Shown: in pieces, positions 1 through 64,000 of the stretch
How positions within the stretch are numbered: the first letter of the stretch is position 1
Layout: each line of letters opens with the position of its first letter
DNA from: Enchytraeus crypticus
Lineage: Eukaryota; Annelida; Clitellata; Enchytraeida; Enchytraeidae
Direction of reading: 5' to 3'
NCBI GenBank assembly: GCA_905160935.1
Contig: CAJHZI010000409.1
Coordinates: 124,001-188,000 of the forward strand
DNA length: 64,000 bases
Notes under the pieces: model-generated
The model's input: only the letters and a program-made list of their open reading frames with translations
Database searches by the model: none
What the model was told of the DNA's origin: nothing
Position numbers and translations under genes: made by a program

Positions 1-892
1 AAAGCCAAATTTTAAAAAATTTTGAAATTTACAATTTCAAGTGTTTAACTTACACCTCTATGGTACGCGGTTAAATGATTCACAGACCCGCTGCAATTTT
101 TGCTGTTAAAGCATTTTCCTCCTAGGCTTCCGATCAACATCGAGTCTAGTGTGCTACAACAGTTACTGAGTCAGCTAAGAAGTTTTGGCGTCATGTATCT
201 TCGTTGCTCTGTGAAATGATTAGCTCTCAAGCGTTAGGTTTAATTTAGTAAATAATGGACTATTGTAGTCTGCTAGAAACTACATGTAAAATTCATGTAG
301 GCCTCTGGATATTGTAGAATAAAACTCATTTCAAGATCACAATTAAATAGTGCCGACGATTGATATATCTATACTTAGAGGTACAATATACATGTAAGTT
401 ATCTTTACTGACGTTTCTGAACCTAGTAATAGGTAAATTATGTTTTTTGAAAACCTAAAGTAAAATTCTCGTTTAGTAATGCAATGGTTTAAGTCATTTT
501 AGTGATGTGTGTAGCGTTAGGTTAAAAAATTAAACTGCTCAGTAATACGTTATTTCCATTTCTCTATCTCCCTCTTTGGTTGTAGCGTTCTGTATGACAG
601 CTTCAAGTTACATATTCATATTCAGTGTCTGCTTTCAACTGTCTATAAAGAGCAACTCTTATTTCCCTTACCAAAGTCAATGTCATACCAATACTTTATG
701 CAGTCTATAGTTTTCGAAAAATATTGCACCTGAGGTGGATTCCACTTGCCTTTGTTAATTCGTATCTACTCGCGTCTTACGACATTTGCAGTTAATTAAT
801 GCTTTATTAATAGTATTATACAAAACTGAATTAATATACAGTAAAATAATATTTGTTATTCGCACTGCATATTACTAACATACAAGACAATT
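1..892. other. 5' flank of SLC6 gene A, no gene seen
   Basis: This is AT-rich sequence without a convincing exon or repeat. It should contain the promoter and 5' UTR of gene A, but I cannot point to a TATA box or an initiator with confidence. Confidence 0.4.
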
Positions 893-3369
893 TTGATGCT
901 ACAGATCTCACAAACTAATCGTATCTTTACAATAACAACAAACAGCACAGCGTTCAAAATGGATAAAATGCCAAAATGCTGGAAACGGAAATCGCGCGAA
1001 TGTTCCACTACACTAGAGTCTGATGGAGTTAAACTGAACTCAACGGGTGAGAATACGACCCAGAGTGACAAGAACAATGGCCCGGGGAATGGGGTATCAA
1101 ACTGTTCGGGGGAGGGGGGCCCTGACCAGGCAGGGTCCGGGGGTCAGGAGGCTCGACGGGGGGTGCAGTGGACCTCCCCCACAGAATTCCTCCTCACTTG
1201 TATGGGGTACACAGTGGGACTTGGAAATGTCTGGAGGTTTCCGTATCTATGCTACAAGAACGGTGGAGGTAGGAATTGTGTTATTTCATGCTGTATGAAA
1301 TATTAATTTTAAATCGTTTTTTAATTGTAAAGGATATAAAAGCAGTAACTGGCATATTACTACTTTACGTCACTAATTTATGTCTACATTATGTAACTAT
1401 TATATGTCTACATAACGTCACTAGTTTATGCCTACATTACGTCGCTGCTAGATATCTACATTACGCCACTAGTTTATATCTACATTATGTCACTAGTATA
1501 TGTCTATATTACGTCACTAATATATGCCTACATTACGTCACTAGTATATGATACTTGTTTCATTAGTATATGACTACATGTTCATTACGTCACTAATAGA
1601 TAACATTATATCACTAATATACGTGTATGACTATACAATGTCACTAATATTTGACTACATTACGTCACTAGTATGTGTCTACAGTGCGTCACTAATATAT
1701 GCCCACATTACGTCACTACTATATGTCTACATTATGTGTCTTGTATATGTCTACATTACGTCACTAGTATATGATACTCTATTTCACTAGTATATGACTA
1801 TATGTACATTACATCACTACTATACGTGTATTGCTACGCTATGTCCAAAGATCTTTAAAATAAGTAGATATGGCATGACTGTTGTTACAGCGATACCTGT
1901 TTTGTAACAAGAGCGACTTGATTTTCAGCATGCTCCATTTAATCGTGAGGGTAAACAAAGCCCCTTTGTCACATGTGTATTTAATAGTAATTTCTGTAGT
2001 TTCAGATTTATTTCATGATATTCGGCTTCTAAACGGTTTAAGATGATGTATTGTTGTGCGTTTGGGTATACAAATTCAAGAAATCCGGAAACTAAAGAAC
2101 GGGAAATTTAAGAGATTTGAAATAGAATTTGTTTGAATTTTTGAATTATAAAAATATACATCCAATTAATAGGAATTCGTTTTAAATAAGTTTTGTCATG
2201 ACGGTATGTTTGATAGATGTGACGATAAATGTGCTACTACAGTGTTTAATTATCGTTCAAAAGCTTTGCAAATGTTCAAAAACTTCATTATTTTATGCCT
2301 TTAAATAACGATCAGCTGATATTGTTTACTTCTGGCTAGCAAAATTAGTTGTTGGCATCACTGCAATTCTTGAACTCAATGTTTACAATGGTTGAGATTG
2401 CCTTTGACACTTCTACGGTTTTTCTTTATTCTATGGCTATGTCACTAATACTCGACTACATTACGTCACTAATATACTACATTACGTCAATAGTATGTGA
2501 TTACATTAAATCACCAATAGACAGTCACATTACGTTCTCTGTTATCTCTAGCATTTTTCTATTACCTCTATCGTTAAGAGAAGAGAGGAACGATGCAGAC
2601 GATAGAGAAATTACTGAGATAAAAGAAAAATGATAGAGATAAACAGATAATAGAAAAATGATAGAGGTAATAGAAAAATAATTGAGAGAATAGAGAAATG
2701 ATAGAGATAGTTTAGATATCATTTCTCTATTACCGCTATCATTTTTCTATTTATCTTTTCGCTATTATCTCTATCATTTCTCTATTATCTCTCATTCTAG
2801 GCCAAAAATACCGAAATTAGACTAGCTTAAATCTGCTCTGGCTGCCTAAGCCACGACTAACTCAAATAGAGGCCTACTGATTAACCTTTCAAAGCTAAAG
2901 CCAAGTTTAACGGCCGTTTCCTGCTGGATAGCCTGTCAGTGACGGGGAAAGCACTGGATTTGAACCCTGCAACTACTGATCCGAAGTCGAACAACATGCC
3001 AACAAACCACCGTCTCAACCCCGCAACGAAGCCAACAGTAAATCTTATCGTTTACTAATTTTTTCAAGGCAAAGGTAACACATTAAGGCTTGGTGAAATA
3101 TACAAGAGAATCCTACGAAAAGTTTTGAATATCAAACGGTAATGTCAGAGAGAGATACGTGTATCAGCTTTCACGTATTGGTGGTTTTGCTTTCGTCTAG
3201 TAATTTTACGGCCATTTTTAACAGTTATCGTATGATACAGTTACATGTAATATCGCTGTATAGAGGCTAACCAAATGTATATAAAAATATCTACATCACT
3301 CATGTAGCAGCTATGTCCAATTATCATTAACGATAGGATTAGCCGTTTTATGTATACATGTATTTATGT

Positions 3370-3431
<62 letters not shown>

Positions 3432-3475
3432 ATACCTATATATTGTGTGTACATTATATATACTGTATATATATA

Positions 3476-3569
<94 letters not shown>

Positions 3570-6500
3570 TATGTATTATATTGCATGTATATACTAGTCA
3601 TATATTATATTATTTATTAGTCCGTAGTAGTGCTCCATTGAACACTCCCTCGATCAATGAATGACTTCAATTATAGTGATAATCTATTTATCGAACTTGT
3701 GTCGATGGTTGAAAGTAAGAAGTTTAAACCTTGCCATCCTGCTGTCGCTTTTCATTATAGACCTACTGTACTCTACACGTAATTATGCTTCATTAACATT
3801 TTTCATGCAACAGTTTTCATAAAATACGTTTTTCGATAAGTTGGGAAGGGCATTCGGTTGGTGAGCTACTAGGCTCCAGAAATTGCTACAAAAATTTAAA
3901 CAAATGATATGGTATGGGCATATTGCGTTTGATGTGGGATAGAGAGGATTGGAGAAGGTCTATTCTTTCCCGACCCTGGTTAAACTGGGTTACTAGGGAA
4001 GAAGAAGATGATGATGGTGATGGTGATGATGTGATGATGATGATGATGTAGTTTAATTTATTGCACACTATTTATTCTTATGCAGGGGCATTTCTAATAC
4101 CATACGCTCTTATGATACTCTGTATTGGCATACCGCTTCTGTTCATGGAGTACGTGTGCGGTCAGTACTTCGGGATAGGTAGTCTTTCCATCTATAAGAC
4201 AGTTTGTCCTCTCTTCAAAGGTTTGTCCCTCAGGTCTCTCATCTCTCACTCATTGTCATACTCAAGTCATAACGGTTCACATTGAAGCGCCTCTTGTCAC
4301 GTCAAGACGTTGAACAAGCGTCTTCACAGTATGAGAAATTTCAAATGGTTTACATTTGAAATTTCTTGTCACGTCTTGACGTGACAAGAGGCGCTTCAGT
4401 GTGAACCGAATGAAAATGGAGAGTTTTTTTTGTTTTGCATCGGTAACGAATCATTTTGGTTTGTTTTAGGATTATAGGTCGCTGAAGTCAATTTGCTATC
4501 TTTCGGAAAATTTAGAATTAGGTCAAAGGACTTGAAGATATAGACGTATTAGTTGGTCTAGATCAGACTAATTGAAAAGAGCCTATACTGAGATAAGCAA
4601 TGTAAAATTACCTAAAACAAAGGATGCTCAAAGCAATGCCAAATTTCAGCCATAAAGGTAGTCATGTCGTCCTTTAAATGTGAACTGAAGACTCACTGGT
4701 GACTATAATAGATGTAGATGTACATGTATAAGTAAATTTCTCTGTCTTGGATCTGATATTGAAAGTATAATTGAGAATGACATAGTAAGATGAATGGTTA
4801 GAGAGAGAGAGAGAGACCTAATTTACCATCTGTGGGAGCATCTTAAAGAAAGAGATAACTTCCTGTGGAGAGAATGAGAGACAGAAAGAGAGAGAGATAG
4901 AAAGAGAGAGAGAGAGACTGAGAGAGATAGAGATAGTGAAAGAGAAAGACTGGGAGTAGGAATTAACTGGTTACATTATAACACTGATAGCTTATGCTGC
5001 AACACTTGAATTGAAGCCAGGGATAAAAATTCGAATGTTTAACTGGCTTTCATCAAGAATACATCCAATCCGTATCATTTCCAATCGAATCTGATGATGA
5101 CGTATTGAAAGTAAAAGTATCAAGATGATGTTAGAAATCAGGGGAGAAAAATAGGCTACACGTTTATTAAGGCCGGTTAGATTGGTATCTGTAACAGTCA
5201 TTTACTTGTATTTAAACTGCTGGTACGTACAGTAAGGGGGAGGAGGGGAAGAAATAAATACAATTTTTCAAAGCATATCATTGCAGTTGACAAGAGTTAA
5301 CATTTTAGCTGAATGAATTATTGATCAGTACTTAAGCATTTAAAAATTCAAAGTTGTAAGAATTTTAAAAACTCTAAACAACTTCATATGTGCTGTAGGC
5401 CTAGTTCAACGGACATGCCACTGCATGCGCTCAATTCTTTTAAGGCAATTTCCAACAATTTCTTGATTTTTAATCATTATTAATTAAAAATTGACAATAA
5501 GAAAATAATAAATTAGTAAGTGGTAATAATAATTATAGCGCATCTTAGAACTGATCTGTGTGAAAACTTATTTCTAAATATGAGGGATTTATCGCCAATT
5601 TATCACCTGATAAAGGCATAATGTTATACATGTATGCCTTCTGAACGTATTTCTAATAGATGGTCTCAACAAGTCAGTCAATAGCAACCAGCGATTAGAG
5701 CGTTCTTTGAACTCAATCGTTTTTACTAATCACCTTTATTAATTTATAATAAAGGTTTTATTAATCGTTTTTATTAATGATTTTGATTGTCTTGAACCCC
5801 AGAATATTTAAAAATAACGATATAAACAATAAAAGAAGTAGTAACAATTAAACAATAATTGAAAATCTATCTGAGTTTTTGTGGTTTTAGGTATAGGTAT
5901 ATGCTACTGTGTACTCAACACTCTGGTATCGATATACTATAACGTCATCATAGCTCTGTCGATCTACTATATCTTCAGCTCCTTCACCTCCGTGCTGCCC
6001 TGGTCTCACTGTAACAACACCTACAATACTCTACTCTGTGGTGACCCTTCAGGTACTCATATCAGTACCTCTTCAACAGTAATCCGTATAATGAACCAGA
6101 AGACATGTCAGTTGCTTGTTCAACAATGTGATATGCACATTCTATATGAATGTGGGTTTCAACAAATGGATTGAATATCATTTGACAGTAAATTGAGTAA
6201 GAACGGGACTGTCCTCGTACGATATATACTCGATTTCTAGGTGCTTTATGCCTGGCGATTAACTCTGGATCTTATTTACCATCTGTGAGGAATTCTAATA
6301 TGCCTAAAGATAGTTAAGAAAATTTCCTCTTTACTAGTTGAATTGACCTTAGTCTGTATCAAAATATTTGATCACTGTAAAGTTCGATTTGGTTTAGAGT
6401 TTAGGAGAGCTATTGTAACACCTATTGTAGCAGCAATAGGTGTTAGTTTTCTCCTTATCGTGTCCTTACAATACTCTGCCATTTTCGAACCCATTTTCGT

Positions 6501-9500
6501 CGAATCATTAAATTCCCTTAGATCTTGTAATTTGTTCAACTAGAGAGGCAGAACTGCATACAGTGGGCAATGTCCTCCTCGTCTGTACCACATTCACACA
6601 GTGTTGATCCGTTAAAATAACTCCCGCCACTTATTGCGACCTTCGTTTTGCCCACACTACAGGTGTGGGCGTTACCTATTTAGATACACCCATATGCACC
6701 TACCCTCTTCAGATCACTTGGGAGATTATCTTATCCTTCCATACATTTACGTTACGTTCATATCCTGGGCTCGCCTGCTACTAACATATCTTGCGAGTGA
6801 GGAAACTGTCGTTAATATTAGCTTTATCAGCTTTACGTTCCTCTGGTATCGTTTGGAAGCGATATTTCCAAAACATTCTAGTACGTGAATTCTACTTGTA
6901 TATGCACAGGTAACAGGAGTCTGTTTGATGAACTTAGCACCTCTAACTCCAGCACAGTGTTCACCAGTACTCAGGGTTATATCAATGACAGCTCTGGTGT
7001 CTTCAATACGTCGACTTCAGAAAGAGCTTCACCCAGTGAAGAATTCTTCAGGTACTTAATATTCATAAACTGCAACAAATTAGTCATTTGTTTAGTTGAC
7101 TTACATTATAAACATACGGTAGGAGGACTTAAGCTATGGATGCTAGGTTATACATGTATAGTTGAGCAGTCATTGTATAGCTGATGCTCAAAGTATGGAT
7201 GCTCTAGTTGAATTCTCTTATTTTATGGACCTGTCGCTAGCAATACACATACACACAGAGAGAGAGAGAGAGAAAGCGATAGAGAGAGAGAGAGAATTAA
7301 AAGTAATTGAACTGTTTATATTTAATTTAATTATATTGAGAAAATATACTATCAGATGAGTAATTTAAGGCAGATTGATTGACGGATTGATCGATAGATT
7401 AAAATATTGACTGATTGATTGATCATCAATAGTCCGATTGATTGATCGACTGATAAAATTTTCATTGATAGAGCATGTAATTAATTACGTAATCAACTAA
7501 TTGATTGATTGATTGATAGGTTAGGGTTGATGGGAGAAGAAGATGATCAAATGATTGATAACATAGGAGCGGTCAGGTGGAAGCTTTGTTTATGTTTACT
7601 GCTCGCTTGGGTTCTTGTCGCTATATTCGTCAGCCGAGGAATAAAATCCAGTGGCAAGGTTTGAAACCACGACCTCTTGTCTCTCTTCTCTCTCTCTCTT
7701 TCTCTCTTTCTCTCTTTCTCTCTCTCTTTCTCCCTCTCTCTCGCTCTGTGTATTTTGTGTTCCGTCAATTGGCCGATCCAGTTTACATATTGCTATTCAC
7801 AGTTTGTTTCCACGCTTCCTATAAGAGCCCTCCACTGCTCAACAAGTGGATCACAACAAATTGCTGCCGCTATAAAAGCTAAATGCTTACTAAAATATAA
7901 TTTAGCTTTACCTTGGAATTTGGCTTCTGATGTAGTTTTCACTGCATTCCTCAGTATCTTACTTAGTCGCATTTTGCGGGATTTGCAGTTTGCGACTGGC
8001 TTATTTTATAGAGACCCGGACACGACAAAGGTGAAGGGTTTGTACAACGGACTAAGCCAATTAAATTAGCACTTGACATGTCTGAATGATGTATAGGTAT
8101 CCTACCTGACAGCAACCTTTCCCTACGTGATGCTGACAGTACTGGTGATCAGAGGTGTGACACTGGATGGAGCTGTGGATGGCATCATCTACTTCCTCGT
8201 GCCTCAGTGGCACAAGCTACTGGAAGCTGATGTACGTAGATTTAGTACTTTACAATTACTTCGTATAATTTATGCGTTTCTCGTACTCTAGAAGATTAGA
8301 AACTCGTCCCTATACTTTCATTCCTTGCTCTTGAGAACTTGTGCCATTCATGTTAATATATTGCTAGTAATATTACCCGTGTTGTGTCCTAGCCACTGAA
8401 GAATGGACCAACCCAACCGTATACGGCACGTGTTAAGAGGCGACTGAGCAAGAACTCTTGAAGGCAAAGGGATACCACCTCAGAAGTCATATTCAAGCTA
8501 TATTCTACATAGAGATATGGGTATGACGTAGACTTTTATGAAAGGATTAAATGAGTAAGCGATGGTTTACCGGCTGGAATCAGTGGCGATGTCGTTAAGC
8601 TATTCGACCGTGGATCAGATGTGCAGGGTTCAAATCCTGGGTTCTCCTGACACTGACATCGCTTTCGAGTGAGGAAACTGACGTTAACCTTAGCTTTTTT
8701 TAGCTTTTTACCCTTTATGGAGCGTCAAAGCAGAGTTGAGTAAGAATAAAACCCAACGAATCCTAATCCTAACCTGTCAATTAATAGAACACAATAGAAA
8801 AAGACGAGAGATTAACTATTCCTGTACTGCAGGGTGAGTAAAAAAATGATAACACCTGCAAAAAGTTTGAATATCTCAGGCTATTGTTAATATTTGTAAA
8901 TTAAACTTTTACCAATTAATAAGGGACTAATTTCTGGTGGGGTGGCCAATTTTCATCCATTTTGGTGCATAGCTTGTCCAGTTATGCAAGTTTCAGCAGA
9001 GCAACCCCCCATTTTTACCTTAAAATGGCGTTTGCTACAACGGTAAGGGCAGATTGTACTTCATTGACGAGAAGGTAAGGTTGAACTCTCAGTAGTACGT
9101 CAGTACTTTGCTTCCGGAGCTGTTTGATGATTGCCATGCTCTTCTACCAAATGGTTTCATCTTTCAGCAGAATGGTGCTCCGGCTGATGCATCTCGTCAT
9201 GCACAGGAAAGGATCAGCGAGAGAAACCCGGATTACATCAAGAAGAATGAATGGCCTCCAAACTCACCCGATCATAATCCTCTGGATTACCTTATCTGGG
9301 GAACCATGCTGCATCTCTATCAGAAACACCAGCCGAAGCCTAAAAACAAGACAGAACTGCAGGAGGTGCTTTACGCCATTTTGAGGTAAAAATAGGGGGG
9401 TTGCTCTGCTGAAACTTGCATAACTGGCCTGTCTATGTACCAAAATGGATGAAAATTGGCCACCCCATCAAAAATTAATCCTTTAGTAATTGGTAAAAGT

Positions 9501-12500
9501 TTTATTGTAAAATATTAACAATTGCCTGAGATATTCAAACTTTTTGCAGGTGTTATCATTTTTTTACTCACCCTGTAGTTAGCTTGTACTATATTCCTGT
9601 TTAGGTTTTTAACCCGAACCCTAATAGAGTTATGAGATGAGAGATTGTCTAGACATTTACTAGTTAGTACTTTGTACTAATTTGTACTTTTTATTTCTAT
9701 TTAGGTTTGGTTTAAAGCAGCGGTTCAGATGTTTTACGCTATTAACCTCGCCTGGGGAGGAATGATCACAATGTCCAGCTATAATCCTTTCAACCACAAT
9801 TGTTACAGGTTTGGATTTCATGATCATTCATACTCTTTATAAATATGAGAAATATTTCAGAAGTATTATTTACTTAATTCGATGAAGCTTTGAGGAAGTT
9901 GCTAAATAAGACCTCGTATTTACTAATCTGAACTAATATTCTAATTCAAAGTCGATGAGAAAAATAGATTTTTCAGAGGAATCGATCAATTTAAACCTTC
10001 ACAGAATACCACTAAATAAAAAAATGCTATTTCTTCTTTATTATTATTATGATACAGTGTTCTCTTTCTTACCTTGAGCAGCGTCATTACTCTTCATTAT
10101 GGAATCTAATAATAACATAATAAATGACAATAATAAGAGTTGAAAGATGCTAAGCGCACTTTAAGTATACTTATTATTAGGTATGTTCTTTAACTATGGG
10201 TTATTATGTTTCCTCTTATTAGTTTCAAGTTATTGTCTACAAAATGATGACATCGTATGTTTTGATAGGACAGTATTTTGAATTCATATTAATTTATGCC
10301 CAGACTGATGCTAAACAATGCGCAGCGAAGCTCTCAAGCTCTAAGCATCTACTACTACTAATACCACTATTGTAATTACTGTTGTAGCTGTTCGTGCTAT
10401 GTTGATGTAGAGACGCTGTTATTATAAATCTGGTTAGTTTTGGTACTAGTCTATACGCTGGTATCGCTGTGTTTGCAATCATCGGCTACATGGCTCATGA
10501 GCAGAAGCTGCCTATAGAAGAGGTCATCAAGAGTGGTAAGAAAATCTTCTCAATTTTACTAACTTAGTATTAATCAGTTCCTTCTTTCAGAAATTTAGTG
10601 AATGTTTGTAACACATTCACGACTGTCTATTGCTATGTAGTGTATGTTGGATATTTAATTATTTTATTTCTTTGAGAACATTTGATCGTGAAGTTAAAAC
10701 AGTATGCAGTCTATTCATGTACAGTATAAACACTAACAGGCTATTTATGGTTTAGTAGTTTAATGTTATGTAATTATTTTATTTCTTTGAGAGCATCTAT
10801 GATTTGAACGTTAGTGTTAAGTAGTCCTACTATCACTTATTTTGTCTTAAAGCTAAAATAATTATCAATGGAGTTATTTTAGCATTATATCGTGTAGTTA
10901 AATAGGTTCAATATGGTCAATTTAAAATTAATGGTTGGTCTATTTAGATCTGTTTTAATTTGTAATTAAATATAAAAAAATATATATAAATATATGATAA
11001 GAGATTAGAGTAACTGGATATGATCTAAGTTTAATCACCTGAGAGTGTGATGCTAGCTAGCCTGTAAATTTTATTAGTTGGACCGTAATGAGAGAGATCA
11101 CTGAGAGATCACTTATTTCAAAAAAATCAAAAAATCATGATTGCTAAGTATTCATTGCTAGATGTTAATATGCTAGATTGTATTTTAAATATTTTAGAAT
11201 TGTTATGATATTTTATCATATTTTATGAACAGGACTACCAATTGCAGTTAGGCCTAATCCAAATCCTAGAAATGTCTAGACAAAGTCGATGTTATTCTGG
11301 ATTGTGTTATTTTGTTATTTCTTTTACTGCAATTTGTAGTTTATCAGGGAGAACTAATTGACTAAATGCTAGATATAATCACGGATGTTATTATATTGTA
11401 GGTCCAGGACTGGCATTTGTAGCCTACCCCAGAGCTCTTAGTCTCATGCCAGCTGCTCAATTCTTTTCCGTTGCCTTCTTCTTCATGCTCTTCCTGCTCG
11501 GTATTGGAAGTCAGGTGAGAGGTGACGCCTTTTATTTGATATCTTCTTATGTTCATTAGCCAAATCTTTACAATTCAGACAATGTTCTTACGCATTTATA
11601 TCATAGTTGCTTAATCATTGCAAGTATACGGCCCCAAATTAGCAAATTATTTTCACTATAAATTTGACTACTTATATTTTAGTAATAAGTATGATTACAG
11701 TAAGCGTAATGTTAGTTTTATAAAGATATTTCAATGTTAATTGACTATTTATTAGATTAATGAAATTAAGTTTAACGTCTATTTCTGTATCACAAGAGAC
11801 TCTATCAGAGTTGGTTCTACTGAAAGACCATGCGCTTCTCTATCATAACGTCTCTGACATCATCCTTTTATGAAGAAATGGACGTTAAACCTTTATTATT
11901 ATTGTTGTCATGTGTGATATTTTTCGGCCAGCTTTATTTTAGACAGAGTGGAGTGAAATCTATAAGCGACGAATTTATGGCTTAATATTTTTATTACTTA
12001 ACAATTTGTTAGTTTTAGCAGAGTGATCCAGTGAAGCTCTGATGAATCAATGATATCTTACTTTATCGCTGTTTATAATATATTTTCTGATATTATTTTG
12101 GAATAGTTACGTTGGCATACTACAAGTCTAGAGGACCTCGGAGTGTAACTATAACGTTACCAGTCAGTTCGAGATATTCTTGGATACATATTTTGGAATT
12201 GAACGATCCTAAAATCTCATCATCTCCTTTATCTTATTTTATCTTATTTAGTTGCGTATTGCTTTATGTTGTCACGGACTACACTTGCACCGTAAATTTT
12301 GTTGTTGTTAATGTCGGTAAGATATTCGACCGCGGATCAGAATATGCGGGGTTCAAATCCTGGGCTAGCCCGTCACTGACATGGCTTTCGAATGAGGAAA
12401 CTGACGTTAACAATAGCTTTACCAACTATCTTACCTTTGTTGTTGTTTTTGTTCAGATGGTGAGTGTGGAGACGATTATGACAGGCATAGTGGACACTTG

Positions 12501-15500
12501 GCACGTCCTCGTCAAGAAGTGGCAGTACAGAGTGGCCACTATAGCCCTGGTCTGCTCCCTCATGTTCCTCCTGGGCATCCCCTGCACCACTCAGGTAGTG
12601 TACCGCTCAGGTACCGTACAGCTTAGGTACTGTACCCCTCAGGTACTGTATCTGTAATACATATGTACATGTATATGCCTATTCTTAAGCATTACTTATT
12701 GTTTTTTTATTTATTGTAAGCAATTATACATATTCCTTGATATAATACTGTATATTGTGTTACACAATATTCAATTTTATTTCTACTACTACTTGTGTAT
12801 GTGCGCTGAGGAATGTACGTTATACAACTATATCTTATTATATATAGATACTACATATAATAATAGTACAATATATTATTGTATTTGTTTATCTATAGTA
12901 TTGTATAACATAGATACTATTGTATAATAATATATTATACTATATTTTATTATTATACAACTATGTATTAGTAGAGAGGTATGTATGTGATACAACGGTA
13001 TGTGTAGCATGTTTATGATACAACTGTATGTATGTGCAGGGGGTATGTATTTGATACCACTGTATGTGCAGGGGGTATGTATTTGATACCACTGTATGTG
13101 TAGGGGGTATGTATGTTATACAACTGTATGTGTAGGTATGTATGTTATACAACTGTATATGTAGGTATACAACTGTATGTGTTCGTATGTTTGTTATACA
13201 ACTGTATGTGTAGGTATGTTTGTGATACAACTGTATATGTAGGTATGTATGTTACACAACTGTATGTGTAGGTATGTATGTTATACAACTGTATATGCAA
13301 GTATACAACTGTATGTGTAGGTATGCTTGTGATACAACTGTATGTGTAGGGCGGTATGTATGTGATACAACTAATGGACCACTACTCCGCAGGATTCTCT
13401 CTTCTCATCATAATGATCTTCGAATGCATCATATTCAACTGGATCTATGGTAAAAGGATTTCACATAATACATCCGTAATAGACGGTATCTTATTAATCT
13501 TATTTGATGGCTGGAGCCAGTGGCAATGTAGGTAAGATATTCGACCATGGATCAGTAGGTGCGGGGAACATATTGGGCTCTCCCGTCACTGACATCGCTT
13601 TCGAGTGAGAAAACTGACGTTAACATTAGCTTTTTTAATCCGTAGCATATAAGATTTTAGATTTCTGCTCTTTTGTCATAACTTCGAATCTCAAAATAAA
13701 GCTGAATCTGTAGTATATTAGTAAGTTATACGACCGCGAATCAGTAGGTGGAGGGTTCAAATCAGAGCTCGCCCAGTTTTATCACTCGAGGTCAGTTTTA
13801 TTGTCTAGAAAGCATGTCAGTAGCAACTGACATGCTTTCTAGACAATAAAACCTTAAATTAAGCTTTAATCTCTCTAGTTTTAAATTCATATTTCCGTGT
13901 AACTTAAAAATAAGTCTGACATCAATTTCTTCCGCAGATGTACTCTAGCACCGCATCAGCTGGTTTTTGCTTACTACGATGAAATTAAATATAATAGATA
14001 GCTATCGCCTTCAAGCTTCGAATCTAAATAAATATTATATATGTCCCGAAAACTTTGTTTATAAACTTAGATGCATTTTCATTGCTCTAACGTCTTACAA
14101 GATATAATATTGTTCATTGAGAAGGCGCTCTGTATATGAATAAACTATTTTTATATCCAATAACCTTGACATATTTTAGATCACCTTTTCAAAGTTAAAC
14201 ATTTCCTTGAATCAACAATATGATACATCAGTCCGCGTGTGTTTATTCAAATTTCATCCTTGGCTCTTTTAAAATTGCTTGGCATCAAGAATAAATGTAA
14301 AACGGCCGTTAAATTCGATATTAATAATACCTTTTCTTTGCTCCCTTTATCTTTGGACTGATCTTCGGGATTTTGAAATTTGCACCGTTTTGGGACCATC
14401 TTTTTTGCTCACCGGCTTGATTTTGTCTCAATAGTGCTCGTTGTTGTCATTAATGACTGTAGCACTCTAAATGTTGTTATGTTATGTTAAACATAACAGA
14501 ACATAACAACAGTTAGAGTGCTACAGTCATCAATAAGTCATAGTCATCATGTATATTAGTATAGTCGTCATGTTATGTTATGTTATGTTATGTTATGTTA
14601 TGTGGTTATGTTATGTTAATAAGTAATTATCATATATTTCAGGTCATGCTAAACTGAAACAGCATGTCAGAGAGATGCTAAACTACAGACTGGGAGTGCA
14701 TTGGACTTTCTGTTGGAAGTTCTTCTCCCCTGCTATCATCGTTGTATGTACTTTCTACAAACTACTTGAGATAATACTGCACCTTTCATGATGATATTTA
14801 GCACTTGCATGGCTTATCCTAGGCTAGCCTGTCACTGACATCGCTTTCGAGTGAGGACACTGACGTTAATATTAGCTTTACCAGCTTTTATGATAGCTGC
14901 ACTGCAGAGCTAATAAGACTGCTTGGACCCCATACATCTTCGGGTTTCATTGGTAATTGATTGGTTGATTCAGTTCTAGTGTACTCATAATCAGCAACGG
15001 CAGAACCAAAAATCCCTTACAAATAAACCCCGATCATGACGCAATAACCGATTACGGGCTGACTTAACATTGCGAGGATCTCTTTAAATAAGAGTTTTAA
15101 ATGTTGAACTTCGTCATGTGAATGTCAAATCTCAATACGCTTCAAGGGTAAATAAGTCATAGGCCTACATTTATACATTGCACTAAAATGTCCATTAATC
15201 TACTACTCATTTCGAGTCATTTATTGATAGTTGGTGACAAAATTTTCATAAGCTACATTGAATCTTCACATTCTATAAGTATATGCATAAATACTGTTCT
15301 AATGTATCCTATTTTACAAATTAGACACAATAGTGTGCATGTATATTTAGTAAACCTCATCCCTCGTGTGATAACGTTAAGCTGGTAAAGCTAATGTTAA
15401 CGTCAGTTTCCTCACTCGAAAGTGATGTCAGTGACGGGCGAGCCCAGGATTTGAACCCCGCACATACTGATCCGCGGTCGAGTATCTTACCGACATCGCC

Positions 15501-16807
15501 ACTGGCTCCAGCCTATAATAAGCCTATAAAATTTCTATTTCAACAGGTCGTGGCCGTGTTCAGCTTCATCAAGTACAAGCCGGTGGAGTACGGGGGTAAG
15601 TCCTACCCGGCCTGGGCGGAGTTTCTGGGCTGGTGCATGGCCCTAGCCTCCATCCTGCCCATAGTGGGCGTGGCTGTGTATGTGCTCGTCAGGGCTAAGG
15701 GCGATACCCTGCTGCAGGTGGGACATTATAACTTGATGATCAGTCATTTTTTTGTTTTTATAGTGACATGTGATGGGGACATCCCTGACATCATCCCGGT
15801 ATGAAGAAACGGACGATTAACCTTTATTATTATTATTATTATTATTTAATGATATTATTATTGGTGACATTGCCCTAAATCCACTGCTTTTGGCTCCAGC
15901 AGCGCCCGTCCCCACTTCATCTGTTATCGATCCACCAGGACGGTGATACCCCTGAACAGGCGTTGATGAGGCAGTTGTGAGAACTCTGTTGGGAGAACCG
16001 CATTTAGAAGTCAACAGCCCTGAAATATAGACAGCTGTTCCTAGAGAATTCTGGGATCTAGTTTCCGCTTGATTAGGGCTCTGATTCGTAAAACCCGATG
16101 AGCTCTGCCTCTCCGCCTCAGCCTGCCCTGAGGCCAACATCTGGTTCAGCCCTTGACCCTGGTGCTGTGGCCCTAGTGGGAGGGACGCCTGGGACGCAGA
16201 GGCCATTCTAGCCTCGAGTATCTCCCTTTTCTCGCTGAGGGTCAGCCCAGAAAACTCTTGTGGATCTATCTCAGGCTCTATGGACGCACTCGAGGAGGAG
16301 GAGGGAGGTATTGAGAAGCCGGGACGTAGGACGCATCTCTTCTCTTTCAGACGGGCTGTGTTCAACCCGTTGACGATCACCCTCGTGCTCACGTGCTGCC
16401 TCATTGCCCGCTTGTCACCAGTCAGCACCTGAGGCTGAGGCTGCGTGGACTGAACCCCAGGTTTGATTTGAGTTTTTGGGGGCACGGGTGGGGCACCTGT
16501 TTGGATTTGGCTTTCATTTTGGGTTGGAACAGATGAAGCCACAGATTGGATGGGGCTTAGATTCTGCATAGGTGCTGAAATGGCTGGTCTAAGGTTAAAT
16601 CCGGGTAGACTGATGGAGGTGTTTTCCATGTTTCTGGTTACGTCAGGACTAACAGCGTCCACATAGTAATCCTGAATCACACCGCGGCCGTCACCTAACA
16701 CGTCAGTGCTCTCATAGTCGAGGTTCGATTGTTCACCAGTTATGTGTTCATTCAACTCTTCCAATTCAGTGTCCTGCAACTCAACGGGCCCGCTTTCCGC
16801 AACGCTA

Positions 16808-16853
<46 letters not shown>

Positions 16854-17888
16854 TAACGTGTGATGCTCCGTTCTGATGTATAGTTTTATTCCTGTTAGTT
16901 TATGGAGACAAATTTAATCATATTAATGTTCTGTTGTTAACATTATCTTACTCAGAAATTTGTCTAGATGACTGATGGATTGACTGATTGATTATCTGGC
17001 TGATTGTTGGATTGTCTCATTAATTTTTATAGGTTGTCCGATTGTCTAATTGATTGACTGATTAATTGTCTGATTGATTGATAGGTTGTCTGAATGATTA
17101 GCAGGCTATCTGATAGGTTGTCTGATTGATTGTTTCCATGACTGATTGGTTGATTGATCGAAAGATTGCCTGATTGATTGATTGTACTGTTGGTATTGTC
17201 TATTTGTACATCTACAATGCTTATGTGTCTCTCTGCCACAAGATCTTCGATCTTGTAATTGTGTTGGTACTTACCTTGTCAAGCTAAAGACCCATCTCTT
17301 TCCGCCATAGGTCTAAATTTTGACCAGCTTTCCTTGGACCATAGACATGCACTATTTTGATCTCGCTTTCTCTTGTGATCTCTGCGTCTGTGTACTCAGT
17401 CGTCATCGTGTGGTGCTTTGGGGCCTGTTTGTGTAGAGTCTGCAAGAAACGTCCCTGACATTGTTTGATGGCGAGGAACCGGACATTAAATTCTTATTGA
17501 TTGATTGATTGGTTAACAGAAACTAAAGAATGCCACAACTTGTAAAATAGTCGAGCAGGACTCAATTATCGGTCGTTTGGACGGAGTCTTGCCTCTCTAT
17601 TCGATAACTAAAGACATCATCTTGGAAGAAGAAGCGCAATTGAATGAAGAACTGACTTCTATGATAGAAGAAAAAAATTGCAATATTTATGTGACACCCG
17701 AAACAAGAACGACCAGTGCCGCTATCAATGGCACTGGTGTCGCTATCAATGGCACTGGTGCCGTTATCAATGGCACTGGTGCCGTTATCAATGGCACTGG
17801 TACCGATATCAATGGCACTAGTACCGATATCAATGGCACTGGTACCGATATCAATGGCACTGGTGCCGATGATGTTGTGAAGCGATGA
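893..17888 (+). CDS. SLC6-family sodium-coupled transporter, gene A (14 exons)
   Basis: Predicted 769-aa, 12-helix plasma-membrane symporter for an amino-acid-like solute. Coding exons: 893-1268, 4086-4220, 5891-6052, 6910-7051, 7520-7658, 8097-8231, 9705-9808, 10411-10535, 11402-11514, 12457-12594, 13350-13449, 14643-14743, 15547-15717, 17520-17888. All junctions are GT-AG and the frame joins throughout. Exon 1 carries the TM1 signature [18 protein letters not shown] (near residues 109-126). TM1 has Gly where monoamine carriers have Asp, which argues against a monoamine substrate. The EL2 cysteines lie in [13 protein letters not shown], followed by NRS, NSS, NDS and NTS glycosylation sequons. 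TM6 reads [14 protein letters not shown], which looks most like glycine transporters. By eye against GAT1, the TM7 Na1 Asn is Ser407, the TM8 Na2 Asp is Gly475 and the TM6 chloride Ser is Ala375. The tail ends in a repeat-encoded stretch. The start is the first in-frame ATG and gives the same exon 1 length as gene B; ATG at 959 is an alternative. Substrate unknown. Confidence 0.93.
1373..1830. repeat. 24-bp minisatellite in intron 1 of gene A
   Basis: About 18 imperfect copies of a unit like CTACATTACGTCACTAGTAT. A short outlier block recurs at 2430-2525. The many TGACGTAA/TTACGTCA cores resemble CRE sites but come from the repeat unit. The open frames across it are repeat translations. Confidence 0.85.
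2570..2800. repeat. GATAGA/AATGATAGAGATA low-complexity block
   Basis: A purine-rich stretch (GATAGAGATAATAGAAAAATG type) switches to its reverse complement near 2720, so the block is partly self-complementary. It lies in intron 1 of gene A. Confidence 0.7.
2850..3005 (-). repeat. Diverged SINE-1 fragment
   Basis: It matches the reverse complement of SINE-1 around CCTGTCAGTGACGGG and GATTTGAACCC (the complement of the B box), followed by CTGATCCG. It is more diverged than other copies. Confidence 0.5.
3374..3573. repeat. (TA)n microsatellite, intron 1 of gene A
   Basis: Two long TA runs are separated by a short interrupted segment. The rest of intron 1 from 3005 to 4085 has no recognisable exon. 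Bases 3845-3990 resemble a dispersed repeat that recurs in reverse at 35590-35665 and 60480-60570 (shared phrase near CCTGGTTAAACTGGG). Confidence 0.85.
4273..4408. mobile_element. MITE-like 136-bp inverted repeat
   Basis: Terminal arms of about 37 bp begin CGGTTCACA and end TGTGAACCG with one mismatch (CATTGAAG versus CACTGAAG). A second inner inverted repeat (GAAATTTCAAATG / CATTTGAAATTTC) sits in the middle. There is no coding capacity. It lies in intron 2 of gene A; no clear target duplication is visible. Confidence 0.65.
4790..4940. repeat. (GA)n-rich microsatellite, intron 2
   Basis: Interrupted AGAGAG runs. The remainder of intron 2 (4941-5890) is AT-rich and shows nothing recognisable. 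Confidence 0.7.
6745..6838 (+). repeat. SINE-1 3' fragment, intron 3 of gene A
   Basis: Matches TCCTGGGCTCGCC ... GCGAGTGAGGAAACTG ... ATTAGCTTTATCAGC of the SINE-1 consensus. The tRNA-like half is missing. Confidence 0.55.
7256..7297. repeat. (GA)n microsatellite, intron 4
   Basis: Nearly pure AGAGAG run. It is followed by GATTGATT repeats (7375-7519) that run up to the 3' splice site of exon 5. Confidence 0.8.
7677..8035 (-). repeat. (CT)n tract and reversed SINE-3 pieces, intron 5
   Basis: The TCTCTC run at 7677-7745 is the reversed (GA)n tail of SINE-3. The next segment (near AGAGCCCTCCA at 7823) and 7935-8030 (GACCCGGACACGAC) match SINE-3 read in reverse. Confidence 0.55.
8370..8545 (+). 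repeat. SINE-3 copy, intron 6 of gene A
   Basis: Shares the phrases CACTGAAGAATGGACC, GCACGTGTTAAGAGGCGAC, GAAGGCAAAGG and CACCTCAGAAGTCAT with copies at 20725, 26130 and 32385. This copy lacks the (GA)n tail. Confidence 0.65.
8573..8712 (+). repeat. tRNA-derived SINE-1 copy
   Basis: A pol III A-box-like stretch (GTGGCGATGTCG) and B box (GGTTCAAATCC) are followed by the shared 3' part near CGCTTTCGAGTGAGGAAACTG. It is not a functional tRNA because no acceptor stem closes. Confidence 0.8.
8830..9575 (+). mobile_element. Internally deleted mariner/Tc1-type transposon with ~185-bp TIRs
   Basis: Both ends start CAGGGTGAGTAAAAAAATG and stay complementary for roughly 185-200 bp. The core (about 9055-9389) retains the C-terminal part of a transposase frame: FIDEK, then FQQNGAPAD and [14 protein letters not shown]. 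The spacing between the second and third acidic positions is 37 residues, as in the maT (DD37D) group. The second Asp is Asn (QQN), so it is catalytically dead, and the N-terminal half is missing. It sits in intron 6 of gene A. The TA target duplication is ambiguous. Confidence 0.85.
9108..9389 (+). pseudogene. Truncated mariner/maT-like transposase remnant
   Basis: About 93 codons from LPELFDDCH to [10 protein letters not shown], within the transposon. The family normally has about 340 residues. The helix-turn-helix DNA-binding part is absent and the second catalytic Asp is replaced by Asn. Confidence 0.8.
9809..10410. other. Intron 7 of gene A, nothing recognised
   Basis: AT-rich intron between exons 7 and 8 with no identifiable repeat or RNA. 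Confidence 0.5.
10536..11401. other. Intron 8 of gene A, nothing recognised
   Basis: AT-rich intron without recognisable elements apart from short A/T runs near 10970. Confidence 0.5.
11845..11910 (+). repeat. SINE-2 3' end, intron 9
   Basis: GACATCATCCTTTTATGAAG ... GGACGTTAAACCTTTATTATT matches the 3' block shared with 15775, 17450, 56530 and 59715. Confidence 0.6.
12310..12430 (+). repeat. SINE-1 copy abutting exon 10 of gene A
   Basis: Contains the B box GGTTCAAATCC and TGGCTTTCGAATGAGGAAAC. It ends about 27 nt before the 3' splice site of exon 10, so it probably overlaps the branch-point region. Confidence 0.75.
12589..12655 (+). repeat. Tandem copies of the exon 10 donor site (gene A)
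   Basis: The exon 10 end CTCAG|GTAGTGTACCG is followed by three more ~16-bp units: CTCAGGTACCGTACAG, CTTAGGTACTGTACCCC and TCAGGTACTGTATCTG. Each unit preserves an AG|GT junction, giving four potential 5' splice sites in a row. The first is used in my model because it joins in phase to exon 11 as in gene B. Confidence 0.75.
12970..13349 (+). repeat. Minisatellite built from the exon 11 acceptor (gene A intron 10)
   Basis: About 12 units of 20-31 bp of the type GTATGTATGTGATACAACTG + TATGTGTAGG. The real exon 11 begins TGTGTAG|GGCGGTATGTATGTGATACA, so many units carry a near copy of the 3' splice site and the first codons of exon 11. The array runs directly into the exon. Confidence 0.85.
13509..13640 (+). 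repeat. SINE-1 copy, intron 11
   Basis: Begins GGCTGGAGCCAGTGGC and ends AACATTAGC; the B box is damaged (GGGGAACATATTGG). A second partial copy follows at 13715-13790. Confidence 0.75.
13796..13851. repeat. Perfect 26-bp-arm hairpin
   Basis: Arms TTTTATTGTCTAGAAAGCAT... and its exact complement flank a 4-nt loop (AGCA). It lies in intron 11 of gene A. Confidence 0.9.
14330..14530 (+). repeat. Dispersed element ending in a hairpin
   Basis: Shared phrases GCACCGTTTTGG, CTTTTTTGCTCACCGG and CAATAGTGCTCG recur at 20030-20100, 22995-23115 and, in reverse, 27050-27130. This copy ends in an inverted repeat at 14453-14530 with arms ATGACTGTAGCACTCTAA / TTAGAGTGCTACAGTCAT. It is followed by a (ATGTT)n run. 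Confidence 0.65.
14812..14895 (+). repeat. SINE-1 3' fragment, intron 12
   Basis: Matches CCTGTCACTGACATCGC ... GACGTTAATATTAGC. The rest of intron 12 (14900-15375) shows nothing else. Confidence 0.65.
15378..15515 (-). repeat. Full SINE-1 copy, reversed
   Basis: Reverse complement of the consensus from CTGGTAAAGCTAATG to CACTGGCTCCAGCC. It ends about 30 nt before exon 13 of gene A. Confidence 0.85.
15775..15850 (+). repeat. SINE-2 3' end with (ATT)n tail
   Basis: GACATCATCCCGGTATGAAG ... CCTTTATTATTATT. On the minus strand its (AAT)n tail and stop codon terminate the 15817-16779 open frame. Confidence 0.65.
15817..16779 (-). CDS. Unassigned coding-like antisense frame inside gene A intron 13
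   Basis: 320 codons open on the minus strand, GC-rich and high-complexity in an AT-rich intron, rich in Pro, Ser and Gln, with no domain I recognise and no obvious membrane segment. A stop lies just upstream and the first true ATG is at about residue 51, so it looks like an internal or last exon rather than a whole gene. An AG at TTGCAG (just before codon GAC, 16776) would give a phase-0 acceptor compatible with exon 13 of gene B, making an alternative last exon of B possible. However, B has its own homologous last exon at 21011-21262. The final poly-Asn comes from a SINE-2 tail, and (ATT)n arrays lie on both sides, so a captured fragment or mobile-element cargo is also possible. Confidence 0.45.
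   Translation of the reverse strand: MQDTELEELNEHITGEQSNLDYESTDVLGDGRGVIQDYYVDAVSPDVTRNMENTSISLPGFNLRPAISAPMQNLSPIQSVASSVPTQNESQIQTGAPPVPPKTQIKPGVQSTQPQPQVLTGDKRAMRQHVSTRVIVNGLNTARLKEKRCVLRPGFSIPPSSSSSASIEPEIDPQEFSGLTLSEKREILEARMASASQASLPLGPQHQGQGLNQMLASGQAEAERQSSSGFTNQSPNQAETRSQNSLGTAVYISGLLTSKCGSPNRVLTTASSTPVQGYHRPGGSITDEVGTGAAGAKSSGFRAMSPIIISLNNNNNNNKG
16807..16855. repeat. (ATT)n microsatellite
   Basis: About 15 ATT units immediately upstream (minus sense) of the antisense frame. GATTGATT-type repeats follow from 16965 to 17190. Confidence 0.9.
17290..17515 (+). repeat. SINE-2 copy just before exon 14 of gene A
   Basis: Aligns by eye with 48090-48320: CAGTCGTCATCGTGTGGTG versus CAGTCGTCATCACGTGATG, then GACATTG...GGCGAGGAACCGGACATTAAA. 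It ends in GATTGATT, next to the exon 14 acceptor. Confidence 0.6.
17707..17875 (+). repeat. 21-bp coding minisatellite in gene A C-terminus
   Basis: Eight units of ATCAATGGCACTGGT + two variable codons encode INGTG(A/T/V)(V/D/A) repeats in the predicted cytoplasmic tail. The unit length is a multiple of three, so copy-number change keeps the frame. Gene B lacks it. The NGT sequons should not be glycosylated on the cytoplasmic side. Confidence 0.9.
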
Positions 17889-18580
17889 TGAGAGTACAGA
17901 CAAATTTAGTTCTAAATTTTTTGTAATTTTTTTCTTACAATGTACGAACTGTTTCTTAGAAGATTCTAAGAAGATTTTGCAGAGAATATAATGAAAGTCA
18001 GACCACTTGTAACAAGCTGCGAGATGGTAACTTAACTCGCACAGCACTGTTTGCAAACCAATGTCTTTTTACGACCTTCCCCCTAGACACTCAAAGTATT
18101 GCTGTCGATAGCATGTCGATGTCGTTACTGCATGCTATCTGGTAAAATTAACATTTATCGATATAATTTATCTATTTTTTTTAATAGAAATAGCAATTTT
18201 ACTACTTTTTTTCTTTCTCTCTCTGTCTCACTCTTTCTTTCTGTCTCTCACTCTTTCTTTCTCTCTCTCCCTCTCTATATCTATCTATTTTTTCAATATA
18301 TATATCTATCGCTCTCTCCTATCTATCTCTCTATATCTCTATCTTTTTCTCTTTCACTCTCTCTCTCTCTCTCTCATGTTTGACTTTGGGTTCCTCGTAA
18401 AGTCGATTCCTCAGACGGACCTCCAAGATCAAACGATTCATAAGCAGACTCTACCAGTAGAACGGCTGAGTGGGTTGAGACTTTGCTTGATGAGCCTCAA
18501 GCCGCAGTTAGAATCTCAGCGAAAGGTTATGAGAGGTGATATCCAAAATTATAATTATATCCTTGTATCTGTTGGTATAT
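17889..18580. other. 3' flank of gene A
   Basis: The 3' UTR and downstream sequence; I cannot place a poly(A) site. A TTTCTCTCTC-rich tract lies at 18205-18380. Confidence 0.4.
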
Positions 18581-18725
18581 ACCCTAGTATCTGTGGGTAT
18601 ATACCCTAGTATCTGTGGGTATATATCCTAGTATATGTGGGTATATATCCTAGTATATGTGGGTTATATATCCTAGTATCTGTGGGTAGGGGCCTATACA
18701 TGTACAGTACATCCTAGTATCTGTG
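18580..18725. repeat. ~25-bp minisatellite
   Basis: Five to six copies of CCTAGTATCTGTGGGTATAT. The sequence from 18726 to 19640 has nothing recognisable. Confidence 0.8.
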
Positions 18726-19649
18726 AAATTAATGATATGGCATCGAAGCATGAAGTGTAATAAGATGTCATGGAAGCTAGCTAAAGCGGGTAAAGATAAG
18801 ACCACTGTGATTTATAAGGGCTAATCTCGTGAGCCAGACTGACTCAAATGAGTTCTACTAAGACATGATACTCTAAGAATACTTTTAGTTTAGCAAACTG
18901 CGATTGATAGAGAAAACTTGCAAGTGCCTTCATGCAGTTATCGAAACTATTAGAGCAAATATATAGACAATTCTTAGCCAATCTTTGGCTTTGGAAAGAC
19001 TGGTTTTAAATTGTACTGAATCGGGCCAGATATGACAATTGAATTTATTGATTAGATAAATATTCTCTGTATTACTCTTTTCGTCTATTTATATTTCAAC
19101 GACTTTGCACGTGAACTCGGATTATGTTTGGTAGAACGTCGTGTTATGGTTAAAAACCTATTTGAGATGTACAATGGATTTTTAAGTACAATGGATTTCC
19201 AAGAACAGAAAAGAAGAATTGAGCTTTGTAATGAGGGAGTTTTAGGAAATATTTTATCTTTTCATTGTCTTCACAATGCTCTCTAGTTGCACCGATGTAG
19301 TCCTTCCAATTATCTATATTTACTTAGAGTCAATGTCACAGTGACATAGCATAGAAATAGCATAACTTGGGCACGTCATTTTATAGTTTGTCTATTTGTT
19401 TTGCTTATTTTTGCGTACTGCGATAAGAATGTTCGACAAGTATGTGTAAAATAGATAACCCGTTACATCTGATCAAGGTAACGGTGAGGAAGGCAACAGA
19501 AAATCACTTCAGAAATAATGAATTGTTTTGAAAGGAGGCCTCTCTTTGGTTGGGCACTTGTAACCGACTCAAAGGTGTCGATATAACAATACTACAGGTG
19601 TAATATATGTAAATATAATATGCTATAATTATGACCAACTTCTCTTTGG

Positions 19650-19790
19650 CTGGAGCCAGTGGCGAAGTCGGTTAGGTATTCTACCGCGGATCAGAAGGTG
19701 CGGGTTCAAATCCTGGGCTCGCCCGTCACAGACATCGCTTTCGAGTGAGGAAACTGACGTTAACCTTAGCTTTAGTTTTAGCTTTAATAA
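19650..19790 (+). repeat. SINE-1 copy between genes A and B
   Basis: GGCTGGAGCCAGTGGCGAAG, B box GGTTCAAATCC and a 3' AGCTTTAGTTTTAGCTTTAA duplication. Confidence 0.8.
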
Positions 19791-20029
19791 AATTGATAAC
19801 ACATTGCATTGAAATTGAACTTTAAATAATGATTTATAATCCATAAATTTGTGTCAAGAATCTGCCAATAAGCAGAGCACAGATATGTACTTGGTTTTAC
19901 TTGTTGTGCTCAGATTTCTTTCTGCCTATCAGTTTGTCTTCAGACGTTTCGCTGAGTCAGCTGTTCGATAGGCATTCAGCTATACATAGCATTTTAACAT
20001 ACCCATCGAGGTCATCTTTGAACTATTTT

Positions 20030-20218
20030 TCTGGATTTTGTAATCTGCACCGTTTTGGACCTTCTTTTTGCTCACCGGCCTGGATTTGTCTCAATAGTGC
20101 ATTAGTAAAAAAGGCTGGTAAAGCTAATGATGTTAACGTCAGTTTCCTCACTCGAAAGCGGTGTCTGTGACGGGCGAGCCCAGGATTTGAACCCCGCACA
20201 TACTGATGTCCATGATCC
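20030..20218. repeat. Dispersed element joined to a reversed SINE-1
   Basis: 20030-20105 carries the GCACCGTTTTGGACC element. 20110-20218 is SINE-1 reversed and truncated at CATACTGATG. Confidence 0.7.
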
Positions 20219-20724
20219 GATTACATTTACATGTAAATATATGTATCAGATGTCAACATAAACAAACCCATTGTTAACATGCAACAAAATATGTTTTCAA
20301 TTACCGAACTGATCTATTGGATCCAAATACTCGCTTCAGCTACAAACCGAAACCAATATAAATTAATAACTAAAAAACAATAATCCCATGACATCATTAC
20401 ATAAAGCTCTATGGACATACGTGCTCGTGTTGTGTTCGTGACACGGAAGATTATGAATATTTAACTGCACGTGGTGTAAGCAGAGACTACACAAGAATTT
20501 AGCAAGACAACTGAAAACCACCTCAGCATCCATTTTATAAATCTTTGAGCTACATAAGGTATGGATTAGGTACAGATTAGGCATAGTCTGTGTGAAGGGA
20601 CTAAATGATGATCTATAGAGTATTTAGTCAGACTTTGAATATGAAACTTGAACCTGCTATGTAGCATAACACTAGACACACAGAGAGATCATTACACGAA
20701 GAGTTATATGTACATATATTCTTG
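20219..20724. other. Intergenic, nothing recognised
   Basis: AT-rich sequence without supported features. Confidence 0.4.
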
Positions 20725-21000
20725 TAGTGTCTGGTACACTGAAGAATACGCTAACCATAAAATGCACGTGTCGGACGAGGCGACCGAGCTAGAACTGGGA
20801 AGGCAACGGTAAACCACCTCATGAGTCATATCATTCCCAAGCTATAGACTACATTAACAAGAAGATGAGACTTAGATTTTTGTGAAGTTACAAACTTGTT
20901 GATCAATGGAGTGCTCTCTATGGACCGTAAGAGCAGACACCAAGTAAAAATGTGTACCTTGGACTTGTCACTTACAAGAACACTAAATAAAGAAGAGAAA
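20725..21000 (+). repeat. SINE-3 copy
   Basis: About 275 bp: GTACACTGAAGAATACG, GCACGTGTCGGACGAGGCGAC, GGTAAACCACCTCATGAGTC, GGAGTGCTCTCTATGG and a 3' AGAAGAGAAATG. It ends next to the gene B stop codon. Confidence 0.75.
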
Positions 21001-21010
21001 TGAGCTAGTA

Positions 21011-21864
21011 TTATAAAGTAACAACTTTGTCTATGTATGCCTCAACTGGTTTTCGACAGAGTCCGTTTAACTTCGAGCATGAATTAAATGTAAATCTATG
21101 ATCCACTTCATTCCACTCATCATTCATCAACATCTTCTCTTCATCGAAGTAGCGAACTCCGGGTTTAGTTTTCGTGTGACAAGATAAGGAACCTTCACCC
21201 CGTCCAGTCATATCATCATCTTCTTCTTCAGAGAATCTCGACGTGGTTGAGTTCTTTAGCTTCTACTCCAACAAAAAACACGCATTATAGTGAAATGATC
21301 AACTATACTGATATCTATCACTTTTCCATACAACAGGTTTAAATCATTAGGCAATTTATTCCATTTCCGTGTAATCAGTCCAGTGAATGTCCGAGATTTT
21401 AATCTCAGATCAGCGAGGCTGGGATTCGAACCCACGAGGGCTCACTTCATCTCAGGATCTGTCATTTAAAACTTCATGACGTTACCCCTGCGCTATTAAG
21501 ACATCCAATAGAATAATAAAACAGAGGCAGAGTATAATAACAGAAACATACAATATGGTAATGGGTTATTAGCCAGGACTACAGACAAGCATTAGAAATT
21601 TAAAAGGACTTATTATAATTATAAAATAAAACATTGTCAAAATATACTAACGTTAAAATTGGTGTGTATACAGAATAAACTACGGTAGAGTTAACCTAAT
21701 GAATGAGTTAATGGAAGGAAAAAGGAAAAATAGGTAGAGGCAGGCCGAGATTAGGTATGTTAAATGATTTAAAGACCCACTCATATCTGGACATGAAGAG
21801 GAAAGCGGAAGACAGAGAAGAGTGAATGCGTTATATACCATGGACCTGCCAGTAGGAAGTGCAC

Positions 21865-21912
<48 letters not shown>

Positions 21913-22903
21913 AACTGCATTGAATGATTTGGTTCTCTCGTTCTCAAATATCCTCAAGGGAACAACTCGAACATTATATCATCATTTTTATATCTTAATT
22001 ATAGGTTCTCTAGTATCAAATGAAGCTAAGTTTTTTCATAGGTTTTTTAGTACCATTATTTGTTCGATAATTCTAGAATATCGAGAAAAGATTAACCATT
22101 TATAAATAACAGATCCATAAAAGCTACAACATTAAATTGTTCTGCTTCGAGTGCTCGGCAGGCAAGAACAATTAATTAATTAATTAATTAGTCAATCAAT
22201 CAATCAAATAATAAATAAATCAACCAATAATTCTATCAATCAATCTATCGACCAATCAAACAACCAAACAACCAATCGATCGATCGCTCAAAATCAATCA
22301 ATAAAGCAATCACCAAGCAGTAAAATCAATCAATTATCAAGTTCTAATGTCCCACCTGTAGCAGGGTATCGCCCTTAGTCCTGACGAGCACATACACAGC
22401 CACGCCCACTATAGGCAGGATGGAGGCTAGGGCCATGCACCAGCCCAGAAACTCCGCCCAGGCCGGGTAGGACTTACCTCCGTACTCCACCGGCTTGTAC
22501 TTGATGAAGCTGAACACTGCTATGATCTGTCGTTAATACATTCAATCTCATGTAATTGATATTTTGATATATTACTGTGTTAGCTGGAGCCAGTGGCGAA
22601 GTCGGTAAGATACTCGACCACGGATCAGTGTGTGCGGGGTTCAAATCCTGGGCTCGCCCGTGACTGACATCGCTTTCGAGTGAGGAAACTGACGTTAACA
22701 TTAGCTTTACCAGCTTTTGCTTTTTACTTTTTATTTAATTCAGTAATTACTGTTTAAGGGCCCATATTGAACTTGAACCTGATAGAAAAATAAAAATATG
22801 TCAAAATTACGCCTTAGTCACGTGAATCAAGTGAGATGCTGAGGAAGTCGACGGAAATCTATGAAACTGAAAATTTATCGTTAGGTGGTAATAATATAGA
22901 TTA

Positions 22904-22959
<56 letters not shown>

Positions 22960-25493
22960 CAAAGTGTGTTTGTTAAATGGCCCATGGAAAGGGACTGAAT
23001 TTCTGGATTTTGGAATTTGCACCGTTTTTGGACCTTCTTTTTGCTCGCCGGCTTGATTTTGTGTCAATAGTGCTCAATGTTGTCACTGATGACTGTAGCA
23101 CTGTAGTTGTTATTATTATTATGATTGTTTGAATTATTGCGTAGCTCTGGCAACCTGTTAGTAGTTTAGTAACGGATCACATAAATGTTGGGCGAGGGAC
23201 GATGAATAAGTACACATTAAATACTGATCAAGGTATCAGAATAAGTCTTTGAAAGAGGACGAGCGAAGCAACTATTGTGGAAATTGTACTATCAAACAAT
23301 AAACAAACTAGAAACACTAGCAATTTAGCATAGCTGAATGAATTATTCAACTACTTTTTAATGTAGTAACAAATTAGTTAATTAAACTAGTTAATATTAT
23401 AGTGACATCTTAAACCTCGACAGCTAAAGCTAAGGTAAAACTAATGTTAACGTCAGTTTCTTCGCTCGAAAGCCATGTCAGTGACGGGCGTGCCCAGGAT
23501 TTGAACTCCGCACATACTGATCCGCGGTCGAGTATCTTACCGACTTCGCCACTGGCTTGAGCCCTAAATGTTTTTAAAATATTCTAAAAGTAATGAGCTA
23601 AAATGCTGGTAGGATCTACAGTACAAAATACATACAACGACGAGAGCTGGAGAGCAGAACCTCCAGCAGAGAGACCAGTAAAGTCCCAGTTTGTAGTTTA
23701 GCATCATCCTCACGTGCTGCTTCATTTTGTCGTGACCTACATAGAGAAGCAGCAGATATTCGATAAAATTCTTCTGACTAATGTCAATATATAATATCTA
23801 TATATCTTTGCCACATAAGATCGGCTATTTCGCTTTAAAGTTGAGCAGATGTCAGATGCAAAATCAGGATTTATCGTTTAATGCACTGCTAGTCTCTCTT
23901 TTATTTTTTATTAAATTATATCCACTGTAAGATATTTAATTACATCCATTGTTAGATATTTAATTACATCCGCTGTTAGATATTTAATTACATCCGCTGT
24001 TAGATATTTAATTACATGCACTTTAAGATATTTAATTACATCCACTGTTAGATATTTAATTACATCCACTGTAAGATATTTAATTACATCCGCTGTTAGA
24101 TATTTAATTACATCCGCTGTTAGATATTTAATTACATGCACTTTAAGATATTTAATTACATCCACTGTTAGATATTTAATTACATCCACTGTTAGATATT
24201 TAATTACATCCACTGTAAGATATTTAATTACATCCGCTGTTAGATATTTAATTACATCCGCTGTTAGATATTTAATTACATGCACTTTAAGATATTTAAT
24301 TACATCCACTGTTAGATATTTAATTACATCCGCTGTTAGATATTTAATTACATCCACTTAAGATATTTAATTACATCCGCTGTTAGATATTTAATTACAT
24401 CCACTGTTAGATATTTAATTACATGCACTTTAGATATTTAATTACATCCACTGTTAGATATTTAATTACATCCACTGTTAGATATTTAATTACATCCACT
24501 GTTAGATATTTAATTACATCCACTGTAAGATATTTAATTACATCCACTGTAAGATATTTAATTACATCCACTGTAAGATATTCAATTACATCCACTGTAA
24601 GACAGTTAATTCTAACCACTGTAAGATATTTAATGACATCCACTGTAATTTCTATCCTCTGTAAGAAAGTTAATTACATCAACTGTAATATAACTGTGCT
24701 TTATTGTTTTGGTGGTTTGCGTTCTTGCAGTATAATCTGTGGCATGACTAGGGCTGGTCGAGCTTTCTAAAGAGGACTCCACCAATAAATTCCTAAAACC
24801 GCAATTAATTTTTAAAATCTTAAACAAAACTTAAAGCTAAGTTTTAATCAAAGCTTCGCTATCATGCTCATATCGACTCTCACAGACTCTTGAGGCACAG
24901 ACAGATACGTTAAGCTTAGCTTTATGGCGTCGCTTAATTAAAACTCCTCAAACCTTTACGTTACATAGAAAATGTAGCAATAAATTTTATGGATAAATAA
25001 AATTCCCTTATTAAATTTTCAAGAATATTTTCTACTAATACTTAAATGATAGTTTTCATTAAAATCTTTTTTATGTCTCATTAAAATGTGTCAGATACCG
25101 TATATCCAGTTGAAGATGATACATTCAAGAACTGCAAAGATCAACACTGAAAACCCAGCAGAGTAGTAATCCATGAGCTGTAGAACGTACATACCTCCCT
25201 GCACACAGCAATGCTAACAGTATAACACAATATTAACTTTATAACACAAAACTAACAGTATAACACAGTACTAACAGTATTACACAGTGCTAACCTAACA
25301 GTATAACAAAGTACAAATAGAAAAACACAATGCTAACAGTATAACACAATATTAACAGTATAACACAATACTAATAATATAATACAGTACTAACAGAATA
25401 ACACATTAACAATATAACACAATACTAATAGTATAACATAATACTAACAGTATAACACAATACTAACATCAGAACACAATACTAACAGTTTAC

Positions 25494-25534
<41 letters not shown>

Positions 25535-25626
25535 GAAGTTAGAAGATATAAAGCAGCTACCAGCAGTACCTGTGTGGTGCAAGTAACGCCTATGAGGAAC
25601 ATCACCGTGCAGACGATGATGATGAC

Positions 25627-25667
<41 letters not shown>

Positions 25668-26395
25668 CGACGACGATGATGGCGATGATGATTGTGAGTA
25701 GCAGTACCTGTGTGGTGCAAGGAACGCCTATGAGGAACATCACCGTGCAGACGACGACGACGATGACGATGATGATGATAATGATGACGATGATGATGAT
25801 GACGATGGTAATAGTGAGGTGTAATACCTGTGTGGTGCAAGGAACGCCTATGAGGAACATGACGGTGCAGACGACGCAGATGACGACGATTCTGTACTGC
25901 CACTTCCTGACGAGAATCTTCCACGTGTCCATTATTCCAGTTATCACTGTCTCCACCCCTACCATCTACAATGTACACGTCAGAACTATTCTTAATTCTA
26001 TTGTCTGTTTATACATGTATGTTTCGCTATGAAAATATAAATAAATTCAGAGCTATTATTAATTCTATTGTCTGCTTTTGTGATTCGCTATTACAAATTA
26101 TATATTTAAATATTCTTTTCATAATATTATTTTGCGTGTTGTGTCTGAGACATTGAAGAATGGACCAGCTGTTAGCAGTACTAATCGTAAGAGACAACTA
26201 AGCAATAGCTGAAAAAGGCAAAGGGAAACAACATCAGAAGAATTACTTTTTCCAAGACATTACAGGCGAAGTATTGATAAAGCTTTAACCTTCGTGAAAG
26301 AATTAATCTATTGATGTATGGAGTGCTCTTTATGGGTTTGACAGCATACTCTAAGTACGAATATGTACCTTGGACATGCCATTTGGCTGAACACA

Positions 26396-26426
<31 letters not shown>

Positions 26427-29400
26427 ACACTATTTCATGAAATGATTAAAATATAATTTCAATGCATTTAATGCTTTTAGAATAGCCCTATAGTGAATAA
26501 CTAACCACTACACATTCCTATGATTAAACCTATTCTCGAACGAAATAATGGAAAGGAAAAATATTATATTGTTTGGAAGTATGTAACTGAGCACAGATAC
26601 CTGACTTCCAATGCCCAGCAGGAAGAGCATGAAGAAGAAGGCAACGGAAAAGAATTGAGAGGCTGGCATGAGACTGAGAGCTCTGGGGTAGGCTACAAAT
26701 GCCAGTCCTGGTCCTACAGTATAACAACATCCACGATTATATCTAGCACTAGACAATTAGTTCTCTCGGATAGACTTCAAATGCCAGTCCAGGTCCTATA
26801 ATATAGCATCAATCTTGGTATTAACAAGCACTGATAAACAAAATCTTCATATATACGGCTACACATACAAGGTGGTCCACTGCAGTGATAAGACATGCTG
26901 CAGTCCAGCCATTGACACCTAAGCACATAGACATGTTGTTGTTGTTGCCTGTGTTGTTATGTTATTGTTGTTGTTAAGGTCGTATATCAGAGTCGCCGGC
27001 TACAGCAGTTGTACAAAAACAAAATTAAGAAACAGCTGCGCTACTAAAAAAAAAAGAAAATAACATAACAACAATTAGAGTGCTTCAGTAATCAATAACA
27101 ACATCGAGCACTATTGAAGACAGCCAAGACAAGACAAAATAGAGATCAATACTCATACTTCAATATCTGGAATATTCTGCACGATAGAAATCTCGCACAT
27201 GAAATACTGCTTAGCGCATACATGTAGTACTATTAGATTCATAATGCATGCAACGTAATATTAAGTTAGACATGCCAGAAAGGAAACTCAGTCCTAAATC
27301 TGAATTTATCACTTCCTCTCTGTTGTCAAGCAAATAACAACAAATAACAACAACACACGCTCACAAGTAGCCAGGTTTAGTCGTAATAGTAATGTTAGAC
27401 GGATAAGAGAGTGGTGTTTTGGGAAATTGGAAGCGAAAGAAAACGGAAAGAGAATGACACTTACCACGATTAGTATCCAAGGCTCTTAGGTTCTACGCAA
27501 CATATTTCATCAATGGATACTCATCTTCGACCGCTTTTCCATTTAAGAAGGATTATGTAGAGTATTCGGCTATGTATCAAAATTTGAAGTGATGTCTTCA
27601 TTCTAAAATTGGAAATTCTTCCGGCGCTTCACTGATTTAAATGTTGCCATCAAGTGTCTTCAGCACTGAAACAGGGAAATGAAAATTGAATCGTTCATAC
27701 TGTAAAGAAATCAGGTGGCGTTCTTCTTTATGCAGGGATGGAATGTTCACAGCAGTCACAGATGAAGTTTTCTTCCCCAAAGATACGACTCTCATCCAGT
27801 TAGACCATCTTCTCCAGTTAGTTGTCATGGAAATCTTCTTAATTCACAGTTGTCCAATTTCATTGCTCAATTTTAAATGATGCTAAAGCTGGTCTAGTAG
27901 GGGCCACTTTGTGTGTAGTGTATGGAAATGATTCTGATCACAAATGAACTTCCAATAGAGTGAAGCAGACGTTGAGACAACTTGGAGTAGAAAGAGGGAA
28001 CCAAACGCTGTATTAACTCAGCTTTGCAGGGTACACGTGTCCAGATGTGATATTGATATAGATTAAGAAACTGATTATGATTTAAGATGATGACTATTAA
28101 TTATCATCATGACAGCACTAATGTGAGACTAATTATGAGTAAGATTTAAATCATTCACGCTTCGTTGAAATGATTCAATCAATTAATCAATCCATCAATA
28201 ATTCGATTATTCGACAACTAGCTAACACATCGAATTACGGAAAAGATGTCACTCGTTAATTTAAGAGCCAAGTAGGCCTAATATAAAATTATTTATAGAC
28301 CTTCACCTTCATGATCAGTATGCTAAGTTTCAGCGGTGAAAATATGAATGTCATACATTTTATGATATTACCCTCCAATTTTAGAATTATTATTATTAGT
28401 AGTGAACATTATGGAATTTTTCCACAAACTCCTTAAATATTTTGATACATTTCAGCAAAACTTAATATTTCGTTGCATGACAGCGAAAGCGGAAAGCATG
28501 TAAGTTATGACGCATTTCAAGCATAACAGGACATCGTAATTCGAACTATCGACAGCCAAAGACAAGGTACGTAAATGTTGACCAATGATTTTGCTTTGAT
28601 AGATTACATAACATATGCCTCATCATTATCTGGAGGTACATCGGACACATTTCCACTATAGATATCTATAGATATCTATATTTTTATAATTCATTGTTTA
28701 ATTATTCTTGGCCTCATAAACTACTCAATACCATATACTTATTACTACTCGTATTTCTTACCACTCTTGATGACCTCTTCTATAGGCAGCTTCTGCTCAT
28801 GAGCCATGTAGCCAATGATTGCAAACACGGCGACACCAGCGTACAGACTAGTGCCAAAACTAACCAGGTTTATAATAATAGCATCTCTGGAAAACAGAAA
28901 ATCCAACAGCAAAGTCAATTAATTATTGGCCTACGAGTATTTAAATTTGAAGCCAAACTATAAATATAATGCAACTCAACTGACACTTTATTTAATTTAA
29001 GCGATTTATTAATTTAATTTAATTTAATTTAATTAATTTTAATTTAATTAATTTAATTAATTAAGTAAATTAAATTTAAGAATTTAAGCAGTTAACTTAT
29101 TGCATTCTATCTTAAATCCATTATAAAAAATCTCTTTAAGCTAGGCCTAAATCAATTTTTTTCCTTAATGTTAACGTCAGTTTCCTCAGTCAAAAACGAT
29201 GTAAGTGACGAACGAGCCCAGGATTTGAACACGGCATATACTGATCCTCTGTCTAACATCTTACCGACATCGCCACTGGCTCCAGTCCATACTGATATGG
29301 CTTAGGTCAGCAGCTGAACTCAAGAAAGAGAAAGTATCAGTACGTTTAATATGAACCTTTACCTGCAGCAATTGTGATTAAACTGGTTATAACTCGACAT

Positions 29401-30846
29401 TGTTATCATTCCACCCCAGGCTAGGTTCAATGCGTAAAAAAGCTGCACTGAGGCTTGAAACCAGACCTGTTCAGCAACACGCACAGCGTCGATTAGTTGA
29501 GTTAATCATATAACAAAGGTTTATAAATTCATAAGTGACCTAAAAAGGTTTACAAGTTAGTAAGTGACCTAATAAGGACAATATTTATCTCAAAAGTACC
29601 CTACAGGAGAAAAGTGGTCGGTTCAATTTGTTATGTCAAGTCATCAGTTAATAAATAATGTAGGCAATTTCCTCTCTCTCTCTCACTCTTAAGTAGCAGG
29701 TCCAAGGTATGTATTCATACTCAAAGTCTGCTTTCACACTTCACAAAAACCTAGTATACAGTGTGATATAAAAGAATATAAGCTATAGTCTACATAAGGT
29801 ATGGATAAGGCATGGACTTTGTGAAGGTATTAACTTGTTTATCTAAGGAGTGCTCTTATAGGGCGAGAAAGCAGACTTTGAGTATGAATATGTACCTTGA
29901 ATCTGCCACTTGGCAGTGCAGTGAAGAGAGAGAAAGAGAGAGAGAGAGCCAAAAGAATAATGAGCCAGTTTTTGTAGATTAAAAGCTGACAGCTGAGGTT
30001 TGTTAAAAATTAAAAGGAAATTATTATAGAAAGCACTTACATCGGCGTTCAGTAGTTTGTGCCACTGAGGTAGAATGAAGTAGATGATGCCATCCACAGC
30101 TCCATCCAGTGTCACACCTCTGACCACCAGCACTGTCAGCATGATGTAGGGAAAAGTTGTCGTCAGGTATGATACCTACACATCAATACAACAGTGTATA
30201 GAATACGTTCAAATGCACCTACACATCAATACAACAGTGTATAGAATACGTGTAAATACACCTACATATCAATAAAACAAGGTATAGAATACGTCTAAAT
30301 ACATCTACACGTCAATACAACAGTGTATGGGATAAGTCCAAATACACCTACATATCAATACAAGAGGGTATAGAATACGTCCAAATACACCTAAATATCA
30401 ATACAAGAGGGTATAGAATACGTCCAAATACACTTACATATCAATACAACAGTGTATAGAATACGTCTAAATACACCTACACTTCCACAAAATAGTACAT
30501 AAAAATACATCTAAATGCACTAGATATTTAGCATCTAGAATAGCTTCTAATCTCATTTCCGGCTCTAAATTAATATCGTCTATAAATATGGAAAATAATG
30601 CATGCCATTGTAGTGCAATAGATGAATGATAGAATAAAGTGCTGTAGCATGTCACATGGCATGATCTTCAACATTCTGGTAAGAACTTTCAAATATCAAA
30701 CTTCTTTATGCTTAATAAGTAAGAGGAAGATGAAATGTTCTTTTAGTTTTTACAATTTATTTTATGCAATGTAGAAACCATACATTTTGGTGTTTTTTCC
30801 TTGAACATACTTACACAAATAAACAGAGAGGGAGAGAGAGAAAAAA

Positions 30847-30878
<32 letters not shown>

Positions 30879-32139
30879 GAGATCGAGAGTTCAAACCTTG
30901 CCACTGGATTTTATTCCTCGGCTGACGAATATAGCAACAAGAACCCAAGCGAGAAGTAAACATAAACAAAGCTTCCACCTGACCGCTCCTATGTTACCTA
31001 TAGATTGGTCGTCGTCTTGACCCATCAACCCTAACCTATCAATCAATCAATCCAATCAATTAATCACCCAGTCATTTATTCAATCAATCAGTCAATCAAT
31101 AAATTAATATAACAACCCCAGGAAGGTAAATTCTATATGCTATAGTCGCTAATTCATTTTAATTGTTTCTTACTTTATCTAATTTCATTATAATTTATGA
31201 CATTTTCTTTCATATTAAATTTATTTAATATGAAATACTACATTATGAAAAATTATGCAAATAATACTAAAGCATCGTATATGAAAGTTAGTGCACGAGA
31301 AATAAAGTAGATTTAAAAATATGTCCATAGACTTTATTTCAGGCAGATCGATATCAGCAAGTGAGTGAACACTATTTTTTGGTAGACAATATCTGTTAAT
31401 GGAGTTTATTTCAGATTGGTTGATATCTGCTAGTGGAAGTAACACGTCAACGTGATTCTGCACATTCATTTCCTCCATATGTTACAGCAAGCTATTCTCT
31501 CAGAAGCATAAACAAAGTTCAATGATATTTTCATCAATAGGATATTTCATCATCGTATGTCTGTAGCTAGTCGTGATGACGTTAAGATATTCGACCGCGG
31601 ATCAGTTGGCGTGGTCTTAAAATCATGGGCTCTCCCGTCACTGACATCGCTTTCGAGTCAGGAAACTGATGTTAACATTAGCTTATTTATATAAATGAAC
31701 ATCAATATCCATAGGGCTTCTCCAACAGTCAAAATGGACTGCTTCAGTACCGAAATTACATTGCAATAGAAACAGATTTTGTAATTTAAAGAAGAACATT
31801 ATCTGCGAAAAATATATAATTATTCACCTGAAAAATTCTTCACTAGGCGATGATCTTTTGATAATGGAAGTGATGTTGTCCACTTTCAGTAAGTTAAGCC
31901 TTGGACCCTGCGTGATACTGAGCGAGATACTGCTATTGAATTCGTCTAAATTGTCAAATAAACTCCAGTTAGCTGTAAATGCATATAACAAAATAAACAC
32001 GTATGATAAACTAACACTCCCAACCCAAGAATTATAAAACATTGGAGCTTAACTAATTAATAAATTAGCTACCTAATAAACCTTACGAATGAATAAGTGA
32101 AGAATAGCGAAAAGAAGAGAAATATAACCAGAAAGAGAA

Positions 32140-32176
<37 letters not shown>

Positions 32177-33215
32177 GAGAGAGTGAGAGAGAGAGAGAGA
32201 AAATGAGAATTAAATGTTGAAACGAATCACTTTTACATATTTCAGAAGAAAATTTTATTTCAAGTCGTCCCAGTCGACAGAAAAAGCAATAACTTGATAG
32301 CAGGAAATTTTATTCCCTAATTAGTTGACTGCTGAATGAATATAATGGAACTTTTACCTCATGATAGTCAAGTAATTCCCTTATTGTGTCCGGAACACCG
32401 AAGAATAAACCAACCGTTACTACACGTGTGATAGGACGCGACTGCAAGAAGTGACGAAGCCAGCTGGAAACCACCTCAGAAGTCATATTTTCCCCAAGCA
32501 ATAGACTATATAAATTATGGATAAGGCATTGTATTTTGTGAAGTGATGAACACGTTGATCTATGGGGTGCTCTTGATGGAGCGTGAAAGCAGACTCCTAG
32601 TATGAATATGTACGCTGGACCTGCTGCTTGGCTGAACACAAGAGAGAGAATTAATACGTCTTTAATGAACATCTTACTTCTTTGTTCATATCTTCTGATT
32701 CCAAAAACTATAAATTAGATGTAATACCAGCCGGATCGCCGCACTGAGAAGGGTTGTAGGTGCTGCTTAAAACCGTCCCGTTTCTATGTATTTAGTGATA
32801 TTTGATCCATTTATTAAAAGTCACAATCATGTAGAATGTGCACACCACAGTGTTGAACAAGTAACTGACATGTCTTATAGTTTATATACAAACTAATGTT
32901 GAAGAGACATTGATATGAGTACCTGAAGGGTCACCACAGAGCAGAGTGTTGTAGGTGTTGTTACAGTGAGACCAGGGCAGCACGGAGGTGAAGGAGCTGA
33001 AGATATAGTAGATCGATAGGGCTACGATAATGTTGTAGTAGATACACACCAGGCTGTTGAGAACAAAGTGGCAAATACCGATACCTATTCAAACATTAAA
33101 AAATCAAGACATCTATCAATCTATCAGCAAATGGAGCCTTCGGACCTGACTGTTCATTCATCACGTCGTTCTATGCAAAGTGTACAGTGCCATTGTGAGT
33201 TTCGTGAAAATAAAA

Positions 33216-33276
<61 letters not shown>

Positions 33277-33953
33277 ACAGTCAGGTCCAGGGTATATAAC
33301 GCCTCCACTCTTCTCTGTCTTCTGTTTTCCTCTATCTATCAATCTACATGACAATGTATCTAAATATAGGAATTCAGTGAGAAAAGTGATTTAGGCCTAG
33401 TAACATATTCAAATTATTCATTATTACAACCCTTTTTTATTCTTATTTTAGTTCAAGCTAGCGCCAGGTTTAATCTATCTAAACTAATTCATATTCAACT
33501 GAATACCACTATTTAACACAATACACTGCCCAGCAAGATTATCCCTTATCATCGAAAACCTTTTGCGTCCAAATTAAAACCTTATTTAAGATTAGGTTTT
33601 TCTGCTAATGGAATTCAATAAAAGGCTATTCGTTTTAATACATTTACATTGCATTTTCATTGTGATTTAGTACAGTGCCCAACAAGTCAACGAGGAATAA
33701 TTTACAATTTATTAATTAAAAGATTTAAAATTTACCAATTATTATACGCTTTAAGTAGCAAACCTTTAAACAGCGGACAGACAGTTTTGAATATAGATAG
33801 ACTTCCTATGCCAAAGTATTGACCGCACACGTATTCCATAAACAGTAGAGGAATTCCAATACATACCATCATTATCGTGTATGGTATTAGAAATGCTCCT
33901 GGAATTCAATAAAATACAATTCAATGCAATAAAGCTATACATTAATTTAAAAA

Positions 33954-34021
<68 letters not shown>

Positions 34022-34194
34022 TGTATAGTGTAAGGCCAGCTCAAGATACTCGTATAAAATAGAATACAAATGCATTACGCGTCAAAAAAAGATGATTAGC
34101 AAAAATGTGCTTATGTCAAGTACGATGGGCTGATGATGATGTTGACGATGATGATGATAATGATGATGATGATGATGATGATGACGATGACGAC

Positions 34195-34234
<40 letters not shown>

Positions 34235-36673
34235 TCGATGATGATGATGATGATGATGATGATGATAATGATGACGATGATGACGATGATGATGATGATG
34301 TCGATGACGACTACGACGACGACGACGACGATGATGATGATGATGTACTGAGCCGATGGTGTGTCAGCAACTGTTGTTCTACAGCTGATCAGTAAGTGCA
34401 GGGTTCAAATTCAGCGCTCTCCCCGTCTCTGACATGCCTTCGTGCATGATACTGACTTCTACCTCGGCTTTTTACTTTAACATTTTCTGGAAATTAATTT
34501 TTAAAATTAATAATCATTAAATACTTCAAGTGAATTATCGATTCATCAGCCATGCTGTTACAAAAGCTCTTGTTGGCTCAATGTCAAACACTATGAAAGC
34601 CTATAAAGCTCTATTGTCGTTATGGCGCATCCTACAGGCGTACAGTTGGTTGTGGAGGTACGAGCCAACTTGTGCTAGAACAGGTAGCATTATTAATCAA
34701 TGCATCTGGACTAGAATACGAACTAAATAGGCCTTTGTTATAGTTTTCCTCAAGGATTGTTATTTGACATAGAATACACTACGTAACACACTCTGTAGGC
34801 CTGTGCATGCTCGTTGTATATGGTGATTATGTAAATGTGACGCCAATAAAATGTAAATGTTCTGGCTTATCGAGTTGCTGCAGCACTCAACTGAATGTCT
34901 GGATCAGAACTTCGGTGCACAGTGATTGACAAAAAAAATTTTCACTGATCCGTCATTATTTGTTAATTATTTAATAATTTTTACTTTTTGCAATTAACTA
35001 TAATAATTAATGAAATTTATTCTGTGTTTTAAACTAGAGTTTAAAATGAACGTTATCTTAGTACATCATTTTAACCATATTCCGACATTCTTCGTAATGT
35101 ACTGCTAGTTTGTGCATATTCCATTGTGCTAGTTTGTATGTAACATATATATAACATCAATGTAACATGAATGTAACATGTATGTAACATGTAAGTAACA
35201 TTGTATGTGACAGTTATATAACATGTTACTAGCATGTATATAGCATGTATGTAGCATGTATATAGCATGTATGTAGCATGTATGTAGCATGTATGTAGCA
35301 TGTATGTAGCATGTATGTAACATGTATGTAGCATGTATGTAGCATGTATGTAACATGTATATAACATGTATGTAGCATGTATGTAACATTGTATGTAACA
35401 TACAATGCATATAACATGCTACATACATGTAACATGTATATAACATGTATGTAGCATGTATGTAACATTGTATGTAACATACAATGCGCTAGTTTGGTGT
35501 AGGTGTTCACATCTATTATTGCATTGACAGGTTAACAGCAAACGCATTAATCTTTTCTGGCAAGCACCAGTACATCATCATCATCATCATCATCATCCTC
35601 CCTTGAATCCCAGTTTAACCAGGGTCGGGATACGAATAGACTGTCCCAAATCCTCTCTGTCCTACACCACACCACCAGCCAATCCCCCATTTGAGACTTT
35701 CCATTCGTTTAAATTTTTTGCAGCAAGTACAAGTATACGGATTCGAAACTCAACCGTATATTCCGTACATGTGCCTATAATGTGACGATGTCAGTGACGG
35801 GCGAGCCCAGGATTTGAACCCCGCACATACTGATCCGAAGTCGAGTATCTTACCCACGTCGCCACTAATAATTAATAATTTTAGCAACTATAATTGAACT
35901 GTGACTTGAATAAATAGCCATGTTATGAACAATGTTGCATTGGTCGATTGCATCATACTTAACATAAATGTACCGTATGCCAAAATAAACATTAGTAATA
36001 GAAATAAATGTATAGTTATCCAATAAAAGTACAACCATGCCTACCAAATGGTATTACTCAATACAAGAAGCATATTCATTATAATGGTGATAACCATTTG
36101 GCTGCAGCCAGTGGCGATGTCGGTAAGATACTCGACCGCGGATCAGTATGTGCGGGGTTCAAATCCTGGGCTCGCCCGGCACTGACATCGGTTTCTAGTG
36201 AGAAAACTGACGTTAATCTTAGCTTTTTATTAAACGACTAATAAAGTACACCGCAACAAAATTAGTTATTAATCTATAGCAGAACATCTCACAATACCTC
36301 CACCGTTCTTGTAGCATAGATACGGAAACCTCCAGATGTTCCCGAGCCCAACGGCATAGCCCAAACAAGTGAGAAGAAACTCTCTAGAGGAAGTCCACTG
36401 CATGGATCTCCTGAACCCCTGCCTGTCCATCACCATCCCCTCCCCTATCTTCACGTCTCCTGCCACCCCAGCATCCGAAGACATCTCTTCCATGTCTGCT
36501 TTACCATTTGGCAACTCCTGATCCACTAGCCCTGTGTCGTTTGAGATTTTCTCATCCACTGCATCGATGTAATTCAATGAAGATTTGTTCCTTTCCTTTC
36601 TAGATATCAACGACCTTCCATTTGGGACTTCCTCAAGACCACCAGGTTCACTTCCATTAGGAATCTTATACAT
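21011..36673 (-). CDS. SLC6-family sodium-coupled transporter, gene B (14 exons)
   Basis: Predicted 731-aa paralogue of gene A. Exons in transcript order: 36298-36673, 33764-33898, 32923-33084, 31828-31972, 30897-31035, 30041-30175, 29363-29466, 28762-28886, 26601-26713, 25828-25965, 25099-25198, 23636-23736, 22356-22526, 21011-21262. The frame joins throughout. TM1 reads [18 protein letters not shown], with Gly at the monoamine-Asp position; EL2 has [13 protein letters not shown] and NWS, NSS, NIT sequons; TM6 reads [14 protein letters not shown]. It shares the ion-site changes of A: Ala376 (chloride Ser), Ser408 (Na1 Asn) and Gly476 (Na2 Asp). Exon 14 starts KLKNSTT, matching KLKNATT of A, then diverges into an acidic tail (SEEEDDD) without the NGTG repeats. 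The ATG at 36673 lies behind an in-frame CAG|GCT acceptor, so a further 5' exon is possible. Substrate unknown. Confidence 0.93.
21285..21510 (-). repeat. SINE-4 (tRNA-derived) copy, intron 13 of gene B
   Basis: Read in reverse it has an A box (AGCGCAGGGGTAACG) and a B box (GGTTCGAATCC), then the shared block near CCAGTCCAGTGAATGTCC. A second copy in the same orientation is at 61715-61930. Confidence 0.75.
21715..21910 (+). repeat. Dispersed repeat with (GA)n tail
   Basis: GGCAGGCCGAGATTAGG ... ATACCATGGACCTGCCAGTAGG then (GA)20. Reversed relatives occur at 39650-39790 and 51940-52105. Confidence 0.65.
22150..22335. repeat. (AATT)n/(AATC)n simple repeat, intron 13 of gene B
   Basis: AATTAATTAATT followed by CAATCAATCAAT variants up to the exon 13 donor. 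Confidence 0.8.
22581..22725 (+). repeat. SINE-1 copy, intron 12 of gene B
   Basis: Complete: GCTGGAGCCAGTGGCGAAG, GGGTTCAAATCCTGGG, CGCTTTCGAGTGAGG, ATTAGCTTTACCAGC. Confidence 0.85.
22900..23120. repeat. (TA)n followed by dispersed element
   Basis: TA run at 22902-22957, then GGATTTTGGAATTTGCACCG ... GACTGTAGCACTG, the element also seen at 14330. Confidence 0.7.
23425..23565 (-). repeat. SINE-1 copy, reversed, intron 12 of gene B
   Basis: GCTAAGGTAAAACTAATG ... GATTTGAACTCCGC ... CGCCACTGGCTTGAGCC; nearly full length. Confidence 0.8.
23925..24665. repeat. ~23-bp minisatellite, about 30 copies, intron 11 of gene B
   Basis: Unit ATTTAATTACATCCACTGTT + AGAT with variants (CATCCGCTG, CATGCACTT). 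Higher-order groups of units repeat. Open frames on both strands are artefacts of this array. Confidence 0.92.
25200..25495. repeat. ~19-bp minisatellite, intron 10 of gene B
   Basis: Units like CTAACAGTATAACACAATA run from the exon 11 acceptor outward. A (GA)n run (25498-25530) follows. Confidence 0.85.
25570..25827 (-). repeat. Two extra copies of the exon 10 tail and donor (gene B)
   Basis: The last ~14 codons of exon 10 ([15 protein letters not shown]) plus the GT donor recur downstream with donor edges at 25708 and 25570. The copies are separated by (ATC)n-type microsatellite. Spacings of 120 and 138 nt are multiples of three and the frame stays open. Use of the later donors would add 40 or 86 residues, mostly Ile/Val. 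Third-copy change: VTCTTQ. Confidence 0.85.
26130..26425 (+). repeat. SINE-3 copy with (GA)n tail, intron 9 of gene B
   Basis: GACATTGAAGAATGGACCAG ... GGAGTGCTCTTTATGG ... TATGTACCTTGGACATGCC, then GAACACAAGAGAGAGAG. Confidence 0.75.
26714..28761. other. Intron 8 of gene B
   Basis: Holds a reversed piece of the 14330-type element at 27050-27130. Bases 27600-27880 have open frames on both strands that I cannot assign to any family. No exon of gene B is missing here by phase. The rest is AT-rich and unremarkable. Confidence 0.45.
28990..29085. repeat. (TTAATTTAA)n simple repeat
   Basis: Low-complexity TTTAATTTAATT run in intron 7 of gene B. Confidence 0.7.
29165..29287 (-). repeat. SINE-1 copy, reversed, intron 7 of gene B
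   Basis: TGTTAACGTCAGTTTCCTCA ... GATTTGAACACGGC ... CGCCACTGGCTCCAG. Confidence 0.8.
29690..29950. repeat. SINE-3 fragments, both orientations, intron 6 of gene B
   Basis: A reversed 3' piece lies near 29695-29750. A forward 3' half at 29785-29950 (GGAGTGCTCTTATAGG, TATGTACCTTGAATCTGCC) ends in (GA)n. Confidence 0.6.
30176..30500 (-). repeat. Minisatellite carrying copies of the exon 6 acceptor (gene B intron 5)
   Basis: About seven ~43-bp units. On the minus strand each reads ATTCTATACACTGTTGTATT + GATGTGTAG|GTGTATT. The true exon 6 junction is TTGATGTGTAG|GTATCA, so each unit preserves the polypyrimidine/AG context. Confidence 0.82.
30825..30885. repeat. (GA)n microsatellite beside exon 5 of gene B
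   Basis: GAGAGAGAGA run just downstream (transcript sense) of the exon 5 donor. Confidence 0.85.
31560..31690 (+). repeat. SINE-1 copy, intron 4 of gene B
   Basis: GTTAAGATATTCGACCGCGG ... CTCCCGTCACTGACATCGC ... GATGTTAACATTAGC; the B box is mutated. Confidence 0.75.
32385..32655 (+). repeat. SINE-3 copy, intron 3 of gene B
   Basis: GTCCGGAACACCGAAGAAT ... ACACGTGTGATAGGACGCGAC ... CCACCTCAGAAGTCAT ... GAACACAAGAGAGAG. A (GA)n stretch at 32130-32200 lies nearby. Confidence 0.78.
33218..33272. repeat. (CT)n microsatellite
   Basis: About 27 CT units in intron 2 of gene B, followed by a reversed piece of the 21715-type repeat (GGTCCAGGGTATATAACGCC). Confidence 0.85.
33956..34350. repeat. (TA)n and (GAT)n microsatellites, intron 1 of gene B
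   Basis: TA run at 33956-34017 and a GAT/GAC array at 34132-34345. Its poly-Asp and poly-Met frames are artefacts. A diverged SINE-1 piece (GCAGGGTTCAAATTC) follows at 34385-34480. Confidence 0.88.
35110..35490. repeat. 11-bp minisatellite, intron 1 of gene B
   Basis: More than 25 units of ATGTATGTAGC/ATGTATGTAAC, with a short inverted block near 35395-35420 (GTAACATACAATGC). Confidence 0.88.
35787..35866 (-). repeat. SINE-1 tRNA-like half, reversed
   Basis: GATGTCAGTGACGGGCGAGC ... GATTTGAACCCCGC ... GTCGCCACT. Confidence 0.75.
36100..36232 (+). repeat. SINE-1 copy near exon 1 of gene B
   Basis: GGCTGCAGCCAGTGGCGATG, GGGTTCAAATCCTGGG, GACGTTAATCTTAGC; close to consensus. Confidence 0.83.
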
Positions 36674-39033
36674 CCTGTCGAAAGGTATAGCCTGAAAGGT
36701 ATACAGTAAAATTAATCTCTTAGTTTAGATAAGAAACTTTTAGTACTACAGTTATTCCAGAAGCTCCTCAGCAATATCAACTCTAATAAGAAGTTCTACC
36801 CTTAGATGTTTATTAATAAAAGACTTCTTTCTAAAATCCCGAGATCAGGCGATGCTAATCGAAACAAAGCCGTACATGCGCCGTATGGAAGGCTTATTTT
36901 GGGAGTAGAAGCGAATGCGCGCATTCTTAGAACCCTACATGCCCCGCCCGTGACTTACTACTCTCTATCCATTCTCTAGGCTATAAAAACCAAGGCGAGT
37001 CTTTCCAGGGATTTTGTTATTTAGGATTTAAACGACCTTGAAACAGTTATATTCTACCGGAAGGTAGTAAACCGCTTCGAGCATACAGCTCTCACTGTTA
37101 TGTTTTAGGAATTGCCAATACGGCTTGCTCCATGTATTGTCCTCTATTATATCTCCTCTAGGAAATGTAATTTTTTTTTGTTATTTTGAACTTTTATTTA
37201 ACTTTATTTAATTTTTATTATTTTGTATTTTAACTTCAAGCTGCCAAATTTAGTTATAAATAGGCAGGGGTATGTTTATCAGATAGGTTTCTATACTAAG
37301 AGATGGCTAATATATCATTTCACCCATCAATTAAATGAATTTTTGATAAATTGTATATAAGTAGTTTATTGATCGATAGAGTATTGATGGCTGCTTCAGA
37401 TGATTGTTGCTGCAAAACTATAACTTTTATCGTAATATTTCTGATTAATTAGTAATTATTTATTTAATTAACTAAGTTGTTTATTAATTAACATAGTTAA
37501 TTAATATAATTAATTAACTATGATTATTTAATTAAGCTATACCAAGTCTCCATTAGAAGAATGATAATTAAATTTCTCAAATTATGTAAAAATATGTATC
37601 ATTATACTGCTACGGCTATCAGCAAATCTTCCAGCGATATATTGATGGAAATGAGTAATAATCTAAAATAGATTATGATTGACTAGAATAGATTATGAGT
37701 AATTATGATTGACTAATTTATTTAATCCATAGATCGAATTTCTGTTCATTTGCGGCTTAACTTTAATACAATACTACCTACTTCATAACACATATCAAGA
37801 CGTAAATTATGTAAATAAATAACTAAGACAGCGTAATAATGTACTGTGTCGACGCTACATTTCCGTACAATAAGCTTATTGAAATCCCGCACTCAATAGC
37901 CTACATTTTTGTCCAAATGTTGACAAATAATTACTGTCGTATTTCTACGATTATACTGAAAGAGCGCCCACACAAATAATGTGGAATTCGGGTAGATGTC
38001 AAATAAATGAAGAGCACTATAGACCTATTGTAGGTATACGGGTAGCTCAGTGAATAACTGGAAGATTATATTCGCTGGTCAAAACTGAATATTTCAACCA
38101 GATTTAGTGTCTGATATTAAATTCGAGGGCGATGTCCATGGCAACAAACAAGTCTAAACGATACAGAAACACTGAATACATAGAAAAATTTAAATAAAGG
38201 GCGCAATGTTTCAGTTCCTGCCCCACTTTACCGCATCAACGACTTAGCGGTAAACCAGCGATAGTAAAATGCTGGTAGAGTGGAAATTTACAGCGACGTG
38301 AGTCATGGAAATATATGAACAAATATATGAACGTAGAGACTCTGCAGCGTTACGAGAGAGTAGCTATATATAACCACTCAGTTGTCAGTGTCACGTGACC
38401 ATTGCTTCAGGATAAAGACGGCATATTATGGAAATTTCATTGTCTGATTTATATAACCACTATTATTTTGGTTATGATTCACCCAAGACTGAAATTGTAT
38501 TATTCTAATGGCATGCCAGTAATAGGTCTAACGCAGACCTATTTGATCGCATGATCATACTAGGCTCGTGTGACTGTGTGGCTCGTTAGACAGTGTGACT
38601 CGTGAGACAGTGTGGCTCGTGAAACAATGAACCTAATGCGACTGATGCTCGTGAGACTGTGAGCCAGTGTCATGTTGAGTTATGATCAGCGGAGTAGCCA
38701 GCATATAATCTTTGGGGAGGCACTTTTTTAGGAAATTTTGAGCACGGTCAACTATTTCTCTAGTAAGCAATCGTATAATATCGATATAGGCCTATAGATT
38801 AACAATAGGTATAATAACCACGCCTACTGCTTATTTTAGGGTCACTATATACATGTATATCATATGGCTTAATCCCGATCAACTACCCTGTTTATTAGCA
38901 ATTTTACATTCGCTGAATGCGCTAAAAAAACTATAAACTAAGAGCTTACCTAAATCAATAGTTCACAGTTCTGTAACTCTTAGCAATGTAACCGAATCAC
39001 CAGAAGAGCATTAGCCTACAGAGTCAAGTTTAC
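36674..39033. other. Intergenic or 5' region of gene B
   Basis: No further exon is certain. A GC-richer patch (36840-37010) carries GGCTATAAAAACC at about 36978. 37430-37560 is TTAATTAA-rich. 38560-38660 has short GTGTGGCTCGTGA-type repeats. Confidence 0.35.
36978..36990 (+). promoter_or_regulatory. Possible TATA box (plus strand)
   Basis: CTATAAAAACC stands in a locally GC-richer stretch of single-copy-looking DNA, but no plus-strand gene is seen for 4.7 kb. It could be a promoter, a solo LTR or chance. Confidence 0.2.
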
Positions 39034-39141
39034 CTGACGAGCACCATTTGCAGCAAAGAAATCAATCACATCAATAATTGATGGCGCTCTGTCAAGATAT
39101 GCTTGCAGCAATATCAAAGCCTCCAACCTTTCCTCTCCCAT
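39034..39141 (-). pseudogene. hAT-like dimerisation-region fragment, open with splice donor
   Basis: Exactly 36 codons from ATG (39141) to a phase-0 donor CAG|GTAAAC: MGEERLEALILLQAYLDR then APSIIDVIDFFAANGARQ. The ERLxAL...ID-VIxxFA pattern resembles the C-terminal dimerisation segment of hAT transposases and related TTF/zf-MYM proteins, as I recall the family. It may be a relic. It could also splice to the phase-0 acceptor just upstream of the gene B ATG, which would extend B with a hAT-derived N-terminus. That is inference only. Confidence 0.35.
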
Positions 39142-39224
39142 ATTACGCACTTTATGTGGAACAATATGACGTATATCCAATCACAACGCGGATGGCTTTC
39201 ATGGCATTAAACTTACTGCACAAT

Positions 39225-39479
39225 ATATTTCAATATTATTTCACGCTATAGTGCTAGACCATGGTTATACGCACGATAATAAACCTCTAATCTCTTACTA
39301 TTTAGTAACTATTAATTAATTTTAATCAGGGGCGGCGGCACGGTTCCCCCACTTTCAAAACCGTGCCGCCGCCCCTGATTAAAATTAATTAATAGTTACT
39401 TAATAGTGAGAGATTAGAGGTTTATTATCATGCGTCTGACCATGGTCTAGCACTATAGCGTGAAATAATATTGAAATAT
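39225..39479. repeat. 255-bp near-perfect palindrome with hAT-type core
   Basis: Arms of about 120 bp (ATATTTCAATATTATTTCAC outward end) differ at only a few positions around a ~13-nt spacer. The inner ends read CAGGGGCGGCGGCACGG, like hAT terminal repeats. Confidence 0.85.
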
Positions 39480-39480
39480 C

Positions 39481-39575
<95 letters not shown>
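39480..39575. repeat. (TG)n(TA)n compound microsatellite
   Basis: About 23 TG then 20 TA units directly after the palindrome. Confidence 0.9.
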
Positions 39576-39577
<2 letters not shown>

Positions 39578-39639
39578 TAAATATATATCCTATCTTAGTG
39601 CGCTGCCATAGTATATAAATATATATATAATATATAATA

Positions 39640-41756
39640 TGATATTTAGTGGCAGGTCCATGGTATATAACTTCCTCAACATACTTCTGTCCTCCGCCTC
39701 TTCCTTCATATCAACATACGAATTTTAGTTATCAAATCATCCAGCATCCCAAGTCTCGGTCTTCTTCTCAGTGTCGCCCATATAGGCCTACGACTAAAAT
39801 GATGGGGATGCGAAAATATGTTTGAGCTGTTTGAACATCTAGGTTTTTCAGACCCACTTATTCCACTAATGGAGGGGTATTGAAAATCAGTAATCCATCT
39901 CGGATAGATATAGTCCCTACAATACGAGAAATATATTTATTCCGCTATGGGTCTTTATCCTCGCAATGAAAAACATTAGTTAAAACTTATTAATCCAAGC
40001 TAATATATGCTAGTAAAGTGAGCACGCTTACTTTCAGACAAATTGGGCCTAACCTTTTTCCTACTGATTAATGATTTTACTAACTAATGACTTAGCCTAT
40101 ATCTTCAATAATAAGGTATAAACTTACATAATCTTATGCTTACATTATACATCAATTGTTATTCTGATTGCTTGAATTAGGCCCTATACTTAAGCGCATT
40201 AATTATAGACCAAACGATTTAAGCGTTACTAGCTAAACAACCTATAGTATGCTAATGTTATTCTAATAAAAGATAGTTCATATTTTTACCGACATAACTC
40301 TGTAACTGAAAAAATCAGACTGAATGCAGATTTACGCGGCAATGCATACAACTACATATAGCCTACATCCCTGGCCTCTTTGTCTTGTGCCTCGCTACAG
40401 TCCGTTGAACAGAGGCTGAATCTAGACTAATTACACGACATTAAGATAAGGGATTCAACTGAATGACAGGATTGACGGTTAGGGCAGGGACTATCTGACG
40501 TCAGATTGATTGACATCTGATTTGAATTGAATACTTGTTGGACATTTGGATTTACACTGTATTATTTTTTCTTAAATCTGTCAGCATGAAATAGTGTTAG
40601 CATGTTTCCTTATCAGGACACAATCTGCTGTCTCTGAGAAAGTGAAGCTGTGTCTTAGATCTTCGAACTCACATGTTTGCTTCCGTATTTCTTCTTTGCT
40701 GTTATTATAAACAAATATATAATCTCATTAGATATTTTTGCTCGCTGACGCTCATTTCTCTTTAGAACAATGTATAACAGTCACACAGTCATTTTGTGTA
40801 GTTGTTGGTGGCGGCGAAGACTGAATGAGAGGAGGAGCGGAGAGGAAGGAAGGGAGGTGGGGGAGGTTGAAAGTATGCCAATTTACAGTATTGAAGTAAA
40901 AAATAAATTATTGCGTATTCCCCCTTCCCCCCTCGCTACGCCACTGGTTATGATAAATATAGGGCCTTCAGGAAAAATTAAAATGAAATAAGAATAAAAA
41001 TACAGGAGAAAATACAGAAATTATAAATTATAAAGTGTTCCTTAAGTTGGCATTTATATTGGCAATTACCCGTAGAAGCTGATGATTACATACGGCTGTA
41101 AAGCATTTTACCATTTCCTATCTTCTAATAAGAAAGAAACCCAGTGAAAACGATTATTTTGTACTTTTAAGATCCAACTGCTAAGATGGACAATATAAAA
41201 ACAGCATATGTGTGTCAACAAATTGCGTCCGGCCTTCACCTTATAGTGTCTATTTACTTATTTCCTATTGGCTAAATCGTTCAACCTTGACAATGAATCG
41301 TCACACTTTTACGAGGAATTTCCATCGAGTGTAAAGAATTTGCCAATACTTAGATTAAAAATATCAAAAGGGAGATCAAACTTAGAGAATTACATACAGA
41401 CATTTTCAGTCAGACAGTTGTTTATACACGAATACATGAAATAGTTATCCCACTAAACTAGTATACCGTCAAGTTAGAGCCAGAGTGTCAGTGAATGCTT
41501 TTAGTAATTAATTATATAAATTTTGGAAGAAAATTACATTGAAAATTGCTACGATATGCATGTACGAAATATCTAAATTTAAATATCTTTATGAAGGAGA
41601 TTTAGTTTTTTTCATAGAGTGGTATGTTATGATGAGGAATGAAATTGTGACTAGACTGATGTTACAAATCCAGTTTCATATCTAAGTGAACCTGTATAAT
41701 CGCACTGTTTAAATGGCAACCGTGTTTATACATCCGGGTGTGAGCTTGTTCTTGAT
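39640..41756. other. Intergenic, upstream of the snoRNA host gene
   Basis: 39650-39790 is a reversed dispersed repeat (GGCAGGTCCATGGTATATAAC). From 39800 to 41756 I see no exon, RNA or repeat. The host-gene promoter should lie at the right end. Confidence 0.4.
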
Positions 41757-41765
41757 CTCTCTTTC
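41757..41765 (+). promoter_or_regulatory. 5'TOP-like transcription start of host gene
   Basis: C followed by eight pyrimidines (CTCTCTTTC), then an exon-length stretch ending in GTGAGT. The start is inferred from sequence only. Confidence 0.45.
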
Positions 41766-42583
41766 ATTTACTCGTGGAAGCTGAGCCGTGGTGAAAGTCA
41801 GAGATGAAATTCTCATTTCCGAATCGTCTGGTCCTTTAATCCTCATCGCCTAATTATAAGTGAGTAACAATACCTAAGTAGTTGTATAGAAGGTAAATTT
41901 GAAAATAGCAAGTGAAACTAGAGTGCGATGCTTAGTATTTTTGGCATACATTTGTAAACACGTTTTTTGTTAAAATTGGCAAAATTCGCCAGCTTCTATG
42001 CATCTTTTAATTGTGGTAGTTTTCTAATCGTAAATTGAGTTATTTAATCGAGGTGGTATTAATAAATGTTTGAGAGATATTAATTGTTCGTAGGGTGTAG
42101 AGGATCGTGTATAAATTTTGAAAACGAAACAATGCGTGTTTTTAGACCACATGTGTTTGTATGACGACGAAATGAAAAAGTGCATCATATTATTGCATTG
42201 TTTTCCGGCAATTTCGTCGGATTCAACCAGTAAATGCGACAATCCTAGGTTACAATTTTATAATAGAACTAGGCATTTTTGAAAGACAAAATTTTATTGG
42301 ATATTTCAGAATGCACATTTACCAATTTTTTTGCAGATTGAGATGTTAGTTGTACCTCTTGCAGCCATTGTCACGACATCTATGAATATATTTAAATCTT
42401 CAGTCCAACTTAAATAGTCAAACTGATCTTTTATTCATAAAACTCTGTTACACAATTTAGTGTTTTTGCTGTCTATGAAATGAGACAGTAATATAAAATT
42501 ACCGATCTCAGATTGTTATTATAACTCATTAGTAAAGGTAATACATTTCAAAGTAAATTGTTAAATATGTATTTTAATTGTAC

Positions 42584-42659
42584 CTGAGCCAGGTGATGTA
42601 ATTATTTATTTGCATGTATTATCATATATACCTTGATGACCACAGTACTGATGGCTCAG
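42584..42659 (+). ncRNA. SNORD45: C/D box snoRNA, SNORD45-like copy 1
   Basis: The terminal stem CTGAGCCA/TGGCTCAG (8 bp, perfect) closes a C box (GTGATGT, 42593) and a D box (CTGA, 42648). Internal TTGCATGTATTA complements 18S UAAUACAUGC (human U172 region), the known SNORD45 target. Upstream of D, GACCACAGTA complements 18S ACUGUGGU (near human A159), also a SNORD45 target. The dual specificity supports the name. The D' box is degenerate. Confidence 0.8.
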
Positions 42660-43484
42660 ACGTTTATCCAATCTGATGCAGAATTACGATGTACTTGAAT
42701 CTAGTTATGTTCACCAAAGTCTTTAACGAGGACAGTTTCTTTTCTATTAACCCTACTTTACTCGACACATATATGCTTTAATCACAGATACTCTGGCAGG
42801 ATTGAGTCCCTCAAAATTCCACAAATTTTATTAACTAAGTTAAAAATATATTGATATTGTTTCTAAAGCTTGACTAGATTAGTTGCAATATAATTTTAAA
42901 AAATTAAAAATCAATAATGTTCAGGGTGACTACTCTTCTGGAAAAGTCAGGGAAATGGAAAAAGTCAGGGAAAATAGAATTTTGGCATTCTTAACATTTT
43001 TAGTATGAAAAGTTCAAACCCTTAAGATGCCAATCGTTGGCAAAATTGCATAGGAAGCAGTCATTAAACCTTTAGTATAGGCTATTTGTTTGTAATGGGT
43101 AGCATGCTGATACTTGCCTAATTTTATACACTATAGATCTATCAGTGTAAAATGAAATAGCAAAGTGCACATTGTTTAGAAATCATTTCTGACATTGATT
43201 TCCAACATAAAAATCGATGCTGCGATGGTAACGAAATGTCGAAGCACACTGGAAAAGTCAGGGAATTTGTTGTGGTCGGGAGAGTGGTTACTCTGAATGT
43301 TGAGTAGTAAACTTTAAAAGGTAGATCAACTTTTCAGTTATAGCGTTGAATTATAAGATCCATTTATTCCTGTGTGATCAATTCAAAAGTAATGAATTAC
43401 TTTCAGGGTGAGCATATCAGATACTGATTGGGTCTTAATCTACAATTAACTGTAGTATAAATAAGAAGCAATTAATTTAAAATG

Positions 43485-43563
43485 GTGGTTCAGTGATGAT
43501 TTAGTAAAAGACAAGCATATGTCTGACAAAATTAATGTGGACAACTCTAAACTGATGAACCAC
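43485..43563 (+). ncRNA. SNORD27: C/D box snoRNA, SNORD27-like copy 1
   Basis: Stem GTGGTTCA/TGAACCAC, C box GTGATGA (43493), D box CTGA (43552), internal D' CTGA (43523). The 14-nt guide AGACAAGCATATGT directly before D' complements the 18S stretch AUAUGCUUGUCU near its 5' end. It is the SNORD27 guide (human A27 2'-O-methylation). Confidence 0.92.
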
Positions 43564-43872
43564 TTTTTGATAAACACTTTTTTGTGGTTTTTTTAATTAA
43601 AACTAATTAATTAGTTTTAATTTATTTTATATATTTAGACAACTGATATTGAAATTTAATTGTAGACAAATGTGCACAAACATCTGTAACCAAAAAGAAT
43701 TCACGATTAAAATTTATCAGCTTGTCAGTTTTCTAGTCTCTTGTAATTCCTTTTAAAGTGTTTTGGTATCATTTATTAATTATTGACAAAGATATATTCA
43801 ATAGACTGTATAATTTATTGACAAATGACAAATTATATAATTGACTAGCTGGGCTATGGGCTATTGACTTTA

Positions 43873-43952
43873 GTTATGCCAGGTGATGATTTATAATTAT
43901 TTGCATGTATTATCATACTAATCTGTGATGAGAAATTTCCTGATGGCATAAC
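43873..43952 (+). ncRNA. SNORD45: C/D box snoRNA, SNORD45-like copy 2
   Basis: Stem GTTATGCCA/TGGCATAAC (9 bp), C box GTGATGA (43883), D box CTGA (43940). It keeps the ATTTGCATGTATTATCAT segment of copy 1, but its sequence before D (GAGAAATTTC) no longer matches the A159 region, so it probably kept only the U172 guide. Confidence 0.8.
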
Positions 43953-44998
43953 AGAAATATTTCATTTATTGGGGTTAAAAAATTCCTATATTCGTAATTT
44001 TAATTATAGAGATTTTTATTTCGTATTTCGATTATATAATGTGATATAGTACCATTTATGTTTCTAAAAGTTGTTTTGATTCAAGTAATGTTGGTTGTTG
44101 ACTTTTAAAAGAGCTGTCTTTTGTTAAATTGCAGCTGATTCAATTTCCTATGCATTAGACTAAAATCGGCCTGTAATTGTGTAAGGAAGTTGTAATTATA
44201 GCCACTTAATGCTTCAAATTGCTTAGCTGAATGTTATCTAATTTGTTAGGTACTGTATAATAGTTCTGGTTAGAAAAACTTGTGACTGCAGTTTAATTTA
44301 GTTTTTAATTAGGTTTTTACTGAATTGCAAATTGCAGTATATTAATTATTTCACTAATTTATTTTTTGCACATGATTTGCTATGATGAAATTCTATTTTT
44401 GAAAACCCATGATATTCACCATATATCCTCTAAGAAGTACTGAGCAAATCTACAGAGCTATTCTTATTTAGATCCGCTAGTTTTTGTGTCTTATTGATGC
44501 TTTGTTTCTAGTACTTTTCTCTGGTTTTTTGTGCTAAAATTTAGTTAATTCTAAATTCTTAGGGGCTTGACTGGCTATTTGATGAAAAAATTAACTTGAA
44601 ATTTGAAAATTAATACTGCCACATTGTAAGGGTTATGTATTACGCACAGTAATATGGCTGATCTATAATTGCTAACATAATGCTCATCCATAATTATAGC
44701 CATCACTCTTATGCTACATGTTTGAATTGTAAAATCTAGTGAATGTACTAGATTTTATTTAGATGTCTCAAACATTGGCTCTACCAGGCCCAATCTGATG
44801 GAGCTATTAACAGTATTTTATACATCTTGAAACTGAATAGTTCTTACAAAATATATTTATAAATACTATATGCTGCAGTTTGGTAGGAGGATTTGCCTCT
44901 AACAATTATTTTTATTTTCTATTTAATATGGTTTTGTTTTAAGGTTATGTTTGTTAAATCTACCTATATTTATACTTTATACATAAAGTTAAATGGAA

Positions 44999-45142
44999 GC
45001 ACTGATCGCAGGTATAGCTGCTGAATCAATCAGCTAGCTGACTTGACTGCTAGAACAGGCAGTGCAAGACTATGTTCTCCTGATTGCAACTCATACTGTC
45101 CAGTTGTTCTCTTGTAGACAAGAACGGCAGTATGTTACAATA
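44999..45142 (+). ncRNA. H/ACA box snoRNA candidate 1
   Basis: Hairpin 1 is closed by GCACTG/CAGTGC (44999/45060) with inner stem TAGCTG/CAGCTA. H box AGACTA is at 45067. Hairpin 2 is closed by CATACTG/CAGTATG (45092/45128) with inner stem GTTCT.TTGT/ACAAGAAC. ACA lies at 45137 exactly three nt before the proposed end. This matches the hairpin-hinge-hairpin-tail rule. The pseudouridylation target is not identified. Confidence 0.72.
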
Positions 45143-45506
45143 TCTGGAGTACATTCCACCAGATTCAACCCTGTTTTAATTATAGTTAAACTTCTACTGG
45201 TTACAAGAAAAATGTGTCTTTAGATTTCCTTCAAATGGTTGAACTACATTTTTTTGCTGTTGTTGTTAGTTAGAAAGTCTTCTATTTTTGTCGAATCCAT
45301 CATTAGCGATTTATAATGTACATAGTACATGCACTTAGCTAGCTATATTTGCTGTACATATACTATGCTATATTCTGTGTTTTGAAGTGTAAAAATCTGT
45401 GTACCATAGGGTCAATGTATTTATGTTGCATAGGAGTTGACAATAAATGAAAACCTTGCAATGATATTACAAATGAAGGTTATGAGAGGAGTAGAGCTCT
45501 TTTGCA

Positions 45507-45643
45507 AGTTTACAGTGATGAAGCTATTTTAGCGCCTAGGGGGCAGCCGCTAAGGCGCTGGAGCCAGAAATGGCTGAACCCACCAGGGCTGGTTTGTCTT
45601 CCTGTGGGCGATAACACGCCCTTATGGGCTGTCTGAGTAAACT
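45507..45643 (+). ncRNA. Long C/D-type RNA candidate with structured interior
   Basis: Stem AGTTTAC/GTAAACT (7 bp), C box GTGATGA (45515), D box CTGA (45633), 137 nt. The interior is GC-rich and folds locally (GCGCC/GGCGC; GGGCG/CGCCC), unlike simple guides. It could be a U3/U8/U22-type processing RNA or an scaRNA. I found no rRNA or snRNA match from memory. Confidence 0.55.
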
Positions 45644-45907
45644 GGACAAGATTCAGTTTTATAAATTTACAGTACTATTAATTTGAAAATTGTTTCAGTT
45701 AATATGCACCAATAAACAATTATATCAGTAATTGATACTGTACATTATTTTTCTGGCTTTGATTTTAATTATGCTGACATAGTAAACGTTTTCTCAGAAT
45801 TACTAAGCAATATTAGTAAATCAAATATCATTAGTTTTTTGTTCTGAAATGCTGAAAGGCTATGCAGCGCTAATACATCACCCTATAGCTTTTCAGGGAT
45901 TTAGTTG

Positions 45908-46017
45908 TGTTTTTTCGGAACTATTGCTGTTGGTGCATTTGCTGAAAAAAGATGATAACCGCTGTAACATCAGGGAAGCTGATAATAGTCAGAGTAATTG
46001 CAGCGCTAAGAACATTT
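45908..46017 (+). ncRNA. H/ACA box snoRNA candidate 2
   Basis: Hairpin TTTTTTCGG/CTGAAAAAA (45910/45942), hinge AGATGA, hairpin CGCTGTAA/TTGCAGCG (45960/45998) with inner CTGA/TCAG, and ACA at 46012 three nt before the proposed end. A further hairpin (CTGAAAGGCTAT / ATAGCTTTTCAG) lies just upstream at 45850-45892. Target unknown. Confidence 0.6.
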
Positions 46018-46771
46018 TTAGCTGTGTGGTGTCTGAAATTAGTATTGGTACCTAGAATGCAATTTTGTATGAAGATTTTATAATACTGACTAGATTAATA
46101 GGATTTGTGCTCTCTTGATATTGCTGCAGTGGCTTAAGTTCCTGTTTCATGTAGGGCGTTAGTTTTTAAAGTATATTTCTAATTAATATTTTATTCTGTT
46201 GCAAGCTATATTCAATCACAGTGTTTCCTGTTACAAATGTTTCTGTATTGTATATCTACAGATTCCAAGATGAATTATTTTGAGAGAATCCAGAGGGTCT
46301 AAGGAAGTCACTTCACACAGCTTTCGTCTGTATATCCTTTATTTTATCATTCCTTGTAGTTTTGCGTAATATTCTGATATGCGGTGTTTGTGAACTAAAT
46401 GTTAGTGATATTTTTAATATTAAGTTAGTAATTTTTATTACTATGTAATATTGATTTTAATTTTTAAATGGAATGTGGTCCTGACAGGTTTGGCAAATCT
46501 ATTATTTTTACTAAACTGCCTCTATTAGTAATTAGTTATATTTAAAAAAGTGTGTCTGCATATACTTTTGCAACAACTACTTTCACTGTGTTCTTTGATT
46601 TAATAATAAATATGTTTGGTAAATGTTAGTCTTAAAGCATTTAGATATAATTATACTTATTAGTTATTAATTAATTTTTTTTGTCTTCTGAAGTTGCATC
46701 TGTTCAATTAAATTGAAATTAATTTATTTAAGCCATTTCATTAAATTAGTTTATAAACTATTTCAATTGCT

Positions 46772-46870
46772 TTGCACAACAGTTCATCTATGATGATTTA
46801 TCAATAGACAAGCATATGTCTGAACAACTGTGTTGAAGCCATACAAATCTGATCAGAAACTGTTGTGCAA
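46772..46870 (+). ncRNA. SNORD27: C/D box snoRNA, SNORD27-like copy 2
   Basis: Extended 13-bp perfect stem TTGCACAACAGTT/AACTGTTGTGCAA, C box ATGATGA (46790), guide AGACAAGCATATGT before D' CTGA (46820), D box CTGA (46849). Same 18S target as copy 1. The boundaries include the extended stem, so the mature RNA is probably shorter. Confidence 0.92.
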
Positions 46871-47107
46871 AACTTAGTATACATTTTTGCTGTGTTTAAA
46901 TATTTCCAAAATAATTTGTTAAAAAAATAATTTCATTAATAAATTAAAGAGTAACAATTCTTGTAAGCAATACTTTAACCTATATGTAGTCTATCTGTGA
47001 TGCTGTAAATGATACAGACATATGTTCCTACGGGTATTTGTTATGACTCGGCATTAGTTGTATGGAAATGTTTTAAATATGCTTCGCTTCGGGTCTCTTT
47101 AGTTACG

Positions 47108-47187
47108 GGTTCTTAATGATGATGTTTAAATAGACAAGCATATGTCTGAATTACTGTGTTTGACACCATCCATATCTGACAAGAATC
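47108..47187 (+). ncRNA. SNORD27: C/D box snoRNA, SNORD27-like copy 3
   Basis: Stem GGTTCTT/AAGAATC (one G-U), C box ATGATGA (47116), the same 14-nt guide before D' CTGA (47146), D box CTGA (47176). Its 3' half resembles copy 2 (ACTGTGTTTGACACCAT versus ACTGTGTTGAAGCCAT), so copies 2 and 3 are a recent local duplication. Confidence 0.92.
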
Positions 47188-47293
47188 TTGTAGCAAGTAT
47201 TTAAAATATATATATATATATATACATATATATTGCCCTTATAAAGAATTTTTATTATTTGTACCAATTATAATATTCTTTGTATGTTTTGAA

Positions 47294-47463
47294 TTATTGT
47301 TTTTTTGCTTTTTATATTTTATTAATTGCTAGCATTTGTTAAAAGAAATATCCTTTTAGTATCATGTACTCTATTAAAAATAGCAATGGTAATGATACTA
47401 AAAGGATATTTCTTTTAACAAATGCTAGCAATTAATAAAATATAAAAAGCAAAAAAACAATAA
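47294..47463. repeat. Perfect 71-bp-arm inverted repeat in the host gene
   Basis: Arms at 47294-47364 and 47393-47463 are exact complements around a 28-nt spacer. Part of the spacer (GTACTCTATTAAAA) is itself inverted just outside the right arm (TTTTAATAGAGTAC, about 47470), a nested layout expected from template switching. Confidence 0.92.
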
Positions 47464-47909
47464 CATCATTTTAATAGAGTACGAGAACATATATGAGCAA
47501 GGAGAAGGAGGAAAAATAGACCCTAAATCTAACAATAACCTTAATCATTCCTCCTAACCTTAACCCTAACACAAACTCTCTAAAAAGCATATTTGGTTTT
47601 AATTTACATTTAATTTAAAAAAAACTGTTAATAATTTCAAACTGTCTCCACATATCTTTAGTTTTTCCATCTACATGCTCCGGTTTGCCTGCTCATTTGT
47701 GTTCTTGCTCAAAATTAGTTATTTTTACATTTCAGAAATGTAATGATTATATATCTGGACAACTGTTTTCTTATCCAGAATGAATTAAAAATTCTAAGTT
47801 AGATTATTTTTGTGTTTAAAAGATGTTTTTTTGAAATTCTTTAACGGCTGCCTGACTTGTAATTATTGGTAAAGCGTTACCATTGCTAGGGATTATGGCT
47901 TCACATAAT

Positions 47910-47989
47910 GGGTTGCAGATATGATGAGCATTTTATTTTTATTGAATATAATGATAGATTATATATTAGCTCTAACTGATCTGCAGCCC
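47910..47989 (+). ncRNA. SNORD44: C/D box snoRNA, SNORD44-like
   Basis: 11-bp stem GGGTTGCAGAT/ATCTGCAGCCC (one G-U), C box ATGATGA (47921), D box CTGA (47976). The guide TATTAGCTCTAA before D complements 18S UAGAGCUAAUA, the SNORD44 site (human A166). The ATTAGCTCTAACTGA end is as I recall it in human SNORD44. Confidence 0.88.
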
Positions 47990-48089
47990 TGGGTGTAATT
48001 TAGTTGTTTTTCTCTACTCATTTTAATCGTCGCCTATTTGCTATAATGCTACACAATGTATTTATGTATTTGACAAGGCTATGTAATGC

Positions 48090-48320
48090 TCTTTTGCTAT
48101 GTAATGTATTTATGTATTGGTGCTTGTCCGTGTACCTCTTGGTATGTTGTCGATCTGAGTTCTAAAAATTGGTTGCAAATTTCCTACAGGGAGTTGACTA
48201 ATTCTGATGTTCAGTCGTCATCACGTGATGTTTTGCTTCTTTTGATGCAGCGTCTGTTTGAGACGTCCTTTACATTGCCTTGTGGTGAGGAACTGGACCT
48301 TAACATTATTGCTTGATTAA
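48090..48320 (+). repeat. SINE-2 copy
   Basis: Aligns by eye with 17290-17515 and ends GAGGAACTGGACCTTAAC. The short open frame across it is incidental. Confidence 0.6.
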
Positions 48321-48508
48321 TACTGATATGATGAAGCTGATGTTTGAATAAGCTCTTAGAATTGTCTTTATCTATTCACTGTATTTTGTAAGAATATCTC
48401 CATGAGAGTAGTACTCTAAAAAAATTTATTCACCTTGAAATTTATTAAGCTCAACATTTTTTATTCACATTGAAATTATTAAATTTCAACTGTTTCTTTA
48501 GTAAGTTT

Positions 48509-48587
48509 GATTGCAGACATGATGATTATTAAAATTATTTCACTTGCACTGAATACCATGATATAAAATTGGCTCTGATCTGCAATC
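48509..48587 (+). ncRNA. C/D box snoRNA, target unassigned
   Basis: Perfect 9-bp stem GATTGCAGA/TCTGCAATC, C box ATGATGA (48519), D' CTGA (48549), D box CTGA (48575). Candidate guides are TATTTCACTTGCA (before D') and ATATAAAATTGGCT (before D). I could not match either to an rRNA or snRNA site from memory. Confidence 0.82.
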
Positions 48588-49793
48588 TCATTTACAGTAA
48601 GGCATTTTTTTAAAGAAAAATTTGATTACATGTAGCTATGACGATTGTAATATTAGTAAACTGAATTTCTAGCTACACAATGATGAGCAAGTTGTATTTG
48701 CATTAATTGTAATTCAACAACATGAATTCATCCATGCCCTTGTTTTTATCCAATACCCACATAGACAAACTTTTATTTTAACTTTAAGTTATACTGTTTA
48801 AATAAGCTTGTTCGTTTTTAACTGCAAACTTTTAATATGTTTTTATGTGAAGGGTCCTCGTGAGTGCCTTGTGCCTGAGGTATACCTCGATTCTGCACAT
48901 CTTATTTTGCTCGATATCTGTATATGATGCGATGCTCTGTTGTGCAAAGTGAGGGATTAAATGAAATAAGTAAAATAAAATATATGAGGTGTCGAAGACT
49001 GCTTTGTCATGTTCCTCCATCTGTTGGCAGCACGGATATAATTATGTTATCTCGCACCATGTCTGTAGAGCCGGTACTAACTATGGTTATTAGCATTGCA
49101 TTCAGTGTAGTGAAGAGCTAATGGTACTAACTATGTTATGAGGGCATTTGCTCTAATTCTCTGTGTTATTATTTACTGATGACTTGTTATTGTAATTACT
49201 GAAGTCATTTTATGTTATCTTAGTCACAAAGACACATGATTGTTGTTAAAGAAATCGAATGATTAAAACTGGAATTGAATTTTATGCTGTTGTTTTGGTG
49301 CTTCATATGCTATTCAGCTGCCATGTACATTTTTTAATACAAGATACTGCATGTATTAACTTTGGACAAAAGAATAATTTTAGAAGTCTGGCTTTATATA
49401 TACATTTATTTGCCTCCCTTATCATACCTAGGAGAACCCTATCGATCATCACTTCGCTACCATAAGTGTGTAATAAAGCTCTACTCTTACCGTCTCCATT
49501 TGTTTCTTGCGAAAGATAGAATTATCCTAATGGATATTAAGTATTCTGCAGGCTAAGGGATAGATACTTTATTAGCAAATTCACCATGACATATGCACAG
49601 TATTACAAGCGCTTGCGCTGAATGCCGCAAAACAATCTCAGATACGAGGAATACATTTCAGAAGCTTTAAAAATAAGACCATTTATCTACATTGAAATCC
49701 CTGGTAATTGCAGGTGCACCAACAAAGCGTAGAATTGTAGAATCAGAGAATATTTAACGTCTGTTTCCTCTCAGCGGATATCCGCTAAGATAT

Positions 49794-49839
49794 ACTTGGA
49801 AACATACTTAGCAGATATCCGCTAAGTATGTTTCCAAGT
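49794..49839. repeat. Palindrome with neighbouring third copy of the core
   Basis: ACTTGGAAACATACTTAGC and its complement surround AGATATCC; AGCGGATATCCGCT, a related palindrome, lies 20 nt upstream (49773-49786). A reversed SINE-2 end (TTTAACGTCTGTTTCC) is adjacent. Confidence 0.8.
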
Positions 49840-50579
49840 TTATGATATATCTTCATTTTCTTGCGTGATGCTTTAACAAGATAACAACTTGTCCTAAGAA
49901 CGCAGAAATTAATCTCGTAAAAACAAACAGATCTAATACATGACACCATTCACAGTGACATGACAAATTATCAGAAATTCTTAATTATTCGTTAATAAGC
50001 ATGACAGTAGGCAATGGTCACTATATAATAGGCATGAGTGATTGCAGTATGTAAATAAATAAATAAGAAAATAAATAAAAGTACCGCACGTGTAAAATCA
50101 AAGTAGGCATATGCTTCATTTCATTAAATCCAAGTATACTACACTTCATTGATCAAAGCTTTATCAAAGTGTTACCTGTGTCTGTGTTGTTTACAGTGTT
50201 TCTCACCGTATTATAAAACCCACATGTTGTGCTTAATAAACCAAGCTAAAATCCAACTAAAGCTGAATTTTTGCCTCTGTAGCATGACAGGTATAGGACA
50301 ACACGGGGATTTGAACCTCACTCTCCGAAACAGCCAGAAAATTGAACGAACATTCTACGGCCTCAGCCCAAATCTCATATTAAGATTAATGTAACTTAAT
50401 TATCCAAACCATTGGCGCTTTAGATTGGCGCTTCTAGGAATAGAATTGCAGACAAATCATCGATATTGTGCTCTAGGCATAAAGATGCGTTCAGTTAAGC
50501 TTTGATCTTTTAAATCAGCAAAAAGTATCGAGGTTACAAGATTTAAAAAGTCAATAATTCTTAAACTATAGTGTTCTGC

Positions 50580-50820
50580 CCAATGGCAGGTTCAACGTAC
50601 ACATTCAAGCTCAGTCTTTCACGCTTCATATTCATCAAGAGCCCTCCATAGATCAACAAGTTAATCCCTTTCAGAAAAGGCTATGTCTTAGCAATACATT
50701 ATACCGCCTATGGTTTGTAAAAAAAGTCCGGTTATTTCCCGTTGCCTTCTCAGTTTATGCTCTGTCGTCTCCTGCGACACGTGCAGTCATTGGTTGGTCT
50801 ATTCTATGTCCTAGACACCG
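50580..50820 (-). repeat. SINE-3 copy, reversed
   Basis: GGCAGGTTCAACGTACACATT ... AGAGCCCTCCATAGATCAAC ... CGTTGCCTTCTCAG ... CTAGACACCGCAG, the complement of the SINE-3 order. Confidence 0.72.
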
Positions 50821-52070
50821 CAGAAACTAAACTACGAAAGTGTTTTAATACATAATATGCCTAAATAATCTTCTAAATTTAGCGCAGACCAGTGCATAGT
50901 TGTGCATTATAATAGACCTATTAAGTAACAGTTTAAATAAGTATAATTTAATAACTTTCTATACGCATTCAGTGCTACCCGGTTCATTTGTAACTATACC
51001 ATTGCCTAGGATCTTACAAGAAAATTAAATCGCGATGGAATATGGGCGAAAATAGTGGGAGTTTCGTTCCTGTTAGGACAAAATGTGTCAAATCGCTAAA
51101 ACGGGGCATGGACTACTTTAAGAAGAGATTTGGTCGTAAAATCCTTGCTAGATATGTTAACTGTTCAACATATAGGCCTAATTAAATCAGCAATTACAAG
51201 TAATCAACAACTATTACAGTATTAAATAATATCTATAATTTAAGCTATTATCAATTAATTATTTCATACCAATTAATTTTCTATATATATATATTCTACT
51301 AATTATTTAAAATTGCAATAGCTCAAACCCCTTAGAAGGCTTACTGCAAAACATACCATAGTACAAAACACATCATCCGCAAATATTGCACAATTAGCAG
51401 AGAACAATGACAAACACATAAGGTGACACAACCATAAATAAGGATATCTGAAACAAATAGAATTATAGAAAACTATTCGCACAATATCAGTCAGTTCTCT
51501 GTATGAATATATAATTATACATCTTAAAATTAACTTTTTTGCAGAAGTCTATAACAAAACTGCTAGCGTGTCGAAGAGGCCCTAACCATAATACAACGAT
51601 ATAAGATTCTCTTGTAAATCTTTCATCTAACCTTGGAGTTTTGGAAAATTTAAGAAAATCGCTCTATGTTTGAAGACCATCTACGTCTGAACAGCAAGTT
51701 TCAAAAGGCTACAATGCTACGATTTTCGCAGCTTGGGTACAGGCTATTTGATATTTTATTTCTGATCTTCGGCAACACCTTAAAACTAGAAAAATTATGC
51801 TAAAAAATCTAAACTAAGCTTTGCAATGCCGTGAGATCGCATAGAAACTGCAGATTATAAAGACATTCAACCAAAGCAATGAATTCGCCCATAGCTGCAG
51901 AGCAGAGAGAGAGAGTTCTCACTCTCTTAGTGTACTGCCTACTGGCAGGTCCATGGTATATATGTCTTCCATGTCTTCCGCTTTCCTCTTCATTTTCACA
52001 TGAGTGGGTCTTTAAATCATCTAACACACCTAATCTCGGCCTGCCCCTGTCTCTTTCTTTTGCTCTCTCT

Positions 52071-52103
<33 letters not shown>

Positions 52104-53217
52104 TAATGAGCAAATATTTGGTTATTAAATATTTGGTTATATTTGGATATTTGGTTGCTCACTATTGCAGGGTAACTAAAAGTCTGTCAGCCCTTGATGA
52201 CATCAAAAACACAATCTGGAGGTCAAATTTATTAAATTAATATACTCCATGGGGTTTAAATATTTAGAACAGCACAATCGAACAAGTGCTTCAAGGAATA
52301 TGTCATATAAACACATTTACATTCAGACATTTTAAAGTTTGTGTTATCTTACAGCCATTTCACATGCAAATAATCAATTCATAGGAAAATAGTCACACAT
52401 TTCATATAAAATCGTTAAAATATAAAACAATATCTCATAAAATCGGTCAATAATTCAAAGGAATACAAATAATAGTACATAAAAATATCTTTTCTTTATT
52501 ATTAACTATTTCTATTAGTTTGTTGCTGATTGAAAAAGGGCACATTAAATTCACGAAATGCATAGACCAGTAAATTCAATGTTCACTACTGATATATTGG
52601 AAAACTTCACAACTTTATATACCAATTTTTTTGTGGTGAATTCAGTTAAATTCACAGAAGTTTCTGTCTTCTCCGAGTATAAAATAATTTAATCTTAAAA
52701 AATTAAGATGATTTACATTGATTAATCGACAATATTGATTGATTTAAGCTTAATCGATAGCTTTACTGATCTGTGAAAACTTACAATCTACGACATTAGT
52801 CAGGTGTCAAAGCAACTACACTCATTACGTCACAATTGCTATAGCAAACTGTCCATACGACGTCATCGTAACCATAGCAACCCAAGTTGGTTACCACATG
52901 ATATTACAGATTTTATTGTAATACTCAAGTGATCAGCATAGCATTAGATCTCATATCTCTTCTGATACAGCTGTTGCAATGCTAACCATTTGCACCATAG
53001 CTATAAAGACATATTTCACCAAACACAGCTATACAGATCTACCTAATAGACATTCTTTCAATATCAAACTATGCCGCTTAAAGCGTACGCTATTTTATCT
53101 GCCGCAATTACAACCGTTGTTAAGAAGATTTTCGTAATGTTGAAAGTGAGAGGCGTTGCTATGCACCCCGTTGCTATGACAACTGTTGTTAAGACGACGG
53201 ATGCCATGACGACCGTA

Positions 53218-56200
53218 TCACATGATGCTGCATGAGTTTCCATGCTGACCATTCTTGAGCTTCAGTCGAGACTTTGGATGGTACTTCTCCAGGTAGGCAA
53301 GCTGCTTAGCGTTGATGGCTCCCCGTCTCTTTCTAGAATTGTGCAAAACAAAATACAACAATTAAAGCTGGTAAAGAAGCTAAAGCTCATGTTAACGTCA
53401 ATTTCCTCACTCGAAAGCGATGTCAGCCACGGGCGAGTCCAGGAATTCAAACATAAAGGCACATACAAGCAGAGGATCAAAAACTGTACATTCTATAGAC
53501 CTTTTATAATACATAGTGGCAGCTCTGCTCAGATCATAACAAATAGTGGTGGGGGAGTGAGGAGGGGTGTGTGTTTATATTACATGGCGGACAAAGTTGA
53601 ATATCTGCCCATATATTATTATTTATTTCTATATTAACAGAATGATATTAAATGTATTAGAAAGGAAATTATATCAATTTTTTATCAACTGTTCAATTAT
53701 TTTCAATTACTTCTGAAATGATGATAGAGAAATATTTTAGCGTTGATGGCTCCCGTCTCTTTCTAGAATTGAGCAAAACACAAGAAAACACTTAAAACAT
53801 ACAGGCACATACAAGCAGAGGTTCAAAAACTGTATATTCTACAATGCTTAGCACTAACCACTACTCTGGCGTATTGCAGAGAACAAGTCATAGTCATCAT
53901 AATTTGAAGATTTTCAAACGGTGCTGTTTATCATGCATGCAGCTTACAAATAAATCTACTTCCCGTACAATTAAAAACGTTAACTTCGAGCTAGGCGTAT
54001 ATATAAATAGGCACCAACTCAGAATTTCTTTTCACGAAATCGTAGTCTTTCTCAGAAGTGTCCTTCGAGTCTCAGTCAGCCTCTAGACACTTATATAGCT
54101 GTCTGACTCTATATTTTTTGGGGAGAGGATATGGTGTAACGGTTAGAGCGTTCGCCTCGGATACAAATGGCCTGGGTTCAAAGCTCAGATCAGTCAAGTA
54201 ATGATGGATATCCCCTTGGGCCCATGGAAGGTTAATCTTGTATCGGAGTTTGCCGCCTATTGGCGCAATCAATAGCAAAGATATGATTAACCATGGAAAG
54301 GATTAATAATAACCTGCCAGGAGCCTGTAAAGCGGTCTCGAAGACTGGACACCGGCCATGACACCGCTATAGAAGTTTGCGGAGGTTATTATTTTTCATT
54401 GAGCGCTACTGTGACATTCTGCATGAAGTGAGTCTAGTATTTCAGATTTTAAATAGAACGATTCACATGAGGCTGTTATATTATCAAAACGACAGAGGTT
54501 ATAACTTAATTTATTTACTTATATATTTTTATGGCACTTATTAATTTTCTATAGTATAGTAAGTATAGATAAGTTACAATTGATCATCTATGCGTGGTAC
54601 TGGAAGGATAATTATAAGAGATCTAGACTTTGTACTGACTGTCTAATGAGAGCCACGGCGTCTTCATACTGCATGCCCAGTTCAATAAGAGCTAGAGCCA
54701 CTAGGACAGGTGCCCTGAAACACACAGACACACATACACACAAGTACATATAGAGCCACTAGTACAGATGCCCTGAAACACATAGACACATATAGACACA
54801 CATACACACAAGTACACATAGAGCCACTAGTACAGGTTCCCTGAAACACATAGACACACATACACACATACATACACATAAATACACATAGAGCCATTAG
54901 AACAGGAGCTCTGAAACATATAGACACACATAGACACACGCATACACATAAGTACATATAGAGCCACTAGAACAGGTGCACTGAAACACAGACACACATA
55001 GACACACCCATACACATAAGTACATATACAGCCACTAGTACAGGTGCACTGAAACACATAGACACACATACACACACATACATACACATAAGTACACATA
55101 GAGCCACTAGAACAGGAGCTCTGAAACATATAGACACACATAGACACACAAGTACACATAAGTAAACATAGAGCCACTAGTACAGGTACACTGAAACACA
55201 TAGACAAACCGAGACACAAAGACATAGAAAATGATTGTGTATAATAACTTGTAAACGATTTGCATTCTCTCAGAGACCTTTGACGGAAAACTATACTGGA
55301 GTGAAAACTGGGTGTTCAACCGGATAGGAAGCCTTGCGTCCTCTTTGATCGCATAGTTTTTACGTAATTTCTTATGCGCATTTTTTGTTTTATTTGGCAC
55401 TTACAGGACGTATTGCACTTACTACTTAAATTCTGATCTTGCTTATTTAATTTTATTTGTCACACGTTCAATGATGTGATTACTCTCTGAATTTTGTAAA
55501 ATAAAACATATTTTCTTCTTCCTCTTATTCACATAGTGCCACTTGTACAGGAGCACTGAAACACATAAGCACACATACACACAAGTATACATAGAGCAAC
55601 TAGTACAGGTGCCCTGAAACACATAGACACACATACACATGCACAATAACCATAAAACATGAAAAGAGAGAATTTAGAGATGATAAAGGAGTCCAGCATC
55701 ACTCCAGACCACCAAGGCAAACAATAACAACATGTAGAGACCTGCCTAGTCCAGCCACACAGTGACAGGCCACACAGCTGGAAGGGTCTTCCGTGAACCG
55801 TGCCCTCACCACGTTGAACCATTCTACTATCACATTGTCCGGGGGCGGCGATCCGTCGTCAAATGGCAGGTCCTACAATCAATCAATCCATCAATCAATC
55901 AATGACAAGTACATAAAGGGTTAAGCAATTCTATATATTAGTTAGCATGAAAAAAAGCAAAAAAAGCTGGTAAAGTTAATGTTAGCGTCAGTTTCCTCAC
56001 TTGAAAGCGATGTCAGTGACAGGCGAACCCAGGATTTGAACTTCGCACATACTGATCCGCGGTCGAATGTCTTACCGACATTGTCACTGGCTCCAGCCAG
56101 TAACTATAAAGGTCGTAATTATAGACCGTCCCTTCCTCTGTACAAAACTAAAATGTGGTCGATGAAGGAATTACAGATTACTTGTAATTTAATTCACACT

Positions 56201-57836
56201 CAGAACAAATCCTATTAGTTACACCTTCCTCATGCTAGCGATTCTATAATGAAATACGCGAAGCCGCCTGAAGTGAGATTAGCATAGAATAGCGATCAGC
56301 GGTTCAATAAAATATTAACACATCCACTGATCTCTTAACGTCATTAAGATATTAGAGTAGCGTTCATGCGAGTAGGCGTTATGTATAGTCCTCTATAGCA
56401 GCTCATGTCTCATTTACATTTAATTATTTTAAATAAGAGATTGTAGTTATTCCAGTAGATTCTTTCACTGTCCATTCAACGCTACTGTGGCTGTTAGCAT
56501 AGAGCGGCGCTTTCTAAATATGCTTATTATTGACGTCCCTGACATGATTCTTGCATGAAGAAACGGACGTTAAACCTTTATTATTATTACTTTATTCCTA
56601 TCATGAACCTAGTAAAACTAGAAGACAAGAGAAGATGATGATGTGCCTTAGAACTATCGGAACAGAGAATAAGAGCACTGCTAATTTACAATGCAAAACA
56701 ATAATAATTCAAACAGTAATAATAATAGTTGATTTCACTACTTTAATAGTATAGCGCTTAACAAAATGCTCCAGTACGTCGCATCTATTTAAATTTTAAT
56801 AGAACATGATGTAACAATTTTCAGTGAGATCAGCAAGTTAACTTCAGCGCAATGAAGTAAAGTCAGGGTAATTCAGTTTGTCGAGTAAGCAGCAACAACA
56901 CTTACAACGACCCCGATGTTTTCTTTACTAAGCCTGGAGATGTTGTATGTGGGGTCACACACTCTAACGACGTCCTTCACATTGTGCTTCTTCAACTCCT
57001 ACACAAACAACAGGTACACACAACATCACATAAACATAGTATCACATACACATACACCACATACACATTACATCACATACACCAAGTACACATTACATCA
57101 CATACACCACGTACACACATCATCACATACACCACGTACACACATCATCACATACACCACGTACACATTACATCACATACACCACGTACACACATCATCA
57201 CATACACCACGTACACATTACATCACATACACCACGTACACACATCATCACATACACCACGTACACATTACATCACATACACCATGTACACATTACATCA
57301 CATACACCACATACACATTACATCACATACACCACGTACACATTACATCACATACACCACGTACACATAACATCACATACACCACATACACATTACATCA
57401 CATACACCACGTACACATTACATCACATATACCACGTACACATAACATCACATACACCACGTACACACAATATCACATACACATAGTATCAAATACACAT
57501 ACACCACGTACACATAACCCCACATACACCACGTACACATTACATCACATACACCACGTACACATAACATCAAGTACACACATCATCACATACACATAGT
57601 ATCACATACACACACAACATCACATACATATAGCATCACATACACATAGTATGTGATACTATGTTTACATACTATGAACACATAGTACACATTTCTATGA
57701 ACCACAGACACAACGTACTGACCTCTATGAACTTGTCCATGGTGGAGTCAGTGGGACAGTAGGTGATGAGGAACCTCATGTTCTTGTACTCTATCTCAGC
57801 GGGCTCAGGCTTCTTCAGCTTCAGAGCGGCCGACAT
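53218..57836 (-). CDS. PTP4A: PTP4A/PRL protein tyrosine phosphatase (5 exons)
   Basis: Predicted 175 aa (human PRLs are about 173). Exons in transcript order: 57723-57836, 56906-56998, 55742-55872, 54640-54714, 53218-53332; all GT-AG and in frame. It is a small dual-specificity-type phosphatase that sits on membranes through a C-terminal prenyl group. The active-site loop HCVAGLGR is at residues 106-113 (Cys107, Arg113) and the general-acid loop PFDDG is near 72-76. The conserved APVLVALALIE helix follows. The C-terminus ends in a basic stretch and CSIM, a CAAX box favouring farnesylation; vertebrate PRLs end in two cysteines (CCxQ). Two deviations from the vertebrate sequence as I remember it: DLPFDDG for DWPFDDG, and Cys105 for Val two residues before the catalytic Cys. 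The start ATG opens MSAALKLKKPEPAEIEYKNM and fits the family length. Confidence 0.95.
53365..53450 (-). repeat. SINE-1 insertion in PTP4A intron 4
   Basis: AAAGCTGGTAAAGAAGC ... TTTCCTCACTCGAAAGCGATG ... GGGCGAGTCCAGG. It interrupts sequence that is continuous in the duplicate at 53741-53835. Confidence 0.75.
53741..53835 (-). repeat. Partial duplicate of PTP4A exon 5 acceptor
   Basis: TTAGCGTTGATGGCTCCC + GTCTCTTTCTAGAATTG repeats the first ~25 nt of exon 5 and its 3' splice site with one base deleted. The adjoining intron (GGCACATACAAGCAGAGG) is repeated as well. Confidence 0.82.
54125..54385 (+). repeat. SINE-5 (tRNA-derived) copy
   Basis: GGATATGGTGTAACGGTTAG (A box) and CTGGGTTCAAAGCTC (B-box-like) form a tRNA-like head; a ~200-bp body ends GCGGAGGTTATTATT. 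It lies in PTP4A intron 4. Only one copy was seen. Confidence 0.6.
54740..55215 (-). repeat. Minisatellite made of PTP4A exon 4 acceptor copies
   Basis: On the minus strand each ~55-75-bp unit reads TGTGTTTCAG|GGCACCTGTA + CTAGTGGCTCTATGTG. The true exon 4 begins TGTGTTTCAG|GGCACCTGTC + CTAGTGGCTCT. About seven units are here and two more at 55535-55650. Confidence 0.88.
55535..55650 (-). repeat. Two outlying copies of the exon 4 acceptor repeat
   Basis: Same unit as 54740-55215 (CACTTGTACAGGAGCACTG and CTAGTACAGGTGCCCTG, plus strand), closer to exon 3. Confidence 0.8.
55963..56100 (-). repeat. SINE-1 copy, reversed, PTP4A intron 2
   Basis: AGCTGGTAAAGTTAATGTTA ... GATTTGAACTTCGC ... CACTGGCTCCAGCC. 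Confidence 0.82.
56530..56590 (+). repeat. SINE-2 3' end, PTP4A intron 2
   Basis: GACGTCCCTGACATGATTC ... AACGGACGTTAAACC + TTTATTATTATT. Confidence 0.62.
57005..57660. repeat. ~25-bp minisatellite, PTP4A intron 1
   Basis: More than 20 units of CATCACATACACCACGTACA with CATTA/CACAT variants, next to the exon 2 acceptor. The 227-codon Thr/His-rich frame is an artefact. Confidence 0.92.
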
Positions 57837-58840
57837 CCTGACCCAATTCTTAGGGGTGGTTCTAGCAGGGGAGGGGAGAGTAGAATATGAAGAGGGGGAA
57901 GCGCTACAAGAGCGAGGAGGATTTAGAGGAGACTAAGTCAGATAACGTTGAACTGATGAGAAAACTGCAGCTACACGTCGTCTATTTCATTCAGTTAATA
58001 GGCAGATGACGAAGACGGCAATGTCATCCAATTTCCCGCAAGAAAAATACTGCAAATAAAAATTTCTAAACTGGCAATCCGTACAGCGCGACAATAGGCA
58101 AAATATAATTTGTACGATACGTACGAAGTTAAAAATACGTCGATTTGATATTCAGATGAGCGGGTAAAATCTTAGTAGAATCACAGCCTGGTTCATGTCA
58201 TCAGAAGCTGCAGTTCAAAATCTTCCTGAGCCTATTAAATAGCACCCTCAGTGTGACTAACCTAGTCTGATATCAAGTCAATCTTAATTAACTTACCAAA
58301 AGTTGCTGATTCATTTGCAGCAAGATAAATCCTTAACAAATACTAATACATATGACTTTCGATATCAATCGAAATTTCAATCAAATATATTGTCGATTAC
58401 TGAATGTCAACGTTGAATAGGTGAAGCTCTTTGGATTCAGTTAGACTTCAGTGTGAGGAGGTATTTGATAATTAATACTGTAGTTATTTCTTATGTCTCA
58501 GATACTCTGTGACCAGTGACCCAGTGAGAACAAAGATGGATTCTGCAGAACTCTCGTGTCAGACAGCCACGATGATTCCCAGTGTAAATCCCAGAGACTT
58601 CTCTAAAAACAATGATGACTCACAATCCCTATCCTTGCCGTTTTGAATATAAAACCAGGCTCGATTAGTATTAAGTAGGAGCAGCAGGGTGACAGATGAA
58701 TGACAGCCAATCAGCCAAAAACCTGAACTGCAGTGAGAAGATTACCAATGGTTTAAACCCACAGACCAGTTAACCCATTTCTTGAAATCGAAATAACCTT
58801 AGCAGCTCCCGCCGATAGCTTACACCCGCCAGAGCTGTTG
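57837..58840. other. 5' region of PTP4A
   Basis: Contains the 5' UTR and presumably the promoter on the minus strand. No TATA box or further exon could be supported. Confidence 0.35.
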
Positions 58841-58844
58841 ACCC

Positions 58845-59160
58845 CAGTGTACTTAACCTCGGCGGGCTGGTTCTGAGGAGCTCTGACCTGACCTATTAAC
58901 CTCGGCGGGCTGGTTCTGAGGAGCTCTGACCTGACCTATTAACCTCGGCGGGCTGGTTCTGATGAGCTCTGAACTGACCTATTAACCTCACGGGCTGATT
59001 CTGAGCAGCTCTGACCTGACCTATTAACCTCACAGGCTGATTCTGAGGAGCTCCGACCTGACCTATTAACCTCGGCGGGCTGGTTCTGAGGAGCTCTGAC
59101 CTGACCTATTAATCTCACGGGCTGATTCAGAGGAGCTCTGACCCGACCTATTCCACTAGA
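58845..59160. repeat. ~43-bp GC-rich minisatellite upstream of PTP4A
   Basis: Six to seven units of CCTCGGCGGGCTGGTTCTGA + GGAGCTCTGACCTGACCTATTAA. Some units lose the CpG (CCTCACGGGCTG). Confidence 0.9.
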
Positions 59161-59549
59161 TTTCAGAATGCTCTCACTTCCAGTGAAATCCTAAGAGCTC
59201 CCTTAGAGATTTTTACTAAGTCTTGATCGACACTAATCCGAAAGCAGAACTGTTCATAGGAAGAAGCTGAAGGGATACGAGTTAAGCGGATATTCTCAGA
59301 CTTCGATGATCTGTAGAACTGGCTTGTTCTATGTCGCCTTCAATTCTTTGATTACGATGAACAGATCTGACGATTGTTGAGCGGAATCAATTCAACCAAT
59401 GAACTGAGATCAGAGAAGAAATTTTCGAATACAGAGAGATTCCTCGTAATTATACCAAGTTCTCAAAGATCGCTGAAATCTTTCAGAATAGAGGGATGGG
59501 CTTCGCGTAATCCCCTTCTATTACAGTCTCTCTACAAATAACAAATAGT

Positions 59550-59645
59550 CACTATTTTATTAGTCAATATTTTATTAGTCAATATTTTATTAGTCAATAT
59601 TTTATTAGTCAATATTTTATTAGTCAATATTTTATTAGTCAATAT
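59550..59645. repeat. 15-bp perfect tandem repeat
   Basis: Six to seven exact copies of TATTTTATTAGTCAA. A SINE-2 end follows at 59715-59790 (GGCACGTCCCTGATGTCATC). Confidence 0.92.
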
Positions 59646-59794
59646 TGAGGATTTTCTACTCTTCTTGCACATTATTTCAAATCATTTAGGTAAATCGATT
59701 TTTATTGGCATGCGACTTGGGCACGTCCCTGATGTCATCCTTGTAATGAGGAAACGGGCGTTATACCTTTATTATTATCTTTATCATTGTTATT

Positions 59795-61229
59795 ACTATT
59801 ATTATTATTTTCAGTATTATTAAATAAATATAATCAGAGCAATCAATACAGAGTAACAACAGTAAATACTGGAAAGATTCTCTAAGCACTGGCAGATCTA
59901 GGAATTGAATCCATCCCTTCTGATTCTGTCTAGTACTGTAGTACACCTTATTAACTAACTAAACCAATTCTCCTAAAAATAGACGAAACACTCATTTCGC
60001 CAACAGGTAACTTTAGGAGCAATAGATAATAGATAGAATATGATTAAATGTGCGAAATAATATACTAGAAATTAATTCATATAATTTTATTGTGATATTT
60101 CCGGAGTCATAACTGCGTATATTAAATTAGAGAAAATTGACCTTCAAATACTATCATTGAAATTATTTTACTTCCTATTAGATATAATATAATACTACTT
60201 CCGGTTCCAAACTAATGTTATTAGATAGTTTTACGACCTCGTCAATTAGGTTTCCGATTCTGCTTCCGCTTTCCTTTTCTCGAATAACAATAAGTCTAAT
60301 ATAACTAATGGCTAAGCAATCTGCCGCAGCACCCTGGCTATAGAAGATATATCGTTGCATATTTCAATGACGTCAAGCATCTATGGGCTGTATATGTAAT
60401 ACAATGAATCACATTGTTTATATGTGCAAGATGCCATCAGACATGCATTGTATATGCTTCATCGCCATAATCTTACCCTGAATCCCAGATTGTGGGATCG
60501 GGATTGAAAATTTTGTAGCAATTTCTAGAGTATAGGAGCTCATCGACCGATTGCCCTTTCTGACGTTGGTTTGGATCTTAGTGTTTTGTCGCATTTACGA
60601 CAATTGCAGTACACGATTGGTCAATTCTTCAGCAACCCGGACACAACATGGGTAATGCATTGTATATACATTCTGCAATATACTTAACCACATTACACGC
60701 AATACACTGTACCGCATAGCAGCACGGCACCACATACGCACAAATATACAACATATTTACTAGACGTATAATTCACATTTTAAGCAAACACATTCAAACT
60801 CCTTGACAGGAACATCTTAATTCCATAGCTAGTTCTGAAATTGTCCTTATCATAAAATATATTAATGAATATGTTAGTTAAATTGTTGATGAAATTGATT
60901 ATGGATATATTAATGAAATTGTTACTAAAATTGCTAATGAAATTTGTTAATGAATATGTTAACATGTTAATGAAATAGTTAACTAGTAAGATTGTTTATG
61001 AATATGTTAATGAAATTGCTGGTGAAATTTGTTAATGAATATGTTAATATGTTAGTGAAATAGCTAGTGAAATTGTTAATAAAATTGAACGCAATTGCAA
61101 CAACAAGATAAGATCTGGAAGATTTTATATCATATAGAATCTTCCACATAGGATTTGAAAGATTTATTAACTTCCACACAGCTGGAACATAAATTCTGAA
61201 GAGACTGACAACTGAAGATCAAAGTTTAA
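59795..61229. other. Intergenic DNA with simple repeats
   Basis: 60480-60570 is a reversed copy of the 3845-type repeat. 60595-60655 is a reversed SINE-3 end (AACCCGGACACAACATGGG). 60840-61090 is a diffuse AATGAATATGTTAATGAAAT repeat. No genes seen. Confidence 0.5.
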
Positions 61230-61345
61230 GATTTGTACACGTGATCAAAGTTTAACGTCCGTTTCCCTACCGCTGTCAATCACACGGTCAGACAAATTCG
61301 AACCGATAATCTTCGGCTTATCGGGCAAGCGACAAGTAGAGATGG
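61230..61345 (-). repeat. SINE-2 copy with tRNA-like B box, reversed
   Basis: GTTTAACGTCCGTTTCCC is the reversed SINE-2 end; AATTCGAACCGATAATC is a reversed B box, suggesting SINE-2 is also tRNA-derived. A (CT)n run follows at 61420-61485. Confidence 0.55.
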
Positions 61346-61442
61346 GAGATTTGAACAAGAGAAATGAACTGGTACGAAAATAACCCTACATCGCTTTGTG
61401 CAAGTTTTGATGAGCCCCCTGCTCTCTCTCTTTCTCTCATTG

Positions 61443-61477
<35 letters not shown>

Positions 61478-61714
61478 CTCTCTTCAAGGCCAACACCATA
61501 GTTGAACAGACACTAATCATCTCACAATGACAAAACGTCTATAAATAGCACCACAAGCACTAGTCCGTAGAGTGGTCTATGTATTGCCTATCTTTTTGAA
61601 GGCGATAAGTTGTATAGGCCTACAATTATACAGCTTACTAAACAGACAAATACATACAGTACGTCTTACAAGTGTACAACAATCCAATGTAAAAAGTAAG
61701 TAAGCACTCATTAT

Positions 61715-61930
61715 AGTGGAATGATAACTATGTTGATATCTAACACTTTTTCATATCACACGTTTAAACCGTTAGGTAATTTAGACCATTTTCCTTATAA
61801 CCAGTCCAGTGAATGTCCGGGATTTTACTCTCAGATCAGCGCAGCTGGGATTCGAACCCACGAGGGTTCAATTCACCTCAGAATCTGTCATTTAAAGCTT
61901 CACGACGTTACCCCTACGGTATTGAGATAA
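61715..61930 (-). repeat. SINE-4 copy 2
   Basis: Same order as 21285-21510: CCAGTCCAGTGAATGTCCGG, TGGGATTCGAACCCACGAGG, GTTACCCCTACGG. Confidence 0.75.
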
Positions 61931-64000
61931 AAAATTTCTCTTACTTTTTACATTTACTGTTTACAAGTACGACAGCACTGTACGACCTATAGAGCTGTAA
62001 ATTACGGTATGATGTGCACTTCTCGCATACACAGCGATGGTATATTTATTTTACTTTATATTTATTGTTTTATTTCAGGTAATAACCCATACATGAATCC
62101 TGCACATACAACAATGCAACAAAAACCAGAAATGCAAATAGGCTGCGCATAAATTGAGCTATACCGTACTGACACTAAACATCTATATAGCAGTCAGGAT
62201 TGCTCTCTTGACCAACAAAACAAAAAGTCATTTAAAATTTAGAATAGAAAGACATTATCTACCTTCCACATTACACAATTAAAGCGCAGCGCCTGAAGTT
62301 ATCTAATTCAACACATGTTGTTACTAAAATCAATGAATATTACCGAGAAATTACAAAAAACAAATAACTATAACACTCCTATTGTTGATATACCATGTTT
62401 CTTGGGGTGGGGGATTCTGCTTATAATGATGTCGGCCCCTATGCCGTCCCTTCCCTATTGCTTATACTGATATATACCAAACAATAATGTAATGCAATTC
62501 ATTATAATACAACATAATTGAATACAAACAAAGCAATTATATTGCACTGTATAACAATGCAATTTAATATGAATAGACTGTTGTACCAATTTCAATACTG
62601 AACTCTCTGGTTGTGTGAGATTTTCTAGCGTATAGACATTCCTCAATCAGGACAAATACACGCGCACCTGAACGACCGCCATGAGAAATCAATTGAGATA
62701 CAATTATTACTCCAATAGTAGTAACCTTCTCTTGTCAATCAGTCACGAAGCCCCCCCCCCCCCTCTCTCTCTCCTATCTCTCTCTCTCTCTCTCTCTCTC
62801 TCATTAAATCACTTCGCACTACCAAATTTTCACAAGGATTTGAAGCTGAAATCAGCTTGATTTGACAAAATAGTACTTAAAGTGTTATTAAATCAGCATA
62901 CATGTCTAGTATGTAAAATTAAGATGTGAATCTATTTCTAGGAAATTTACTGTGCTATTAGCGGTTGTTGTGTAGAATAACCGTGTATTTTAATGTAAAC
63001 GAGTATAAGTTTTCTCAAACAATTATTCCTAAATAAATATAACGATAAATTAAATAAATAAACTTTCGACAACGAAAGAAAAGAACAGTGTACGTTATCT
63101 GAATCTAGTCAAATAACAAGTATTTTATTAAAACAATTACTTAAAAACAGAGCTAATCTCCGCTATTCCTGAAAAAATTGCAACTTAAATAACTTTAGAA
63201 CAATGTCATCTTATCTACGTCAAACACCAGCACTATAAATACTTAAAACAAAAAGCTTTGATATCAATATACAGAAGCACAAGTCCTCCATAGTATAATA
63301 AACGGAAAGTAAAAACTTCGATATCGATCTCATAACCCTACAGATTTAAGGGCAGGCATGCAAGTCGCTACATGACCAAGAATACAGTCAGCGTAAGTCA
63401 ACGTAAACACGTGTCGTGTAGCCAAAGTCATTTCAGCGAATTAACATACTGCATTAAAACAAATATTTATCAGACAATTAACAGCACAGTAATTATACAG
63501 TAGATCTCTCTCTCACACACACACACGTACACACAAACACACACACACCTTCACACACACGCGTACACAAATAAACAAACACAGCAACATAGACAGCTAA
63601 TTAGCATAGAGTTCAAATGACTCTAAGATAGGCGATTTGCTTATATCACGAGACAGAGATAAAACAATTAATAGTTAAGCTTAGAATCCTAACAATTTTT
63701 GTTTATATGATCAGCCAATACAAGCATACTGCATTGTAAATACCGACTGATGTTGCGATCTACACTGATATATAATAAAAAATAGCGTAATGCAATTCAG
63801 TGCAATACAACCCAATGCAATACAAACAGTACAATTGTTTGTATTGCACTGTGTTGCATTACAATGAATTGCATGAATTTTTGTACAATATAGTATATTA
63901 TATTATACTATATTGTACAATATAAATATAAATACAATATAAAATATAAATACAATATAAATATAAATTGTATATGTATACACTATAATGTGAACAGAGT
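61931..64000. other. Intergenic, no genes seen
   Basis: Simple repeats only: a C-run then (CT)n at 62750-62803, ACACAC at 63510-63560, and CAATGCAATACAA-type blocks at 62480-62560 and 63785-63890 (the latter an inverted repeat around CAATTGTTTG). Confidence 0.5.

Follow-up and report, generated by a model that had tools for sequence, protein, structure and literature searches.

The window, the whole 64,000-nucleotide stretch of Enchytraeus crypticus DNA that was analysed, contains nine box C/D RNAs, all on the + strand between 42.58 and 48.59 kb (Table 1). By their boxes and terminal stems these loci are box C/D snoRNAs, and each is predicted to yield a stable RNA bound by the core proteins. 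There is good reason to regard them as a dedicated animal snoRNA cluster, most likely carried by one non-coding host of the Uhg/GAS5 kind that would run on the + strand from about 41.76 to about 49.1-49.5 kb. We infer that the cluster is expressed as a shared transcript, with the nine RNAs released, probably from host introns, and bound by C/D core proteins. Seven of them would direct fibrillarin to 18S A27, A166, U172 and what we take to be U1442 (human numbers), where methylation would follow. The guides for the 5' domain would have multiplied by duplication within the gene, giving three SNORD27, two SNORD45C and probably two SNORD44-type copies, one of the last pair having since lost its guide. 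Such a locus offers a checkable case, beyond vertebrates and flies, of guides for neighbouring rRNA sites gathering and multiplying in one place.

Table 1 Features of the cluster (positions in the window; targets in 18S by human number and in the genome's own 18S; WC, Watson-Crick pairs with the own 18S)
Feature	Position	Strand	Type and structure	Guide and predicted target	WC
Possible 5'TOP start of host transcript	41757..41765	+	CTCTCTTTC; sequence only		
RNA1	42584..42659	+	SNORD45C-type	D' guide TTGCATGTATTA, U172 (own U167)	12
RNA2	43484..43564	+	SNORD27-type	D' guide, A27 (own A28)	13
RNA3	43873..43952	+	SNORD45C-type, RNA1 paralogue; 9-bp terminal stem	U172 (own U167)	12
RNA4	44374..44450	+	SNORD61	D guide, U1442 (own U1413)	12
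RNA5	45507..45643	+	Long C/D RNA, candidate U22/SNORD22; 7-bp terminal stem		
RNA6	46771..46871	+	SNORD27-type; 14-bp outer stem set back 5 nt each side	A27 (own A28)	13
RNA7	47108..47188	+	SNORD27-type, RNA6 paralogue	A27 (own A28)	13
RNA8	47910..47989	+	SNORD44-type	D guide, A166 (own A161)	11
Short candidate exon of the host (RNA8-RNA9 interval)	48251..48284	+	Inferred from splice scores		
RNA9	48509..48587	+	C/D RNA; 9-bp terminal stem	Orphan, without A166 guide	

Box C/D RNAs on one strand

Scanning for boxes plus a terminal stem with a strict C box found seven structures on the + strand of positions 41400-49900, none on the - strand and one elsewhere in the window; at a tighter stem cut the strict scan gave none in the window outside this interval. 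The corresponding means for shuffled sequence were 0.035 and, at the tighter cut, 0.01. A relaxed C box combined with a higher stem cut again gave seven on the + strand of the interval, none on the - strand and one elsewhere, with a shuffle mean of 0.005. Each scan recovers seven of the nine RNAs; RNA1 was recovered by the relaxed scan alone, and RNA7 by the strict scans but not the relaxed one. RNA6 is absent from all three and was picked up through its match to the SNORD27 model. The C box, D box and terminal stem are present in eight RNAs by scan, and in RNA6 by sequence and fold (z -3.0). RNA1, for example, has an 8-bp terminal stem, a C box GTGATGT and a D box CTGA, and RNA5, whose C and D boxes lie 122 nt apart, folds at z -2.68.

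An earlier note on this DNA had described six C/D RNAs with terminal stems and guides for three parts of the 18S 5' end, and these were recovered with guides for A27 (RNA2, RNA6, RNA7), U172 (RNA1, RNA3) and A166 (RNA8). Where it had two further C/D candidates, three were found: RNA4, a SNORD61, together with RNA5 and RNA9. The two H/ACA RNAs that it also placed here could not be substantiated. The H/ACA scan returned three candidates on the + strand of the locus and one on the - strand, no enrichment over the one to nine in each of ten background stretches, and three stretches picked by us (the claim gave no coordinates) fold at z -1.17, 0.24 and 0.21, which is no fold signal. A mir-3910 match (44.2 bits, cut-off 95) was due to a perfect hairpin and was discarded.

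Guides, targets and family identity

The earlier note had named failure of the guides to match this species' own 18S as a refutation. All seven match, pairing through 11 to 13 uninterrupted base pairs, and the predicted methylated base is the fifth nucleotide from the box. Could such features be chance look-alikes in AT-rich sequence? Comparable duplex scores do occur elsewhere in the window: by score alone among its 608 CTGA sites, the SNORD27 guides rank 3 to 5, the SNORD61 guide ranks 8, and the RNA8 guide lies outside the best 20. Against this stand the seven structures on one strand where 0.005-0.035 were expected, the Rfam matches, with SNORD61 above its cut-off, and the shuffled guides, of which none in 20000 equalled the real one at its target base for any of the seven. 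Chance is already excluded for the whole set, and its probability as an explanation is negligible.

The own 18S copy contains N stretches and appears error-prone past its 5' part; that it is endogenous is supported by pseudogene pieces with the same peculiarities. An intact own 28S was not found, and the orphan arms, including those of RNA9, showed no convincing target in the own 18S or the available rRNA pieces. Three pairings were set aside: the upstream arm of RNA8 with position 778 of the own 18S (13.1 points), which overlaps the C box of RNA8; the D' arm of RNA9 with a microsporidian LSU (12.8 points); and the upstream arm of RNA4 with that same LSU (16.6 points), which precedes ATGA, a poor D' box. 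The rRNA patterns had no match in the viral collection searched.

Judged by the guide, by the arm that carries it and by its predicted target in the genome's own 18S, the assignments to SNORD27, SNORD44 and SNORD45C types stand. RNA4 is a SNORD61, scoring 47.8 bits with RF00270 (SNORD61, cut-off 43) and having the D guide for U1442. Searching with the family models, as the earlier note had proposed, bore out its naming in part: SNORD27 was matched, although below the cut-off, and the SNORD44 and SNORD45 models gave no match above theirs. In the case of SNORD27 (RF00086, cut-off 52 bits), RNA2 scores 43.8 bits (E 2.5e-5), RNA6 35.6 (E 0.0027) and RNA7 46.0 (E 7.4e-6), all below the cut-off; the three, each with a D' guide, are labelled SNORD27-type by guide. 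RNA8 has no SNORD44 match above the cut-off. The 52 Rfam matches listed include none to SNORD45, and the plant snoR122 model reached 27.2 and 30.1 bits (cut-off 36) in the SNORD45 test; RNA1 and RNA3 are likewise labelled SNORD45C-type by guide. The A159 guide claimed earlier, a feature of SNORD45A/B, was not found in a search of the guide arms against the own 18S; the 3' arm of RNA1 pairs best at position 148, and that of RNA3 has no match above the reporting limit.

Within the searches made, the 524-Mb assembly contains no further C/D RNA with a SNORD27, U172 or A166 guide. RNA2, RNA6 and RNA7 are the top three of 65 genome candidates scored with the SNORD27 model; of seven further places listed, five weaker SNORD27-like ones have broken guides or no C box, as judged by eye. 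The exact U172 guide word occurs at two places in the genome, both in the cluster. Allowing up to two mismatches gives 228 places, against 112 for the reversed control, and ten one-mismatch places among the 226 outside the cluster have no C/D structure; nor have seven places elsewhere that show the A166 guide pattern. Since the genome's only C/D RNAs of these three types, by these searches, are found here, a single locus may control methylation of the 18S patch around A27, A166 and U172.

The putative host transcript

A common non-coding host for the nine RNAs, with putative splicing, start and end, is likely because they lie on the same strand, there is no long open frame and the sequence has a strand skew. 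The longest stop-to-stop frame in the locus has 82 codons, and a protein-coding host was rejected for want of a long one. Pfam was run on ten open frames, none from the locus; four matched SLC6, one of these below the Pfam cut-off. T exceeds A and G exceeds C in every kilobase of 42-49 kb, and both skews are reversed past 50 kb. The possible 5'TOP tract at 41757 is not exceptional, being within one of 13 pyrimidine runs of at least 9 in 38-50 kb.

Alternatively, there may be no spliced host gene: each RNA could be a gene of its own, or all could come from a polycistron that an endonuclease cleaves, as in plants and yeast. The + strand of the locus has two 5' splice sites scoring at least 5 and seven scoring at least 3, fewer than the 3.0 and 14.2 expected from the window's first 41 kb, and the C-box spacing of 326-1275 nt is compatible with either reading. 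Low splice scores say little, however, because in the adjoining SLC6 genes putative exon ends are also low on the same generic matrix (4.6 and 0.3). One fair exon candidate does exist, at 48251-48284, where 34 nt separate a 3' splice site scoring 5.4 from a 5' splice site scoring 5.5. The skew is continuous across the cluster, and introns are reported to hold 95% of the snoRNAs expressed in fly S2 cells (PMC13228274). Separate genes or a polycistron are improbable, and a single, probably spliced host is the reading we retain.

Duplicated copies and known snoRNA hosts

RNA1 and RNA3 share 79% identity over 71 nt, and RNA6 and RNA7 share 82% over 73 nt. In both pairs identity ends within the RNA boundaries; because alignment spans the RNA and not the flanks, this suggests long-standing duplicates held by selection. 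RNA9 has stem and boxes in common with RNA8 and an 8-nt gap in the guide, and blastn between the two gave no match at E 0.01; it is probably a diverged SNORD44-type copy that lost the A166 guide. It could be argued that RNA9, and perhaps also RNA1, RNA3 or RNA6, is a duplicate in decay that no longer functions. RNA9 lacks both the guide and a convincing target, the D' box of RNA1 and RNA3 has degenerated to CATA (in RNA1 located by means of the guide), and the stem of RNA6 is displaced. All nine RNAs nevertheless keep intact boxes and stems while the flanks of RNA1/RNA3 and RNA6/RNA7 have ceased to align, and decay, even of some copies, is rather unlikely.

Hosts of several snoRNAs with redundant guides are already known (Drosophila Uhg1, GAS5, SNHG1), and the cluster assembles familiar parts in a new combination. 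U27 copies occur in Drosophila Uhg1, and GAS5 also contains SNORD47 and SNORD74-81. These other GAS5 RNAs have only weak matches in the cluster, for instance SNORD81 at RNA9 (30.4 bits, cut-off 50) and SNORD79 at RNA2 (24.6 bits, cut-off 47). Like the cluster, Uhg1 is a dedicated host with many redundant guide copies; its 16 snoRNAs are reported as the only ones targeting five rRNA positions (PMC4430873). GAS5 is alike in being a non-coding host with SNORD44 and duplication within the gene, and its chicken counterpart has been termed a hotspot of snoRNA expansion (PMC2653536). That these families have separate hosts in vertebrates, as previously stated, is confirmed in print: in chicken the gas5-like gene carries U44, RABGGTB carries U45A/C and RBMX carries U61 (PMC2653536), and human SNORD27 lies in SNHG1 with SNORD22 (PMC7154078). 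The guide arms agree with those described for chicken, namely the 5' arm of U45 for U171 (RNA1, RNA3), the 3' arm of U61, in RBMX intron 2 (RNA4), and the D arm of U44 (RNA8). In chicken U45A/C, A158 is guided as well, from the 3' arm (PMC2653536; U171 and A158 in chicken numbering), a guide that RNA1 and RNA3 lack. RABGGTB and RBMX are protein-coding, whereas no coding exon was found in the cluster. In titles and abstract openings of the open-licence literature, we found no described host combining SNORD27, SNORD44 and SNORD45.

The cluster could also be the counterpart of vertebrate SNHG1/UHG, with U22 kept beside U27 and guides gained and lost since. SNORD22 and SNORD27 are both in human SNHG1 (PMC7154078), and the likeness of RNA5 to SNORD22 extends to length, register and a 32-nt core; 14 and 20 shuffles in 20000 equalled its interior match, which scores 38 against 37 for the next place in the window. 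RNA5 is still a weak candidate for U22, at 20.1 bits with RF00099 (cut-off 50). On this model six of 43 scored genome places do better (21.6-25.6 bits). An unrelated family reaches 19.6 bits at RNA5. Of four places inspected, the best also aligns better outside the boxes (43 against 38), with no CTGA in the stretch inspected, and the other three align worse than RNA5. Among the matches listed, SNORD25, 26, 28, 30 and 31 are absent and SNORD29 is matched weakly (24.1 bits at RNA4, cut-off 48); the cluster, unlike SNHG1, adds SNORD44, 45C and 61 types. Counterpart status is unlikely, and slightly more doubtful still is the fuller claim of an invertebrate SNHG1/UHG that has kept U22 adjacent to U27 since the ancestor of both animal lineages, with exchange of the guides around them. 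If true, it would mean that a non-coding host has held a pair of snoRNAs together over deep time, contrary to the view that mobility erases such pairings.

Two origins were proposed earlier, an ancestral cluster later dispersed and a lineage-specific collection; the published conclusion that snoRNAs remain mobile (PMC3511168) would favour the second. The one available lead toward an ancestral cluster is the possible adjacency of U22 and U27, which SNHG1 also has; were RNA5 a genuine U22, it would provide a route to test the antiquity of the SNHG1 content.

Nine C/D RNAs and their family names

A strict scan for C/D RNAs required a terminal stem besides a C box (RTGATGA) and a D box (CTGA). It gave seven matches on the + strand of 41400-49900 and zero on the - strand of that interval; elsewhere in the window there was one, or none at a tighter stem cut. 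Dinucleotide shuffles (200) gave at most one match each, with means of 0.035 and 0.01. Relaxing the C box while raising the stem cut again gave seven, with RNA1 gained and RNA7 lost (RNA1 to RNA9 being numbered left to right); outside this interval the window again had one match, and the mean over shuffles was 0.005. RNA6, with a 14-bp stem set back 5 nt, was recovered through its SNORD27 match, and the locus total is nine. The six C/D RNAs claimed in an earlier note are borne out by boxes, stems and guides matching this genome's own 18S; for further ones its count of two falls short by one, as three were found. Its A159 guide and two H/ACA RNAs are unsupported. On sequence grounds, the cluster can be taken as real and its RNAs as functional-looking.

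RNA4 exceeds the Rfam cut-off for SNORD61. RNA7, RNA2 and RNA6 score 46.0, 43.8 and 35.6 bits against SNORD27, all below the cut-off of 52, and rank top among 65 scored candidates (of 169,869 first-look candidates) in a genome-wide search; the next has 29.9 bits and a broken guide. Among the Rfam matches listed for the locus there is none to the SNORD44 or SNORD45 models, so the names SNORD44-type (RNA8) and SNORD45C-type (RNA1 and RNA3) rest on guide, arm and target.

Pairing with the genome's own 18S

The genome's own 18S was located on contig C97. A 3-Mb contig, C609, holds two copies of the 18S 5' end, both degenerate and spaced by some 400 nt (2413-3048 of stretch L031). These pseudogene pieces are 94% and 85% identical to the C97 copy, versus 90% and 75% to the next reference, and have its peculiarities, which supports an endogenous origin. 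However, the C97 18S consists of N in part, and on inspection by eye its later portion seems rich in errors; in addition, pieces on contigs C118 and C90 are nearer to other references than to the C97 copy. Six of the seven guides target its cleaner 5' part; the RNA4 target falls outside it.

Each guide forms 11-13 uninterrupted Watson-Crick pairs with the own 18S, and for each of the seven none of 20000 shuffled guides equals the real one at its base. RNA1 and RNA3 have a degenerate D' box (CATA), which was located from the guide itself. Duplex scores alone are not rare: of the 608 CTGA sites that the window holds, the SNORD27 guides take ranks 3-5 and the SNORD61 guide rank 8, and the RNA8 guide is outside the best 20 listed. 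The decisive evidence is the combination of duplexes with boxes and stems.

Guide targets in the own 18S (base at +5), with human equivalents
RNA	Own 18S	Human 18S
RNA2, RNA6, RNA7	A28	A27
RNA1, RNA3	U167	U172
RNA8	A161	A166
RNA4	U1413	U1442

The human positions are what we take to be the equivalents, partly from the usual human numbering. The correspondence also uses a chicken table (PMC2653536), where U45 targets U171 through its 5' arm, and U44 and U61 target A165 and U1397 through their 3' arms. For these three the locus RNAs use the vertebrate arm (D' or D), which favours descent over convergence. Arabidopsis A28 has also been attributed to U27 (PMC8053127).

A separate rRNA unit, of microsporidian type (SSU 1192.5 bits, LSU 1620.6 bits, 5S), lies at 4239-8619 of the stretch 66500-76400 (L064) of the 312-kb contig C252; the sequenced animal may have carried a microsporidian.

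Duplication, precedents and RNA5

RNA1 and RNA3 are 79% identical over 71 nt, RNA6 and RNA7 82% over 73 nt, and both alignments stop inside the RNA ends; RNA2 has just 33 nt in common with RNA6 and RNA7. Conservation of duplicated RNAs within diverged flanks suggests selection. RNA8 and RNA9 have stem and boxes in common, with an 8-nt gap in RNA9 at the expected A166 guide; the case for their kinship is weaker, as blastn at E 0.01 left them unpaired. Genome-wide, the exact U172 guide word occurs at two places, both at the locus. Up to two mismatches give 228 places; besides the locus pair, the ten with a single mismatch were inspected, and none has C/D structure. The A166 guide pattern occurs at eight places, RNA8 being the sole C/D RNA among them. 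These counts cover these wordings, and differently worded guides may exist.

Drosophila Uhg1 carries 16 snoRNAs, with five rRNA positions targeted by these alone (PMC4430873); a chicken gas5-like gene has been termed an expansion hotspot, duplication inside genes being the main route (PMC2653536); and a survey of 44 eukaryote genomes describes ancestral snoRNA gene organisation as erased by mobility (PMC3511168). Given these precedents, we regard the architecture and guide redundancy as of a known kind. SNORD27, 44, 45C and 61 together in one locus were not found in the open-licence literature, judged on titles and abstract beginnings.

RNA5, with 122 nt from C box to D box, has a fold z of -2.68 (4 of 200 shuffles equally good) and reaches 20.1 bits against the SNORD22 model (cut-off 50). 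Boxes left out, its 32-nt core scores 38 against SNORD22, a value that 14 and 20 of 20000 shuffles also attain. Within the window this is the top place, with the runner-up at 37. Elsewhere in the genome six places exceed RNA5 on the model (21.6-25.6 bits). Four were inspected: the best beats RNA5 outside the boxes (43 vs 38) and has no CTGA within the stretch examined, and the other three align worse than RNA5. That RNA5 is U22 seems rather unlikely, yet it is worth keeping as a lead, which matters because human SNHG1 carries SNORD22 together with SNORD27 (PMC7154078).

Host gene and neighbourhood

A shared host is favoured by all nine C/D RNAs lying on one strand, by a T>A and G>C skew in every kilobase of 42-49 kb that flips beyond 50 kb, and by one candidate short exon; a longest stop-to-stop frame of 82 codons favours a non-coding host. 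Against a host, 5' splice sites fall below the expectation from the first 41 kb (2 vs 3.0 at score 5; 7 vs 14.2 at score 3). This shortage says little either way, since with the same generic matrix the putative exon ends of the SLC6 genes nearby score low too (4.6 and 0.3). The TOP-like tract at 41757 belongs to one of 13 pyrimidine runs of at least 9 nt in 38-50 kb, which counts against a special start; snoRNA hosts commonly initiate at a C within a pyrimidine tract (PMC6954239).

The window belongs to contig C318 of a 524-Mb assembly. Pfam searches of ten open frames matched SLC6 transporters in four, all left of the locus: 845-1303 (+), 15334-15801 (+), 25447-25965 (-, below the Pfam cut-off) and 36272-36724 (-). 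These exons probably belong to two genes in opposite orientations, the nearer of which seems to start at about 36.7 kb and head away from the snoRNA locus. Taken with the 18S, the SLC6 matches indicate the nuclear genome of an animal; the 18S may be lophotrochozoan. A 330-codon open frame at 15820-16809 (-) adjoins an SLC6 last exon and has no Pfam match. Between RNA7 and RNA8, at 47294-47463, two perfectly complementary 72-nt arms flank a 26-nt loop. This inverted repeat is probably a fold-back element of recent origin, and it gives a mir-3910 match below cut-off on the - strand. Just beyond the cluster, 49770-49843 holds nested palindromes with 27-nt arms, 93% complementary and without a spacer.
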